64,000 nt of DNA from Siphonodentalium dalli (taxonomy: Eukaryota > Mollusca > Scaphopoda > Gadilida > Siphonodentaliidae). Position numbers and translations under genes: made by a program. The stretch spans positions 61,328,893-61,392,892 of the forward strand of contig CP136067.1 of NCBI GenBank assembly GCA_032622095.1, in the 5' to 3' direction. The notes under the pieces were generated by a model. It was not told the DNA's origin. It was given only the letters and a program-made list of their open reading frames with translations, and did no database searches. Below, one piece after another: positions 1 to 64,000 of the stretch. Positions within the stretch are counted from its first letter, which is position 1. Each line of letters begins with the position of its first letter.

Positions 1-470
1 TCCAGAATCTGAATCGGATTTTAGCGAAATAACGCCTCTGGGAGTATTTTGGACGGGTCAAATCTTGATCCCGACCTGACTTTGACATTCAAAAAGATCA
101 ATTCAAGGTCAAATCTGGTAAAACGGAAGTATTTCAACGAAATTTGATACCTACTGTTACTTTTGTCCCAGGAGTGTTTCGGGTGGGTCAAATCATGACC
201 CTGACCTGATCTTGACATTCAAAATTGTCAATTCAAGGTCAAATCGGGTAAAGCCGGGCGGATTTCGACGGGTACTTTTGTCGTGACTTTTGTCCGGGGA
301 GTGTTTTGGACGGGTCAAATCGTGACCCCGACACGACCTTCACCTTTAAAATAGTCAATTCAATGTTAAATCGCGCAATTCTCCGAAAATCAGAGGGGAA
401 CATCCCGGACGAAGTCGGGTCCACCAGATTCAGCTACTATTATATATTTCTAGATTTATATTAGTTACAA
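1..470 (-). repeat. Interspersed repeat with ~130-bp internal tandem units
   Basis: Three diverged units of about 125-130 bp each contain a phrase meaning 'gggtcaaatc..gaccc..gacct..cttgacattc..gtcaattcaaggtcaaat'. Read on the minus strand, the edge near 400-425 gives a phrase ending in CCCGACTTCGTCCGGG. The same phrase opens a plus-strand repeat at about 59,280. The two are members of one dispersed family in opposite orientation; this copy is cut by the window edge. The short open frames here are by-products of the tandem repeat. The class is not resolved: it could be a SINE-like or non-autonomous retroposon. Confidence 0.6.
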
Positions 471-694
471 ACTAAATACCTGTATATTGTACAAAGAAAT
501 GTTTGACAAATATATCTGTATCAATATTACCATACGGGTCATTAAAATAGATACGACGAAACAAATTTTGAAAAAGGTGCATGTATCAGGTAAATTTTTA
601 TATTTCAAATGATGACAGGAATGCGGAAAATTGAAGTACCTACGTAATACTGGCTATCCGCATGAAGAGATATACATGTATATAAAAAAACAAA

Positions 695-2000
695 ATAGAA
701 GATGACTGCTGGTGACAATGTTTTCCAAAAAAATCAAAGCATTCGATAGCTCCCATCTAGTTGTCAGCCCGAAGATCAATATGAAGTTTGGTGACTATCA
801 GATAAGGGATATGTCTGTACAGTTGCTAAACAATTCAGTCATGCAAAAGAGGATCAAAGAGTAAGATACCAAATTGCTGCCTGTGGTAATGTTTTTTAAC
901 GAAATTCGGGAAAATTAGATTACTCTCATCCTGGTTATCCAGAAGATCATTGTGGAATCTGGTGACGATCGGACAAGGGGTGTCGTCTGTAGGATCAACT
1001 AAATTATTTAGCCATAAAAATAGTAAAATTGAAGATCACCGCTGGCAGTGATGTCTTCACAAGGACAGTTTGAGAACAAAATATGGCTCACATCTAGCGG
1101 TGACCCAAAATATCCACATGAGAAAAAGTTCTCCAATAAAAGCTGGCTGCAGGGTGCGCCAATTGATTCAAATTAGAAATTTAGCAGGGTGTACTGCTTG
1201 TGGCCATGTTTTCCCCGCAAATTTGATAGACTGGTGGACAAAACCACTGAATCCGTTGAATCAATATACATGTATACATGGATTAATTTATATGCATTGT
1301 TATACACAGTACTGGTATATAAAGGTACTGAAAATAACTATATTACTAGTATACACAAAATAAACCATATATCATGGCTATGGGTTCTAATATCTGAACA
1401 TGACAGCTGAGAACTTGGTGTGCATTAAAGAGTGGTGGTTTCTCAAGCATATCTAACCCTCCACGTTAGTAACATGCCATTAAATGTCATAAGTATAATC
1501 TAGCTTGAGGACAGAAGTGATCCATAAAACCCCCCTTAATTCAACCAGGTCCTCGCGCGATGTATGGTCGATCACATGATTATCTAGGGGGGGGGGGTTA
1601 TAATTGTTGTATAAAAACATCACTGCATGTAAATATAAAATAAAATAGTGCTACATCTTATTACAGATTATTGCCATATATAATCAGTGATTATACAGAC
1701 AGTCTGACAAAATAAAGTTTCAGTGACACTCTATCCGAAGAGGGGAATAATTTCATCTGTTACAGTCAATGGAGCAATTATGAATCTGGAAAGGTGAAAT
1801 TTAGATATCGACATGACGCGATAACATATAACGTAAATGCAATATGGCCGCTGGCGACCATTTTTTCCTATGAAATTAAAAAAATATTTGATAGCTCTCA
1901 TCTGATAGATCAATATCAAGATAAATATGAAGTTTGGTGATGATCGGATGAGTGAAGTGGACTGTGGTCTGTGCTAAACGGTTTAGTAATGCTTAAAAAG
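695..2000 (+). repeat. Diverged dispersed/tandem repeat, ~160-bp units
   Basis: At least four related segments (about 698-860, 866-1020, 1026-1140 and 1840-2000) share an ordered set of phrases: 'gctgctggtgac..atgttttcc', 'gatagctc.catct', 'agatcaatatgaagtttggtga.gatcgga', 'taaacggttcagtcatgc'. They are strongly diverged, and about 640 bp of unrelated AT-rich sequence (1200-1840) separates the third from the fourth. I see no gene. Open frames at 1070-1410 have no recognisable domain and are judged to be chance. Confidence 0.5.
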
Positions 2001-2260
2001 ATTCTTACCATAATATTTTTATGTTCACTTTATAAACTTCACTGTGTCATATTTGTCATGTATTGAGTTTGATATCTTTTGTTAACAGTTTATAAATCAT
2101 GTTTGTTATTTTAATTTATGTGTTTATTATCATTAAATAAAGTTGCATTCCTTAAAAAGATTCTTACCTCAATGTTTTGTGTTAACTTTATAAACTCCAC
2201 TGAGTCATCTTTGTCATGTAGTGAATTTGATATCTTTTGTTAACAGTTTATAAATCATGT
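1992..2260 (+). repeat. Direct duplication, 159-bp spacing
   Basis: The segment starting CTTAAAAAGATTCTTACC at 1992 is repeated at 2151, and similarity continues for about 110 bp, ending with GTTAACAGTTTATAAATCATGT in both. The intervening ~50 bp is not repeated. It is a simple local duplication with moderate divergence. Confidence 0.75.
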
Positions 2261-3221
2261 ATGTCTCGTGTTCGTTATTATATTATATACACTTTATAGT
2301 GTGTTTTCAGAACGAACAAAAAAATGAATAAAATCAACAAATTTGTAAATTTGAAAACAATTCAAACGTTGTTGTATTCCATGTCCCAGCCCGGACATAT
2401 ACACCAAATTTCAATAATATTCATTGAGAAACAACGGACCAAACGCTATATAACACCCGTATACATATTTTATTCCGAGCCGGACTCAGCCTCGGGTACA
2501 TGCTATAGTAGGTACCGAATTGACACACGTCGACTGGGGCGAGTTGGCCCTGGGGCGATTAGGCCGATTATGGCACCTTCTATAATTTACCGTATGTATC
2601 CGTTTACGCGTAGTTTACTTTAGAAAGTTCCGCAATTAATACCGTAAATAGAGCGACCATATTTGACAGAAAATGCCTCTGTTATTGATTATCAAGTTGC
2701 TATACATTAAAAACGACAAATTCACATGCTCGTTCAAGCGCAGTAGTCTATTCCCCCCATATTAAAGGACATCCACAAATACTAAATAACGCTAACCTAC
2801 TGCCGAATGTTTTACACGACAACTGTTAACATATTTGGGCTGAATTCATCTGACGCGGTATTATTCCTCAAAATAAACAACAAAACCATCGTTACTTGGA
2901 AATGTAGTTTGGGCTAACATTTACATAAATCCTCCACATCATTTATCCCGACACACACGTCAGATGAAAAACAGCCATGAAGTAAACGGCCAAATTGGCC
3001 GAAATGAGTATTGCTCAGTGCAAAAATCACCCGAGGTAGTGGCATAATAATTCATGCTCGCACATTTACCAATATCACACCTTCGGTCGAACAGACATGG
3101 GTAATTCATAGCCATATACTTTGACGGTGTAACATTAACACAATTCTCAGTCGGCAATAATAGATCATTGTCCCGACTGCAGACATAATAACTAAATACA
3201 CAACAATACTCATTTCGTGCA

Positions 3222-3224
<3 letters not shown>
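2261..3224. other. No gene seen
   Basis: AT-rich sequence. A 99-codon open frame at 2324-2623 has no recognisable domain, no repeat similarity within the window and no splice context, so it is not called as a gene. Confidence 0.5.

Positions 3225-3309
<85 letters not shown>
3225..3309. repeat. (TA)n microsatellite
   Basis: About 85 uninterrupted bases of alternating T and A. Homopolymer-rich A and G runs follow at 3440-3550, including a 17-base G run at 3492-3508. Confidence 0.97.
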
Positions 3310-3311
<2 letters not shown>

Positions 3312-3383
3312 CTTTATTGCCTCCAACTGGGGAGAGTATATTATATACAACATTATTTACAAACACAGATAACATGGATAACA

Positions 3384-3655
3384 TGAATGTCACAAGCATG
3401 TGGTTGGACAGATTATACCAATATGTGATATTATTATTTACAAAAAAAAAAAAAAAAAAAAAAATCAAATTTAAATAAAAAGGGAAAAATAGGGGGGGGG
3501 GGGGGGGGTATCAAAATCAAATAAAAAAAAAAAAATCAAATAAAAAAAATTAATAAAAACAATCATTTTTACTGAGACACAGATACTCATAAATGTCACA
3601 AGCATATGGCTGAACAAATTACACCAATGTGATATTATATTCGTTGAAAATAGAA
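3384..3655 (-). repeat. Duplicated 3'-tail motif of the minus-strand LINE
   Basis: Two copies of a ~55-bp phrase (about 3384-3440 and 3590-3650), each containing GTCACAAGCATRTGG then ACANATTATACCAATATGTG-like sequence, are separated by about 200 bp of A/G-rich sequence. They lie just beyond the end of the LINE ORF2 remnant on the minus strand, so they are probably its 3'-UTR/tail, duplicated or nested. The link to the LINE is inferred from position only. Confidence 0.45.
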
Positions 3656-3795
3656 ACAAATTAAGGAAAATGTTTATTTGTTATTAGTCTACACATAGCC
3701 ACGAACTACGATGATGTTACATCAATTATCAAATTGTGGCATCTCTGGATGGGTGAAATTAAGTCTGGGTCCTCTGAGCCGAGTACTATCGCAAG

Positions 3796-4219
3796 AAAGT
3801 CATCTCTTGATATATAGACCATCCAGGTAGAGGACGACGCCAACGCCGTGGTGGTTTAATAATGTCTCCCATAGACGGTTCCTCAGCTGTAGAATTGACA
3901 GACCTATACAAGAGAACATTAAGTGATATAGTTCGTTATCGTATGTTTTGTAGCATTGGTGGCACGTCAGGTTATTTTGGAAAGTTGTTTTGTTCAATAG
4001 TTTCGCCAAATTGAAGAATTTGTCAGCTGCATTCGGGCGAGACTGAAGAAGCCTCCAAATTTTCCACCCAGAGAGAGGGTCTCGAAGAACTTTGGTAGCA
4101 ACAGAAAATTTCTTATCACTGGACATGGATTGATTCCATTGTGACATGTAGGTGATCTTCACGACACTTTTCACAATTCTCTTCCATGAGTTTTTATCGG
4201 GGAAGTCGCCGTGGATTAG
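3796..4219 (-). pseudogene. LINE ORF2 C-terminal remnant
   Basis: The minus-strand frame encodes about 140 residues typical of the end of a LINE reverse-transcriptase polyprotein, not its catalytic part. It opens with a D-F-P-D-K-N-S-W phrase and contains a zinc-ribbon-like C-X2-C-X8-H-X4-C motif (CHQC...HLMFSC) near the middle. The endonuclease and the RT palm are absent: this remnant starts within 10 bp of the ORF1 stop codon. After the in-frame stop at about 3,798 a related tail continues in another frame to about 3,700, so there is also a frameshift. This is most simply an internally deleted, dead LINE copy. The clade is not determined. Confidence 0.65.
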
Positions 4220-4227
4220 AACATTAT

Positions 4228-5108
4228 CTACTTAGCCAGCTTAGCCGTCTTTTCTCTCCCATCGGGGGAGGAAGTGGATGTCTGGCTACTCCTGTTACGC
4301 TTCCTCTCATTGCGACTCGCATTTAGTATTGAATTTGTAAGGTATTTTTTCCCTTCTGGGCTCAAGTGCAAACCCGAAGCCTCATCCGATTTGAACTGTG
4401 AACGGATAACAAATCCTTCTTTATTTGTGTACAGTTTAGAATTATTTACATATGTCAGCTTAGAACTTCTCAATTTACACATCTTTGCGACGAAAGCGTT
4501 TATCTTGTCCGCAGCTTCGTTATGTAGGGTCATTTTCCTACCTTTCCCCTTCCTCGGCGGAATGCTGCAGAAACTGAATCTGGCGTTTTCGAAAACACGT
4601 TCCAGCTCCTGTAGACCAAACCCGAATTTCAATTCCACTAATTGTGCATCATAATCACAATGTAGAATATCATTTGTTCCCAGATGTAGGATAACATGCT
4701 TCACGTCCTCCAATACCACCGAATCCTCCCTTTTAACCAGTTTTATTAATTCATGAACTCTACCCATATCGGCGCCCGAGAAGTTAAACTTCTTCACATT
4801 CGCATCCTCTACTTCGAGGCCGTAACAGTTACTAGCACCGAGTAGAATCGTATCAGATGCACTCTCGTCCGCCCCATTGGTATCATCTTCTCCATGTTGC
4901 ACGTCGTATATATCATCACTCTCGTCACTTTCGGTATGTCCGCTATCGTCAACATTGATCACCTCGTACACACTATCGCTATCTGAGTTGTCGTCACTCT
5001 CAACGTCATCAGGTATATCATCCAGTACTGTTATAGGAGCGCGATTGCGTCTACCGTTGTATCCGTTAGTCCGTGCTGAGTGCCCGGGCTTGTGTTTCTT
5101 GTCACAAT
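4228..5108 (-). pseudogene. LINE ORF1, C-terminal half (SGNH esterase-like), split by the Ngaro insertion
   Basis: Downstream half of a minus-strand ORF1. It begins at 5108 with the last residue pair of a CCHC zinc knuckle, runs through a basic stretch and a long acidic Asp/Ser-rich linker (about 4,870-5,030 in DNA), then an SGNH/GDSL-type hydrolase-like fold: a G-A-S-N block I, a G-T-N-D block III, and a D..G-L-H block V near the end, followed by a Lys/Arg/Ser-rich tail and a TAG stop at 4228-4230. ORF1 proteins with zinc knuckles plus an esterase domain are known in CR1/L2-like LINEs. The serine of block I is in a GAS context instead of the usual GDS. Together with 10937-11594 it makes 1,539 bases (513 codons including stop), so it was a single frame before the insertion. 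Confidence 0.8.
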
Positions 5109-5315
5109 GATAACTTTCCCGCGTTTTCTTGTATTAGCGGGAAAGTATTGTATTCACAGCTCGATGAATAATGTATGTTATGAGTAGGCGGAGTTTTCAT
5201 TAAGCCAGCAGCCAATGAAAAGTTGTTATTGGAGAATTGATTTCGGCGGGAAATCAGTGGAGTGTAGTCACTTCTAGTCCTAACTTTGTTGGTTCAGCAC
5301 ACAAATTTTTATTTA
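5109..5315 (+). repeat. Ngaro split direct repeat A1
   Basis: Starts GATAACTTTCCCGCGTTTTC and ends ACAAATTTTTATTTA. A near-identical second copy (A2) is at 10243-10450. The two differ mainly at one spot (GAAAGTATTG in A1, GACATATATTG in A2). It lies 37 bp before the first ATG of the element and so should carry its 5' leader and probably its promoter. Confidence 0.95.
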
Positions 5316-5352
5316 TCGTCAAAACAATCGTTGTACTTGGGAACTTTTCGTC

Positions 5353-8300
5353 ATGGAACAACACCAGCATGATGCAGCTACACTGATTCCGGAGTCGATA
5401 CAAAAGGCAGTAGATGCGGCAGTCCAGCGATCGCAGAATGGAATGTTAACGGAGCTGAAACAGCTATTGGCGGTTGAGTTGGGAGGACTTCACACGAAGA
5501 TAAGTAGTACACAAGTCGACTTATCTCAGCAGCAAATGCGACAGATAGACACCTTAAATGAGTCTAAATATACTTTTAAAAAGAAAAGTCATGAAGACCA
5601 GTTCAAGTCTAATGCCAAAGTATTGTCAAATTTGAATGCGGCCAGTGCTTCACTCAGTAAAGATAAAGTGGAACAAGCAGATTTTGATTGTGCAAGGCAA
5701 AAGGTGCAAGATGGTATGGATTTGTTAAATTTTAGACAAAAATGCATTAAGATAGCAGATTCAAATGAAAATGGTTGGTCTGTAGTACATGAGTATCTTT
5801 CTAATCCTTTAGCGGACGACTCTGAAGACGAAAAGAAACTCAGCAAGGCAGTCAATGCTGCAGGGCGGAAAGCCAAGTCAGCTAAAAACAAAAAGAAAGC
5901 TACACGACAGCGTCCTTATTCAATTGCTGAGTCTGCAGTCCGAGGGAAAGCCAGTTCACAACATTCAGCTCCAAAGTCCGACCGAGGCATCAAGCCGGGA
6001 CAGTGCTGGAACTGTCATTTATATGGGCATTGGATTAGAGACTGCACGGCCTCCAAGAACGACCGAAATAAGATGAGTATTGATAATGTTTACATTAGTA
6101 CCAGTTTCGGCGGTGAGGGGGTCAATGTGGTCGAGAAATCACAACAAAGCGAATGTCGCAATAACAAGAGTAATGATTTGAATCACACTCAAATGTTAAC
6201 GCAGGGTGGTGAACGCATACAACTGATTCGGCCCGAATATAACAAAGCAATATCGCAGTACAGCGATGTGTTTACATGCAGTCGGTTCAGTGATCAGAGC
6301 GAGCGAGCGGAATCGCAGTTGAGCGAACTATTGTTTACAAATAATCGCTTGAGTGAACAGGCAGAGAGTCAGTTACCGAAAATGACAGTACAAACAGACA
6401 ACACTGTCGGGTTTTCGTTTAAAGCGAATGAGCATTCTCCGGTCGGTAGTTTGCGTGAGAACATTGGGGAATGGAGAAATTTAAGCGATGTTAACACTCA
6501 TGTTATTGATGTTATCCAGAATTGTTATAGATTACCATTTAGCACGATGCATGATGTGGCGGTGTTAAAGAATAATAAATCAGCATTGGATAGCAAAATT
6601 TTCGTTGAAAAAGAAATATACACTTTGCTTAAATCGGGTCGGATACAGCAAGTGCTAAATATTCCGAAAGTGGTTAATCCTCTAACGGTGGCTTATAATA
6701 GGTCCGGAAAACCTAGGTTGGTTTTAGACTGTAGACACGTTAACCCAAATTTACATCTGTTCAAACATAAATATGAAGATGCTTCAGTAGTGATGCATTT
6801 ATTTGAGAAAGGGAGTTATCTGTTTACATTTGATTTAGGATCAGCATATCATCACATTTTGATAAATTCAGATTATTGTGAATATTTGGGTTTTGCTTGG
6901 TTATATTCTGATGGCATAATTAAATATTATGTCTTTAAAGTTTTACCATTTGGGTTGTCTACGAGTGGATTTATTTTTTCAAAAGTAATGAGGGAAGTGG
7001 TTAAACATTGGAGAAGTCAAGGAATGAAAATTGTCATGTTCTTAGATGACGGAATCGGGGGAAACTCTGATTATTTTTCAGCGTCAAGGGACGCAGTGCA
7101 AATCAAAGAAGATTTGTACAGGTTCGGATTTATTTTATCCGATGAAAAGTGTAATTGGGAACCGAAACAGAACGTAACGTGGTTGGGATTAATTTGGAAT
7201 ACTGTAGAAGGTAAAATAACAGTTTCTGAGGAACGGGTGTGTAGATTACAACGTTCCATTGATCTCTTGCTTGATCTTGTGAGAAAAGGAAATAGTTTGG
7301 TACGAGCGCGTACGTTAGCCGGTTTGGCGTGTATGATTGTTTTCGGAAACGATGCCCGATTGAATACGAGATATATATTTGATTGTCTCAATGGCAGAGC
7401 CAGTTGGAATTCGAAAGTGATGTTGAACGCTCAAGTTCTTGAGGAACTTAACTTTTGGAATTCAAATTTTAAGTGTATGAATGCAACGGGTGTTGATATG
7501 GAATGTACTGACGTTGCTCCTGATTTGGTCGCTTGGAGCGATGCCTCGGGTGAGGGTTACGGCGGTTTGATAAAAGATAACGACCGCAGTATAGTTATAA
7601 AAGAGCAAAGTTCCGTCGGTTACGATAAATCCGGATTTCGGGAATCTGGTTTGGTTTTTAAACAAAAAGCACGCAAACGTTTCGGAGAAACGGGATTATG
7701 TGCGTTTGATAGCGTTGACATGCGCGATAATATGACAACCGGATTTTGTGAATCTGGTAGCGTTAATAAACGCGACGGTAAGAAAACCGGATTTTGTGAA
7801 TCTGGTTGTGCTGACATGAGCGATAATGTGAAAACCGGATTTTGTGAATCTGGTAGCGTTAATAAACGCGATGATCAGGAAACCTGATTTTGTGAATCTG
7901 GTTGCGCTGGCATGCGCGATAATTTGAAAACCGGATTTTGTGAATCTGGTGGCGTTAATAAGCGCGAAGGTACGAAAACCGGACTTTGTGAATCTGGTTG
8001 CGTTAATATGCGCCACGAAGTGAAAACCGGATTTTGTGAATCTGGTAGCGTTAATAAGCGCGATAGTATTAAAACCCGATTTTTTGAATCTGGTTACGTA
8101 TATAGTGTCAAAAACACTGAATTTCGTGAATCCAGTAGCGTATGTGAGAGGCGAACTGCGGATAGCGCAGAATGCGTGGAGCGCGTTTGTTGCGGTACTT
8201 GGGCAGCAGATGAAAGCTCGCTTAGTTCTACTTGGCGAGAATTAGAAGCGGTTCACAGAATCGTAAAAGATTTTACGGAAAGCGCAAACGTGGCTGGTAA

Positions 8301-8939
8301 ATCTATTGAGTGGTCAACAGATAATCAAATGTTTGTAGAATTTTGAATGCCGGTAGCAAATTAAAAGATTTACATAAAATATCTTTATCCGTTAGGGATG
8401 TTTGTCAAGATCATGATTTAAAAATATTTCCTAAATGGATACCACGGAGCCAAAATAAAATCGCAGATGAGCTCAGCAGAAACAAAGATGCTGATGATTG
8501 GGGCATTCAAATAAGTTTGTTCAACGAAATCGATAGCATGTGGGGTCCCCATACTATTGATAGGTTCGCATTTGATTACAATGCGAAATGTGCGAGGTTT
8601 AATTCGCGTTTTTGGTGTAAAGGAACCGAAGCAGTAGATGCATTTCGGCAGCATTGGGACGCTGAGAATAATTGGTTGGTTCCTCCTCCGAAATTAGTCT
8701 GTAAAGTTTTGCAGAAAATGAGACGTGATAATGCCAAGGGAACGTTGATAATTCCGAGATGGCGATCGGCTCCATTCTGGCCTTTGCTATTCAAGGCTGA
8801 CGGAAAATGTAGTAATTTCGTATACGGATATTATACTTTGCCAGATCATAGTATTATCAAGGGCAGAGGAAATAACGGGGTTTTCGGCTTGCAGAAAACG
8901 CCATTTCAAATGATTGCTCTAAAAATAAATTTTGAATGA
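5353..8939 (+). pseudogene. Ngaro Gag-RT-RNase H polyprotein (one stop, one frameshift)
   Basis: The first ATG after A1 opens one frame covering Gag and Pol. The N-terminal ~215 residues are Gln-, Lys- and Ala-rich without a recognised fold, followed by a CCHC knuckle C-X2-C-X4-H-X4-C at residues 218-231. The RT lies at about residues 400-690: catalytic Asp494 in an F-D-L-G-S-A-Y motif, an L-P-F-G-L-S motif, and F-L-D-D with Asp565/Asp566. RNase H starts with Asp730 (W-S-D-A-S-G) and continues with Glu in T-W-R-E-L-E (8239), Asp in W-S-T-D-N (8320) and the A-D-E-L-S-R end motif. Between the first Asp and the Glu sits a large tandem-repeat insert. A TGA replaces a repeat-unit GGA at 7885-7887. 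A single-base shift near 8,330-8,342 moves the frame; the tail runs to the TGA at 8937-8939, which overlaps the recombinase ATG. Confidence 0.9.
7624..8160 (+). repeat. Coding minisatellite (~48-bp units) inside the RNase H domain
   Basis: About eight good and three degenerate units of 48 bp, each encoding 16 residues of the pattern K-T-G-F-C-E-S-G-x-V-N-x-R-D-x-x. Two unit types alternate (one with N-K-R-D, one with x-M-R-D-N), giving a 96-bp higher-order period. All units keep the RNase H reading frame except for the TGA at 7885. Each unit centres on an imperfect palindrome, ACCGGATT-TTGTG-AATCTGGT. The minus strand is also open across most of the array. Outer units (around 7624-7700 and 8090-8150) are the most diverged, as expected for unequal exchange. 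Confidence 0.93.
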
Positions 8940-9981
8940 TACATACGTTTTGTAATGACATAATAATTTTTTCAGGTCTGAGGTTGAAGGATAACATTCA
9001 AAATAAAGTTGTGGAAGCAGGACTTTCTGTGGATCGAGAAAAGGGACTGATAGACAGTTTAAGCATGTATATAGTTTGTGCTAAGAGCGATTCAACCTCA
9101 AAGACATATTTGGCAGGTTTCAAGAGATGGGAAAGGTTTGCTAAACAAAAGGGATATGACGTGTTGCCAGCTAAACCAATATGTGTGGCTTTATATTTGA
9201 CTTATTTGTTGGTTAACCATGTTTCTAATCATGTCATTAACTCCGCAAAGTATTCAATCAAGTGGGCTCACAAGTTAAATGATTTGGTTGACCCTACAGA
9301 CAACGGTTGCGTACATTGTTTGCAAGAGTCGGCTAAGAGAAATTTCTCTAAGCCGACAAATCGTAAAGATCCGGTAACAAAAGAAATGCTAATTGATTTG
9401 TGCGAAATGTTCAAAAGTTCTGAAGATTTTTTTGACATTCGTGATTTAACTATGCTCCTGTTTGGATTTTCTGGCCTTTTGCGTTACGATGAATTATCAT
9501 CACTCAGAAAGAATGATGTGCAAGTTCTTGAAGATCATTTGAAGTTGATAATTAGAAAAAGTAAGACAGATAAGTACAGACAAGGAAATGAAGTACTAAT
9601 TGTGAAGGGAAGCAGTATAGCTTGCCCTTATAACATGTATATCAAATATTTCAAATTTGTTGAATCCGTTGACGGCGAAGAATTCTTGTTCAAGGCCGGC
9701 TTCAGGAGTGGTGGCTTGATTAAATTTAGATATAATGATAAAAAGTTGAGTTATACAACTGTTAAAGATCGATTGATCAGTAAGCTCAAGCTAGTGAGCA
9801 ATGGCCTAGATTTAGGCTTGCATAGCCTGAGGGCTGGTGGTGCTACATTAGCGGCTAATTCTAATGTAAAGAGCGTTGTTTGAAACGTCATGGAAGATGG
9901 GCTTCCGATAGTAGCAAAGGCAGATATGTGCAAGACGACCTGACATATCGTTTGCAAGTTTCAAGCAAGCTTGGCCTTTGA
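8936..9981 (+). pseudogene. Ngaro tyrosine recombinase (YR), single frameshift
   Basis: Integrase of the element: expected to resolve and insert a circular cDNA by a covalent tyrosine intermediate. It starts with an ATG that overlaps the preceding TGA as ATGA, suggesting termination-reinitiation. The N-terminal ~130 residues look like a SAM-like/core-binding domain. The catalytic domain has the first Arg in L-L-R-Y-D-E-L (about 9,478-9,495), the Lys of the K-S-K-T-D-K hairpin (about 9,560), and H-x-x-R in L-H-S-L-R-A-G-G (9,818-9,829). The frame then stops at 9881-9883. The adjacent frame continues with the second His in R-H-G-R-W and the nucleophile Tyr at 9925-9927, ending at TGA 9979-9981. 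A one-base loss in an A run near 9,868 explains the shift. All five or six catalytic positions are present in DNA, so the lesion looks recent. Confidence 0.9.
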
Positions 9982-10184
9982 GTAAATGTGTCTAATTACT
10001 TTGTTTATATTGAAATTGAGTTTATACATGTTGCATATGTTAAATTGACATGTTGAGAAACTATATGTATAGTGTGACAGTCACAATAATATTTTTAATA
10101 TTCAGGTTAAATTACAAAACTAATTTACATGAAGGGCAATTGATATTTAATATGCATCGGCGGCCAGTTTTTTGTAATGCTCTA

Positions 10185-10242
10185 GATGGCCTGGCTGATT
10201 GCTTTAGTAGTTTGTTATCATTATGGTAGAATTGGGAATACT
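10185..10242 (+). repeat. Ngaro split direct repeat B1
   Basis: 58 bp beginning GATGGCCTGGCTGATTGC and ending GGGAATACT, identical to B2 at 10879-10936. It directly abuts A2, so B1-A2 is the sequence a B2-to-A1 circle junction would have. Confidence 0.95.
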
Positions 10243-10450
10243 GATAACTTTCCCGCGTTTTCTTGTATTAGCGGGACATATATTGTATTCACAGCTCGAT
10301 GAATAATGTATGTTATGAGTAGGCGGAGTTTTCATTAAGCCAGCAGCCAATGAAAAGTTGTTATTGGAGAATTGATTTCGGCGGGAAATCAGTGGAGTGT
10401 AGTCACTTCTAGTCCTAACTTTGTTGGTTCAGCACACAAATTTTTATTTA
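10243..10450 (+). repeat. Ngaro split direct repeat A2
   Basis: 208-bp internal copy of A1, starting GATAACTTTCCCGCG immediately after B1 and ending ACAAATTTTTATTTA. Confidence 0.95.
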
Positions 10451-10878
10451 ATTAACTTAATTAAAGTGTGCGATATTGCCCAATTTGGAGATAGTGAGTT
10501 TGAAAATTTTGGTTTTCAAACTTTGAAAATATTTGATTTTGTTTGAGAATTTTCATTGATCTCATTTTAAGATAGACAGACATGTCACTGTTATACAAAA
10601 TAGTTTAAAGTTCTTATCTTATGATATTTAGGTGTTCCTATATAAATATGGAACGTGTAGAGTAAGAAATTTTTCTGTGTAAAATTTCATTGAGAGTGTA
10701 TTTCCGACACTAGCTGTGTCCATGCAGAGTGTTCGGATAACAGGTTTCCATCATGGTTTTCCCTAAAAGGGTTTTTATGGGTGGTTGTTCCTGGACCGCT
10801 GCACAGCATTGGTAGAGTAGGGTGTATAATGAATTCATGTCTATGTACATGTCTTCGGAACAATAAACGCTGACCGAC
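10451..10878 (+). other. Ngaro unique 3' segment between A2 and B2
   Basis: 428 bp, AT-rich, with no open frame of note. In Ngaro/PAT elements this segment belongs to the 3' end of the transcript. A possible polyadenylation signal, AATAAA, occurs at about 10,862. Reading the minus strand as coding through here would be an artefact of the insertion. Confidence 0.75.
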
Positions 10879-10936
10879 GATGGCCTGGCTGATTGCTTTA
10901 GTAGTTTGTTATCATTATGGTAGAATTGGGAATACT
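10879..10936 (+). repeat. Ngaro split direct repeat B2 (right end)
   Basis: 58 bp identical to B1. Its last base, 10936, is the last base of the element; 10937 resumes the interrupted LINE frame. Confidence 0.95.
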
Positions 10937-11594
10937 TACCAATTCTGTGTTGACTGGAGCCACAGGCGTAACACACGGATGGTTCAGTGCACTCACGTGA
11001 CTCGTGAGTACTACTCTTACAGTTACGACAAGAGCGAGTAAATTTCTTTCCAATGTCACACATTTTACCTGGGAAATGTTGGTCACTACAATGTTTACAT
11101 GCTTGTTTTGTTTTACCAGAATACACTCTTATTGTGAAATCCTCAACATCGATGTTCCGATGTATCTCGGTGCACTCTGTAACCTGTATATACCTAGTTC
11201 CACTCTCGAAGTTCCATCCAGGCACAGTGCCCCTCTTGTAGCTTCCTTCCACCACTTTCCCATACTTCGCAAACAACTTCACACATTCCTGGTCAGAAAG
11301 TTCCAAAGGGGAATCCTTAATTGTTATCTGTGTACCAGAATCCTCGACGCTCTGCAGCCTCACCGATCTTCCGAAAAGCTTGATACCCTTGTCCGTCATA
11401 ACACTTTTCACAGACGAACTTTTGGCAATAATTAGGCATGCATTTTCAGTAATTTGAATACCGGCAATCGAATCGTTTAGATCTTTAATTATTTCACTCA
11501 GGCTGTCGATGACGTCATCGTGATCAATCCTGTTTAGTCTATATCTAATTCTATCGAAACTCACAGTCAGTTCCCTCCGAATTTTGTTCGGCAT
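10937..11594 (-). pseudogene. LINE ORF1, N-terminal half (RRM-like plus zinc knuckles), split by the Ngaro insertion
   Basis: Upstream half of the minus-strand ORF1; the start ATG is at 11592-11594. Residues 1-160 have a mixed alpha/beta pattern with an L-F-A-K-Y-G-K-V stretch resembling an RRM-like nucleic-acid-binding fold (a weak assignment). Three cysteine-histidine knuckles follow: C166-X2-C169-X3-H173-X5-C179, C189-X2-C192-X4-H197-X4-C202 and C208-X2-C211-X4-H216. The last Cys of the third knuckle lies 5.8 kb away at 5103-5108, across the Ngaro element. Such proteins bind element RNA in non-LTR retrotransposons. The apparent continuation of this frame to 10710 is read through Ngaro DNA and is not part of the protein. 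Confidence 0.8.
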
Positions 11595-12130
11595 CGTGGC
11601 GATTATCCGTTGATCACAACTGCTAGAATATTAATTCCGATCCCACATCATTTACCTAGTTTTTTGTGTGAATTTGTAAACAGAGCAGATTTAAAAAAGC
11701 CGCCATATTGTATAGGGGAGATGCACATAGATACACATAGATATATGGTTATTATACTGCCAGATATTAGTCGGCGGGTATATAGTTGTCGTCTCGAGCC
11801 GTCTGTCCATACAAACATTTTGAATTTTAACTCAAGAGTCAGTTGTCATATTTGATGCCCTATGGCATGGTGACGGACCAGAAATGGGGGACGAATATGC
11901 ATAATATCGTGGGTTGTGACCACCAATGCCTACCATAGTTATGGGCCCTGTTCGACTTTATGAAATTCAGTCCATACAAAGTTTTTGCAATATAAGTTAA
12001 GTGTCGGTTGTCAAATTTTGATGTGGTTTGGTATGGTGATAGACCAGAATGAAGAATTGAATGTCATTTCGCAATGCATCTGAATGCATCACATTATTTC
12101 AGTTCATCTATTTGTAAGTGATAACAGTAT
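11595..12130 (-). repeat. LINE 5' flank with two ~160-bp units
   Basis: Upstream of ORF1 on the minus strand. Two related segments (about 11,808-11,895 and 11,970-12,055) each contain GTCCATACAAA, then TTTTGATG, then TATGGTGA..GACCAGAA. Repeated 5'-UTR units are common in LINEs; that this is the LINE leader is inferred from position. Confidence 0.45.
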
Positions 12131-13054
12131 ACAATTAGTATTTTAGTTTCGTCTTGTTGAGCAGTAAAGCTCCCAGATGAAGTTCGGAAATTCAATGAGA
12201 ATAGCGTCACCTTCATTTAGGATTGTCTGAGCAGTAAACAGTAATGTCATTCATCATAACCAATTCAATTTTATTTGGATAATTGTTGCAAATTAACATT
12301 ACTTGCAATCATTCAAGATGAGAAATAACAAGAAGGAATGAATTTGATTACATGCCAGAACAAGACAGTATTTCAGACATTAGAAATTTATGAGATATCC
12401 TTTTCAATTTCATGTTATGCAACAATCAGGTTAATGATATCTAATAGTAGTCATCATTGAGTATTCACCATGTGATAGAGTTTTTTTGTTTTATTACTTT
12501 TATTCAGATAATACAACTGGGTAATATATTAATTTTGTTACTAAATATTTCTTCCGTTGATCATAAGTTTCATGAACGTTAATACGGTGGTCCACTGTGA
12601 AGTGGTCCGGGATACTGTGAAATCCAGAATGTTGCTAAATCTGAGGCTAAAGAGTCACTTTAGCTGCCTATACAGCCCTATACCAACAAGCATGGTACTA
12701 ACATGTTTACAAACAACATTACATGGTCAGTACTTGTAAATTGTTTGAAAAAAACCCATTTTGAAAAAAAATTACAAGCACCATTTTCTCCGCCTCTGGA
12801 CCACCCACCCCCGACCCTATATAATATACAGGGGGGGGGGGGCGGAAAAAAACTGCAGACACAGGGTGGAAAAAACTGTTTTCTTCGGTTTGGGTACCAC
12901 TGACCATTTGCCCCCCCCCCCCCCCACAGAAAAAAAAATCAAATCTACCCCAGCCGGACAACAACTCGGTTTGACCGGAAACCGAAAAAAACACCGGAGC
13001 ATACAATTCACGAGAAGGTGTTTGGTAACTTAGTTTAGATTATTATGACTAAAA
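12131..13054. other. AT-rich spacer with G/C homopolymer patches, no gene
   Basis: No gene seen. At 12,826-12,925 a CAGGGGG run (12 G), a purine-rich stretch and a 14-base C run occur. The start CAG plus a G run followed by CGGAA resembles the end of the hAT-like MITE at 15750-16310, so this may be a small relic of that family. Confidence 0.4.
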
Positions 13055-13761
13055 TGGTCATTGTGCTCGGTCTGATTTTTATGGGAAAATGTGGTAAATG
13101 ACCACGGCAACGTACTTAGTGAAAAATAAAAATAATTTGGGCCGAAAAAATTTGGGTCGAAAAGTTCGAAATGCCGAAAAAATTAGGCAAAGTCTAAAAA
13201 ATGAAGGGGAAATGTCCCCAATGGGTGCAAATTCTCAAGTGGTCAGCTGGGCGGAACATTTTGGGCCGAAAAGGTTTTGGGTCGAGTTCGTAAAAGTGGT
13301 CCGAAAAAGTGTCCGACCTGTGCTCGGTCAGATTTTTTGGGGAAAATGTGGCAAATGACGCCAAAATTCTCAAGTGACCAGCTGGGCGGAACATTTTGGG
13401 CTGAAAAGTTTTTGGGTCGAGTTCGTAAAAGTGGTCCGAAAAAGTGTCCGACCTGTGCTCGGTCCGATTTTTTTGGGAAAATGTGGCAAATGACCACGTC
13501 AACGTACTTAGTGAAAAATAACAAAAATTTGGGCCGAAAAAATTTGGGTCGAAAAGTTCGAAATGCCTCGAAATTAGGCAAAATGAAGGGGAAATGTCCC
13601 CAATGGATGCAAATTCTCAAGTGCCAGCTGGGCGGAACATTTTGGGCCGAAAAGTTTTTGGGTCGAGTTCGTAAAAGTGGTCCGAAAAAGTGTCCGACCC
13701 GCTCGGTCCGATTTTTTTGGGAAAATGTGGCAAATGACGCCAAATTCTCAAGTGGCCAGCT
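13055..13761 (+). repeat. Tandem repeat array, alternating long (~260 bp) and short (~120 bp) units
   Basis: Repeated phrases: GGCGGAACATTTTGGGCCGA, then TTTTTGGGTCGAGTTCGTAA, then AGTGGTCCGAAAAAGTGTCC, then GGGAAAATGTGGCAAATGAC. Long units add a block with CGTACTTAGTGAAAAATAA and GGGGAAATGTCCCCAATGG. About two long and two short units precede the MITE at 13771, and a further partial unit resumes at 14296-14356. Long frames are open on both strands, a by-product of the repeat structure, so no gene is called. Confidence 0.88.
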
Positions 13762-13770
13762 GGGCGGAAC

Positions 13771-14295
13771 GCAATTTATCTGATCTTCGATTTTGAAGAT
13801 CCCCCGATTCCTACCGAAAGATATTCGGCATTACTCGGTTTGACGTCTGGATGTGTTCTGCACATACTCCGAACAGATCCCAATTTGTAACAAACCCGAG
13901 CTATGGGACATAACTCTAATCCATACATGCCAAGTTTCATAAATGCATTTCGCCGTATTGAAAGAACAAACACCACAGTCAAGTCGAAACGTGAAATGTG
14001 TACATATTTAAGCACTGTATAAATAGGTAGTGATTGATAGTGGAGTGAACACGAGTATAGCATGTTAGAATTGGTGTTTTCAATAGTAAACTATTTCGGT
14101 TAAAACAATTTACTTTGTGCGCTTATTTTTTAAATGTAAATTATAACATCAAATAAAACACACAACTGCAGTCAACATAAACAAGAACAACAGCGAAGTA
14201 TACTCAGATCTCCGATGTTGAAGATCCCCCGGAGATACCCGAATCGGCTCGGCAATATTCGGGGGATCTTCAAAATCGAAGATCCGCGTCCTTGC
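13771..14295. mobile_element. MITE with 9-bp target duplication (Mutator-like candidate)
   Basis: 525 bp. Left end GCAATTTATCT then GATCTTCGATTTTGAAGATC; right end, on the opposite strand, GCAAGGACGC then the same GATCTTCGATTTTGAAGATC, so the ends form inverted repeats sharing GCAA and a 26-base perfect block. The duplication GGGCGGAAC lies at 13762-13770 and 14296-14304. It interrupts the tandem array precisely at that phrase. A third, direct copy of the end motif near 14,207 makes the right end a hairpin on its own. A 9-bp duplication fits Mutator-like elements, but no transposase is present, so the superfamily is inferred. Confidence 0.8.
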
Positions 14296-14356
14296 GGGCG
14301 GAACATTTTGGGTCGAAAATGTTTTGGGTCGAGTTGGTAAAAGTGGTCCGAAAAGG

Positions 14357-15691
14357 TGGCGCTATGTCTTAGTTTTACAAAAGTGTATACATGTGTTTAC
14401 ATATGACAAGATGTTCTCACTATAATTGCATCAAGCTGACTTATAGGAAAATGGCAGCCATCTTGAATTACAAAAAATTCTCAAAGCAGATTTTAGCGGA
14501 TTTTTGATATGTTATAGAGGATATATTCCTCTTCAAACCTTTTATCGACCAGACTATTAGGGCAATGATAATATGATCGGGCAATATTTCTACAGCGACC
14601 GTTGTCGCTTTCAGTTCTGTTTGTTTCTTTCTTATGCTTTATATGGCAGCAGTAAGGGTATGGTCACATACTTGCATGTTTTGTACGGTTTGTTTTACGG
14701 GATTTCGTCATAGAAAATCATATGTATATAAATACCTGTATTAATTTTTTCTTGCGCGATAATTTCATGTTGGCAAAGTTCGGTAAACTGCAGATATTTT
14801 ACTTCTCGTGTAGTTATCGATGCATTTCAAATGCATGATTCCGTTCGTTCGTGGCACCATATTGTTTACTACGACGAAATGTGTGCAAACCATACCGTAC
14901 AAATTTGCGAGTGTATGAACGTGCCCAAAGTGACCAGAAACCACATCGGCCCAATTTCTGGTGAAATGGTTTGTGTTTAATTCTCGACTGCATGCTATAT
15001 TTGACATAACATAATTGAGGAATTCAATGGTTGAACAAATGTTTCGTTTAAAGTTCCTTTTTGGTTTCGTTTTTAGACTATCACTTGCAGTTGAGGCCTT
15101 TCAAACTGCTCCAAACAATCGCACACCGATTTCGCTATAATTTCTTAAAATTCGATTTATACTACTTTATCTTCGTTATGAAACAAAAATCAAAGTATGT
15201 TCCCGCCTGGAATACCCACCACTGTTTTAAAGAGAATTTTCAGCATGGCATACGTTATAGTGCTATATGCGGCCGCTCATTGTAAGTGGGACGTGTATCC
15301 CAACTGATAAAATAATATTATAGTATAGTTTGGTCCAATATCATGATTGTCATAAACTCCATTTTAATGAGCCCTGGCGGACTCTGAGTAGGGGTGTCCC
15401 ACATGTTCCTTGTTTAGACGCTTTGTATACTTCTCGTTTGTATAGAATATAAGTTCAATATCATGCAGTAGCCTATATTACCGAATGCGTGAACGTGGAA
15501 CCAGCGTTGTTGACACTCCTATCGATAGTATACAATTGAATTGACGTGTTAATTAACAAATTGAACGGAACATTGTTTCAAAACAACGACAGGGTATTTA
15601 ATTTGAGTTTGCATTAAGATTTATTTTGTGTTTTTCAAGAATAAAAATTATAAATATGTATAGTGTTTTAATTTTACCGACAGGTGGATCA
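14357..15691. other. No gene seen
   Basis: AT-rich, apparently single-copy sequence in this window. Short open frames (for example 15,061-15,285 plus and 14,765-15,007 minus) show no domain or splice context. Confidence 0.5.
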
Positions 15692-15749
15692 TCATCGTAT
15701 GGAAGCGTATTGGTGCCATTTTGAGAAGAAACAAAATTGGCCCAGTAAG

Positions 15750-16310
15750 CAGGGGGGGGGGGGTCGGAACAAAATTTCAGCCACGTATGGCATATTTTCC
15801 CTTTCGATCATTTTTTGTACCCACCCACCCCCCACCGCCAAATTTTTTTCCGTTTTCGGCAGTTTTTTTCCGACCATTTTTTTACACCCACCCCCCCTTT
15901 TAACACTAAAACAGAGATTTGTGGGGGGAAATTCACTGTAAACAGCTGTATATGAATTTCTGTGCATACTATTTATCATGGATGTTAACATGGACATGTA
16001 AATAGGAATGAGTAATTTTGAGGTCATTCGGCCAAAAAAACATGGCTGCCAGCGGCCATCTTGGATTTCAAAATTTGCAACAAAATACAACACGATAACT
16101 GCCTGCAGTCAGTTTACCAGTTAGAATTACATTATTTCTCTCATTCAAACTGATTCAAAGTGGTTTTGAAGCCCAACTCATTGCCAAAACACTAAAAACA
16201 AGCAGGGATGTTTTTTTTTAGTTGCGGAAAAAATTGCTTGTTGGTGGCTTTGACCACCCACCCACCCCGGCATACGTGCCGGAAGAATTTTGTTCAACCC
16301 CCCCCCCCTG
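15750..16310. mobile_element. hAT-like MITE with G-run terminal inverted repeats
   Basis: 561 bp. The left end is CAG plus a 12-G run, then GTCGGAACAAAATT; the right end is the inverse, ending in a C run and CTG with AATTTTGTTCAA before it. The duplication CAGTAAG lies at 15743-15749 and 16311-16317 (7 bp; hAT normally gives 8, so a base may have been lost). Removing it restores the arm symmetry of the surrounding foldback. CAG..CTG termini are typical of hAT. Confidence 0.78.
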
Positions 16311-16655
16311 CAGTAAGTGCTAATTAGCACATACGTATCAGCTACGTATCAGCTAATTAGCTGATAATAACAGCTAATTAGCACATAGTAAGTGCTAATT
16401 AGCACATACATATCAGCTAATTAGCTGATAATAACAGCTAATTAGCTGATAATATCAGCTAATTAGCACATACGTATCAGCTAATTAGTTGATAATAACA
16501 GCTAATTAGCACATAATAAGTGCTAATTAGCACATACATATCAGCTAATTATCAGCTAATTAGCTGATAATAACAGCTAATTAGCTGATAATATAAGCTA
16601 ATTAGCACATACGTATCAGCTAATTAGCTGATAATAACAGCTAATTAGCACATAG
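16311..16655. repeat. Array of CTAATTAG palindromes, left arm
   Basis: About 16 TAATTA sites, mostly embedded as TGCTAATTAGCA or CAGCTAATTAGCTG, spaced roughly 15-30 bp, with linkers CATACGTATCAG and ATAATAACAG. The mirror array is at 17,207-17,400 with about nine sites. Confidence 0.92.
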
Positions 16656-17450
16656 TAAGTATGGACCATTTTCGAGAACGGTAAGGATTTCGACCGATTT
16701 GACGGCATGGGTGGGTGGCCGGCCCCAAATACCACCTAGAAACACCCCCACCCCCACCAGGCATGGGTGGGTGGCCGGCCCCAAATACCACCTAGAAAGA
16801 CCCCCAACCTCCACCATCACCCCCGGGTGGGGGTGGGGTGTTTCTAGGTGGTATTTGGGGCCGGCCACCCACCATGCCGTCAAATCGGTCGAAATCCTTA
16901 CCGTTCTCGAAAATGGTCCATACCCCATTTTCACCCCCTCGGGTGGCACCCCCGGGGGTGATGGGTGGGGTGGGGTGTTTCTAGGTGGTATTTGGGGCCG
17001 GCCACCCACCCATGTCGTCAAATCGGTCGAAATCCTTACCGTTCTCGAAAATGGTCCATACCCCATTTTCACCCCCTCGGGGTGGCACCCCCCGGGGTGA
17101 TGGGTGTGGGTGGGGGTGTTTCTATGTGGTATTTGGGGCCGGCCCCCCCACCCATGCCGTCAAATCGGTCGAAATCCTTACCGTTCTCGAAAATGGTCCA
17201 TACTGACTATGTGCTAATTAGCTGTTATTATCAGCTAATTAGCTGATACGTATGTGCTAATTAGCCGATATTATCAGCTAATTAGCTGTTATTATCAGCT
17301 AATTAGCTGATATGTATGTGCTAATTAGCACTTACTATGTGCTAATTAGCTGTTATTATCAGCTAATTAGCTGATACGTATGTGCTAATTAGCACTTACT
17401 GGGCCAATGTTTTTTTTTCAAAATGGTACCAATACGCTTCCATATCATCG

Positions 17451-18469
17451 AGTCCATTTACAGCGTAGCCCAAATGGACGATTTCGGGACTATCAATGAC
17501 GAACTGATTTTGACCCATTATCTGAATGTGGCGTTTTTTTCGGGTCATTGGGTGGACGACGGTACTTGGTTATAAATAGCTCTGCAGTATGCTCACCCAC
17601 AGTTTAAGTGGAGACTTACCTAAATCCAGTCATTTATAGGGTCGACCCTAATCTAATATGCAACAAATGAATGAATCAGGGATCAGTGCAAAATACACTA
17701 AGTACTATATGAACGATGTAAAATAACATGGTAATTATAGTGAGCATGAGTAAATGGCTCAAGCTCAAGCACTGTTCTTATAATTATCAGGTTGTTATAT
17801 GTTGTTTTGTGTGTACGTGAGTGTATTATCTGTCAATCTTGACTCACAGTAATTATTTTATTAGACATATTCTGTTGAGTATAGTAGTAGATTGACCCAG
17901 AAAGTTAGGTACAGTTTCCCTTTAAACTCGTGACTTAAAATCCGCGAAGTGCTGTACGTTCTGTCCTTTTACACCTTCAGAAACAAAACTGTTCCACATG
18001 GGGATTTATTTTCATGTTTTCCATCCCATGATGTGGATAAGTGCATCCTGGTATTAATCAAATTTGAGAAGTTATATGGACCAACATGGCCTATGTCCTA
18101 GTGTACTCTGGTTCTGACACAAATCGGCATTTTTGTAGGAAAAATTTCTATCTCCAAACACATTTTTCCTTATTGTTCAAATATCAAGGTATGTTCGCAA
18201 GTAAAACTTCAACTGAATGGAGGATTTGGTAATATCTACCGACCGACGTCATGACCGACAACACCAATCTTCGTTTATTACGGTGCTATAGCTTCATCGT
18301 CGATTTCCCACAAAATTGGTCAATGTGAGATAGAACCTTTTGGTTTCCACACGACGAAATGTCAAACGAAAAGCATTATTAACAATCGATGGTGATTTAG
18401 TATTGCCATATGGGCTTATATATTGACATTCGTCATATTTTCAGAAAAAAAAATGGTACCTCAAATTAG
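17451..18469. other. No gene seen
   Basis: AT-rich sequence without a convincing open frame, repeat partner or RNA gene. Confidence 0.5.
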
Positions 18470-21400
18470 TAAAAGGTATTAAAAAATCCGTTTTCCATAA
18501 TACTCCGGCCGCCGAGGTACTGGTTATGCATGTTTTGGCCAATGAAGTGTTTTCCTCAACGGATATTTTCTCTTTTCCTTATGCAGAATATATTTACTGG
18601 ACTGGTGACGGAACTGACTATTTTGATATTTCTTCATAAAATCTAAGATGTCCGCCGAAACGTCCGCTTCCCCATGCCATCAGTAATCAGCTATATAGCT
18701 GTGCTAATTGACAAATGATCATCGGGATTCATGCAGGTGGTAATTTATTAGTACAAAATATAACTATTTAGCACATTTTGAGAAGAATGGGAATGTGGAA
18801 TTCTTAAAAATGGTCTATGTCGTCATAGCAAGTGTTATATAGATTATATAATGAATCGGGGACTCATGTCCGGGAAAACCCGTTATCAATTAATTTCAAT
18901 CTTATTTAGAACATCTTATGACATTGCTGGGACAACATGTAGGGCTATTTTAGAACAGAAATCGGATTGTAAACTCGGAGCTTGCCAAGGCCGTATCAAT
19001 AAAGAGAACTCTGTCTTGTTATCCCCAATCAAATCAAATTGCATTTCAGATAAGAGATTTATAGCAAATTATACGATCGAAATTAACCACTTTATTTCGG
19101 TTTAGTACAGTTGTGTAGATAAATAATATACCTAGTCTCAGTTATATCTGTACTATTTGCGGCCTTAAATCGTGATTTATAAATATTATGTTTTTGTCAT
19201 TGTGGCCTGGAAGTGATAGACAATCTTAAAAGTCTTTCAAAATACCCAATTCCTATGAAAGGTCAACCAGCAAGGCAATTGAGCCGGTTTTGGCGTAGGT
19301 AGTTTTTTTCTAAACTAATTGCAATATATTGTGATGTCCCTATAAGTAATATCTTTACTATGAAGCTGGCAGAATTGAGTATTTATATATCTCGGTGGTC
19401 GGCTATAACTGTGATAAATGATTAACGAAAATTGTAATGCGTACGGATGGCGATTTATTGTTACAATATGCACTTAAATGTGAGGCATTAAAGCGATCTG
19501 GAACATTCTGTTGGGGTGATCGAAAGGTAATATAGAATACAGTAGTTATTTTCACAAACTGTATATCCGGATTGCACACAACGCCATTCGTACATAATGC
19601 ATTATATAGAGCGACTCCCGTTGGTCAAATCGTTGTCGTTTGTTTGCCGACGATGATTCGTTCCGAATATATTCAATCCTGCGTAGTTTCGAGTCTATCG
19701 ACGTTGTGTTTTCTAAAATGGCACCAACCATGTGGGTATAATTTTCGGTATTATTAGTTGAATGCTTCTTATACATGTCATGTCTTTCGTATCGGCCAAT
19801 ATCGATTATTTGTTACAGACGTCCACAGTTGAATATCACCAGCCATGCACCTGTGTGGTATTTCATGTGAGTCTACACTATTTTCAAGGATGTTGTATAG
19901 AGCAAGTCAATCACGGGTGTATCTTGGAATTGCACCAGATGTTAGTTGCACATTGGACAAAACCGTCACTGAGCATAGCGGTTTACTATGGGTAAATTCT
20001 AAAATCGGAATTTAAGTAGGAGGTCATTCTTCATTGATGTTCACATTACTGGACACACATGTGTGTCGTTGGCGCTCTTCTGACCGGCCGCTTTGACAAT
20101 ACTTTGACTTCACCAGAAGTTTCATAATATGCACATTTATCTGGTGTATTCTACGTCCGTCTTCCCAATCCACACTTCTCTTCATATCCATAAGAACCAT
20201 CGGAGACTGGTGTCGATAACACATAAAGACAACGGAGTCAATGTTATAGACATCCTGTATACGAGTAACATCGCATTAAAATACTCATGCCGTCTGTATA
20301 GTATTTGGTGATGTCTAAAACAACCCCTACACAAAACAAAGCCATTGGCGGTTACCTGGCAACTGTATAAATGCAAACATTTATGACAAAATTTAAGTCA
20401 GGACAATTTTCTGTAAGCACCAAGTAATTCAACAACGAAAAGCTAATTAACTTCACTGGTTATTTCTATGTGATTACAATCCTCATATGATCCGACATAA
20501 GGTTTTAAGATGCGGGTCGTTTATATTGATGTTATACATAAGGGACATTTCATGTCCTTTAAATTGGGCCGTCAAAACAGAACATATTCAGGCTATTCCA
20601 TTCTGGTTGGAGAGTGTCCGAATACTACTTATCTGGTTTATTCTGAGGATTGTCTGGGGTACCGTTGTGGTTTACACTCATACCGAGTCCGTGTCTCCAT
20701 AAATATGATATATATGAACCCATATAGAAAACTCTAACCCAAATGATGTGTTCACATAGAATGCTAAGATGGACACCACACTGACGGATGACCTCCATAT
20801 CCACGGCCTCCCACACCAAGATATAGACAATCGTTTAAATTTATCCAAAAACAAGGGGAAAACTAACACCTCACTCAAAGATGTGACAATTAGCACTAAT
20901 GTCACAAGTGAGTAGAGAAAGTAAACAATGTTAATATACAATACCCACGCCATGGAATACCTCGTCTCACATATTTGTACCTGGTGTATATATGATGGGT
21001 GTTTTAGACATCCCCAAATCGTATTCAGATGGTTCTGCCAATAATGCGCACATTCAGAGTATTGGAAAAACGATGCCACTCATATGCAGGACGTCTTATA
21101 ACATTGATTGCCTTGTGTTGTAGACCCCAGCTTACTCTTCATTAGATGATTTTCTAATGGATATGTGGAGAAATGCGGATTGGAAAGCCAGGCGCAACAT
21201 ACACATAAGAACTGCGCATATTACTTCAAACTGTATCATCATTGTCAACGAGTCCGAAGAGCAATGTAGGTTCCAAATCTTCTGAACGTTCCCGAAGGCC
21301 AAAATGTATAGGTGCATATTGTAACAATAAACCACCATCAGTGTGAATTGTAATTTCACCAATTATTTGTTACTATATCTACTGATGTACGATGGATATA

Positions 21401-22370
21401 GTTCACTCTGGTTCGAGAAGAGTTAATTAATAAGTTGCGATTGAACGGGTAATCACAAGTTGAGCTAAACTGGGTAAAACACGTGGGAGTCATAATGAAT
21501 TAAAGTCATCGCGCTTCAAGCTTCACTCTTCGTTCGACTTCGAACAGATCATGGCTATACCAACCCACCCGTACGAATATCATTAAAATATTTATACCAT
21601 AAACTGTATTGCATGTTTTTATTCACTATTATATTGAGTTTTCTTATCAACTTATATTATATGTGTGTATATAGTTGTATTCGAACGAAGACAAAAGTGC
21701 TACCCTGCTGTCTATACTATCCAATTAAATAATGATCAATCAAGTGAATTCGTAGCTGTTAATATATAACTACATATTGTTTGTTCGAGTAAATCAAGTT
21801 AAAACAAGTCGACTACTGATGGTGTGGACTATTTTACATTTGGACGACCATCTTGAACTTTATGGAAAATCACGGAATACTCAATTCTTTCAGCTGTCAA
21901 CTACATATATTCTACATAGGAACATCAGAATTTATTATGATCCGTCAAAACCGGGTTAATTGCCTTATTTACTGGAATGTTAGAGGAAAATTTACATTTG
22001 AATGACTTTTAGAATTCCCGTTCCCTTTCTTCTAAATGTTTGATAATACTGGAAAATGTTGAACGAATAAATTACCACCAACATGAATCCCGGTTTCCGT
22101 TTGTCAATCATCACAGTCATCATGTGCAGACTGATAAATAGCCGATTGCTGATGGCATGGGAAAGCGGACGTTTTGGCGGTCATCTTAGATTTTATGAAA
22201 AAAAAAGCTGGTAATTCTCAGTCCTGTCTCCTGTACAGTAAAGATATCCTTTAAGGAAACGAGAAACTAGAGTTATTCATTTAGAAAAATAATCTTCATT
22301 ATCCAAAAGACGGAGGATCAGAAAACCTTCGCGGACGGATTTTTTAGAAACAAAATGGATATTTTACTGA
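18470..22370. repeat. Decayed long inverted repeat (arms ~360 bp)
   Basis: Left arm 18,470-18,830 and right arm 21,990-22,370 match as reverse complements at clear but imperfect similarity: both contain CATAAAATCTAAGATG, CAAAACGTCCGCTT, CCCATGCCATCAG, GGGATTCATG..GGTGGTAATTTATT and GGGAA.G.GGAATTCT in the same relative order. The 3.1 kb between the arms is AT-rich; short frames on both strands there show no domains. Probably an old foldback or DNA transposon that has lost its coding part. Confidence 0.7.
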
Positions 22371-22433
22371 ATTGTACGAGCTTGCGGTTCCATTTTTTCC
22401 CGCAAATGTGACGAATGTCAATATATATAGAAA

Positions 22434-22590
22434 GAACACAACGCGCATCTTAATCGAGAATCTTTTATCGAATGAGTTGCGGATGGCGCAAGGATATATT
22501 TCGCGAGAGCGTAGCTCGAGCGAAATATAACTTTGCGTCGTCCGCAACGAGTTCGATAAAACATTCGAGATTGTGATGCAAGTTGTGTTC
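22434..22590. repeat. Long hairpin, ~157 bp
   Basis: GAACACAAC at the left is matched by GTTGTGTTC at the right. Arms pair through ATCTCGA, TTTTATCGAA, TTGCGGA, GCGCAA and TATATTTCGC around a GAGAGCGTAGCTC centre. Pairing is near-continuous with scattered mismatches. It is a compact palindromic MITE or a strong transcript hairpin. Confidence 0.85.
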
Positions 22591-23838
22591 TGTATTTATT
22601 CTACACCGTTCAGTCAGATAAGTTCAATCAATTAATGTCACCTCCATTGTTACTATAGCTACCTTTATTGTGATTTAAGTCTGACAAATAACCAATAATT
22701 ATGGGGGGGGGGGGTCACCGGTGCCGGAAGCGGATGATCGACGTAATGTACGTCATATCTTTCTTGGCGACAACGCCAACAAGAATAGTTCCGGCTTGTA
22801 TTCCACTAGAGGTATACACTTATATGTATTCAATGGCTGGGATTCCGTTGAATACATGAGCCTCACGTCAATTGGTGTGGAATAAAAGACAATATTAAAT
22901 CAACAAAGAGTGTTAACTAACAACGGTTTTGTTGGACATTTCTTGCCCTTAAGTATAGCCGAAATTTTGAAAATGTAAATTTTCTCTTTCGGGGGGGGGG
23001 GGGGGGGGGGTAGGTAATTCGTTTTAATTTCGAACATTTTTTGCGTGACTGACACCACTGTTTGTTTCCGTGAAGAAAATTGAATGTCCTTTCATATGAT
23101 ATGATTAAATAATTCGCCAAATGCGAATGCTACAAAGATTGAAAGGTGGTGGTTTGGGTTTGCCTGAATCGTCACGAAAAAAATGCGCGAAACATAATTC
23201 GAACGATCATGACGTCACGCATATATAGAAGTTGGCGTTGTCGTTCATTTCCTTTTAGCAAGCAATCAATTATAAGCTAGTCTACGTCATAAAGATCGCA
23301 GATCCTTTCTCTTTTTGTAATTTTATAACGAAAAGTTAAAAATGGCCATTTTAAAAAAATGACATGAAATCCAGGGTAAATTTCTTCAGATAATCAGCTG
23401 TATCCAAAACGCGTTCTATTACGTCTATGCGAAAACCGGATCGTGAAATTTCAGTTATCTGTCAACAAGAAAATATAGGTGCCATGAATTCCCTCTCCGG
23501 GTGACACCTTGCCTCATGCAGCTGACGCCTGGACTGAACATGATATTTGCGACTGTTCCGTCTATAGTGCAGCGGCAAAACGTCAAAATTTGTCGGGTAC
23601 CCCTACCCATGGTTAGAGCAAGTTGAAACCAAATTGTTTTGTTGGAGAAATATATACTGTTGACGAAAATGATAGTGAAAAATAACGGAATTGGTGGTGG
23701 CTATTGTCAAATCGACGATGAACGATACCCACCAGTGACTTTTTTCCAGAAATTAACAATTTTGGTAAATAGAGCGGTCGGAATGACTACCGTGACATCG
23801 GTTACTTATTCCTAGTTCCTTATTCCTTATTCGAAAAA
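22591..23838. other. No gene; two long G runs
   Basis: G runs at 22703-22714 and 22991-23010, possible G-quadruplex or slippage sites. No coding sequence seen. Confidence 0.5.
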
Positions 23839-24590
23839 CATTCAATATTGACCAAATAAACGGTGCGGCCCACCCCAAACTATACTATAAAAAGTGAAAA
23901 CCGCACCACTAGCCCATGCGGTTGCCACACGAGGTGGCCAAAATGGCAACCATAGCCGTTTTGGTATTTAATACTATTTATGAACCGATTTTGACCAAAT
24001 AAATGATATAGCCCACCCCAAATTATACCGAAAAAAACGAAAAAACCGAAAACCGAAAACCGCATCCCTCTTTCCCGTGAGTTTGCCACAGGAGGTGGCC
24101 AAAATGACAACCATAGCCGTTTGGTATTTATGAACCGATTTTCACCAAGTAAATAAATACCAAAACGGCTATGGTTGCTATTTGACCACCTCATGCGGCA
24201 ACCGGATGGGGTATAGGGATGCGTTTTTCGTTTTTATAGTGTAATTTAGGCTGGGCCACCCTACCGCGTCGTTTATTTGGTCAAAATCGGTTCATAAATA
24301 ACAAAACGTCCATGTTGCCATTTTGGTCACCTCATGTGGAAACCGCACGGGTTAGAGGGTGCGGTTTTCGGTTTTTATAATATAATTTGGGGCGTGCCAC
24401 CCTATCGCGTCGTCTATTTAGTCAAAATCGGTTCATAAATACCAAAACGGCTATGGTTGCCAGTTTGGCCACCTCCCGTGCAACCGCACGGGTTAGAGGG
24501 TGCAGTTTTCGGTTTTTATAGTATAGTTTGGGGTGGGCCACCCTACCGCACCGTTTATTTGGTCAAGGTTGAATGTGTCCGAATAATTCA
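23839..24590. mobile_element. Satellite-armed foldback copy 1
   Basis: Units of about 145 bp containing CGGTTGCCAC..GAGGTGGCC, AAAATGGCAACCATAGCCG, TTTTGGTATTTATGAACCG and ATTTTGACCAAATAAACG run forward to about 24,140, then in reverse to about 24,560. The outer ends (ATTCAATATTGACCAAATAA and its inverse GGTCAAGGTTGAATGT) are inverted. Each unit has its own inner GGTTGCC..GGCAACC stem. No protein-coding capacity. Confidence 0.85.
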
Positions 24591-25440
24591 ACCAAATTTG
24601 GTGTGGTGACTGGATACCATGGCGGAGGTTATTACGGCGTTAGTTTTTCAAAATTGTTATTTAAAAAAATTATTTAATTAAATAAATAAAAACAAAAATC
24701 AATTAAGCTCACTATGGGCCTATTTCAGCACCACATGTATGCTCTTTATAGATGTGTTTTCACTGTGGCCCGGGCCATCCAACAGAATAACGGCTATAAG
24801 TCCACCACGGGCTTATATCAGAACCAAATACGTCCAATATGAACCAATATCAATATTTAGGTCCATTATCAACCTATTTGCCCGAGGATATATTGAAGTA
24901 GCATAATAATATGTAAATATGATCAATACCGATCAATATATATAATAGAGTAGGCAGTGTCTACAGCGGCCCCTAACGAAAAAGGTGCCACGGGCCCCTC
25001 CGACGATGAATAAAGGCTCCCGAGTGGAACCTGTTTCAGCTAGTATTCTAATATAGTCAGATATAGTGACTATTATTTTACTTGCCTATTTTGGGACAAT
25101 TATCAGCTGGTACTATATAAATAACTCACTAAAATATATATACAAATGGATGAGTATATATAATAGATATCTTCCCTTATGAAACCATTGGGAATGGCTC
25201 AATTGGACAATATATAGGTCAATGAATTCACGAAATACCACTCTAAAAATTAAACAATATACATATATAGGTTGATGAATTCACGAAATAGGCTACCACT
25301 CTAAATATTGAAACAACATATATTTTATGTTCGCTAACGTCGTAGATACGCGGTAAAAATTCTGTGTATATAAATGTATATTTTAAACTGATCGGTCGTG
25401 AACAAATTTTCATTTCTTATCGAAAATGCATGCACCGGTC
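24591..25440 (-). repeat. AT-rich module linking satellite-armed foldbacks, reverse copy
   Basis: About 850 bp with ordered landmarks: TTTGGTGTGGTGACTGGATA, ATTTAATTAAATAAATAAAA, GCTCACTATGGGCCTATTTC, GGTGCCACGGGCCCCTCCGA, CGACGTAGATACGCGGTAAA (variant) and ATTTTCATTTCTTATCGAAA. The reverse complement of the same order occurs at 36,745-37,680, 40,360-41,220 and 42,530-43,100. No open frame is conserved between copies. Confidence 0.85.
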
Positions 25441-26350
25441 AGAATGACTACCGTGACATCGGTTACTTATTCCTAGTTCCTTATTCCTTATTCGAAAAAC
25501 ATTCAATCTTGACCAAATAAAGGGTGCGGTAGGGTGGCCCACCCCAAACCGCACCCTCCAGCCCGTGCGGTTGCCACAGGAGGTGGCCAAAATGGCAACC
25601 ATAGCCGTTTTGGTATTTATGAACCGATTTTGACAAAATAAACGACGCGATGGGGCGGCCCAGTCCAAATTATACTATAAAACCCGAAAACCGCACCCCT
25701 CTAGCCCGTGTGGTTGTCACATGAGGTGACCAAATTGGCAACCATAGACGTTTTGGTATATTTATCAACCGATTTTGACCAAATAAACGACACGTTATGG
25801 TGGCCCACTCCAAACTATACTATAGAAACCGAAAACCTTTTCCCTCTAGCCCATGCGGTTGCCACATTTAGGTGGCAAAAAAGGTAACCATGGACGTTTT
25901 GGTATTTATGAACCGATTTTAACCAAATAAATGACGTGGCCCACCCCAAATTATACTATAACACCGAAAACCGCAGCCCTCTTTCCCGTGAGTTTGCCGC
26001 AGGAGGTGGCTAAAATGGCAACCATATAGCCGTTTGGTATTTATGAACCGATCTTCACCAAGTAAATAAATACCAAAACGGCTATATTTGCTATTTGATC
26101 ATCTCATGTGGCAACCGGATACGGTTGAGGGTGTGGTTTTCGTTTTATAGTGTAATTTAGGGTGGGCCACCCTACAGCGTCGTTTCTGTTGTCAAAATCG
26201 GTTCATAAATACCAAAACGGCTATGGTTGCCATTTTGGCCACCTCCCGTGCAACCACATGGGCTAGAGGGTGCGGTTTTCGGTTTTTATAGTAGAGTTTG
26301 GGGTGTGCCACCATACCGCATCGTTTATTTGGTCAAGGTTGAATGTGTCC
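25441..26350. mobile_element. Satellite-armed foldback copy 2
   Basis: Same ~145-bp units as at 23.8-24.6 kb, forward until about 26,040 and reversed after it. The left edge repeats CCGTGACATCGGTTACTTAT and ATTCAATCTTGACCAAATAA; the right edge ends GGTCAAGGTTGAATGTGTCC then GAATAA. It lies beside the 24.6-25.4 kb module, so the local order is array-module-array. Confidence 0.85.
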
Positions 26351-26650
26351 GAATAATGAATAAGGAACTGGGAATAAGTAACCGATGTCACCGTAGTTCG
26401 GAATGGCACATTGAGGGGTCCCTCGACTCAGATTAAGCTTGAATAGTGAACTGGCAGATCTTCACACACATTATATACCTGCAAAATACAGAGGAGTGGT
26501 TAAACCGGATTATTATCGTTGACTGTGTTAAGATCTGATTAAGAGATTAATTGTGTGACCCTCGGGATTAGCATGTGATATCGTAGACAAACATGCAGAT
26601 GTATTATAAAGATAAAATATTCTACAATATCTGTCTATAAGTGGTTTCAG

Positions 26651-26767
26651 TTGTTCTGTCAAAGAAGCGACGAGCTCTGTTGATTCGCAACGTTTCGGAA
26701 AATGTCATGAAAGATGTGCATAGACTGGAAGATTCTACCGTACGTGCTTGTTTTGACTTTCGATCAG
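26651..26767 (+). CDS. Possible upstream exon of the 27-31 kb gene
   Basis: An AG acceptor preceded by GTGGTTTC opens a frame with charged, repeat-free composition (basic K-K-R-R start, then R-N-V-S-E-N-V-M-K-D-V-H-R-L-E-D). A CAG/GTTTTC donor at 26767 would end it in phase 1. The next exon can accept this phase only with a weak acceptor at about 27,037. The frame stays open to 26847, so the true exon end is uncertain. No family recognised. Confidence 0.3.
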
Positions 26768-27039
26768 GTTTTCAAAACCCTTTGCTTAAGAAAATAAGTT
26801 CTTGGAATGAAATAACGCGACCTCAAGAATCGATTCAACTCAAGTGAAAAATATTAGTTAGATCGATCAGGAACATCTAAATCTCTTAATGTGGTACCAC
26901 AACTCTGAAATGAAAAATATTTTGATTCCATATAAAACGATAAGAGGATTATAACCGAGGACGCTGCCGCATACCCTTCTGGACGCGATATATTACTACA
27001 GAATAGTATTTTGGTGGTACACTGTGCGATCACCGAGAC

Positions 27040-27269
27040 ATGAATATTGTAAGGGAGGACGTTCCGAGTAGTACCCCTACGGGTACAGCACTGAAAAGGT
27101 TAAACAACCAAAACAACCTTGCTGAGTTGCATATGCGAAAGGATTTCGAGGACCTGGAACGTCGAAGGTTATTCAGGGCTACGACACTGGACAAAGATAG
27201 ACTTGACATGACTGATGTGCTCAAAGAGATTACCCACTGTGAATCAGAGTTCCACCCAATCTCGAAACT
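27040..27269 (+). CDS. Candidate host gene, penultimate exon
   Basis: Encodes about 76 residues from an ATG at 27040 (or from an acceptor a little upstream), rich in charged helix-forming residues: a L-A-E-L-H-M-R-K-D-F-E-D-L-E-R-R-R core followed by D-V-L-K-E-I. It ends at a strong GTGAGTAT donor in phase 2 (exon end 27269). The exon at 30207 begins with exactly one base before the next codon, so the two join without breaking the frame. No part matches a mobile-element family. An in-frame TAG at 27004-27006 limits how far upstream the exon can reach. I do not recognise the protein. A cytoplasmic, coiled-coil-like tail is plausible from composition only. Confidence 0.55.
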
Positions 27270-27689
27270 GTGAGTATCATCAATTGATTGCAGGAATAAT
27301 TGCAGAAACATTATGTGCATGGTTCCATTCAAGGTGCATCAAATATTCAAATAGAATTACCCTCCCCTTAGTCAGGTTATGTCATCCAGAAAGGCCTCTA
27401 TAGAAATGGACACATGTGCATTTTGCTTTCAGAAGGGGTTGAGCATTAATTGTTTCTAATGGTAATTTTCCGCTGAATTCAAAAATACAAGTTGGCTGCC
27501 ACTCCCCCTGTACTTCCCTTGACACCAACAGCGTACTTTACAAAATATTAGCCCGCACAATTAACTTCCAAGTAAAAAGTTACCTCCTTTAGACCGCTTT
27601 GGTGCCATCTAGATGGCCCCCGTCATGTGAAGTTATATACCACCCAGACAGACAGACATTTGCAAATATAGGCACGAAATGTGGCGTCT

Positions 27690-28052
27690 TAATAAACCCA
27701 CACACTTTGATTCCTCGTATCATTGGAAAAGAACGTGTATTAATTTGGTGGAAATTGGCACTAATCAAATTTATATCAGTTTCTGTGACCCTCAGGGGAG
27801 GGTCACAAAAACTTATATAAACCCTGACTCAAGTGGCGCCACTTTTTTTTTACATCTTTAAACCACATAATTGGACTCATGAAGATATATATATATAATT
27901 GGTGGAAATCGGCGACTAAACAAATTCGTATCGAAGTTAGTGCCCCCATCTCTCGCCACCCAAACGCCACCAATTTGGCGTATTTAAACCACACGATTAG
28001 ATTCGTCGTATCGGTGGAGAAGAATATGCATCAATTTGGTGGAAATCGGTGC

Positions 28053-28087
<35 letters not shown>

Positions 28088-28670
28088 CAATGTTTGTGTT
28101 CCTCACCCCTTCCATGCACCCTGACATCTTTAAACCACACGATTTGATTCTTGATATCATGGATAAGTTGGGTGGTAATTGGCGACTTAAAATATTCTTA
28201 TCAAATATAGCCCCCCCCCATCTCCCACCCAAACGTCAGCGATTTGGTGTCTTTAAATCACAAGATTATTTATACCTCGTATCATGGAGAAGAATATGAA
28301 TCAATATGGTGGAAATCGGTGGTAAAATGTTTTTTTTTTTTATCAAAGTTGGTGCCCCTCTCGCCTTCAGTGAACCCCTGACTCGATATAAATTCTTATA
28401 AAATTTAGTGCTCTCCATCTCTCATCCAAATGGCACCAATTTTGCGACTTTAAATCACACGATTATATTCATTGTATCATGGAGAAGAATGTATATCAAT
28501 TTGGTGGAAATCGGCGCTAAAATGTTTTATCAATTTTGGGCGCCCCTTTCCCGCACCTCTGACTCGAACGACGCCACTTTTGACTTCTTTAAACCACACC
28601 AATATATTCCTCATATCATAGATATGATTATGCATAAGTTTGGTGGAAATCGGCGACAAACATTGTTGTT
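27690..28670 (+). repeat. Diverged tandem array, ~140-bp units
   Basis: About seven units share CTTTAAACCACACGATT, CCTCGTATCATGGAGAAGAA and ATCAATTTGGTGGAAATCGG, followed by GCGCTAA and a CCCCTCTCGCCACCC-like pyrimidine stretch. Units vary in length because of AT and T-run indels. The GGTGGAAATCGG phrase recalls the retroposon tails at 43,090 and 60,095. Confidence 0.75.
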
Positions 28671-29595
28671 ATCCTCCTCCCTATTTTCCACCCTTCTGAT
28701 TGGCCCATGTCCTGTCACGTGCCGGGCGACAAATCACACTGTCGCCCGCTGACCCGGGAGACATTGTTTTTGTCGCCCGCCTGATGCTATATTGCAAGAA
28801 CATCTCCAAACACACACTGCAGTAACTCATCTATTTCACATCACAATAGGTACTAAAAAATCATTGATCTTATATACCCCACGGATTCGCAATACACACC
28901 AGTTGTGGTGTTTGCTAATTTGCATATATTTAGTGAACACTATATTCGAACTTTTAAGTTGATATTTTTATCGGACAAGCGTTATTATTTACTTTTTACA
29001 TCGAAACATCTCGGTGATTCAATTTGTTCATGTCGACATTATGATGCAAGATTGAAAGAGAGGATCCCTTGAAGTTGGTTGGTTATATATGTTTGCTGGT
29101 AGACAACGTAATGCAACGTTTGTCGCGAATGAATGGTACTGTACGCGTATCCTCCGCGATGTCTGCAATGTGATCATAGAAGTATTTTATGTGAGGATCG
29201 CCATGAGCACTGACACATATGAATGTACATTAATGAAGTTGACAACTTCCCAATAGCTTTCGGGTAAGACCGTTTTGAAATGAACATCGCGAGTAAATTG
29301 CGCGCACAAGACGACATTGAATATGCCTTGCAGAAGACGAGAACATACCTATATGGCTTATTGGTTTACATTGCATGGACCGATATTGACGATTTGACCA
29401 CCAAAATGATCGAAAATAAACGCGGATTATCAAACGCTTAAAAGCTTGACTATCGTTTATGGAACAGAAATCCTATGGGACGATAAGTAGTTACTGAAAA
29501 TATACATAATCGGGAAAGAAATCACTCATGACTCAGTGCAACATCGTGCGTGTGGATGGCAAGGATATTTTCTGTGGAATAATCGGATAACAAAT

Positions 29596-29744
29596 CAGTT
29601 GTTGCCCTTCTTCTCGGGAGACATTGAGATTTGTCACCCGCTCGAGAACGGAATGTCTCCCTCGGAGCTTCGCTCCTCGGGAGACATTCCGTTCTCGAGC
29701 GGGTGACAAATCTCAATGTCTCCCTCGACAACGGGCGACAACTG
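29596..29744. repeat. Perfect 46-bp-arm hairpin within a longer palindrome
   Basis: Arms 29616-29661 and 29679-29724 are exact reverse complements (both read GGGAGACATTGAGATTTGTC and onwards), with a 17-base loop that itself contains GGAGC-TTC-GCTCC. Imperfect pairing extends to 29596 and 29744. A related unpaired half (GGGAGACATTG..TTGTCGCCCGC) sits at 28,751-28,777. Lack of divergence between arms means recent formation or gene-conversion maintenance. Confidence 0.95.
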
Positions 29745-30206
29745 TATATTGTTGCCGCTCCCCCTTTCTGCCCCTGACAAGAACTGCGTCACTTTAGAAA
29801 ATTCTAACCCGCACCATTATGTTCCTCGTAAAAAGTTACTACTGTCATACCCCTTTTGTTGTAATCTAGATGGTCCCACATGAATTTCTATAGAACATAG
29901 ACAGACAGACAGCAAAGATAGATATAGATAGATAAATATACACATGCAGCGTGGTTTGGACCACATGACATTTTCCTCCAGAATTTTGCTGTTATTTAGT
30001 GTTGTGAATGATTTATGTTTGTCTTATCGAGCTCGATCCATTCACCAGATATATTGCATAGCTGTAAAATATAATGAAAACAGCATGACAGAATTCGAAG
30101 CAAAAATGGGTTCCCTGATTCTTGAAGTAGTTACCAAGATCGAACCAAATTACGACATCGTAAAATGGAACTAATTTAGATAATACGTCATCGTCTTTTA
30201 TTACAG

Positions 30207-30978
30207 ATACCTCGGTCGTGATATTAGTCGAAAGAAGGTTGCGTTACGAGCACAGATCAAGCGACAGCGAAGTCGGAGGGAAGTGAAAACGGCACCGGCT
30301 GCTGTTAATAGGACTCAACCGGAAGAAAAGAAGGATTTTGCCATGAACGCGCGGAATGTTGCCAACGAGATGAGAGAGAACTCAACTGCCATGTCCCTGA
30401 TTAGCTCACCAATCGAGATTGGTGGTAAATCTGGATATATTCAAACTCCTGGTTTGGGCAGACGTTCGTCAACAGAAAACAGAATGCAGGTCGAGACACG
30501 TGGGCGATCAGGGTCAATTCTTGCGAGCCGGCGTATGTCCACTCAGAAGCCGCTGCCTGTTCGACCCCTTGTTAATCTCGCACGAGAATCTCCGGATCTT
30601 TTCAGATCTTTGTTCAAGCGACCCAGATATTTATCCAGAGTTCTCCATCGGGCAAACGTCTTCTCATTTTTACGTGATGTCAATGGAAACAGCGATGACG
30701 AAGTTTTTGAAAACAGGAACAGCATGATCATTGAAGAGTGCAGCGAGGAAGAATCAGAGTCAGGCGAATCTGAGAATGAGGATTTTCTCGTGTCCAGAGA
30801 AGACACTGACGCAATGAGAGCGCTGCTTATTGAAAAACGTGAGCCGAAACCAGAACGCCTTAGTGCACGGGTTAGGAACTTCTATGGCCAAATCCAACAT
30901 TTACTAGACGACAACTCACCAAATAGTAATAAACTACAGCGGCGCCAAACGACGTTGTCATTAATCAACCATAAATAA
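30207..30978 (+). CDS. Candidate host gene, terminal exon
   Basis: Begins after a good acceptor (TCTTTTATTACAG) with the base that completes the codon left by the 27269 donor. It encodes 257 residues to a TAA at 30976-30978 that overlaps an AATAAA signal (30,975). The start is strongly basic (R-D-I-S-R-K-K-V-A-L-R-A-Q-I-K-R-Q-R-S-R-R), the middle is Ser/Arg-rich, an acidic run E-E-C-S-E-E-E-S-E-S-G-E-S-E-N-E-D lies near three quarters, and the end is Arg-rich. There is no transmembrane segment and no cysteine pattern. Codon use and complexity look like a host gene rather than a repeat. Function unknown: the composition suggests an intracellular, largely disordered regulatory tail. Confidence 0.6.
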
Positions 30979-31532
30979 ATGTTGTTATAATATTCTAATA
31001 TATTGGCGATAGTGTCTATATATATGATGCCAAATTCATATTTCTCTTGAGAAGAATGTGCCTTGATGGGTCTGGCTTCTGACGAGGAAATAATTGCATG
31101 GAAAAAAGCAATTCCACCATTTCTTATATAGGTTATCATTGTTGTTTTTTAGCTTCAATTATCCCTGTGCATGGTGTCAATTAATGTCAGCGCATTCAAT
31201 TCTTCTGGAATTTTAAATGGTATGATCTTAAAAGATATACAGGTATCCTGTATTAGTGTCATGTGGTGTTCATCCTTGGGTAGATAGACATGGAATAGGG
31301 AGGCCACTCCCACTATACCCAACAGACACTCTCCAATAAAAGAATTAATATGAATCAAGAATGAGAGTTAAATACACTCACGTACCAGAGATCTCTACAC
31401 GTACACAAAGAACCACTTGTAACAACCTGATAATTATAACGGATGTCACTCACCTGCAATGAGCAGCGACAAATCATACAGTTCTGTGTAACTGAACCCG
31501 TTTCACCGCAGAGCGATTTATGAGTGGGGCTA
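30979..31532. other. 3' flank of the candidate gene, no further gene
   Basis: AT-rich sequence from the candidate 3' UTR to the composite element at 31.5 kb. No open frame with support. Confidence 0.5.
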
Positions 31533-31534
31533 TA

Positions 31535-31985
31535 GGTTACACTGGTGTAAATAAGGTTCCGAGTGACATCTAGCGGATGCGGGAGGAATATATAGGAGAG
31601 AATAAAATAGACACTGGGCCCTGATTGGTCAATAGCCGTGTGTGCTTTTCACATAAAAAAATCATCACACCTCTTCCCTATGATTTCCCATAGGTAAAAT
31701 AACCATTGGCAAAGGAATTAACCCTTTGTAGTGAAGTTTGAATTTTTTGGTGAGGTCTAAAATATGACTGTATTTTTTTATGCGGTTCTGACACTAGTTA
31801 CGAAAACATAAGATTTAAAGGCGAATTCCCTGCTAGACAGACATGATTTTTTTGTGTAAAAAGTTTCCCAAAATGTCAATTTTTCAGATTTAAAGAAAAT
31901 TTTGGACCCAACATTTATATTGCCAACACTATACGCTAAAACGTTAGCACTGAGGCCTATGGAAAACATTTACACCAGTGTAACC
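31535..31985. mobile_element. TA-flanked MITE, copy 1
   Basis: 451 bp with perfect 17-base terminal inverted repeats (GGTTACACTGGTGTAAA and its complement), bordered by TA on each side. Non-coding. It differs from copy 2 (33787-34236) at only a few positions, one substitution (GGTGAGGTC/GGTGTGGTC) and a one-T length change being the clear ones. TA borders suggest a Tc1/mariner-type mobiliser; no transposase is seen. Confidence 0.9.
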
Positions 31986-31987
31986 TA

Positions 31988-33786
31988 AAGGGAAAAAATA
32001 GCTTTTTATCATTTTTGATTCCTGGGAGTCACTTTAAAGCATTTTAATGCATTTTACAGAGCCTGGTCTTTCAGTCCAATGAATATCTCATGCTTGGTGT
32101 GGCTATTCTTGCTGCTGATGTCTTCTTTCACTTACATCAGCCAAAAAAATAGTAAGATTTTTCATAAAAAATGCCAATTTTTCAAGGTATTTTCAAATTT
32201 TTTCAAGGTGGTAATAGTCACATGATAATGCAAATGACCCATAACATGAGCATGTCAACGACACATATATCAATTGTTATAAGAACCTAATCTAACAAGT
32301 ATTTTGGATTTTATAGCCAGTGATATACAGATATATATCATAAAAGTGTGTCATTTCCACTGGTGGGTATGGTCATTTGAAGGTTAATAGCACTAAAACT
32401 TGGACACATTTAAGAAAATGCTTCAGCAATTCAAAGAGAGCATATCTTTATTCAACTAATTCAATATACACCCACATCCAGTTATCTTGGATCACCCTTG
32501 CAGACCTGAAAATGTCATATTTTATTCTTCAATGTGCTGATAAAGTCATGCGCTTGATGCTCAGCTGATCAGATCTGGACTCAATGACCTCACATCACCA
32601 GAAGTTCTCTCATGGAAAGAATATTGTACAGTCTTCCATAGCTGATCCAAGTTTGCAACACCAGACCCCTAAAACTGAGTGAAAATGGGGCCTGAACATG
32701 ACTGGTGGTGGAAAATTGTGCTTTTTTGATGAATAATGTGTTAAAGGGGGTGGGGTTAAATTGTGTGTGATAAATAAAGAACCACAGAAGTGATATTGTT
32801 TTTGAACACATTTTTTCCATTGATGGGCAATTCTGAAGAAATGTAGGGAGTTACAATTATTCCGCGAAAAAGCGGGCTATCGCTTTAAGGGAAAAAATAG
32901 CTTTTTATCATTTTTGATTCCTGGGAGTCACTTTAAAGCATTTTAATGCATTTTACAGAGCCTGGTCTTTCAGTCCAATGAATATCTCATGCTTGGTGTG
33001 GCTATTCTTGCTGCTGATGTCTTCTTTCACTTACATCAGCCAAAAAAATAGTAAGATTTTTCATAAAAAATGCCAATTTTTCAAGGTATTTTCAAAATTT
33101 TTCAAGGTGGTAATAGTCACATGATAATGCAAATGACCCATAACATGAGCATGTCAACGACACATATATCAATTGTTATAAGAACCTAATCTAACAAGTA
33201 TTTTGGATTTTATAGCCAGTGATATACAGATATATATCATAAAAGTGTGTCATTTCCACTGGTGGGTATGGTCATTTGAAGGTTAATAGCACTAAAACTT
33301 GGACACATTTAAGAAAATGCTTCAGCAATTCAAAGAGAGCATATCTTTATTCAACTAATTCAATATACACCCACATCCAGTTATCTTGGATCACCCTTGC
33401 AGACCTGAAAATGTCATATTTTATTCTTCAATGTGCTGATAAAGTCATGCGCTTGATGCTCAGCTGATCAGATCTGGACTCAATGACCTCACATCACCAG
33501 AAGTTCTCTCATGGAAAGAATATTGTACAGTCTTCCATAGCTGATCCAAGTTTGCAACACCAGACCCCTAAAACTGAGTGAAAATGGGGCCTGAACATGA
33601 CTGGTGGTGGAAAATTGTGCTTTTTTGATGAATAATGTGTTAAAGGGGGTGGGGTTAAATTGTGTGTGATAAATAAAGAACCACAGAAGTGATATTGTTT
33701 TTGAACACATTTTTTCCATTGATGGGCAATTCTGAAGAAATGTAGGGAGTTACAATTATTCCGCGAAAAAGCGGGCTATCGCTTTA
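31988..33786 (+). repeat. Two tandem ~900-bp units between the MITE copies
   Basis: Unit 1 (31,988-32,886) and unit 2 (32,887-33,786) are direct copies differing at only one or two bases (for example CAAATTTTTTC/CAAAATTTTTC). Each starts AAGGGAAAAAATAGC and ends GCGGGCTATCGCTTTA, ends that are weakly inverted (AAAGSGA). Identical 63- and 76-codon frames occur in both and are not convincing genes. I do not recognise the unit; a non-autonomous DNA transposon duplicated in tandem is one reading. Confidence 0.9.
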
Positions 33787-34236
33787 GGTTACACTGGTGT
33801 AAATAAGGTTCCGAGTGACATCTAGCGGATGCGGGAGGAATATATAGGAGAGAATAAAATAGACACTGGGCCCTGATTGGTCAATAGCCGTGTGTGCTTT
33901 TCACATAAAAAAATCATCACACCTCTTCCCTATGATTTCCCATAGGTAAAATAACCATTGGCAAAGGAATTAACCCTTTGTAGTGAAGTTTGAATTTTTT
34001 GGTGTGGTCTAAAATATGACTGTATTTTTTTATGCGGTTCTGACACTAGTTACGAAAACATAAGATTTAAAGGCGAATTCCCTGCTAGACAGACATGATT
34101 TTTTTGTGTAAAAAGTTTCCCAAAATGTCAATTTTTCAGATTTAAAGAAAATTTGGACCCAACATTTATATTGCCAACACTATACGCTAAAACGTTAGCA
34201 CTGAGGCCTATGGAAAACATTTACACCAGTGTAACC
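33787..34236. mobile_element. TA-flanked MITE, copy 2
   Basis: 450 bp, same orientation and ends as copy 1. The outermost borders of the whole composite are TATA on both sides (31531-31534 and 34237-34240). Confidence 0.9.
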
Positions 34237-34240
34237 TATA

Positions 34241-36744
34241 CACAATTATATCAATTCAATCAAGCATTCATTTCATGCCAGCTTTGTCGATGTTATAAAT
34301 TTGACCAAGTTTGGATTTTTTACCGAGTATGTTTTCCTTACTCCTATTAAGTACTAGTTTAAAACTGAGCGAAAAATAGTACTCCACCTGAGTTTGTAAC
34401 AAACCAATGGGAAAATAAGGGCTATGTATGGGCATGCGTCAAATAAAAATTAATAGTGGATTGTTTAATTGTGGATTTTGCTTTTTATGCGACCATTGCA
34501 TTAAAACGACGCGGTTTTATAATTTGATGTATATTATTTGTGAGTTTGGAAAAAGTCTCTATAGAGGCACAATTTTGGGCTATCTTATCAGGGCTTTTCC
34601 AAATTACCATGATTTATACGTCGCTTGGCATTGAGTAAAGGTTCTGATATTGGTTGACCGAATGCAAATATAGGCCTACATGACAGTATATGAGTATTTG
34701 TCAATTCGGTGTCAACTTTTCGTAATATATGTAACGCATCAACATATTAACTCTCTCGTTTTCCCTGTGGTATATTTTGATTCAGAGTCGTACTGTTTTT
34801 CGCTCAGCACACATGGGTGTGGGAAAGATAGTACCGTGTTAATTTGAATACGAGTAAGGTATGTCAATCCAACTATTTAAAATGCATTCAGCAAAGCGTT
34901 TATTTGTTTCTGAAGTCAGCACCCTGTGTGGTTGTGCTTTACTTCTTTCGAAATAGTTCCAATGATTCGCATCAATTTAAATGTCAAAATGATTACGTGG
35001 AGCATGTAAACACCATATTCACAACAACATGACGATGTATTTATGTTTTACTTGACCTGTTGACGTAGAGTTTCGTTGTGATGTCCTGCAATATACACAT
35101 GTATCTTCAGAAACGGTTGTCATCAGATATATGTAATATTATAAACGTCAATTAAGTACATAATTAATATCACTTTAACCTGGTATCCTGGATTTATTTC
35201 CTGACCACCACCAACTGCAATACAGAATTCAGTATATACGTCCCATGCTACGCTGGACTGAACACTGCCATCATGTACACAGAATATGGGGAAGTCTCTC
35301 ATTTTTTGTTATTTAAGACTTGTGTCGTTTGCAATTCATTCTGTATTATTCTGAGAAACCGAATTGTCCATATTTATTTGAAAATTGGCTAGATGAAGAC
35401 AGAAGAATGGATAGTAATTGCTGAAAAAACACTTCATTAAAAATGCTATATTTAATTATGAAAATATACATGATGGTAGCTGTCAGACCAGCGTAGCGAG
35501 AAGACTGGACTCTGTCTTTCATACCCCACCACCACCCCATGCATGTGTAGGTATATAATCCCCAGACAACAAAGTTCGCGGATAGTAAATCCGCTCTTGG
35601 GTTGTTTGGTGAAACTTCGGAGAAAATGTCCCTTTTGTTTGTTGAGTGGTGATAAATACCTCTGATTATTCGAGTGAATGGATAAATTATATCACACTTA
35701 ATCCGCTTAATAATTCAGCAACCAACCATGGGTTTTAATAACCATTTACCCGAGAGATCATGGGAAGACACAATCTCCTATCTTATTGGCCATAGAACAT
35801 TTAGATAAATAGACCATATAACAGTATTATCAGCGACGTGGCGAATGGGGTTCTGTGTGGTCTCAGCCCCCCCCAACTTTGGTCAAAATGTTAAACAGTA
35901 GGAAATTTCATACCTGACACAACATTGTACACCAACAATATATATTTTGAAAGTGTTCTCGTAGTTTGATTTTCCAACGAATTATTAGTGGACACAGACA
36001 CAAGCCGCCCATACAAATTATGTATTCTCTGATAGCACTACCTTCCAGTCACACGCTGTTAATATAGAGAGCATATAACTTCAGTTCGTTGTGTGTTCAA
36101 GACTTTAAATCGTTCAAATGTTCACGAAAAATAGAATATTCGCCTTTCATATTTACCACGAAAAGTTTGTGTTGTCACTATCATAAATATGTATTTATCT
36201 ACCAAAACGCGTTCGGTAAATCCAATATCTGGCAAACCGTTCACAATTTCTGTCAAGTTCTTTCTACTTGTGATGTCTAGATAAGTACTGAGACATATGA
36301 ATTATGTAGTTGGGCATGTGTTGTTTGTAACAAATATTTTAGTACTATAAAATCGATGTTAATGCATGCATAATTACCTCTTATCATTCAAATATGTTGT
36401 TGTTGTTGTAACTAGCGGTCTGGAAGCCTGAACACAACTGTAATCAATTAAACGGTATCTCTGAACAAAACTTTCAGTACAAGAGTCATATTGGGTCCCA
36501 TTAAGATCAATTAGAAAATGTTTGTAAAGTCGTTATAAAAAATATGTAAATATTCGACCAAAAAAAGTGTTTGGGGAGGGGTAGCTAATATCCAGTATCT
36601 CGCAAACCGTTCAAAATTTCTGTTAACTTCTTTCTTCTTATGCTTGTCAGATAACTACTACACTATACGGTTTAAATACTTCGGCATTATTGTAATATCC
36701 GTTTGAATGATGTCTGAAAAATAATATTTTTGTGAAAAAAAATT
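34241..36744. other. No gene seen; one duplicated phrase
   Basis: AT-rich. The phrase CAAACCGTTCA.AATTTCTGT followed by TTCTTTCT.CTT occurs at about 36,230 and 36,605, a small diverged duplication. No open frame is supported by domain or splice context. Confidence 0.5.
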
Positions 36745-37680
36745 TAGAGTGTATTTCGTGAATTCATCGACCTATATATATTGTCCAATTGAGCAATTCA
36801 TAATGGTTTCATAAGGGAAGATATCTCTATTATATATGCATTTTCGATAAGAAATGAGAATTTGTTCACGACCGATCAGTTGAAAATAGACATCTATATA
36901 CACAGACTTTTTACCGCGTATCGACGACGTTAGCGAACATAAAATATATGTTGTTTCAATATTTAGAGTGGTAGCCTATTTCGGGAATTCATCAACCTAT
37001 ATATGTATATTGTTTAATTTTTAGAGTGGTATTTCGTGAATTCATCGACCTATATATATTGTCCAATTGAGCAATTCATAATGGTTTCATAAGGGAAGAT
37101 ATCTCTATTATATATACTCATCCATTTGTATATTTATTTTAGTGAGTTATTTATATAGTACCAGCTGATAATTGTCCCAAAATAGGCAAGTAAAATAATA
37201 GTCACTATATTAGAATACTAGCTGAAACAGGCTCCATTCGGGAGCCTTTATTCATCGTCGGAGGGGCCCGTGGCACATTTTTCGTTATGGGTTGCTGTAG
37301 ACACTGCCTACTCTATTATATATATTGATCGGTATTGATCATATTTACATATTATTATGCTACTTCAAATAGGTTGATATTGGGCCTAAATATTGATATT
37401 GGTCCATATTGGACGTATTTGGTTCTGATATAAGCCCGTGGTGGACTTAGAGTCGTTATTCTGTTGGATGGCGAGGGCCACAGTGAAAACACATATATAA
37501 AGAGCATACATATGGTGCTGAAATAGGCCCATAGTGAGCTTATTTGAATTTTTTAAAATTTATTTAATTAAATAATATTTTTAAATAAATTTTTTGAAAA
37601 ACTAACGCCGCAATAACCTCCGCCAGGGTATCCAGTCACCACACCAAATTTGTTTGAATTATTTGGACACATTCAACCTT
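36745..37680 (+). repeat. AT-rich module, forward copy C1
   Basis: Forward version of the 24.6-25.4 kb module. Includes an internal duplication of the segment ATTTCGTGAATTCATCGACC to TAAGGGAAGATATCTCTATT (about 36,750-36,835 and 37,025-37,110). Ends CACACCAAATTTG then joins the satellite-armed array. Confidence 0.85.
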
Positions 37681-40290
37681 GACCAAATAAACGGTGCGGT
37701 AGGGTGGCCCGCCCCAAACTATACTATACAAACAGAAAACCGCACCCTCTAGCCCGTGCGGTTGCACGTGAGGTGGTCAAAATGGCAACCATAGCCGTTT
37801 TGGTATTTATGAACCGATTATGACTAAATAAACGACGCGATAGTGTGGCCCACACCAAATTATACTATAAAAACCGAAAACCGCACCATCTAACCCGTAC
37901 GGTTGCCACATGAGGTGACAAAAATGGCAACATGGACGTTTTGGTATTTATGAACCGATTTTGACCAAATAAACGACGCGGTAGGGTGGCCCACCCTAAA
38001 TTACACTATAAAAACGAAAACCGCACCCCTTTACCCCATCCGGTTGCCATATGAGGTGGTCAAATAGCAACCATAGCCGTTTTGGTATTTATTTACTTGG
38101 TGAAAATCGGAAATCGGTTCATAAATACCAAACGGCTATGGTTGCCATTTTGGCCACCTCCTGTGGCAAACTCACGGGAAAGAGGGCTGCGGTTTTCGGT
38201 TTTTATAGTATAACTAGCAGGTTAGCCCGCCATTGGCGGCATTCGTACCATGGCTTTGTTCGAAAAAGCAATAGCAACAGGTTCCGAGACACTTGTGCTG
38301 CATTTGCAGCAAATTTCGGCAATAGTCAGAAACATGACAATTTTAATTTAATTTTTTTGTTTTTCAATGAGTTAATTATTTAGTTTTTCAATGAGTTAAT
38401 TGTGCTTTTTTAAATTTTACCCGATTTTTTTTGGTTTTTCAAGGAGTTAATTGTGCCTTTTTAATTTTGTTTTTCAATTTTGCCCGATTTTTTTTGTTTT
38501 TCAATGAACCCGTCCATGACACTTGCCGTATTTAGCAAGTTTGAGCTCAATCGGTTCGAGTCTATAAAGGACACACACATATATATGACACTTCCCGTAG
38601 GTAGCAATTTTTGAGCTCAATCGGCATTCCCTGTAATTTCCCAGTCAATATTTAGCAAGTTTGAGCTCTATCGGTTCGAGTCTATAAAGGACACACTCAT
38701 ATATATGACACTTCCCGTAGGTAGCAAGTTTGAGCTCAATCGGCATTCCCTGGAATTTCCCAGTCACCAACGCGGCGTAATTTTGGTACATATATAGAGA
38801 CCAATTGTCCATCGGCTGTCATGTGTAGTAAAGATGTCTTATAAGCCGACATTGCCGTGGGGATGCCCGTCCCTACACGCGTTTTCGATTCTATGAAGTA
38901 CCCACATATATACACACATACACACATATATCCGATCGGTCGAGGTGTTGGTATCTGATGCAAAAGACGAAATTGTGAGTGTTGGTCAATAGTCCCCGTG
39001 GTGAACCCCAACGCGACGTAAACATGTGTTGCGTTCTAAAAATAGGAAAGCACTTTCTCTCTGCTTTCGAGCGATAACGTTTGCGTAAATACGAAATTGT
39101 GAGTGTTGGTTTGTAACCGGGATTTCTGAGAAGCATTATGCCTATAACTACCCCCCCTAAGCCCTGACCCAAGTGTCATACATACTATAACAATGATGTT
39201 GTAAGAGTACTACATCCAATAAATCTCCCCGCATAGGAAATGCAGTCAATGTTACCATATAACTCTGCAGATGCGAATAACGTTGAATGGGAAACAGACG
39301 CTCTTTATAGAGATGCGTCAAAAACAAACGCTCATTAAATAATCACTTGATTAACCCCCGCCGTGCCTTTGCGGTGATTTGAGATTGGAGAACGGGTGCT
39401 CTGAGCTTCTCTAAACCGCGACCACGTTCGTGTCGGTGTGATTTGACACTTACATAGGAAGTTTGAGCTCAATCTTTACACGCGTTTTGGATTCTATGAA
39501 GTACACACATATATACACACATATATATATACGAAGTCTCAAAATATATAGTATAGATTTGGGGTGGGCCACGTCATTATTTGGTCAAAATCTGTTCATA
39601 AATACCAAAACGGCTATGTTTCCATGTTGGCTACCTCCTGTGGCAACCGCATGGGCTAGGGTGTGGTTTTCACTTTTTATAGTATAGTTTGAGGTGGGCC
39701 ACGTCATTATTTTGTCAAAATCGGTTCATAAATACCAAAACGTCCATGGTTGCCTTTTTTGCCACTTAAGGTGGCAACCGCATGGGCTAGAGGGAAAAGA
39801 TTTTCTGTTTTTATAGTATAATTTGGAGTGGGCCACCATAACGTATCGTTTATTTGGTCCAAATCGGTTGATAAATACCAAAACGTCTATGGTTGCCAAT
39901 TTGGTCATCTCATGTGACAACCACACGGGCTAGAGGGGTGCGGTTTTCGGTTTTCATAGTATAATTTGGACTGGGCCGCCCTACCACGTCGTTTATTTTG
40001 TCAAAATCGGTTCATAAATACCAAAATGGCGATGGTTGCCATTTTGGCCACCTGCTGTGGCAACCGCACGGCTAGACGGATGCGGTTTTCGGTTTTTATA
40101 ATATTGGGCCACCCTACCTGCCTACCGCGTCGTTTATTTGCTCAAAATCGGTTCATAAATACCAAAACGGCTATGGTTGTCATTTTGGCCACCTCATGTG
40201 GCAACCGCACGGGCTGGGTGGTACGGTATTTATAGTATAGTTAGGGGTGGGCCACCCTACCGCACCGTTTATTTGGTCAAGATTGAATGT
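37681..40290. mobile_element. Satellite-armed foldback copy 3, interrupted
   Basis: Forward ~145-bp units to about 38,090 and reversed units after it, interrupted at 38,212 by a 1.33-kb insertion and resumed at 39,556. The right edge ends with GGTCAAGATTGAATG. Over its non-inserted parts it matches copy 4 (41,221-42,450) almost base for base, so the two arose by recent duplication. Confidence 0.85.
38213..39546 (+). mobile_element. ACTAG-starting retroposon-like insertion with 9-bp target duplication
   Basis: 1,334 bp starting ACTAGCAGGTTAGCCCGCC and ending CTCAAAATATA. TATAGTATA lies at 38204-38212 and again at 39547-39555, and the uninterrupted site is present in the sister copy at about 41,735-41,745. 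Inside are two ~130-bp direct repeats (about 38,517-38,770) with AGCAAGTTTGAGCTCAATCG and CATATATATGACACTTCCCG. A related start, ACTAGAAGGTGACCCGAC, is at 59,272. Class unresolved; no coding sequence. Confidence 0.8.
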
Positions 40291-41220
40291 TTTTCGTATA
40301 AGGAATAAGGAACTAGGAATAAGTAACCGATGTCACCGTAGTCATTCCGACCGGTGCATGCATTTTCGATAAGAAATGAGAAATTTTTCACGACCGATCA
40401 GCTGAAAATAGATATTTATATACACAGACTTTTTACCGCGTATCGACGACGTTAACTAGCGAACATAAAATATATGTTGTTTCAATATTTAGAGTGGTAG
40501 CCTATTTCGTGAATTCATCAACCTATATATGTATATTGTTTAATTTTTAGAGTGGTATTTCGTGAATTCATCGACCTATATATATTGTCAATAGAGTAAT
40601 TCCTAATGGTTTCATAAGGGAAGATATCTCTATTATATATACTCATCCATTTGTATATATATTTTAGTGAGTTATTTATATAGTACCAGCTGATAATTGT
40701 CCCAAAATAGGCAAGTAAAATAATAGTCACTATATTAGAATACTAGCTGAAACAGGCTCCATTCGGGAGCCTTTATTCATCGTCGGAGGGGCCCGTGGCA
40801 CCTTTTTCGTTAGGGGCCGCTGTAGACACTGCCTACTCTATTATATATATTGATCGGTATTGATCATATTTACATATTATTATGCTACTTCAATATATCC
40901 TCGGGCAAATAGGTTGATATTGGACCTAAATATTGATATTGGTTCATATTGGACGTATTTGGTTCTGATATAAGCCCGTGGTGGACTTAGAGTCGTTATT
41001 CTGTTGGATGGCGCGGGCCACAGTGAAAACACATCTATAAAGAGCATACATGTGGTGCTGAAATAGGCCCATAGTGAGCTTATTTGAATTTTTTAAAATT
41101 TATTTAATTAAATAATTTTTAAAAATAAAGTTTTAGAAAAACTAACGCCGTAATAACCTCCGACAGGGTACCCAGTCACCACACCAAATTTGGTTGAATT
41201 ATTTGGACACATTCAACCTT
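40291..41220 (+). repeat. AT-rich module, forward copy C2
   Basis: Near-identical to C1, period about 3.54 kb (2.2 kb without the 1.33-kb insertion). Lacks the first copy of the internal duplication seen in C1. Confidence 0.85.
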
Positions 41221-42450
41221 GACCAAATAAACGGTGCGGTAGGGTGGCCCACCCCAAACTATACTATACAAACAGAAAACCGCACCCTCTAGCCCGTGCG
41301 GTTGCACGTGAGGTGGTCAAAATGGCAACCATAGCCGTTTTGGTATTTATGAACCGATTTTGACTAAATAAACGACGCGATAGGGTGGCCCACCCCAAAT
41401 TATACTATAAAAACCGAAAACCGCAGCATCTAACCCGTGCGGTTGCAACATGAGGTGACCAAAATGGCAACATGGACGTTTTGGTATTTATTAACCGATT
41501 TTGACCAAATAAACGACGCGGTAGGGTGGCCCACCCTAAATTACACTATAAAAACAAAAACCGCACCCCTTTACCCCATCCGGTTGCCATATGAGGTGGT
41601 CAAATAGCAACCATAGCCGTTTTGGTATTTATTTACTTGGTGAAAATCGGTTCATAAATACCAAACGGCTATGGTTGCCATTTTGGCCACCTCCTGTGGC
41701 AAACTCACGGGAAAGAGGGCTGCGGTTTTAGGTTTTTATAGTATAATTTGGGGTGGGCCACGTCATTATTTGGTCAAAATCGGTTCATAAATACCAAAAC
41801 GGCTATGTTTCCATGTTGGCTACCTCCTGTGGCAACCGCATGGGCTAGGGTGTGGTTTTCACTTTTTATAGTATAGTTTGAGGTGGGCCACCCTATCGCA
41901 CCGTTTATTTTGTAAAAATCGGTTCATAAATACCAAAACGTCCATGGTTGCCTTTTTTGCCACCTAAGGTGGCAACCGCATGGGCTAGAGGGAAAAGATT
42001 TTCTGTTTTTATAGTATAATTTGGAGTGGGCCACCATAACGTGTCGTTTATTTGGTCCAAATCGGTTGATAAATACCAAAACGTCTATGGTTGCCAATTT
42101 GGTCATCTCATGTGACAACCACACGGGCTAGAGGGTGTGTTTTATGGCCGCCCTACCACGTCGTTTATTTTGTCAAAATCGGTTCATTAATACCAAAATG
42201 GCCATGGTTGCCATTTTGGCCACCTGCTGTGGCAACCGCACAGGATAGACGGATGCGGTTTTCGGTTTTTATAATATTGGGCCACCCTACCGCGTCATTT
42301 ATTTGCTCAAAATCGGTTCATAAATACCAAAACGGCTATGGTTGTCATTTTGGCCACCTCATGTGGCAACCGCGCGGGCTGGGGGGTACGGTATTTATAG
42401 TATAGTTAGGGTGGGCCACCCTACCGCACCGTTTATTTGGTCAAGATTGA
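41221..42450. mobile_element. Satellite-armed foldback copy 4 (uninterrupted)
   Basis: Same palindromic array as copy 3 with the empty target site for the 38.2-kb insertion. A short internal deletion near 42,135 (TGTTTTATGGCCGCC) distinguishes it from copy 3. Confidence 0.85.
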
Positions 42451-43190
42451 ATGTTTTTCGTATAAGGAATAAGGAACTAGGAATAAGTAACCGATGTCAC
42501 CGTAGTCATTCCGACCGGTGCATGCATTTTCGATAAGAAATGAGAATTTTTTCACGACCGATCAGCTGAAAATAGATATTTATATACCAGCTGATAATTG
42601 TCCCAAAATAGGCAAGTAAAATAATAGTCACTATATTAGAATACTAGATGAAACAGGCTCCATTCGGGAGCCTTTATTCATCGTCGGAGGGGCCCGTGGC
42701 ATCTTTTTCGTTAGGGGCCGCTGTAGACACTGCCTACTCTATTATATATATTGATCGGTATTGATCATATTTACATATTATTATGCTACTTCAATATATC
42801 CTCGGTAAATAGGTTGATATTGGACCTAAATATTGATATTGGTTCATATTGGACGTATTTGGTTCTGATATAAGCCCGTGGTGGACTTAGAGTCGTTATT
42901 CTGTTGGATGGCGCGGGCCACAGTGAAAACACATATATAAAGAGCATACATCTGGTGCTGAAATAGGCCCATAGTGAGCTTATTTGATTTGTTTTTTATT
43001 TATTTAATTAAATAATTTTTTCAAATAAAATTTTTGAAAAACTAAAGACGTAATAACCTCCGCCAGGGTACCCAGAGTCACCACACCAAATTTGGTTGAA
43101 ATCGGACCAGCAGTCTGGGAGAAAAATCCGGACAGACAGACAGACGAACGGACGGACAGGGAGATCATACTCTTTTATATATCTAGATTC
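42451..43190 (+). repeat. AT-rich module, forward copy C3, with terminal tail
   Basis: Same module with an internal deletion (joins ATTTATATAC directly to CAGCTGATAATTG at about 42,588). Unlike C1 and C2 it continues past CACACCAAATTTGGTTGA into a tail with AATCGGACCAGCAGTCTGGG, a GACA/GACG run, and TTTTATATATCTAGATT. That tail is probably the true end of the family; the others were joined to the array at this point. Confidence 0.75.
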
Positions 43191-45499
43191 ATGACCTTGA
43201 AAGTGAGACATCAATAGAGTTACCACTCGTGTACAACAAAACACTATATAAATCATCTACATGAATCAGGGAGCTAAATTTGTTCCAGAGCCGGGGAGCG
43301 AGTGCACCGTGAAGGTTGCTGAAGAATGACCTTCACCTGATACATGTGGCATGTTATGAAAGGATGAAATCTTGTTGATTTGATTTGTACATCATATCTA
43401 AATAATTTAAACTGTTGAATTAATGGGGGAATGGATTTTTGTGATTGAGAATTTATTTAACTAGCTGCTGTAGTTCTGGGTTTTTCCAGATACAATTTGG
43501 CTGTGGGATAGCCCTGTCGTACACTTGGGGATTTATTTTAAAAAGTAAACACACGACCTATGATTTTTCTTGCATTTTTGTGATAAACTGGTGTCAATAT
43601 AGCTGGGTAAACATCACTGGAGTGGCCTGCAGGCTTAATTCAGTGAATTTGGCTTAAACATTAACACTGTCGTCTATGGGAAACCATTTAGTTCAGTGAT
43701 TCCAAAAAAGAAAAGAAAAAAATAATTTTACAAAATTTATCGCGCCGGGGGGGGGGGGGGGGGGGGGGGGCGATTTTATTTTACAAGACATGAGGTGGGG
43801 GGGGGGGTGTGGGTGGGTACCCGAGGCCGGAACAGTTTTTGACCACTTTTTTTGCATTTTTTTTCATTGACATATTTTCAAAAAATTTATTGATTTTTTT
43901 TGCGCGCAATATTTTTTTATTGTGTCTGTTTCAGCTTGCTTGGCAGTTTTTATATTGAAAATTGTCTAGTTCACGGTGTAGTTCAATAACAAAAATACTT
44001 AAGATAGCTCTAGGGTAGGGTGAACTTAATGCAGTCTGACAATATCAGCTAATAACTCATGACAGAATATTACAATAATTCTTATACTTCATGACAGTCT
44101 CTTTACTCATACAGTTAGTTGATGCATGAGTGTAATGTATGACATAAGTATTTGTATCAGTGTTTGTATACTAAAATTGATTATTCTGATAATGTATCAG
44201 AATAATGTATAGTTAATAATATAGATTAGACACAGGTAGACATATAATAGTAAATCAAGAGTACAGCCGGTATACTGTAAACAGAAGAACAAATTGGAGT
44301 TATCTGCCCTACACCAACACAACTAGAATGCACTCAGAGAGATGCCAACGTGCGCAAAATGTAATAAACAATAATTTAAAAAATAATTTCACTGTATTTG
44401 ACTTAATTTATTTGAGTTAATTTATTCAATTTAGTTGAGATTATCGCTGATTACTGCTGATTATCGCATAATTATCAGCCAAGAAAATATATGTCTTGCA
44501 CATGTTTGTAAACAGGAAGTAACATTTAATTTGGTCTTTCAAAGAAGGGACCAATATAGAGCGGTTGGTCGTTTTTACAGAGGGGACTAACATAAAGCTT
44601 TGGAGTTTTGGGGTGGGTGTCTAAAATTTTATGAAAAAAAAATGCAAGAAAGGGTGGGTGGGTGTAAAAAAAATGGCAATGTAAAAAAACACCCCCACGT
44701 CTCGCAACTTTTTTACTTCCTGCTCGCGCCGTGATAAAATGTTAATTTCATATTTTCAAATGATAATGGCGACATGTTGGACAGATTTAAAGAAGAAACT
44801 CATGTCATGGATCCGTCGGTAGATAGTAAAGAAAGTGATAAATCTGGGAGTTATGGATGGGGGTAGGTGCCACGAAGGGATTAGGGGGTGTCTACAGCCC
44901 CCACCATTTCGAGGAGTGTAGTCATGGAAAGCTGACAGTGGTTGACCTGATGGCTGGGTCATATGGCTATCTGGGATCGCAACCTCCCACCCAAGATGGG
45001 AGGGGGGGGGGGGGGCTCACGGCACCAGCACTGTAATTAGTGCCGTGTAAGACTGTCATGGTAGGTCTGTTAAACAGACAGTATGCCCTGCCATCTGATA
45101 TAATTCCATGCCTGAGGCATTGTCTTATGTTGTATCATTATGTTTATATATTTCCATTGACTTACGGTTGCTTCATATTGCTAATTTGCTACCTATGTAT
45201 TTTTAATTGTTATTTTCTGTTAATTTAGGTAAATTTTTATTATAAATCGCCAAATTTTGCATGAAAAGGGTTAAAATTGGACAAGATATCCCTCTCAAAG
45301 TGTAGATTACCGTTTAATTTAGTAATAATTCCGCATATTTCAGTTTGTACGAGACACATCAGCTATAATAGTCAAATTGAAAAACAATAATTTTTTTGGA
45401 CTTTATTTTGACTATTGACACTAATTTTCAGGAGGCCTCATATTGAAAAAATTAAACCAACACTGCCCGATATAACTCATGTTTGGTATCAGTGAGGTC
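43191..45499. other. No gene seen; G-run and low-complexity patches
   Basis: A 24-base G run at 43,747-43,770, a second G-rich patch to 43,830, and GGGTGGGTG repeats near 44,650 and 45,000. Palindromic TCACGGCAC..GTGCCGTG occurs near 45,018-45,050. No coding region is supported. Confidence 0.5.
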
Positions 45500-48300
45500 T
45501 TAGTCCGGGGGCTAATAGGGGTACCCTGCATCCCCCTGGGACTTAACTTTACCCCACTCATTGTGTTCCTTATTATGTCCTTCAATTTTTAAGCAATGTT
45601 AACAAGAAAAAAATGTGGCCGTATAGACTCCAGACAAGATGGCGTCCATGATGGCCGCCGTTTTTCAGACTAGGCCCTAAGTAAGTTTGATGCAAATTAT
45701 AGCGGGAAACTCTTGTTAAATGTATACAAATGTATACAAAAGACATAACTACACTTTTATAAGGCAAAATTGAAACTCCCCATCCAAGATGGCCACCAAA
45801 TGGCCGCCGGAAGTTGAAAATATGACGTTTTTTTTCACTCATATCTTATAGATCAGTTTATGCTGTTTGGAACTGGTTGAGAAATGTGACTTTATTTTGT
45901 ATTTGTATAATAATTGATCACTGGAGCAAGAAATGTGCAATTATTGGGTTCCTAGCTCATTCTGATCCCTCAAAAATTCGATTTTACAGAACGCGGTATA
46001 AAATTTCACCAAAAAATACCAATTGGGGATTCTAGTCATATATCAACAAGAAATGAACATAACTCTGTAATGTAAGTGAGGCATATCATTACCTATGAAT
46101 ATTCCAATCCATTGGAACCAAAGTTGTTACTTTGGCTCAAAATGGCGGCAAAAATATGGAAAATGTTAGATATTGATCCAGCGTGCCCTGCAATCGCTTC
46201 CAAGTTGTGGTTGGTGTATAAATTGGCTATTCTGCCTTCTATACATTGAATACTAACATGTCTGATGTACCATGGTTAAGTGTTACTATTGTCACCACTG
46301 ACATCAACAGAAATATTGGATTTTTCTCTCACAAACTTGACATAAATATCGGCAAAACATGACTTTTCAGGTTTGGACCATTTTTTCAAGTAAAACGTAA
46401 CTATGTTTGGTTGGAAAGGTGCTTATTGTGTTGGTCTATCTTACATGTGTCACAATACGGTGTTTATAGACCAAATTGCTCAAGATGGCTTCCAAAATGG
46501 CAACCAAATTTGGTAAAAAGTTCATTTTTACATATATCCAGAATATTAATCTCTGCGCTTTCCGAAAAGGTAGCAAATTGTGAGTCACTTAGTTATTATA
46601 CGTGTTAGATCATTAACTGACAACTACATGTTCTATTCTGGTTGTCAGAGTTCCGTATTGGAATTTTACCGAGAATCTCTTTTGTGATTATGGCCATATT
46701 ATTGAAAGGAAATGGGCGGAACTTTGAGACGGAACTGAGGTAAATCATAATGTGTGCATATTCTGGACGATTAGGATAAAAGTGATCAACTGGATACAGG
46801 GTGGATGCAGCCAGGGAGTTACTGCATGATCATAGTTAGGTGAATATGTCTACAGGGAGTTATTGTATGTCATGAATGATGTGCATAGGTATACAAGGAG
46901 TGACTATATGATTATGAGTGGGGTAAGATGTATAGGTATACAAGGAGTGATCATGGCCATGTGTGATGTGAATCGGTATGCATGGAGTGACTGTATGGTG
47001 TATGGTTGTGTGTACCCAGTACGGGTGTACCCGATGTGGCTGTTTGGTCATTGGTGTGGTGTATGGCTATTACGAGAGAAGCTACATGGTCATCTGTGGG
47101 TAGTTCATGTATAAATGGAGTGATTGTAAGATCGTGGCTGAGATGTACACGCGTACGGGTATAACCAAGTATGGCTGTTAGTAGAGGCTCTTATGTACTC
47201 CCGTGGGCACTTTGTGAAGAAATATAGCGACTATACCTTGCAATGACGTTGCTTGATATCTCAGGCACCAGAAAACAAATGTTAGACACCTTGGGGTCGC
47301 GACTGGGTGGATTTATGACATAATCAAGATGGCCGCCATACACAATTTCACAGTATGCACTGAGTCAGTTTGATTAATATCTACTTGTGAATTTATTATA
47401 GAAATTTAATTATCTCACCACAGACGTGAAACTAATACACCATACTTCCATTTGACAGAAAAAGTGGCCACCATAAACCAAGATGGCCGCCAAAATGGCG
47501 ACCGAAATTCGGAAAATTGATGATTTTTCACACTTTCCTCTTGAATCATTAACCGATGTTTGAAATTTGTAACGAATAAAGACCTAAGTTTAAATAAATT
47601 CTAGTATCCAACCATTTCTACAACATAATATGTCATATTTCGGATCTCATTCCTGTCAGCTATCTTTAAAATGTGAATTAAAAAACGTGCTATGAAAGTT
47701 AACCAAAATTCAATTATGATTCTAGCCAAGAGTTGAACAGAAAATAACTGAATTTGATGAAGATAATGTAAAAATGTTTTAAATATGTAAATTGCCATAT
47801 AGTTTTACTGAAAATAGTGCATTTTCGTTTAATATGGCGTCCAAGATGGCTGCCAAAATGGAGAAATCACCAAAATCTGTCCAATTTTTATTGATATCAC
47901 TCATGTGTTGGGGAAAAGTAAATATATGTGAATATGTGCTACTTTTTCGCGGAAATCCATGGACTTATGGAATAATTTGTAAATTTAGTTTACCATATAG
48001 CTGCTTATACCCGAGAATTCAACAGAATTATACCACGAAAATTAAGTCAAATCATCTTCATGGCAGCCACACAAAATTGCAGAATGGGCACTAAGCGAGG
48101 AAGAAAATTTAACACAGAAAATGAAAATATTTCTACGGCAATGATAAAATTGCGCCAAGCTTCCTTTTGAAAGAACAAGAATGTTAAAAAACCAAGATGG
48201 CTGTCAAAATGGCGACCGAAATATAGAAATGTGTTGAATTGTTACACATGCCCCTTACATCATTTTCGGTTATTTGTAAACTGTGGCGAGTAGGACTTGT
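45500..48300 (+). repeat. Left arm of a giant diverged palindrome
   Basis: Contains, in order, segments that recur as reverse complements in reverse order to the right. 45,500-45,680 matches 63,490-63,690; 45,900-46,140 matches 63,180-63,420; 46,130-46,780 matches 60,750-61,390; the ~62-bp satellite at 46,800-47,175 matches 52,680-53,297 and 58,860-60,740; 47,200-47,340 matches 52,500-52,640; 47,480-47,720 matches 52,140-52,350; 48,100-48,220 matches 51,600-51,740. Many copies of an AAGATGGCNGCC motif occur. No protein-coding sequence. Confidence 0.8.
46800..47175 (+). repeat. ~62-bp minisatellite, left copy
   Basis: Diverged units with GTATACAAGGAGTGA followed by YRTGRTCATGNNTGRTGTG. The reverse-complement form (GTCACTCCNTGTATAC followed by ATTCACC) occurs at 52,680-53,297, 58,860-59,270 and 60,190-60,740. 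Confidence 0.75.
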
Positions 48301-51300
48301 CTTTCTTTTTATCAGTTATGACACAAAGTACTTTGGAAAACACATTATGCTGTAATGTGTGTCTAATTGTTGTCCATAATGCGCTATGTAATTTCACAAA
48401 TAAACTTGTTTCTCGAGGTTCTAGATACACATTGGACAGAAATATGCATAATAAAATAAACAAAAGCGTACACATTTTTAAATATCGTTAGTGTCATTCA
48501 ATTACACTCGACATGAAATTGCGGAATATAATTTAACCGATCCTGCCCGTTTCCTGTGAAGGAAATCAAACCGGATATATGCTGACTGTATCATTATAAG
48601 AGCATAACGAGTACTTGAACGCAAAAGAATCCCTGCAGTCATAATACAGACATAAATCCAACTTTATGGCTATATTATTTCGTTTGGACACCTTGACTTC
48701 ATCGAAGTCGAAGTTGCATTGCTATCATACTGCCACCGGGAAATATAATTGCTCAACTTAGAAATACACAGGCATTACATGTTAGTGCAAACACTATTTC
48801 GTATCTAATTATGAAACAGTTGTGTCTAATAAGATACAATAAGGGGAGATTGCATTGTTCAGTTTCTTGTTTTTGGCATATCTGTGTTTCATCACCCGAA
48901 ATTCGTTTGAATAGTTGAGACATTGTCACACTTCTCAAGACGTGAATCAGCACATGTACACTCTTGTTACTTCGTCCAATAGATGGTCACCTTGGTGGTA
49001 GTATATCTACAACCAACTCACCCCAGCAACTACAGTTGAATTACAAACTCATCTCGCAAGCTAACAGAGCGTACCACAAAACTCTCCGACGGCATATCAG
49101 AGACTCCATATATAATGTTTGCTTCGGTTGTGGAATGGAGAGTCCATAATACAGATTTAATAAATAAATTTCAATACGGTCGCTGACCTCATAGCAGATA
49201 CATTGCATATTCACTTCGAAGTAGTCTAACAGAACTGAGCACATAACCGAGTTAATGATTGTCAGTTTATTTTAGAATATGTCAAAACATCAGTATCGGG
49301 CAAAAATTGCCTAAGATTTGTCATTCTCCATGACGAGTCCAGCAAGTGACAATAACGGCTCCTCAACTTCTTCCTGGTTGTCAACGAAGAAATATCGTGA
49401 AACCAAAATGCCTTGCCTAGTGCCTGGATATTTAGTGATGAAATACCTCATCGAAACACCGGAAGCTCATCTTTGGTCCATGCCATATGATGGTGCATCG
49501 AAGTTATGAAAACAGTGACGGGTCATCATGATCATTTAATGGAACGTTTATTAAGATTTCTTACAAAACGTCCACATGGGGACATTCATTAGCATTATAC
49601 ATCAACTGTTAGTTCACAGAAAGTAAAGATCTTCGAATCACAGAAACCCCGCAATCTCGAACGAAATCCTTTAATTGTTTCCATCGAACAAATGTAGTTT
49701 ATAGAATTTGCTGGCAAACCGTACAACCATAATAGTCGGATCCACAAGTAGGCACATTACAAGTTTGGAATATAGATACTGCGCAAAAGTTGGAAGTAAT
49801 AGATAACAATGTTATGCTTGAATTGAGAGAAGACTGTGGATTGTTAGCTATTTGAAGAGTCCATAACTGAAATTGACTATTGCCCAGGAAGGTATAAGAT
49901 TTCAACGTTTAACGACCTGAGTTTTCTGCAGACCTGATTTCATTGTAGTGGGATATCAAATGTTCCTGCATAAAACAACTGGAAAGAATACTACAAACTT
50001 TCCACCCAATAATAATACATGTACCTCAACATGTTGGTGAGTTGAATTGCATCTACAGCCAAGTCGAACTGTGCATTGGTGTGAGAAATTATCAATTTTA
50101 TCTGGAACATTGCCGATAGCCGATACAATTACAGAAATGCAGGCATTTAAAGAAAATTTGGTGTGAATATGTTTCTTCTTGTATGATATTTTGATGAGAC
50201 CGCATAACGCAAGCATGAAAAAACTTCGATGACATGGGTGTATCTAATATAAACTTGATGAGTGCATACGTTCTGCACAGGAAGATGGGGATCATACACG
50301 GAACGAATTTGCAGTATATGCGATGTCCAGAAAACTATATCTGTGGAACTCAAATACACATGTATGCCAATTGAACTCATTATATGAGGCTATCTTTCTA
50401 TCCTAGCTCGATCAAAATCAGTCACGCTTTCGCAAATCTTGGGTGTGGTGTCAGTGAGTTGACCTATGAGCTGTCCAGAGCTCCACAGCAGTTTCTGTTT
50501 TGGTACGAACCTGAACATAATTTATCTCTAGTCGCTATAGATCGCATGTAATAAGCAGAGGTCTGGTAGAAATCCGCCAATGCGATTCTTCTTCACAGAA
50601 GACACATATAGCTCACATCTGAACGCTCTCGTTTGGTGGTCTGCGACAAAGCAATTACTGTCATATAATCCCCTGATGCACACACAATTTGATCTAGATG
50701 TTATTCAAGGACGAGCAATTCTAAATTTTCTCAGTTTCACAAAAGTATACCCTGCGTTTTCGTACATGTATATTAATAAGAACGAATCACACAAATATTA
50801 GCTCCTATTCTTATATTTGGACTTAGTATACACTAATTATTACGCTTGTTAACATGGAAGATGTCTGTAATGTCAACGCATTATATGCCGCTACTGTTTT
50901 AGGTACTGCATTGTGTGATGTACATTTAATTAATTTCCGTGAGCAGCTGAATTTTAATAGAATTGACTTAGTATGATGGCATTACATGAGCAATACAGGA
51001 ATCAAGTGAAAACTTCTTATCCAAACCCAATAAGGGGGGCGATATCAAGGGGAAGTAATTAAAGTATTGCTGAATACCGACAGCCTTATTGCCGGGGAAG
51101 GGATTTTTCTCCAGTCGAGTCACCCAATCAGGACATATCCGATGTACATGTAATGATGGATGTAATCAGAATATATTCAGATTTGGATATTTTCAAATAG
51201 GTCAACATCAGACGAATTTATCTACTTTTCATGGTTTCTGTTTCCATTCTCATGAAATCTCGGATATAAGCAGCTACTGTTCGCAAAATATTCATATTGT

Positions 51301-51419
51301 ATCAGATTGTATCAGCATTCCTGGCACTTTTGTCAACATCGGAACAAATGTGTTTACTGAAACTGAAACTGAAACCCAACTTAGGAGCATTATCAATGAA
51401 AACTAGCAAATTTGGATGA
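48301..51419. other. Centre of the giant palindrome, no gene recognised
   Basis: AT-rich. Short open frames on both strands (longest below 110 codons) without domains or splice context. If the palindrome derives from a transposon, any coding region would have been here, but I cannot recognise one. Confidence 0.45.
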
Positions 51420-53288
51420 TTTCTCCATTTTGGTAACCATCTGAGTCACCATCCTGAATTTATATTCATATGGATAATAATATGTTAATCTAACATATCA
51501 TGGTTGTCGAATGATTAGATAGTATAATTTATTCAAAATAAGGTTGCTATTAACCACCGATTTCAAACCGCTGTGAATAATTTTAGAGGCGAGTGTGAAA
51601 AATCATCAATTATTAGAATTTCGGTCGCCGTTTTGGGAGCCATCTTGTATTTTGATGTCCAAATTGCACCCGCAAGAGGAAGTGTGGTCCAATAGTATTA
51701 TTGGTCGCGAAACATAGTCATTTCACTATCTAAATTTTCCTCCCACACTCAATGCCAACTCTGAAATTGTTCATTGTTGACATTTTGATGATTTCATCTC
51801 ATTTTCGTCTTTTCATTCTCTCGAATTGTTGAGTATAAACAGCCATTGTTCACAAACTATTCATATTGTTTCATATCTCCATGTTATTACGCCAACACGG
51901 AGCAAATATATTCACCTATATTCACTAAGTCGCACATTAGGAGTGATATCAAAGAAAATTTGACCAATTTTAGTGATTTATCAATTTTGGCAACCATTTT
52001 GGTCGCCATCTTGAATACAGATGCACTATTTTGGTTGTAATTATATGGCAAGCTATATGTTTAAACCTGTTGCAACTATTTGTCATCAAATTCAGCGATT
52101 TTCTGGCTAACACCTGGCTCGAATTACAAAATCGATATTTGGTAAAATTTCATAGCATATTTATGAATTAACATTTTGACGACATTTTGTAGGAATAAGA
52201 CCTAATGACATATTATCATGTTCAAATGGTTAGGTATTCAGACGTATTTAAAATTAAGTTGCTATTAGCTACCGATTTCAAATAACCGTAAATGTTTTAG
52301 GAGACATGTGTGAAAATTCATCATTTCCTCGAACTTCGGTCGCCATTTTGGCGGCCATCTTGGTTAAATGTGGTCAATTTTTCTGTCAAAGTGAAGCTTG
52401 TTATCATAGTATCACAACAGTAGAGAAATATTATATTTCCTACCATAAATTAATACTAGCTATTAATCAAACTGATTCAGTGCCTACTCTGAAATTTTGG
52501 ATGGCGGCCATCTTGATGACGTCATAAATCCACCCAGTCGCGACCCCCAGGTGTCTAACATTTGTTTTCTGGTGCCCGAGATATCAAGCAACATCATGAT
52601 CATAGTGGCTATATTTCTTCACAAAATGCACACGGGAGCCAAAACATGGACACAAGAGCCTCTACTATGTATGGTCATGGGTCAGGTGTACATGTATACA
52701 GTGGGTGACTATATTGTCAGTTGTGTGATGTGTATTCACATATGGAGTGACTTTGAGGAAATGGGTGGGTTGTACACGAGAATGTGAAATCTTGGGTGTC
52801 TGTCGCTTTCCACAAGAACTCAAGGATATGTTAATCAATAGAGAGGTAATATCAGAGAAATCTCCGTCATGATGGTGTTTATGTACAATGGAGGAAAGCG
52901 ATAGCCACCCATTACCAAACAGTCACTCCATATATACATAAACACCACACAAATGAGAATATAGTCACCCACTCAATACACGTACACATGACCCATGACC
53001 ATACGGTCATACTTGATTATACCCGTACACACCACAAATGGACATACGGCCATCAGTCACATGTCAATGCAGGCACACCGGGTATACTGCTACACATGAC
53101 CAGTAACCATAGAGTCACTCCCTGTATACATATTCACCACATTCATGATCATAAGTCAATCCTTGTAAATCCATTCGCCTCACCATTGGCCATGCGGTCA
53201 CCTCTTGTTTACCTATGCTTCACACCCATGGAAATATAGACATTCAAGATATACATAAACACCACAACAATGACCATAGAGTCACTCC

Positions 53289-53297
<9 letters not shown>
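51420..53297 (-). repeat. Right arm of the giant palindrome, inner part
   Basis: Reverse complement of 46.8-48.3 kb at moderate similarity, including the GGTGTCTAACATTTGTTTTC and CCCGAGATATCAAGCAAC landmarks, and ending in an expanded ~62-bp minisatellite (52,680-53,290). It is cut at the TA microsatellite at 53,291-53,327 by a Penelope-like element and further insertions; the arm resumes at 58,860. Confidence 0.8.
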
Positions 53298-53330
<33 letters not shown>

Positions 53331-53426
53331 TTGATATCTTTAGCCGTATGGGTCTGGTCTAATAGGAAGTTCTTATCAATATGATAACACCAATTAAAGA
53401 CCCATCAAATCTTTAATGTCGTACTA

Positions 53427-53453
53427 GCTTTCGGCTATACAGCCTTCGCCGGG
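53427..53453 (-). ncRNA. Hammerhead-ribozyme-like core of the PLE tail (decayed or coincidental)
   Basis: On the minus strand CCGGCGA is followed by AGGCT-GTAT-AGCC and then GAAAGC. This matches the order 'CUGANGA, stem II hairpin, GAAA' of hammerhead ribozymes reported in PLE terminal repeats, with two changes in the first box. I could not trace stems I and III or the cleavage triplet with confidence, so activity is not claimed. Confidence 0.4.
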
Positions 53454-54081
53454 TACACATGAATGAACACTCATTTGAAAATACACATTGATATACAAAC
53501 AAACTTGTTTATCGCGTAACTATGACGTTAACGAACCTGACAAAATTTGGCGCCAAATGAAAAATGGCGGGAAAACTTACAGGTGAAAGACGCGCCAAAC
53601 ATAGAAGCTACATGTGTAGCGTTGTGAAGAAAAGTCAATGCTTGGGTATATGGGAATTCATGTAGCTTAGAAGCAGTCCATACATACACAGAACGACACG
53701 ATGTGTAAATGGGTTTGTCGATACGGCACGAGTGCTGTCGCGTCAGGATAGAACGAGAGGCGCTCGTGTCGTTCTGTGTTTATTACACGCTTCGCGTCCT
53801 AGAATCCGTGCATTAAAAATACAGGATTAGAAGGTTTATTTAGGCTCATACAGGGCGTGTTTGTCATGTGTGATGATTCTTTTATTTAAATAGTTCGTTT
53901 CGTGGTTGAGGCGAACGTCATGTACGTCATTTTACGCCAACGAGATGCGTATGGAACGTACGTTGCATACGGATTTGTGAATATGGAACGGCAATAACAC
54001 TGTACTTCTAGGAACAAGCGTGTACTAAAATGTATAAGCATATTTTAGATAATGAGAGTTGGACCAAGGAGAAATTGTAAA

Positions 54082-54780
54082 TTATGACCAACTTGCCATG
54101 AAACCACGGTCCTTATTAATGCCACGATAAAAACTTCCAAACAGTTCTATATGTTGTAATTCGGCCACACGTCTCTCTTTCATGTCCGAAAGTCCACCTC
54201 TTAATACTTTGATGCGGATGTCATCGGGTGTGTGGTGTGGTTGACAGAAATGTTCTGCTATGGGTAGGTTCAAGTCCCTGTTGTTGATGTTCTGCCTATG
54301 CCCCGTCACTCGTTTGCAGAGAGGTTGCCCTGTTTCACCAATGTAATGCATTTCTGGACAATTTGCGCACGTAATGATATACACAACACCACTTGAGACA
54401 CATGAGAACTGGCCCACATCCTGGAACACGCTCCCATTGCGCATAAGAACATCGGCCTTGTTAATTAACACACACATCCCACATCTCGGCCTGTTACATG
54501 GAAATGTACCATTGTGTGACTGTCCACCAGAAGATGGTAGCTTACTTGTTACTAATTTCCGCTTCAAGTTGGGTGGTTGCCTCATGACGACAACCGGTCT
54601 TTCGTTAAACACGTTCCTGAGATGAAGGTCGCTCGTAATAATGCCATTCAGAGATGTAGTGATTGTGCGTAATTTTTCTAGCTGAGAGTGGTAGTTTACC
54701 ACAAGGGGAACTCGATCTGATGATGTTTTGTCCCGATATTGAAGGAGCATCTCCTGTCCAAACATTTCGCTTTTCCCAAT
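54082..54780 (-). pseudogene. PLE endonuclease domain (GIY-YIG)
   Basis: C-terminal part of the PLE polyprotein. After a linker containing a Cys-rich C-x4-C-x2-C motif (C-N-R-P-R-C-G-M-C) comes a GIY-YIG nuclease: V-V-Y-I-I-T-C (first motif), Y-I-G-E-T-G about 14 residues on, then a conserved Arg in L-C-K-R-V and G-H-R, and a Glu-His in I-A-E-H-F. In PLEs this nuclease nicks the target for primed reverse transcription. The frame ends at a TGA after W-S. It is out of frame with the RT by one indel near 54,765, where the shared residues around K-A-K-C overlap. Confidence 0.85.
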
Positions 54781-56125
54781 TGTTTATTAATCGAACGTCT
54801 GTCGTATCCCAAATTCGAGAATTGTGAGCGTAGTTCACTGAACTGTTCGTCTCTTACTTTTTCCTGAGAATTGATGCGTTGGTAACGAATGCCTTGACTG
54901 TAGATAATGGCTTGTTTCGTGTGGTCGGGATGAAAACTAATGGGGTTTAGATATGAAAATCTGTCCGTAGGTTTTCTGAATACTTTTGTGAATAACTGAT
55001 CGGCATTGTTTTCGACTGTAACATCGAGAAAGCTGATATCGGTGTGAGAAAATTCCATTTTGAACTGGATTGAAGGATTGCACCGATTGAATGCTCGATG
55101 AAATATTTCCAATTCAGCGACTCCGTGTTCCCATATCATGAATATGTCGTCGATAAACCTGAGATAAATTCGCGGTTTGAGAGTCTGTGTAGCTAAGAAC
55201 TTTTCCTCCAACTCTGTCATGAATATATTGGCATATTGAGGCGCCATTGGTGTCCCCATTGCAGTACCTTTAATTTGTCTGTAAAACTTATTCTCGAACA
55301 CGAAATAGTTATGTTTAAAGGTACGGTTGGCCTTGGCGGTGGGTATCCTGTGAAAATATTACACCCGTCAAAAACCGCCACAAACAGAAAGAACATCAAA
55401 ATGTAGACAGACTTTGTCCGTATACAAATAAGAAATATCGCATAAACAGTATGTTATTGTCATCTGTTTGACCATTGTTATGTAAACAAAAACATAAAAA
55501 GTTACTTTTCTGGTGTTTGTTTATGTTATGATGGTAAACATAAAGAGCGTTCTTTGTTGGTGAATTCCTGATATGGAACTAATAAAGAGCGTTTATGCCA
55601 TTTGTGTGTGATTATCCAGTAGCATTGTGCTGTCTTCTGTAACACAACCAGGCTCTTGCTTAGGTAAAATATAGTAGGTCTTTGTGATAACATGCTGTTT
55701 ACGCGATGGTCATGGTATATATGAACGAAACTGTATGCGTTTTAATGTTTTTCTGTTTACGGTGATTGGAACAAATATGAATATTTTCGACAACTAAGGC
55801 CTCACGTGCCTTTAAGAATATATTCAATTAACTTCATAACCGAATCTTTAGTTACTCCGTCTGATTCAGTCTCATCGTCGTGAAATCTCTGTCGAACTGC
55901 CGCTATACCATCTGTGTGTTCAATTTGAGAATATAGGGACACCGCATCCATGGTGACTAACAGGGTATCCGAACTTGTTGTTCCAACGGCCTTTAATTTC
56001 CTGATAAAATCGGTAGTATCCTGTATGAAGCTATCTGACGCGCGAACTGTCGGTTTGAGTGTAGCATCGACATAACTCACAACGCTACACATGTAGTCCA
56101 GTGCATTTATGAGAAAATAGGGCTG
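54696..56125 (-). pseudogene. PLE reverse transcriptase, split by a TTAA MITE
   Basis: The N-terminal part (55,812-56,125) has T-L-L-V-T-M-D-A-V-S-L-Y-S, with the first catalytic Asp of motif A, and ends in E-Y-I-L-K. The C-terminal part (54,696-55,318) resumes with N-Y-F-V-F-E-N, then K-G-T-A-M-G-T-P-M-A-P (motif B) and F-I-D-D (motif C, catalytic Asp pair near 55,150), then thumb sequence. The order and motif spellings are those of PLE/telomerase-like RTs. The upstream N-terminal region of the element is missing. Confidence 0.85.
55319..55811. mobile_element. TTAA-flanked MITE inside the PLE RT
   Basis: 493 bp bordered by TTAA at 55315-55318 and 55812-55815. Imperfect inverted ends (AGGTACGGTTGGCCTT against AGGCACGTGAGGCCTT). 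Removing it rejoins the RT frame between I-L-K and H-N-Y. TTAA duplication is the signature of piggyBac- and Kolobok-type mobilisers; which one is not resolved. No coding capacity. Confidence 0.8.
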
Positions 56126-56581
56126 AACCTCAAAATAATTGCAACACAAAAGTTTTTGTTTTATTTTGGTTGGGAGCATCATAGAGTATACTCAGCTAAA
56201 AATCAACAAAAATCTGAACATGCGAAATGGCCTTTTTGAGGCAAAAAGTGGCGAAAATTATGAAAAATTGGTGAAAAATGGAGATTAACATTTTTTGTTA
56301 ATAACTCTTGATGTAAACATACAATTGTTATATTTTCACAATGATAAACTGTGGTACAGTTGTATCCATGAATTTTTATCATTTTATTCTATAAATATTG
56401 ATTAAATTTTCGAAATTTGGGTCAAAAAGTTGAAAAATTTGCCAAAATTCAGTGAAAACTGGAAGTCTACAATAACTCTTGATGCAGTTGTAAAATTGTC
56501 ATAACTGGGCTTGGAACTATTGTTATATAGTTATATCCACAATTGTGGGTTTTTTTTCATGTTGTTACTACAAGCACATAA
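56126..56581. other. No gene; repeat flank
   Basis: AT-rich, with repeated TGGTGAAAAATGG/GTGAAAACTGG phrases and CAATAACTCTTGATG twice. The edge at 56,098-56,160 resembles 57,064-57,125 in direct orientation (TGCATTTATGAGAA then AACCTCAA then AATTGCAA), suggesting two partial copies of the same repeat. Confidence 0.4.
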
Positions 56582-57091
56582 TCAAACTATTTCAACACCT
56601 TGGCATTCCCCACAAGACATAGAACACATAATTCCATGTTTTCGGCATGTGCACCTATTACTTTTGCAGTCCGTTTTACATTTACAACGAATGATGTTCA
56701 GTAGTTCTTTTGGAGCTGGTGGTTCCTCACATTTGATAGGATTAAGCCGCCCATCCTTAACCTGCCATCCCCAATCAGTTGGTTCCAAATTAAGCCCCTT
56801 CCAACACTGCACCTGGTGATAGTGTATGTAAATGAAATCCTTTTCTACCTAAAGTCTGATACAGCAGGTTACATCACCTCTGGTCGGCGCTTTGGCAACA
56901 GTGATAAGCCTCTGAAACAAGAGTTGTGGGTCGATGTGTACAACGTCGTTGTCGATCTTGAGAGACGGAGCACTCATTATTATTGCTTGGGATGTTCGCT
57001 TGAATACATAACTCATAGCATCTTTCCCTCCCATGTTCATAAGGATCTTCGTGCCTATTAGTTCAGTGCATTTATGAGAATAAAGTGCCAA
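56582..57091 (-). pseudogene. Fragment of a repeat-encoded cysteine-rich (CXC-like) protein
   Basis: Two minus-strand pieces in different frames. The upstream piece (56,849-57,091) contains C-T-E-L-I-G-T-K, a V-H-I-D-P-Q-L-L-F-Q-R-L motif and then loses frame. The downstream piece (56,582-56,812) has Q-C-W-K-G-L-N-L-E-P-T-D-W-G-W, P-P-A-P-K-E-L-L, then a dense Cys array C-K-C-K-x2-C-x4-C-x-C-R-K-H-G-x2-C-x3-C-G-E-C ending the protein. I know this order of motifs from uncharacterised, multicopy invertebrate proteins, whose central few hundred residues are missing here, so this is an internally deleted relic. Function unknown; the Cys array resembles metal-binding CXC/Tesmin-type domains. Confidence 0.6.
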
Positions 57092-57714
57092 ACCTCAATC
57101 CAATTGCAAGACAATGTTTCTTAGCAGGAATAAGTCTATTAACCAATTATAAACAACATACTAAAAATCTAAAAGGATCAAGAAAGGTGAAATTGATAAA
57201 TTTTGTGAAATAAATTTAGTAAAATTTGGTAAAATAACCATTTTATAGCTTTTCAAGGATGTTTATAAAAAACTTCATTTCACATGTCCTTCCATTTATA
57301 TATCCATTTTGTTGACTACACAATCCTGATTACAGAACAGAAAATATTTTCCAGATACGTTGAGAATTTTTCGAGTTATGTGCCTCCAAAATTGGGAGTT
57401 TGTCTAATTTCGGAGCCTCAATTTCTGAAGAATTAGCTAAAATCCATATTTTAGGGTCTAGTATTTTAAAAACTAGAGAACAATGAAGGGATATCTTAAT
57501 GTTCTATTAGTTGCCTCACTATATTGGGCACACAAAATGATTTCGTTATGCATCTATGATCGAGAAGACAAAAATATTCTTAAACAAAATGTGTGTTCCA
57601 TTGAATGGACTTAGCCAAATTTGCCTTGTGACACAGAACTGGTGTGATTAAATACCATATTTGAGGTCATACAACTCAATAAATTGATATCCACATGCCC
57701 TGTATTTGTCACAA
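57092..57714. other. No gene seen
   Basis: AT-rich sequence with short repeated phrases and no supported open frame. Confidence 0.4.
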
Positions 57715-58725
57715 CCTCTTACGTATACTAGGTTAAATACGCTGTGCTGGAATTGCTAAACACATATGTGCCATAATCAACTTATGGCCCTATGAATCCT
57801 TTCTATTGACTCTTTTCCAAAAATGCCATTTTGGACTGTTTTGTGGTGTTTTTGTCCATTTTAAAGTTTTTTTTGTGCACAAATAGTAAACAACAATGAA
57901 TACAATTAGTGTTTAATGTGTAAAATCATTTGAACGTTCCTCCTAAAACACTTAGTGTTGGAAAAAATATGATTACATTGGTTATGCCAATCAACAGTCA
58001 CTGGATTTCACATATTTTTAAAGAAACTGACTCCAAATTTGAATGTTGATAATGGGGTAGGTGAAATCACAAAGGCTATGATCTTGTCACCATATTCTAG
58101 TCATTGGAGACAAAGGGTTGTTTTATTCCAGTTTGTACAGATTATTCTTGCATGGTAAACAGTTTATTACTTTAATAAATATTAGATGTTTATTTAGAAC
58201 TTTATCAGCATGTTATATAGAACCAGCCCGAAATAATGATTCGCCATTTCGCCATTGAGTGACAACAAAAAGGATCGTAGCTCTAAATATGAACATCAAA
58301 ACAGGAAGCAGTTTACTCTGTATGAAAGAATGAGGTTAGTAGGAGCTGGTGATGTTAAAGTTTTATGCATCAAGGTCCATATTTTCTAGATTTTGTCAAT
58401 ATGGTTTCCCCTACCCCATTTTTCAGTTATTCAAATTTGGCATCAGTTTCCAGAAAAATTAGTGAAATTCAGTGACATTCATTGACATATCCAACATAAG
58501 GCATTTATTTCAACCCTAAAGTGTTTCAGGAGGAAAGTTCAAATGATTTTGCACATTGAACATACATTGTTTTTACAATTTATACACAAAAACCTTTAAA
58601 AATGAAGAAAAAAACCGCCCCTAAATGGCATTTTTAGATGAGTCAATTCTAAAGATTCATAGGGCCATAATTTGATTTTCTACGCCATGATTTGAGAAAT
58701 ACCTTTACAATGTGTTTAACGATGT
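57715..58725. repeat. Diverged inverted repeat, ~1 kb
   Basis: 57,750-58,000 and 58,460-58,690 match as reverse complements: ATGGCCCTATGAATC / GATTCATAGGGCCAT, AAAAATGCCATTTTGG / its partner, AAATCATTTGAAC / GTTCAAATGATTT, CTAAAACACTTAG / CTAAAGTGTTTCAG. The centre is near 58,230. Non-coding; a decayed foldback or MITE. Confidence 0.75.
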
Positions 58726-58859
58726 ATACTTAAGTGATTATGAGAAAGACAGGGAATATGGATATATAATTATTGATTTGTATGACATCAAATATGCTAT
58801 TTTATCACGCCGGTTCTGGACCATAGGCAAATTTGGCTGTCCATACAATGGTGGAACAC

Positions 58860-59271
58860 ACATTTTGTATATTCACCTCACCATTGGCCATAATTCACTC
58901 CATGTATACATATTCGTCATACCATAGCCAAATAGCAACTCAAGATATACTAATGCACTAGGTATACTCATACACCTGACACATGGTCACATAGTCACTC
59001 CCTGTATACATATTCACCACATTCGGGATTTGCAGCCCACCCATGAACATAGTCACTCCAGGTATATATATACACCTCACCAATGGCCATTCAGCCTTCC
59101 AGATATACCAATACCCGAACACACGACCACTCATACCTTCCATACTTGCATATACACCTCACACATGACAATTCTGCAACCCACTGTATACGCATACACG
59201 CCATCCATGATCATACAGCTAATCCCTATATATCCACCAATGATAATACATCAACGACATATATAAATACT
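58860..59271 (-). repeat. ~62-bp minisatellite, right arm resumed
   Basis: Units with TCACTCCNTGTATACATATTC and ACCTCACCATTGGCCAT-like phrases, continuing the array broken at 53.3 kb. Continues at 60,190-60,740 after the 59.3-60.2 kb insertion. Confidence 0.75.
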
Positions 59272-60188
59272 AGAAGGTGACCCGACTTCGTCCGGGCTTT
59301 GACCTTGAATTGTCTATTTTGAAGGCCAAGGTCAAGTGGGGTCACGATTTGACCCGTCCAACACAGTGCCCGAACAAAAGTACCCGACAAAAGTACCCGT
59401 CGAAATCCATCCGGTTTTACCCGATTTGACCTTGAATTGACCATTTTGAAGGTCAAGGTCAGGTGGGGTCAAACACCAACACCCCAAAAATGGTGGAAAT
59501 CGGCCCAGCGGATACCGGGAAATCGGCCCAACGGATACCGAGATACCCTATGCATCAAATTTCGTCCGTAAAAATCCGCCAGTTTAACCCGATTTGATTT
59601 CCACTCAAGTATATAAACGCGCCTCATATACACACGCTCATTAATTATCAAGTTTCAACGTAAAGATAAATTACCATCGGTGCCCGAGATATCGTCAAGA
59701 CGTCTGAAACAGTCAAATGCATCGGCCGGTTAAGCGTTAACGTGATCTAACGTTATGACCTCTAACGACGTCATAGAAGTTATACGCATTGTTTTTATCC
59801 TGATGGAAGATAGTACCACTTCTTCTTGATAATTGAGGCAGATAACTAAAACGGATACATACGCATTATATATCGTTGGAAAGAGGAAACACGAAAGATT
59901 CTCACAGTGTAATTATTATGACTGGCATTTTATTATTCGCGCTGTTTCGAATCGATTTGTAAGCACCGAACTCAAACGAAAGTCCCGTAACACAGCGTAA
60001 AAACAGATTTGACCTCGGCACGTGAAAAGTTGACCTCGGATCTGAAAATCAATAGGCCCATGTTCGTTCCCGGGTCGAATTACGTGTCCGTACCAAGTTT
60101 GGTCGAAATCGGTCTAGCCGTGTTCGAGTCCATCGCGAACACACACACACACAAACACACAGATCTTCCAAAATATATAATAGATACA
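59272..60188 (+). mobile_element. ACTAG-starting retroposon-like repeat inserted in the minisatellite
   Basis: Starts ACTAGAAGGTGACCCGACTT. Carries two ~130-bp units with TTTGACCTTGAATTG and AAGGTCAAGGTCA..TGGGGTCA (the same units as 1-470 in reverse), then a tail CCAAGTTTGGTCGAAATCGG, an ACACACAC run and AAAATATATAATAGATA. Minisatellite units lie on both sides. No coding sequence. The exact target duplication is masked by AT-rich borders. Confidence 0.7.
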
Positions 60189-60189
60189 T

Positions 60190-61400
60190 CCCACCCGTTA
60201 CCAAAAGGGCACTCCATAATTTAAAAAAATATATATACGTACACGCTCGCCAATGACCACCCAGCTTACTCCAGGTATACGTATGCACTTCAATCATGAC
60301 CGTACAGACATTCCATGTATACCTATACACATTACCCATAGCCATAAAATCAATCCCTATTTATCCACACACCCCATCCATGGTCATACAGACAACACAT
60401 GTATACATAATTATACACACACCTGTCACAACACAGCCACATACGGTACACGCGTACATCCAACCCGTGATATTACAGTCACTCCATATATGCATAACCA
60501 ACCCACATATATGACCATGTTGCTACTCTCGTAATATCCTTACACCACATAAATGCTCATACAGCGACATCTGGTACACCCGTACTGGGTACACACAACC
60601 ATACACCATATAGTCACCCCATGCATACCGATTCACCTCAAACATGACCATATAGTCACTCCTTGTATACCTATTCACATCATTCATGACATACAATAAT
60701 ACATGTATACATATTCACCTAACTATGATCATACAGTAACTCAGTGGCTGCCATCTTGGCATCCACTCTGTATCTAGTTTATCTCAGTTCCTTCTCAAAG
60801 TTCTTCCCATTTCCGTTCAATAATATGGCCAGAAACACAAAAGAGGTTCTCGGCAAATTTGCTGCAACTTTAAAATGAATTTGTCAAGCCCCATACGGAA
60901 CTGGTACAACCAGAATAGAACATGTAGTTGTCAGTTGATTATCTAACACGTATAATAACTAAGTGAGTCACAATTTGCTACCTTTTCGGAAAACGCAGAG
61001 AATAATGTTCGGGATATATGTAAAAAATGAACTTTTTACCAAATTTGGTTGCCATTTTGGAAGCCATCTTGAGCAATTTGGTATATAAACACCGTATTGT
61101 GACACATTTAGGATAGACCAAAAACAATAAGCACCTCTCATATCAAAGATAGTTACATTTTACTTGAAAAAATGGTCCAAACCTGAAAAGTCATTTTTTG
61201 CCGATATTTATGTCAAGTTTGTGAGAGAAAAATCCAATATTTCTGGTGATGTCAGTGGTGTCAATATGAACAATTAACCATGGTGCATCAGACATGTTAG
61301 TATTCAATGTATAGAAGGTAGTATACATCAACCACAACTTGTAAGCGATTTGTAACATTTTACATATTTTTGCCGCCATTTTGAGCCAAAGTAACAACTT
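60190..61400 (-). repeat. Giant palindrome, right arm, outer part
   Basis: Minisatellite to 60,740, then the reverse complement of 46.1-46.8 kb (landmarks TTGGTTGCCATTTTGGAAGC, GTGTCAATA..CAATTAACCATGGTGC). Ends in the target duplication of the LINE at 61,388-61,400. Confidence 0.8.
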
Positions 61401-63180
61401 AGTAAAATTTAATCCTTTAAAAACGGAAGCGTTAATAGTATCAAGGATGAATTCTGCTATTGTTCACCCACCATTAATTATGGCGGCATCGCAAGTTACA
61501 GAGGTAAGTTCTCATAAACATCTAGGTGTCTCTTTCGATAACAACGGATCCTGGGAAACTCACATACAAACGATAACCGAAAAGGCCTGGAAAAGAGTAA
61601 ATCATATTCGGAGACATAAATTCCGACTGAGCAGGACAACACTTGAAAAATCCTATTTCTCATATGTAAGGCCGATACTCGAATATGCGTCACCTGTTTG
61701 GAATAATATACCAATTTATAAGAGTGACAAAATTGAAGATATTCAATATGAGATGGCGAGGATTGTTACTGGGGCTACCAGAAGTGTCAGTGATAAAAAC
61801 TTATTATTTGAAACTGGTTGGGAAACCCTTTCATCCAGGAGACATACTCAACAAATGATATTATTTTACAAGATGCATAGAAATCAGACCCCATCTTATC
61901 TTTCAACCATGATCCCACCCGATTCGACATCTTCTGGATATAATCACAGACGCGTAAGTATTCACCCTCCAAATAGTAACAGAAATAAATATATGGATAC
62001 GTTCTTACCGTCAGCAATACGCGCATGGAATAATATACCTGTCTCAATAAAAGCATCATCAACCGTGGAAGAATTCAAGCGTCTTCTGAAGGTCGGTCAT
62101 ACTAATTTAGCTAAGTTTTATTATCATAGTCACTCTCGTAGAGGCCAAGTATATTACACAAGAATGAGACTGGGGTGCAGCCATCTGAACAAAGATCTTG
62201 TTGTAAATTACGTAAGAGATTCCCCATTTTGCTCTTGTGGGGAATTTGTAGTTGAATCCGCGTACCACTTTCTTTTGCAATGTCCCCAATATAGTCAAAT
62301 TAGAGCTGATATGATAGCCGCTCTGCCATTTTCGCCAGCAGATGTGAACATTGATGTCCTATTATATGGGTCTAATGAGATGTCCGATGAAACAAATTCT
62401 ATAATATTTGAAGCTGTACAACTGTTTATTATCCAAAGTCGACGTTTCGATAATGTGTGAGCTCCGTGCGCAGGGGGTCGTGTATGCGAACATGAGGTGC
62501 ATAACTTGTATGTATAAATATGTAAGTCGCGTTTCTGCACATTGTGTTCGGGCATATCCGCCTGTCTGCCCACGGAGTGCATGCTCAACCGTGCTGACCT
62601 TGTCATATTAATGGACTTACTACTGATTGTACTTACATGTACTAATTGTATCTAGAATATATTGATACGCACTACAAGTATAACAATTATCCTAATATAT
62701 ACTTATTTTCATGCATCATCTCTTCTGGGTGCCGAGACGTATTTGGGGTCTAATTCCGTTTCTATATTGGACAACACACCATGATTTAACGCCATAATGT
62801 AAAATTTAGATTATGACTGAGGGATTATTGTATACAGCATTTATCACACTTCTTTTCCACCTACTTTATTATCTTTCTTGTCTATTTCATAATCTCCTCC
62901 CTTCTATCACTCCTCCATCTTTCTGATCCCTGCACTCGCTTAACTAACTTCCCAACATTTATTTGAAAACACAGAACAATATTCAAATTCCCGTCCTTTT
63001 TACCCTGTAGATGTCTGTATTGACACTCGGGGTAACATTTTTGGAGGAAAAGATTTTTATAAAAGCCATAGGCTCATGGCTTGTTATCTAATCCTCATTT
63101 GAACTATGTTTTTTTACTCAATATGTATAATTGTCAATGTGTTGTTCTGTTATTTTGTTCAAATAAATATTGTTTACACT
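61401..63180 (+). mobile_element. 5'-truncated LINE insertion with 13-bp target duplication
   Basis: 1,780 bp flanked by AAAGTAACAACTT at 61388-61400 and 63181-63193. The empty site is visible as the reverse complement in the left palindrome arm near 46,127-46,140. The insertion holds the C-terminal part of an RT ORF and a ~720-bp 3' region ending AAATAAATATTGTTTACACT without a poly(A) tail. Single inactivation by 5' truncation, the usual fate of target-primed reverse transcription. Confidence 0.92.
61402..62460 (+). pseudogene. LINE reverse transcriptase, C-terminal 352 residues
   Basis: The frame enters the RT just after the catalytic motif C region, at V-K-F-N-P-L-K-T-E-A (motif D area), and continues with H-K-H-L-G-V (motif E), Y-V-R-P-I-L-E-Y-A-S-P-V-W (thumb), A-W-N-N-I-P and a zinc-ribbon-like C-S-C-G-x9-H-x4-C to the TGA at 62458-62460. 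It is uninterrupted by stops, so the insertion is fairly young. The catalytic Y-x-D-D, the endonuclease and any ORF1 are missing. The first few codons of the longer open frame (61,381-61,400) belong to the target DNA. Confidence 0.88.
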
Positions 63181-63700
63181 AAAGTAACAACTTTGATTCC
63201 AATGGATTGGAATATTCATAGGTAATGATATGCCTCACTTACATTACAAAGTTATGTTCATTTCTTGTTGAAATATGACTGGAATCCCAATTGGTATTTT
63301 TTGTGAAATTTTATAACGCGTTCTGTATAATCGAACTATTGAGGGATCATAAGGAGCTAGGACCCCAATCATAGCACATTTCATTGCTCCAATGATCAAT
63401 TATTATACAAAATACAAAATAAAGTCACATTTCTCAACCAGTTCCATACAGCATAAACTGATCTAGAAGATATAATTTGCATCAAACTGACTTAGGGCCT
63501 AGTCTGAAAAACGGCGGCCATGATGGCGGCCATGATGGCGGCCATCTTGTCTGGAGTCTATAGGGCCACATTTTGTTCTTGTTAACATTGCTTAAAAGTT
63601 GAAGGACATAATACTGAACAAAATGAGTTGGGTAAAGTTAAGTCCCAGGGGCCCGGGGGTGCAAGGTACCCATATTAGCTCCCTGACTAAATTGTCATTG
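63181..63700 (-). repeat. Giant palindrome, right arm, outermost part
   Basis: Reverse complement of 45.5-46.14 kb, with GATTCCAATGGATTGGAATA, GGAATCCCAATTGGTATTTT and the triple ATGGCGGCCATG array at about 63,510-63,550. Similarity fades at about 63,695. Confidence 0.8.
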
Positions 63701-64000
63701 TCATGGAATGCCATTGGTATAATATGGCTTTAGCACCGTAGAACCATTAGACCTGTGTGAGCGACGTGTACTACACAAACAGTAACCCATGTAGTGATAT
63801 CTCATCCTTCCATGCATCAAACCATAGTTTCTAGCAGATCAGTCAACACATTGCTACCCAATATGCATGGCCCTAGAAGTCACCTGGTTTTAACACTGGA
63901 TTTTACAACAATATCACGTTCAAAATGATGTTGCTTGGGGTTAGATTTGGTGTTTAGGCGGGTTTATGTATAGTTTGTTTCAGAGAATAAAGTACCTTAC
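63701..64000. other. No gene seen
   Basis: Sequence beyond the palindrome end, with no supported feature up to the window edge. Confidence 0.5.

Follow-up and report, generated by a model that had tools for sequence, protein, structure and literature searches.

The tandem array that fills part of the RNase H domain of a tyrosine-recombinase (YR) retrotransposon in the scaphopod Siphonodentalium dalli is probably the current filling of a permissive RNase H loop in a large lineage of such elements. The insert looks like an old, tolerated and fast-changing loop, not a scar in one dead copy. Drawn from sequence comparison, this reading follows from a fixed insertion point, frames that are open in 11 families, fillings that are mostly unrelated to each other, repeat periods in multiples of three, the existence of compact relatives and an insert dN/dS near 1. 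Retroelement RNase H is generally regarded as a compact domain. The element was read in a window of 64,000 nucleotides (the whole stretch of DNA analysed, contig CP136067.1), and all comparisons of relatives were made within the one host genome of 2.23 Gb in 9 contigs. Its features are the following.

5108 to 10935, plus strand: whole tyrosine-recombinase retrotransposon, from split direct repeats and flank joining
5108 to 5315, plus strand: repeat A1, 98.6% identical to A2 over 209 columns
5353 to 7887, plus strand: gag, RT and first part of RNase H; the ORF ends at the TGA within the array (Pfam RVT_1, E 5.8e-14)
6004 to 6045, plus strand: putative gag CCHC zinc knuckle C-x2-C-x4-H-x4-C, pattern by eye (Pfam zf-CCHC 14.9 bits, cutoff 20.8)
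7519 to 7578, plus strand: RNase H strand with the first catalytic Asp (7540) and GYGG; this block matches compact relatives
7621 to 8160, plus strand: repeat-filled RNase H insert (core array 7688-8095, 48-bp units, 96-bp period)
7885 to 7887, plus strand: in-frame TGA in the array, also found in copy L017 at another site
8182 to 8343, plus strand: RNase H continued, with Glu (8239) and the third motif (Asp), from motif reading and alignment to close copies
8343 to 8936, plus strand: RNase H end and Dam-like methyltransferase domain, in a frame different from that of 8182-8343 in the window copy (Pfam Dam E 1.5e-5, 25.2 bits, cutoff 28.1)
8936 to 9883, plus strand: ORF of the tyrosine recombinase, which loses its frame near 9870 (Pfam Phage_integrase below cutoff, E 0.001)
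10185 to 10242, plus strand: repeat B1, identical to B2 at 58/58 positions
10242 to 10450, plus strand: repeat A2, pairing with A1
10879 to 10936, plus strand: repeat B2, pairing with B1; the final base possibly belongs to the flank

The mismatch between A1 and A2 is confined to one local patch. When the flanks were joined by script, 322 of 322 tested minus-strand codons were open and a CCHC knuckle was restored, and there was no target duplication at the reconstructed empty site. The insertion interrupted a minus-strand ORF of an older element (window 4228-5107 and 10937-11594), which encodes the CCHC knuckle and, after it, a GDSL hydrolase domain, and is open over the tested codons once rejoined. 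Elsewhere, window 24153-42444 holds several satellite-like arrays with units of 134-145 bp and sequence in common. Pfam recognition of the element's domains is faint: the Phage_integrase match reaches E 2e-5 in relative L034, below cutoff, the RNase H models have no match to the window pieces at E 0.1 and rise above cutoff solely in relative L056, and a Dam-like match is present in all four of the relatives' RNase H-MT pieces scanned, above cutoff solely in L056 (35.0 bits). RNase H is defined by its acidic catalytic motifs and their order. Relatives with and without an insert keep the order Asp, Glu, Asp and a late A-D motif; exceptions at the first motif occur in single copies (Tyr for Asp in L088, DPS for DAS in L017), and in the window copy the late A-D motif lies in a frame different from that of the preceding motifs.

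The earlier note, written from the letters of the window, had labelled the element Ngaro. Ngaro elements are described, in the accessible text of three papers (PMC9210276, PMC4157794, PMC3266345), as without a methyltransferase domain, which the same texts report for PAT-like elements together with split direct repeats. The Ngaro label is therefore doubtful, as a Dam-like domain is present (below cutoff in the window, above it in L056). With this domain and the split direct repeats A1 ... B1-A2 ... B2, the window element is provisionally a PAT-like YR retrotransposon by the published descriptions. Likenesses to PAT-like elements (DIRS order), as far as those texts describe them, are the B1-A2-B2 repeats 3' of the recombinase, the RT-RNase H followed by a methyltransferase-like domain, the CCHC pattern in gag (a gag zinc finger is a trait of Pat1, but the pattern here scores below the Pfam cutoff) and the absence of target duplication; a repeat-filled RNase H loop, in contrast, goes unmentioned for PAT-like elements in the accessible text of PMC4157794, PMC3266345 and PMC9210276. 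Ngaro elements, in the available portion of PMC8547959, have in common with it the split repeats A1-[ORFs]-B1A2B2 and the gene order gag, RT-RH, YR, and differ in the methyltransferase domain. As in YR retrotransposons of the DIRS order, the tyrosine recombinase adjoins RT-RNase H, without target site duplication. In the literature found, a set mostly outside subscription papers, no title or abstract opening mentions a repeat within a YR-element RNase H. The mouse LINE-1 ORF1 length polymorphism region resembles the present case in that short tandem units were gained and lost in frame on several independent occasions, but it consists of an ancestral 66-bp unit pair in a coiled coil (accessible text of PMC3600994). 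The present families, in contrast, have differing unit sequences within a catalytic RNase H domain and have compact relatives.

In the window copy, Tandem Repeats Finder reports the array at 7688-8094 with a period of 48 (8.5 copies, 76% matches) and at 7712-8095 with a period of 96 (4.0 copies, 86% matches), the latter bearing out the alternation of two unit types with a real period of 96 bp proposed in the earlier note. Its count of about 11 units of 48 bp also holds if 2-3 degenerate units at the edges are added to the 8 to 9 well-preserved ones; the edge units show register shifts of 12 nt (first) and 6 nt (last, by eye), both multiples of three. The Asp codon at 7540 and the Glu codon at 8239 were placed correctly on either side of the array. 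Its statement that the rest of the RNase H signature is intact holds for the motifs and fails for the reading frame, which shifts near 8340, in the stretch from the third to the fourth RNase H motif. Frame retention, also claimed, does not apply to this copy, which is broken by the TGA at 7885-7887 in the array and loses its frame near 8340 and again near 9870, where the match of the recombinase to close copies stops at residue 312. A 48-nt period moreover preserves the frame automatically, so that frame retention alone is weak evidence.

Relatives in the same genome place the array in a wider setting. A total of 67 loci (16 of them close copies) and further RT pieces were compared, the loci all in translation and some of them without a single-frame match. 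Ten further families have copies in which an open insert of about 57-223 aa occupies the RNase H position that is filled in the window element, and each of the 11 families has at least one copy with an open in-frame insert. The insertion point is fixed: it follows the Asp strand (GYGG) and precedes the 'GTW..DE..SSTWRE' block. The spacing from D-A-S to S-S-T-W-R-E measures 30 residues in compact relatives (L053-L056, L086, L088, L090-L092, and L087 by eye), whereas in filled relatives it ranges from 87 to 253 (that of L037 is underestimated, its match having started at an inner D-A-S) and in the window family it is 228; the catalytic motif order is that of the compact RNase H of Pfam RT_RNaseH and RVT_3. 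In a set of 61 sequences, the insert is open in 38 and missing from 4 compact ones, the window copy has one stop and 18 lack a single-frame match, through damage or an altered motif. The families are composed as follows.

F1: the window family; 16-aa repeats
F2: L033-35 and L044; 95 or 151 aa beyond compact length, no repeats
F3: L037 and L045
F4: L038-43; 23-aa repeats, L041 with one unit fewer
F5: L036, L046, L078 and L085; Gly/Asp/Cys-rich repeats
F6: L047-48
F7: L049-50, L076 and L079-80
F8: L051, one copy
F9: L052 and L081-82
F10: L066-69
F11: L070-75, L077 and L089

L083 and L084 were too broken to be classed; in L083 another degenerate repeat, with an SRYGD motif, stands ahead of the same RNase H block. 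Among the guesses offered in the earlier note, that of a lineage exploiting repeat expansion comes nearest to this picture of ten more families with inserts at one point, several with repeats of their own. Insert length changes between open copies in frame, by 69 nt in L041, 168 nt in L033 and 6 nt in L079. L089, with an RT near-identical to that of L070-type copies, is missing most of the insert, some 49 residues, without a change of frame, which may represent either a recent loss of the insert or an older state. A genome search with a compact RNase H-MT query gave at least 150 matches (148 of 1055 candidates scored), starting at or before residue 8 in 46 cases, between residues 14 and 36 in 86 and later in 18. 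Loci that were read and start by residue 8 are compact (L089 with a short remnant), and those starting at 14-36 have an insert where they can be classed, a class that truncated copies could swell. No relative outside the host genome was confirmed in viral contigs (by protein, alignment and a 16-base pattern) or in non-eukaryotic genome contigs; the 16-base pattern gave 8 stretches in viral contigs, with one match apiece.

The compact and filled states were set on a tree of 29 rows built from RT and the post-insert RNase H/MT, excluding the insert and not counting L089. Three changes of state are needed, and well-supported branches impose two of these. The midpoint root sets a compact group (L054, L056, L091, L092) to one side, and a second group is mixed, with compact L053, L086, L087, L088 and L090 beside filled L066, L069, L070 and L077; weak points of the tree are its long branches and the short rows L087, L090 and L091. 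The state thus changed at least two or three times, and the seeds that were expanded differ between families.

The fillings themselves differ in content. An ungapped self-match test was applied to one open representative per family with 60 shuffles, and clear in-frame tandem repeats were found in the inserts of 7 of the 11 families, with scores of 231 (F1), 204 (F4), 90 (F5), 35 (F11), 32 (F9), 27 (F3) and 25 (F6) that none of the 60 shuffles reached. The best shifts were all multiples of three (F1 96, F4 69, F5 141, F11 45, F9 105, F3 108, F6 123). Marginal self-matches were seen in F7 (score 15, 0/60 shuffles) and F8 (score 14, 1/60), and the same test found no self-repeats in F2 and F10. 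Among flank controls, 14 of 16 stretches behaved like shuffles and two beat 30 shuffles at scores of 14 and 15. In 17 copies of F1, F2 and F5, Tandem Repeats Finder places the long arrays of coding DNA at the insert, with some short low-score runs and 3' end arrays elsewhere. A single domain common to all inserts was rejected: 53 of 55 family pairs are similar only at shuffle level, the exceptions being F1-F2, with a faint common remnant that is real-looking by eye (score 50 against a shuffle maximum of 47), and F7-F11, where 2 of 100 shuffles are equally high. Capture of a host domain was likewise rejected, as ten inserts (all families but F3) gave nothing above cutoff in Pfam except NQRA_SLBB for F4, a match attributable to the repeats since no individual stretch is significant.

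How such a loop could be tolerated and refilled may be outlined from these patterns. From the general topology of RNase H, we take the insertion point to be a turn that joins strands 2 and 3 at a distance from the active site, where a long disordered loop would be tolerated; no relative of the compact RNase H domain was found in the PDB, where a match elsewhere was to the RT alone. Duplication and deletion in the course of reverse transcription or recombination would lengthen and shorten the fillings, growth proceeding by slippage or strand switching, perhaps aided by short hairpins, and selection would remove chiefly frame-breaking changes while leaving the residues free.

A selected spacer is a possible, if rather unlikely, alternative, in which the length and disorder of the loop matter (for particle packing, solubility or the spacing between RNase H and a partner) and its sequence does not. 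All nine tree rows in the clade formed by the window family and its nearest relatives keep inserts of at least 95 aa, though repeat recombination should easily delete them, and in every family but F4 (10 of 11) order-promoting residues are scarcer in the insert than in the flank downstream of it. Against a spacer, insert lengths range from about 57 to 223 aa, compact lineages manage without an insert, and most of the family insert is missing from L089, albeit a copy with a stop in its RT.

The inserts are also predicted to fold locally. The best-preserved part of the window unit holds a stem of 9 pairs closed by a 3-nt loop, the unit also has a smaller second stem, and two 144-nt stretches of the window array have folding z-scores of -5.9 and -4.0. 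Across 12 inserts, local folding has a mean z of -3.4 when dinucleotide shuffles are the reference and -2.7 with synonymous-codon shuffles; background stretches in the window have a mean of -0.4 over 108 tests. Perfect stem-loops number 29 in 11 inserts (6.5 expected), and between the close copies L018 and L023 the hairpin core has changed less (9 of 189 sites) than the sequence outside it (33 of 243). These values would suit inserts selected as RNA, as arrays of hairpins in the genomic RNA that serve packaging or pausing and strand transfer, the protein loop being a by-product. Such selection appears quite unlikely, however, because the flanking coding DNA is structured as well (mean z -1.7 downstream and -2.2 upstream; 20 perfect stem-loops against 9.3 expected), the signal is present on both strands, the F7 and F11 inserts do not fold above their own downstream flank, those of F5 and F7 show nothing against synonymous shuffles, and paired changes in stems are not above shuffles, with none in the window stem. 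When whole elements were tiled, insert windows were conspicuous in L018, L023 and L034 and not in L036. In L018, L034 and L036 the local folding of the coding DNA exceeds that of the genome around it on either strand, as would be expected of sequence with many short inverted repeats. The short inverted repeats are perhaps a trace of template switching in element replication, strongest where the protein is free, and an RNA function for them, while possible, seems less likely than this origin. A broader proposal, that the RNase H point is a standing site of protein innovation at which element replication repeatedly copies hairpin-prone sequence into in-frame arrays, giving each family a private, fast-changing loop whose hairpins function in reverse transcription or packaging, is one we regard as unlikely.

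Rates of change in insert and RT were compared between L018 and L023, which represent two subfamilies of the window family, have equal unit numbers and can be aligned gap-free across both regions. The comparison of repeat with RT proposed in the earlier note gave an insert dS of 0.129 and dN of 0.123 (dN/dS 0.95; 0.138 and 0.122 with other limits) against an RT dS of 0.115 and dN of 0.027 (dN/dS 0.24; 0.123 and 0.021 with other limits), L023 being the sole copy of its subfamily in this comparison and broken further downstream. The insert of the window family thus seems to evolve nearly neutrally beside a constrained RT. For the nine units compared, most L018 units are nearest, or almost so, to the L023 unit in the same position, so there has been no wholesale homogenisation since the split. 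Preservation of the ORF between the two is not significant (71 substitutions, 2.1 stops expected, P of none 0.11). Variants within families, pooled over 8 families, gave nonsynonymous to synonymous counts of 64:12 in the insert (per-site ratio 1.52, p 0.21 against neutral), 25:18 in the RT (ratio 0.37, p 0.002) and 36:11 in the downstream RNase H/MT flank (ratio 0.84, p 0.59), the insert differing from both flanks in a Fisher test (0.019); the downstream flank is indistinguishable from neutral in this count because many variants postdate insertion. The pooled ratio of 1.52 and the difference in fillings between families could also be expected under diversifying selection, with the loop targeted by a host factor and changing to escape it. 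This is very improbable, as the pooled ratio is not distinct from neutral and dN/dS between the subfamilies does not exceed 1.

Compact relatives and unconstrained insert residues would equally be expected if the insert were an intron, spliced from the RNA to leave a compact RNase H. The reading frame makes this highly unlikely: all 11 representative inserts (picked as open copies) are open in the coding frame and multiples of three in length, with a chance of an open shuffle of at most 0.038 for each, and open copies differ in length by multiples of three. In each of F1, F10 and F11 the insert can also be read without a stop in one reverse frame, which means little given a 48-nt period.

The close copies of the window element (family F1) bear on the age of the array. 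An RT search of the genome gave 116 matches, with 115 of 2438 first-look candidates scored, so that copy counts are lower bounds, and there are at least 16 other close copies with 83-99% identity, some of them partial. The array or its remains is present in 16 of 16, or 17 of 17 with the window, on 8 of 9 contigs. Eight of the 17 (the window, L017-L020, L023, L024 and L027) have an insert of exactly 582 nt, a length common to two subfamilies, and L032 has one of 534 nt; in insert, L021, L022, L025 and L030 are shorter with the frame lost, insert length thus being altered out of frame in four copies, and L026, L028, L029 and L031 are damaged in other ways. Near 8340, ten of the 16 are in frame, L028 and L029 lose the frame in the same stretch as the window and 4 cannot be judged. 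L028 and L029 are near-identical and lie about 400 kb apart on one contig, possibly through a host segmental duplication. Some close copies have an unbroken frame that spans gag, RNase H and MT. The array predates the window insertion, since the seven best units (7729-8017) differ mutually by 6-29%, far more than the terminal repeats, which are 98.6-100% alike. L017, with flanks unlike those of the window and terminal repeats identical at 208/208 and 58/58 positions, contains the same TGA, which indicates that array and stop were copied together to a new site. Readthrough could have allowed the stop-bearing template to be mobilised despite the TGA, but protein supplied by another copy is the likelier means.

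Post-mortem expansion in one dead copy, or an assembly artefact, might be suspected from the stop and the two frame losses of the window copy, but it can be practically dismissed: every close copy found has the array, on 8 of 9 contigs and with some frames open, its units are older than the insertion and the stop-bearing array was itself re-copied. The idea in the earlier note of an in-frame array within RNase H that is no post-mortem expansion has thus withstood the search for close copies without the array, or for its confinement to copies with other lesions, and the results support an old array in an element whose RT was under purifying selection.

The relatives in this one genome therefore range from no insert to more than 200 residues at a single point of RNase H. 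They provide a natural series of variants on which the tolerance of a polymerase-linked RNase H, the birth of in-frame tandem arrays and the possible role of reverse transcription in it can be followed. Elements of this kind also run a risk of mis-annotation, no RNase H model of Pfam having matched the pieces of the window at E 0.1.
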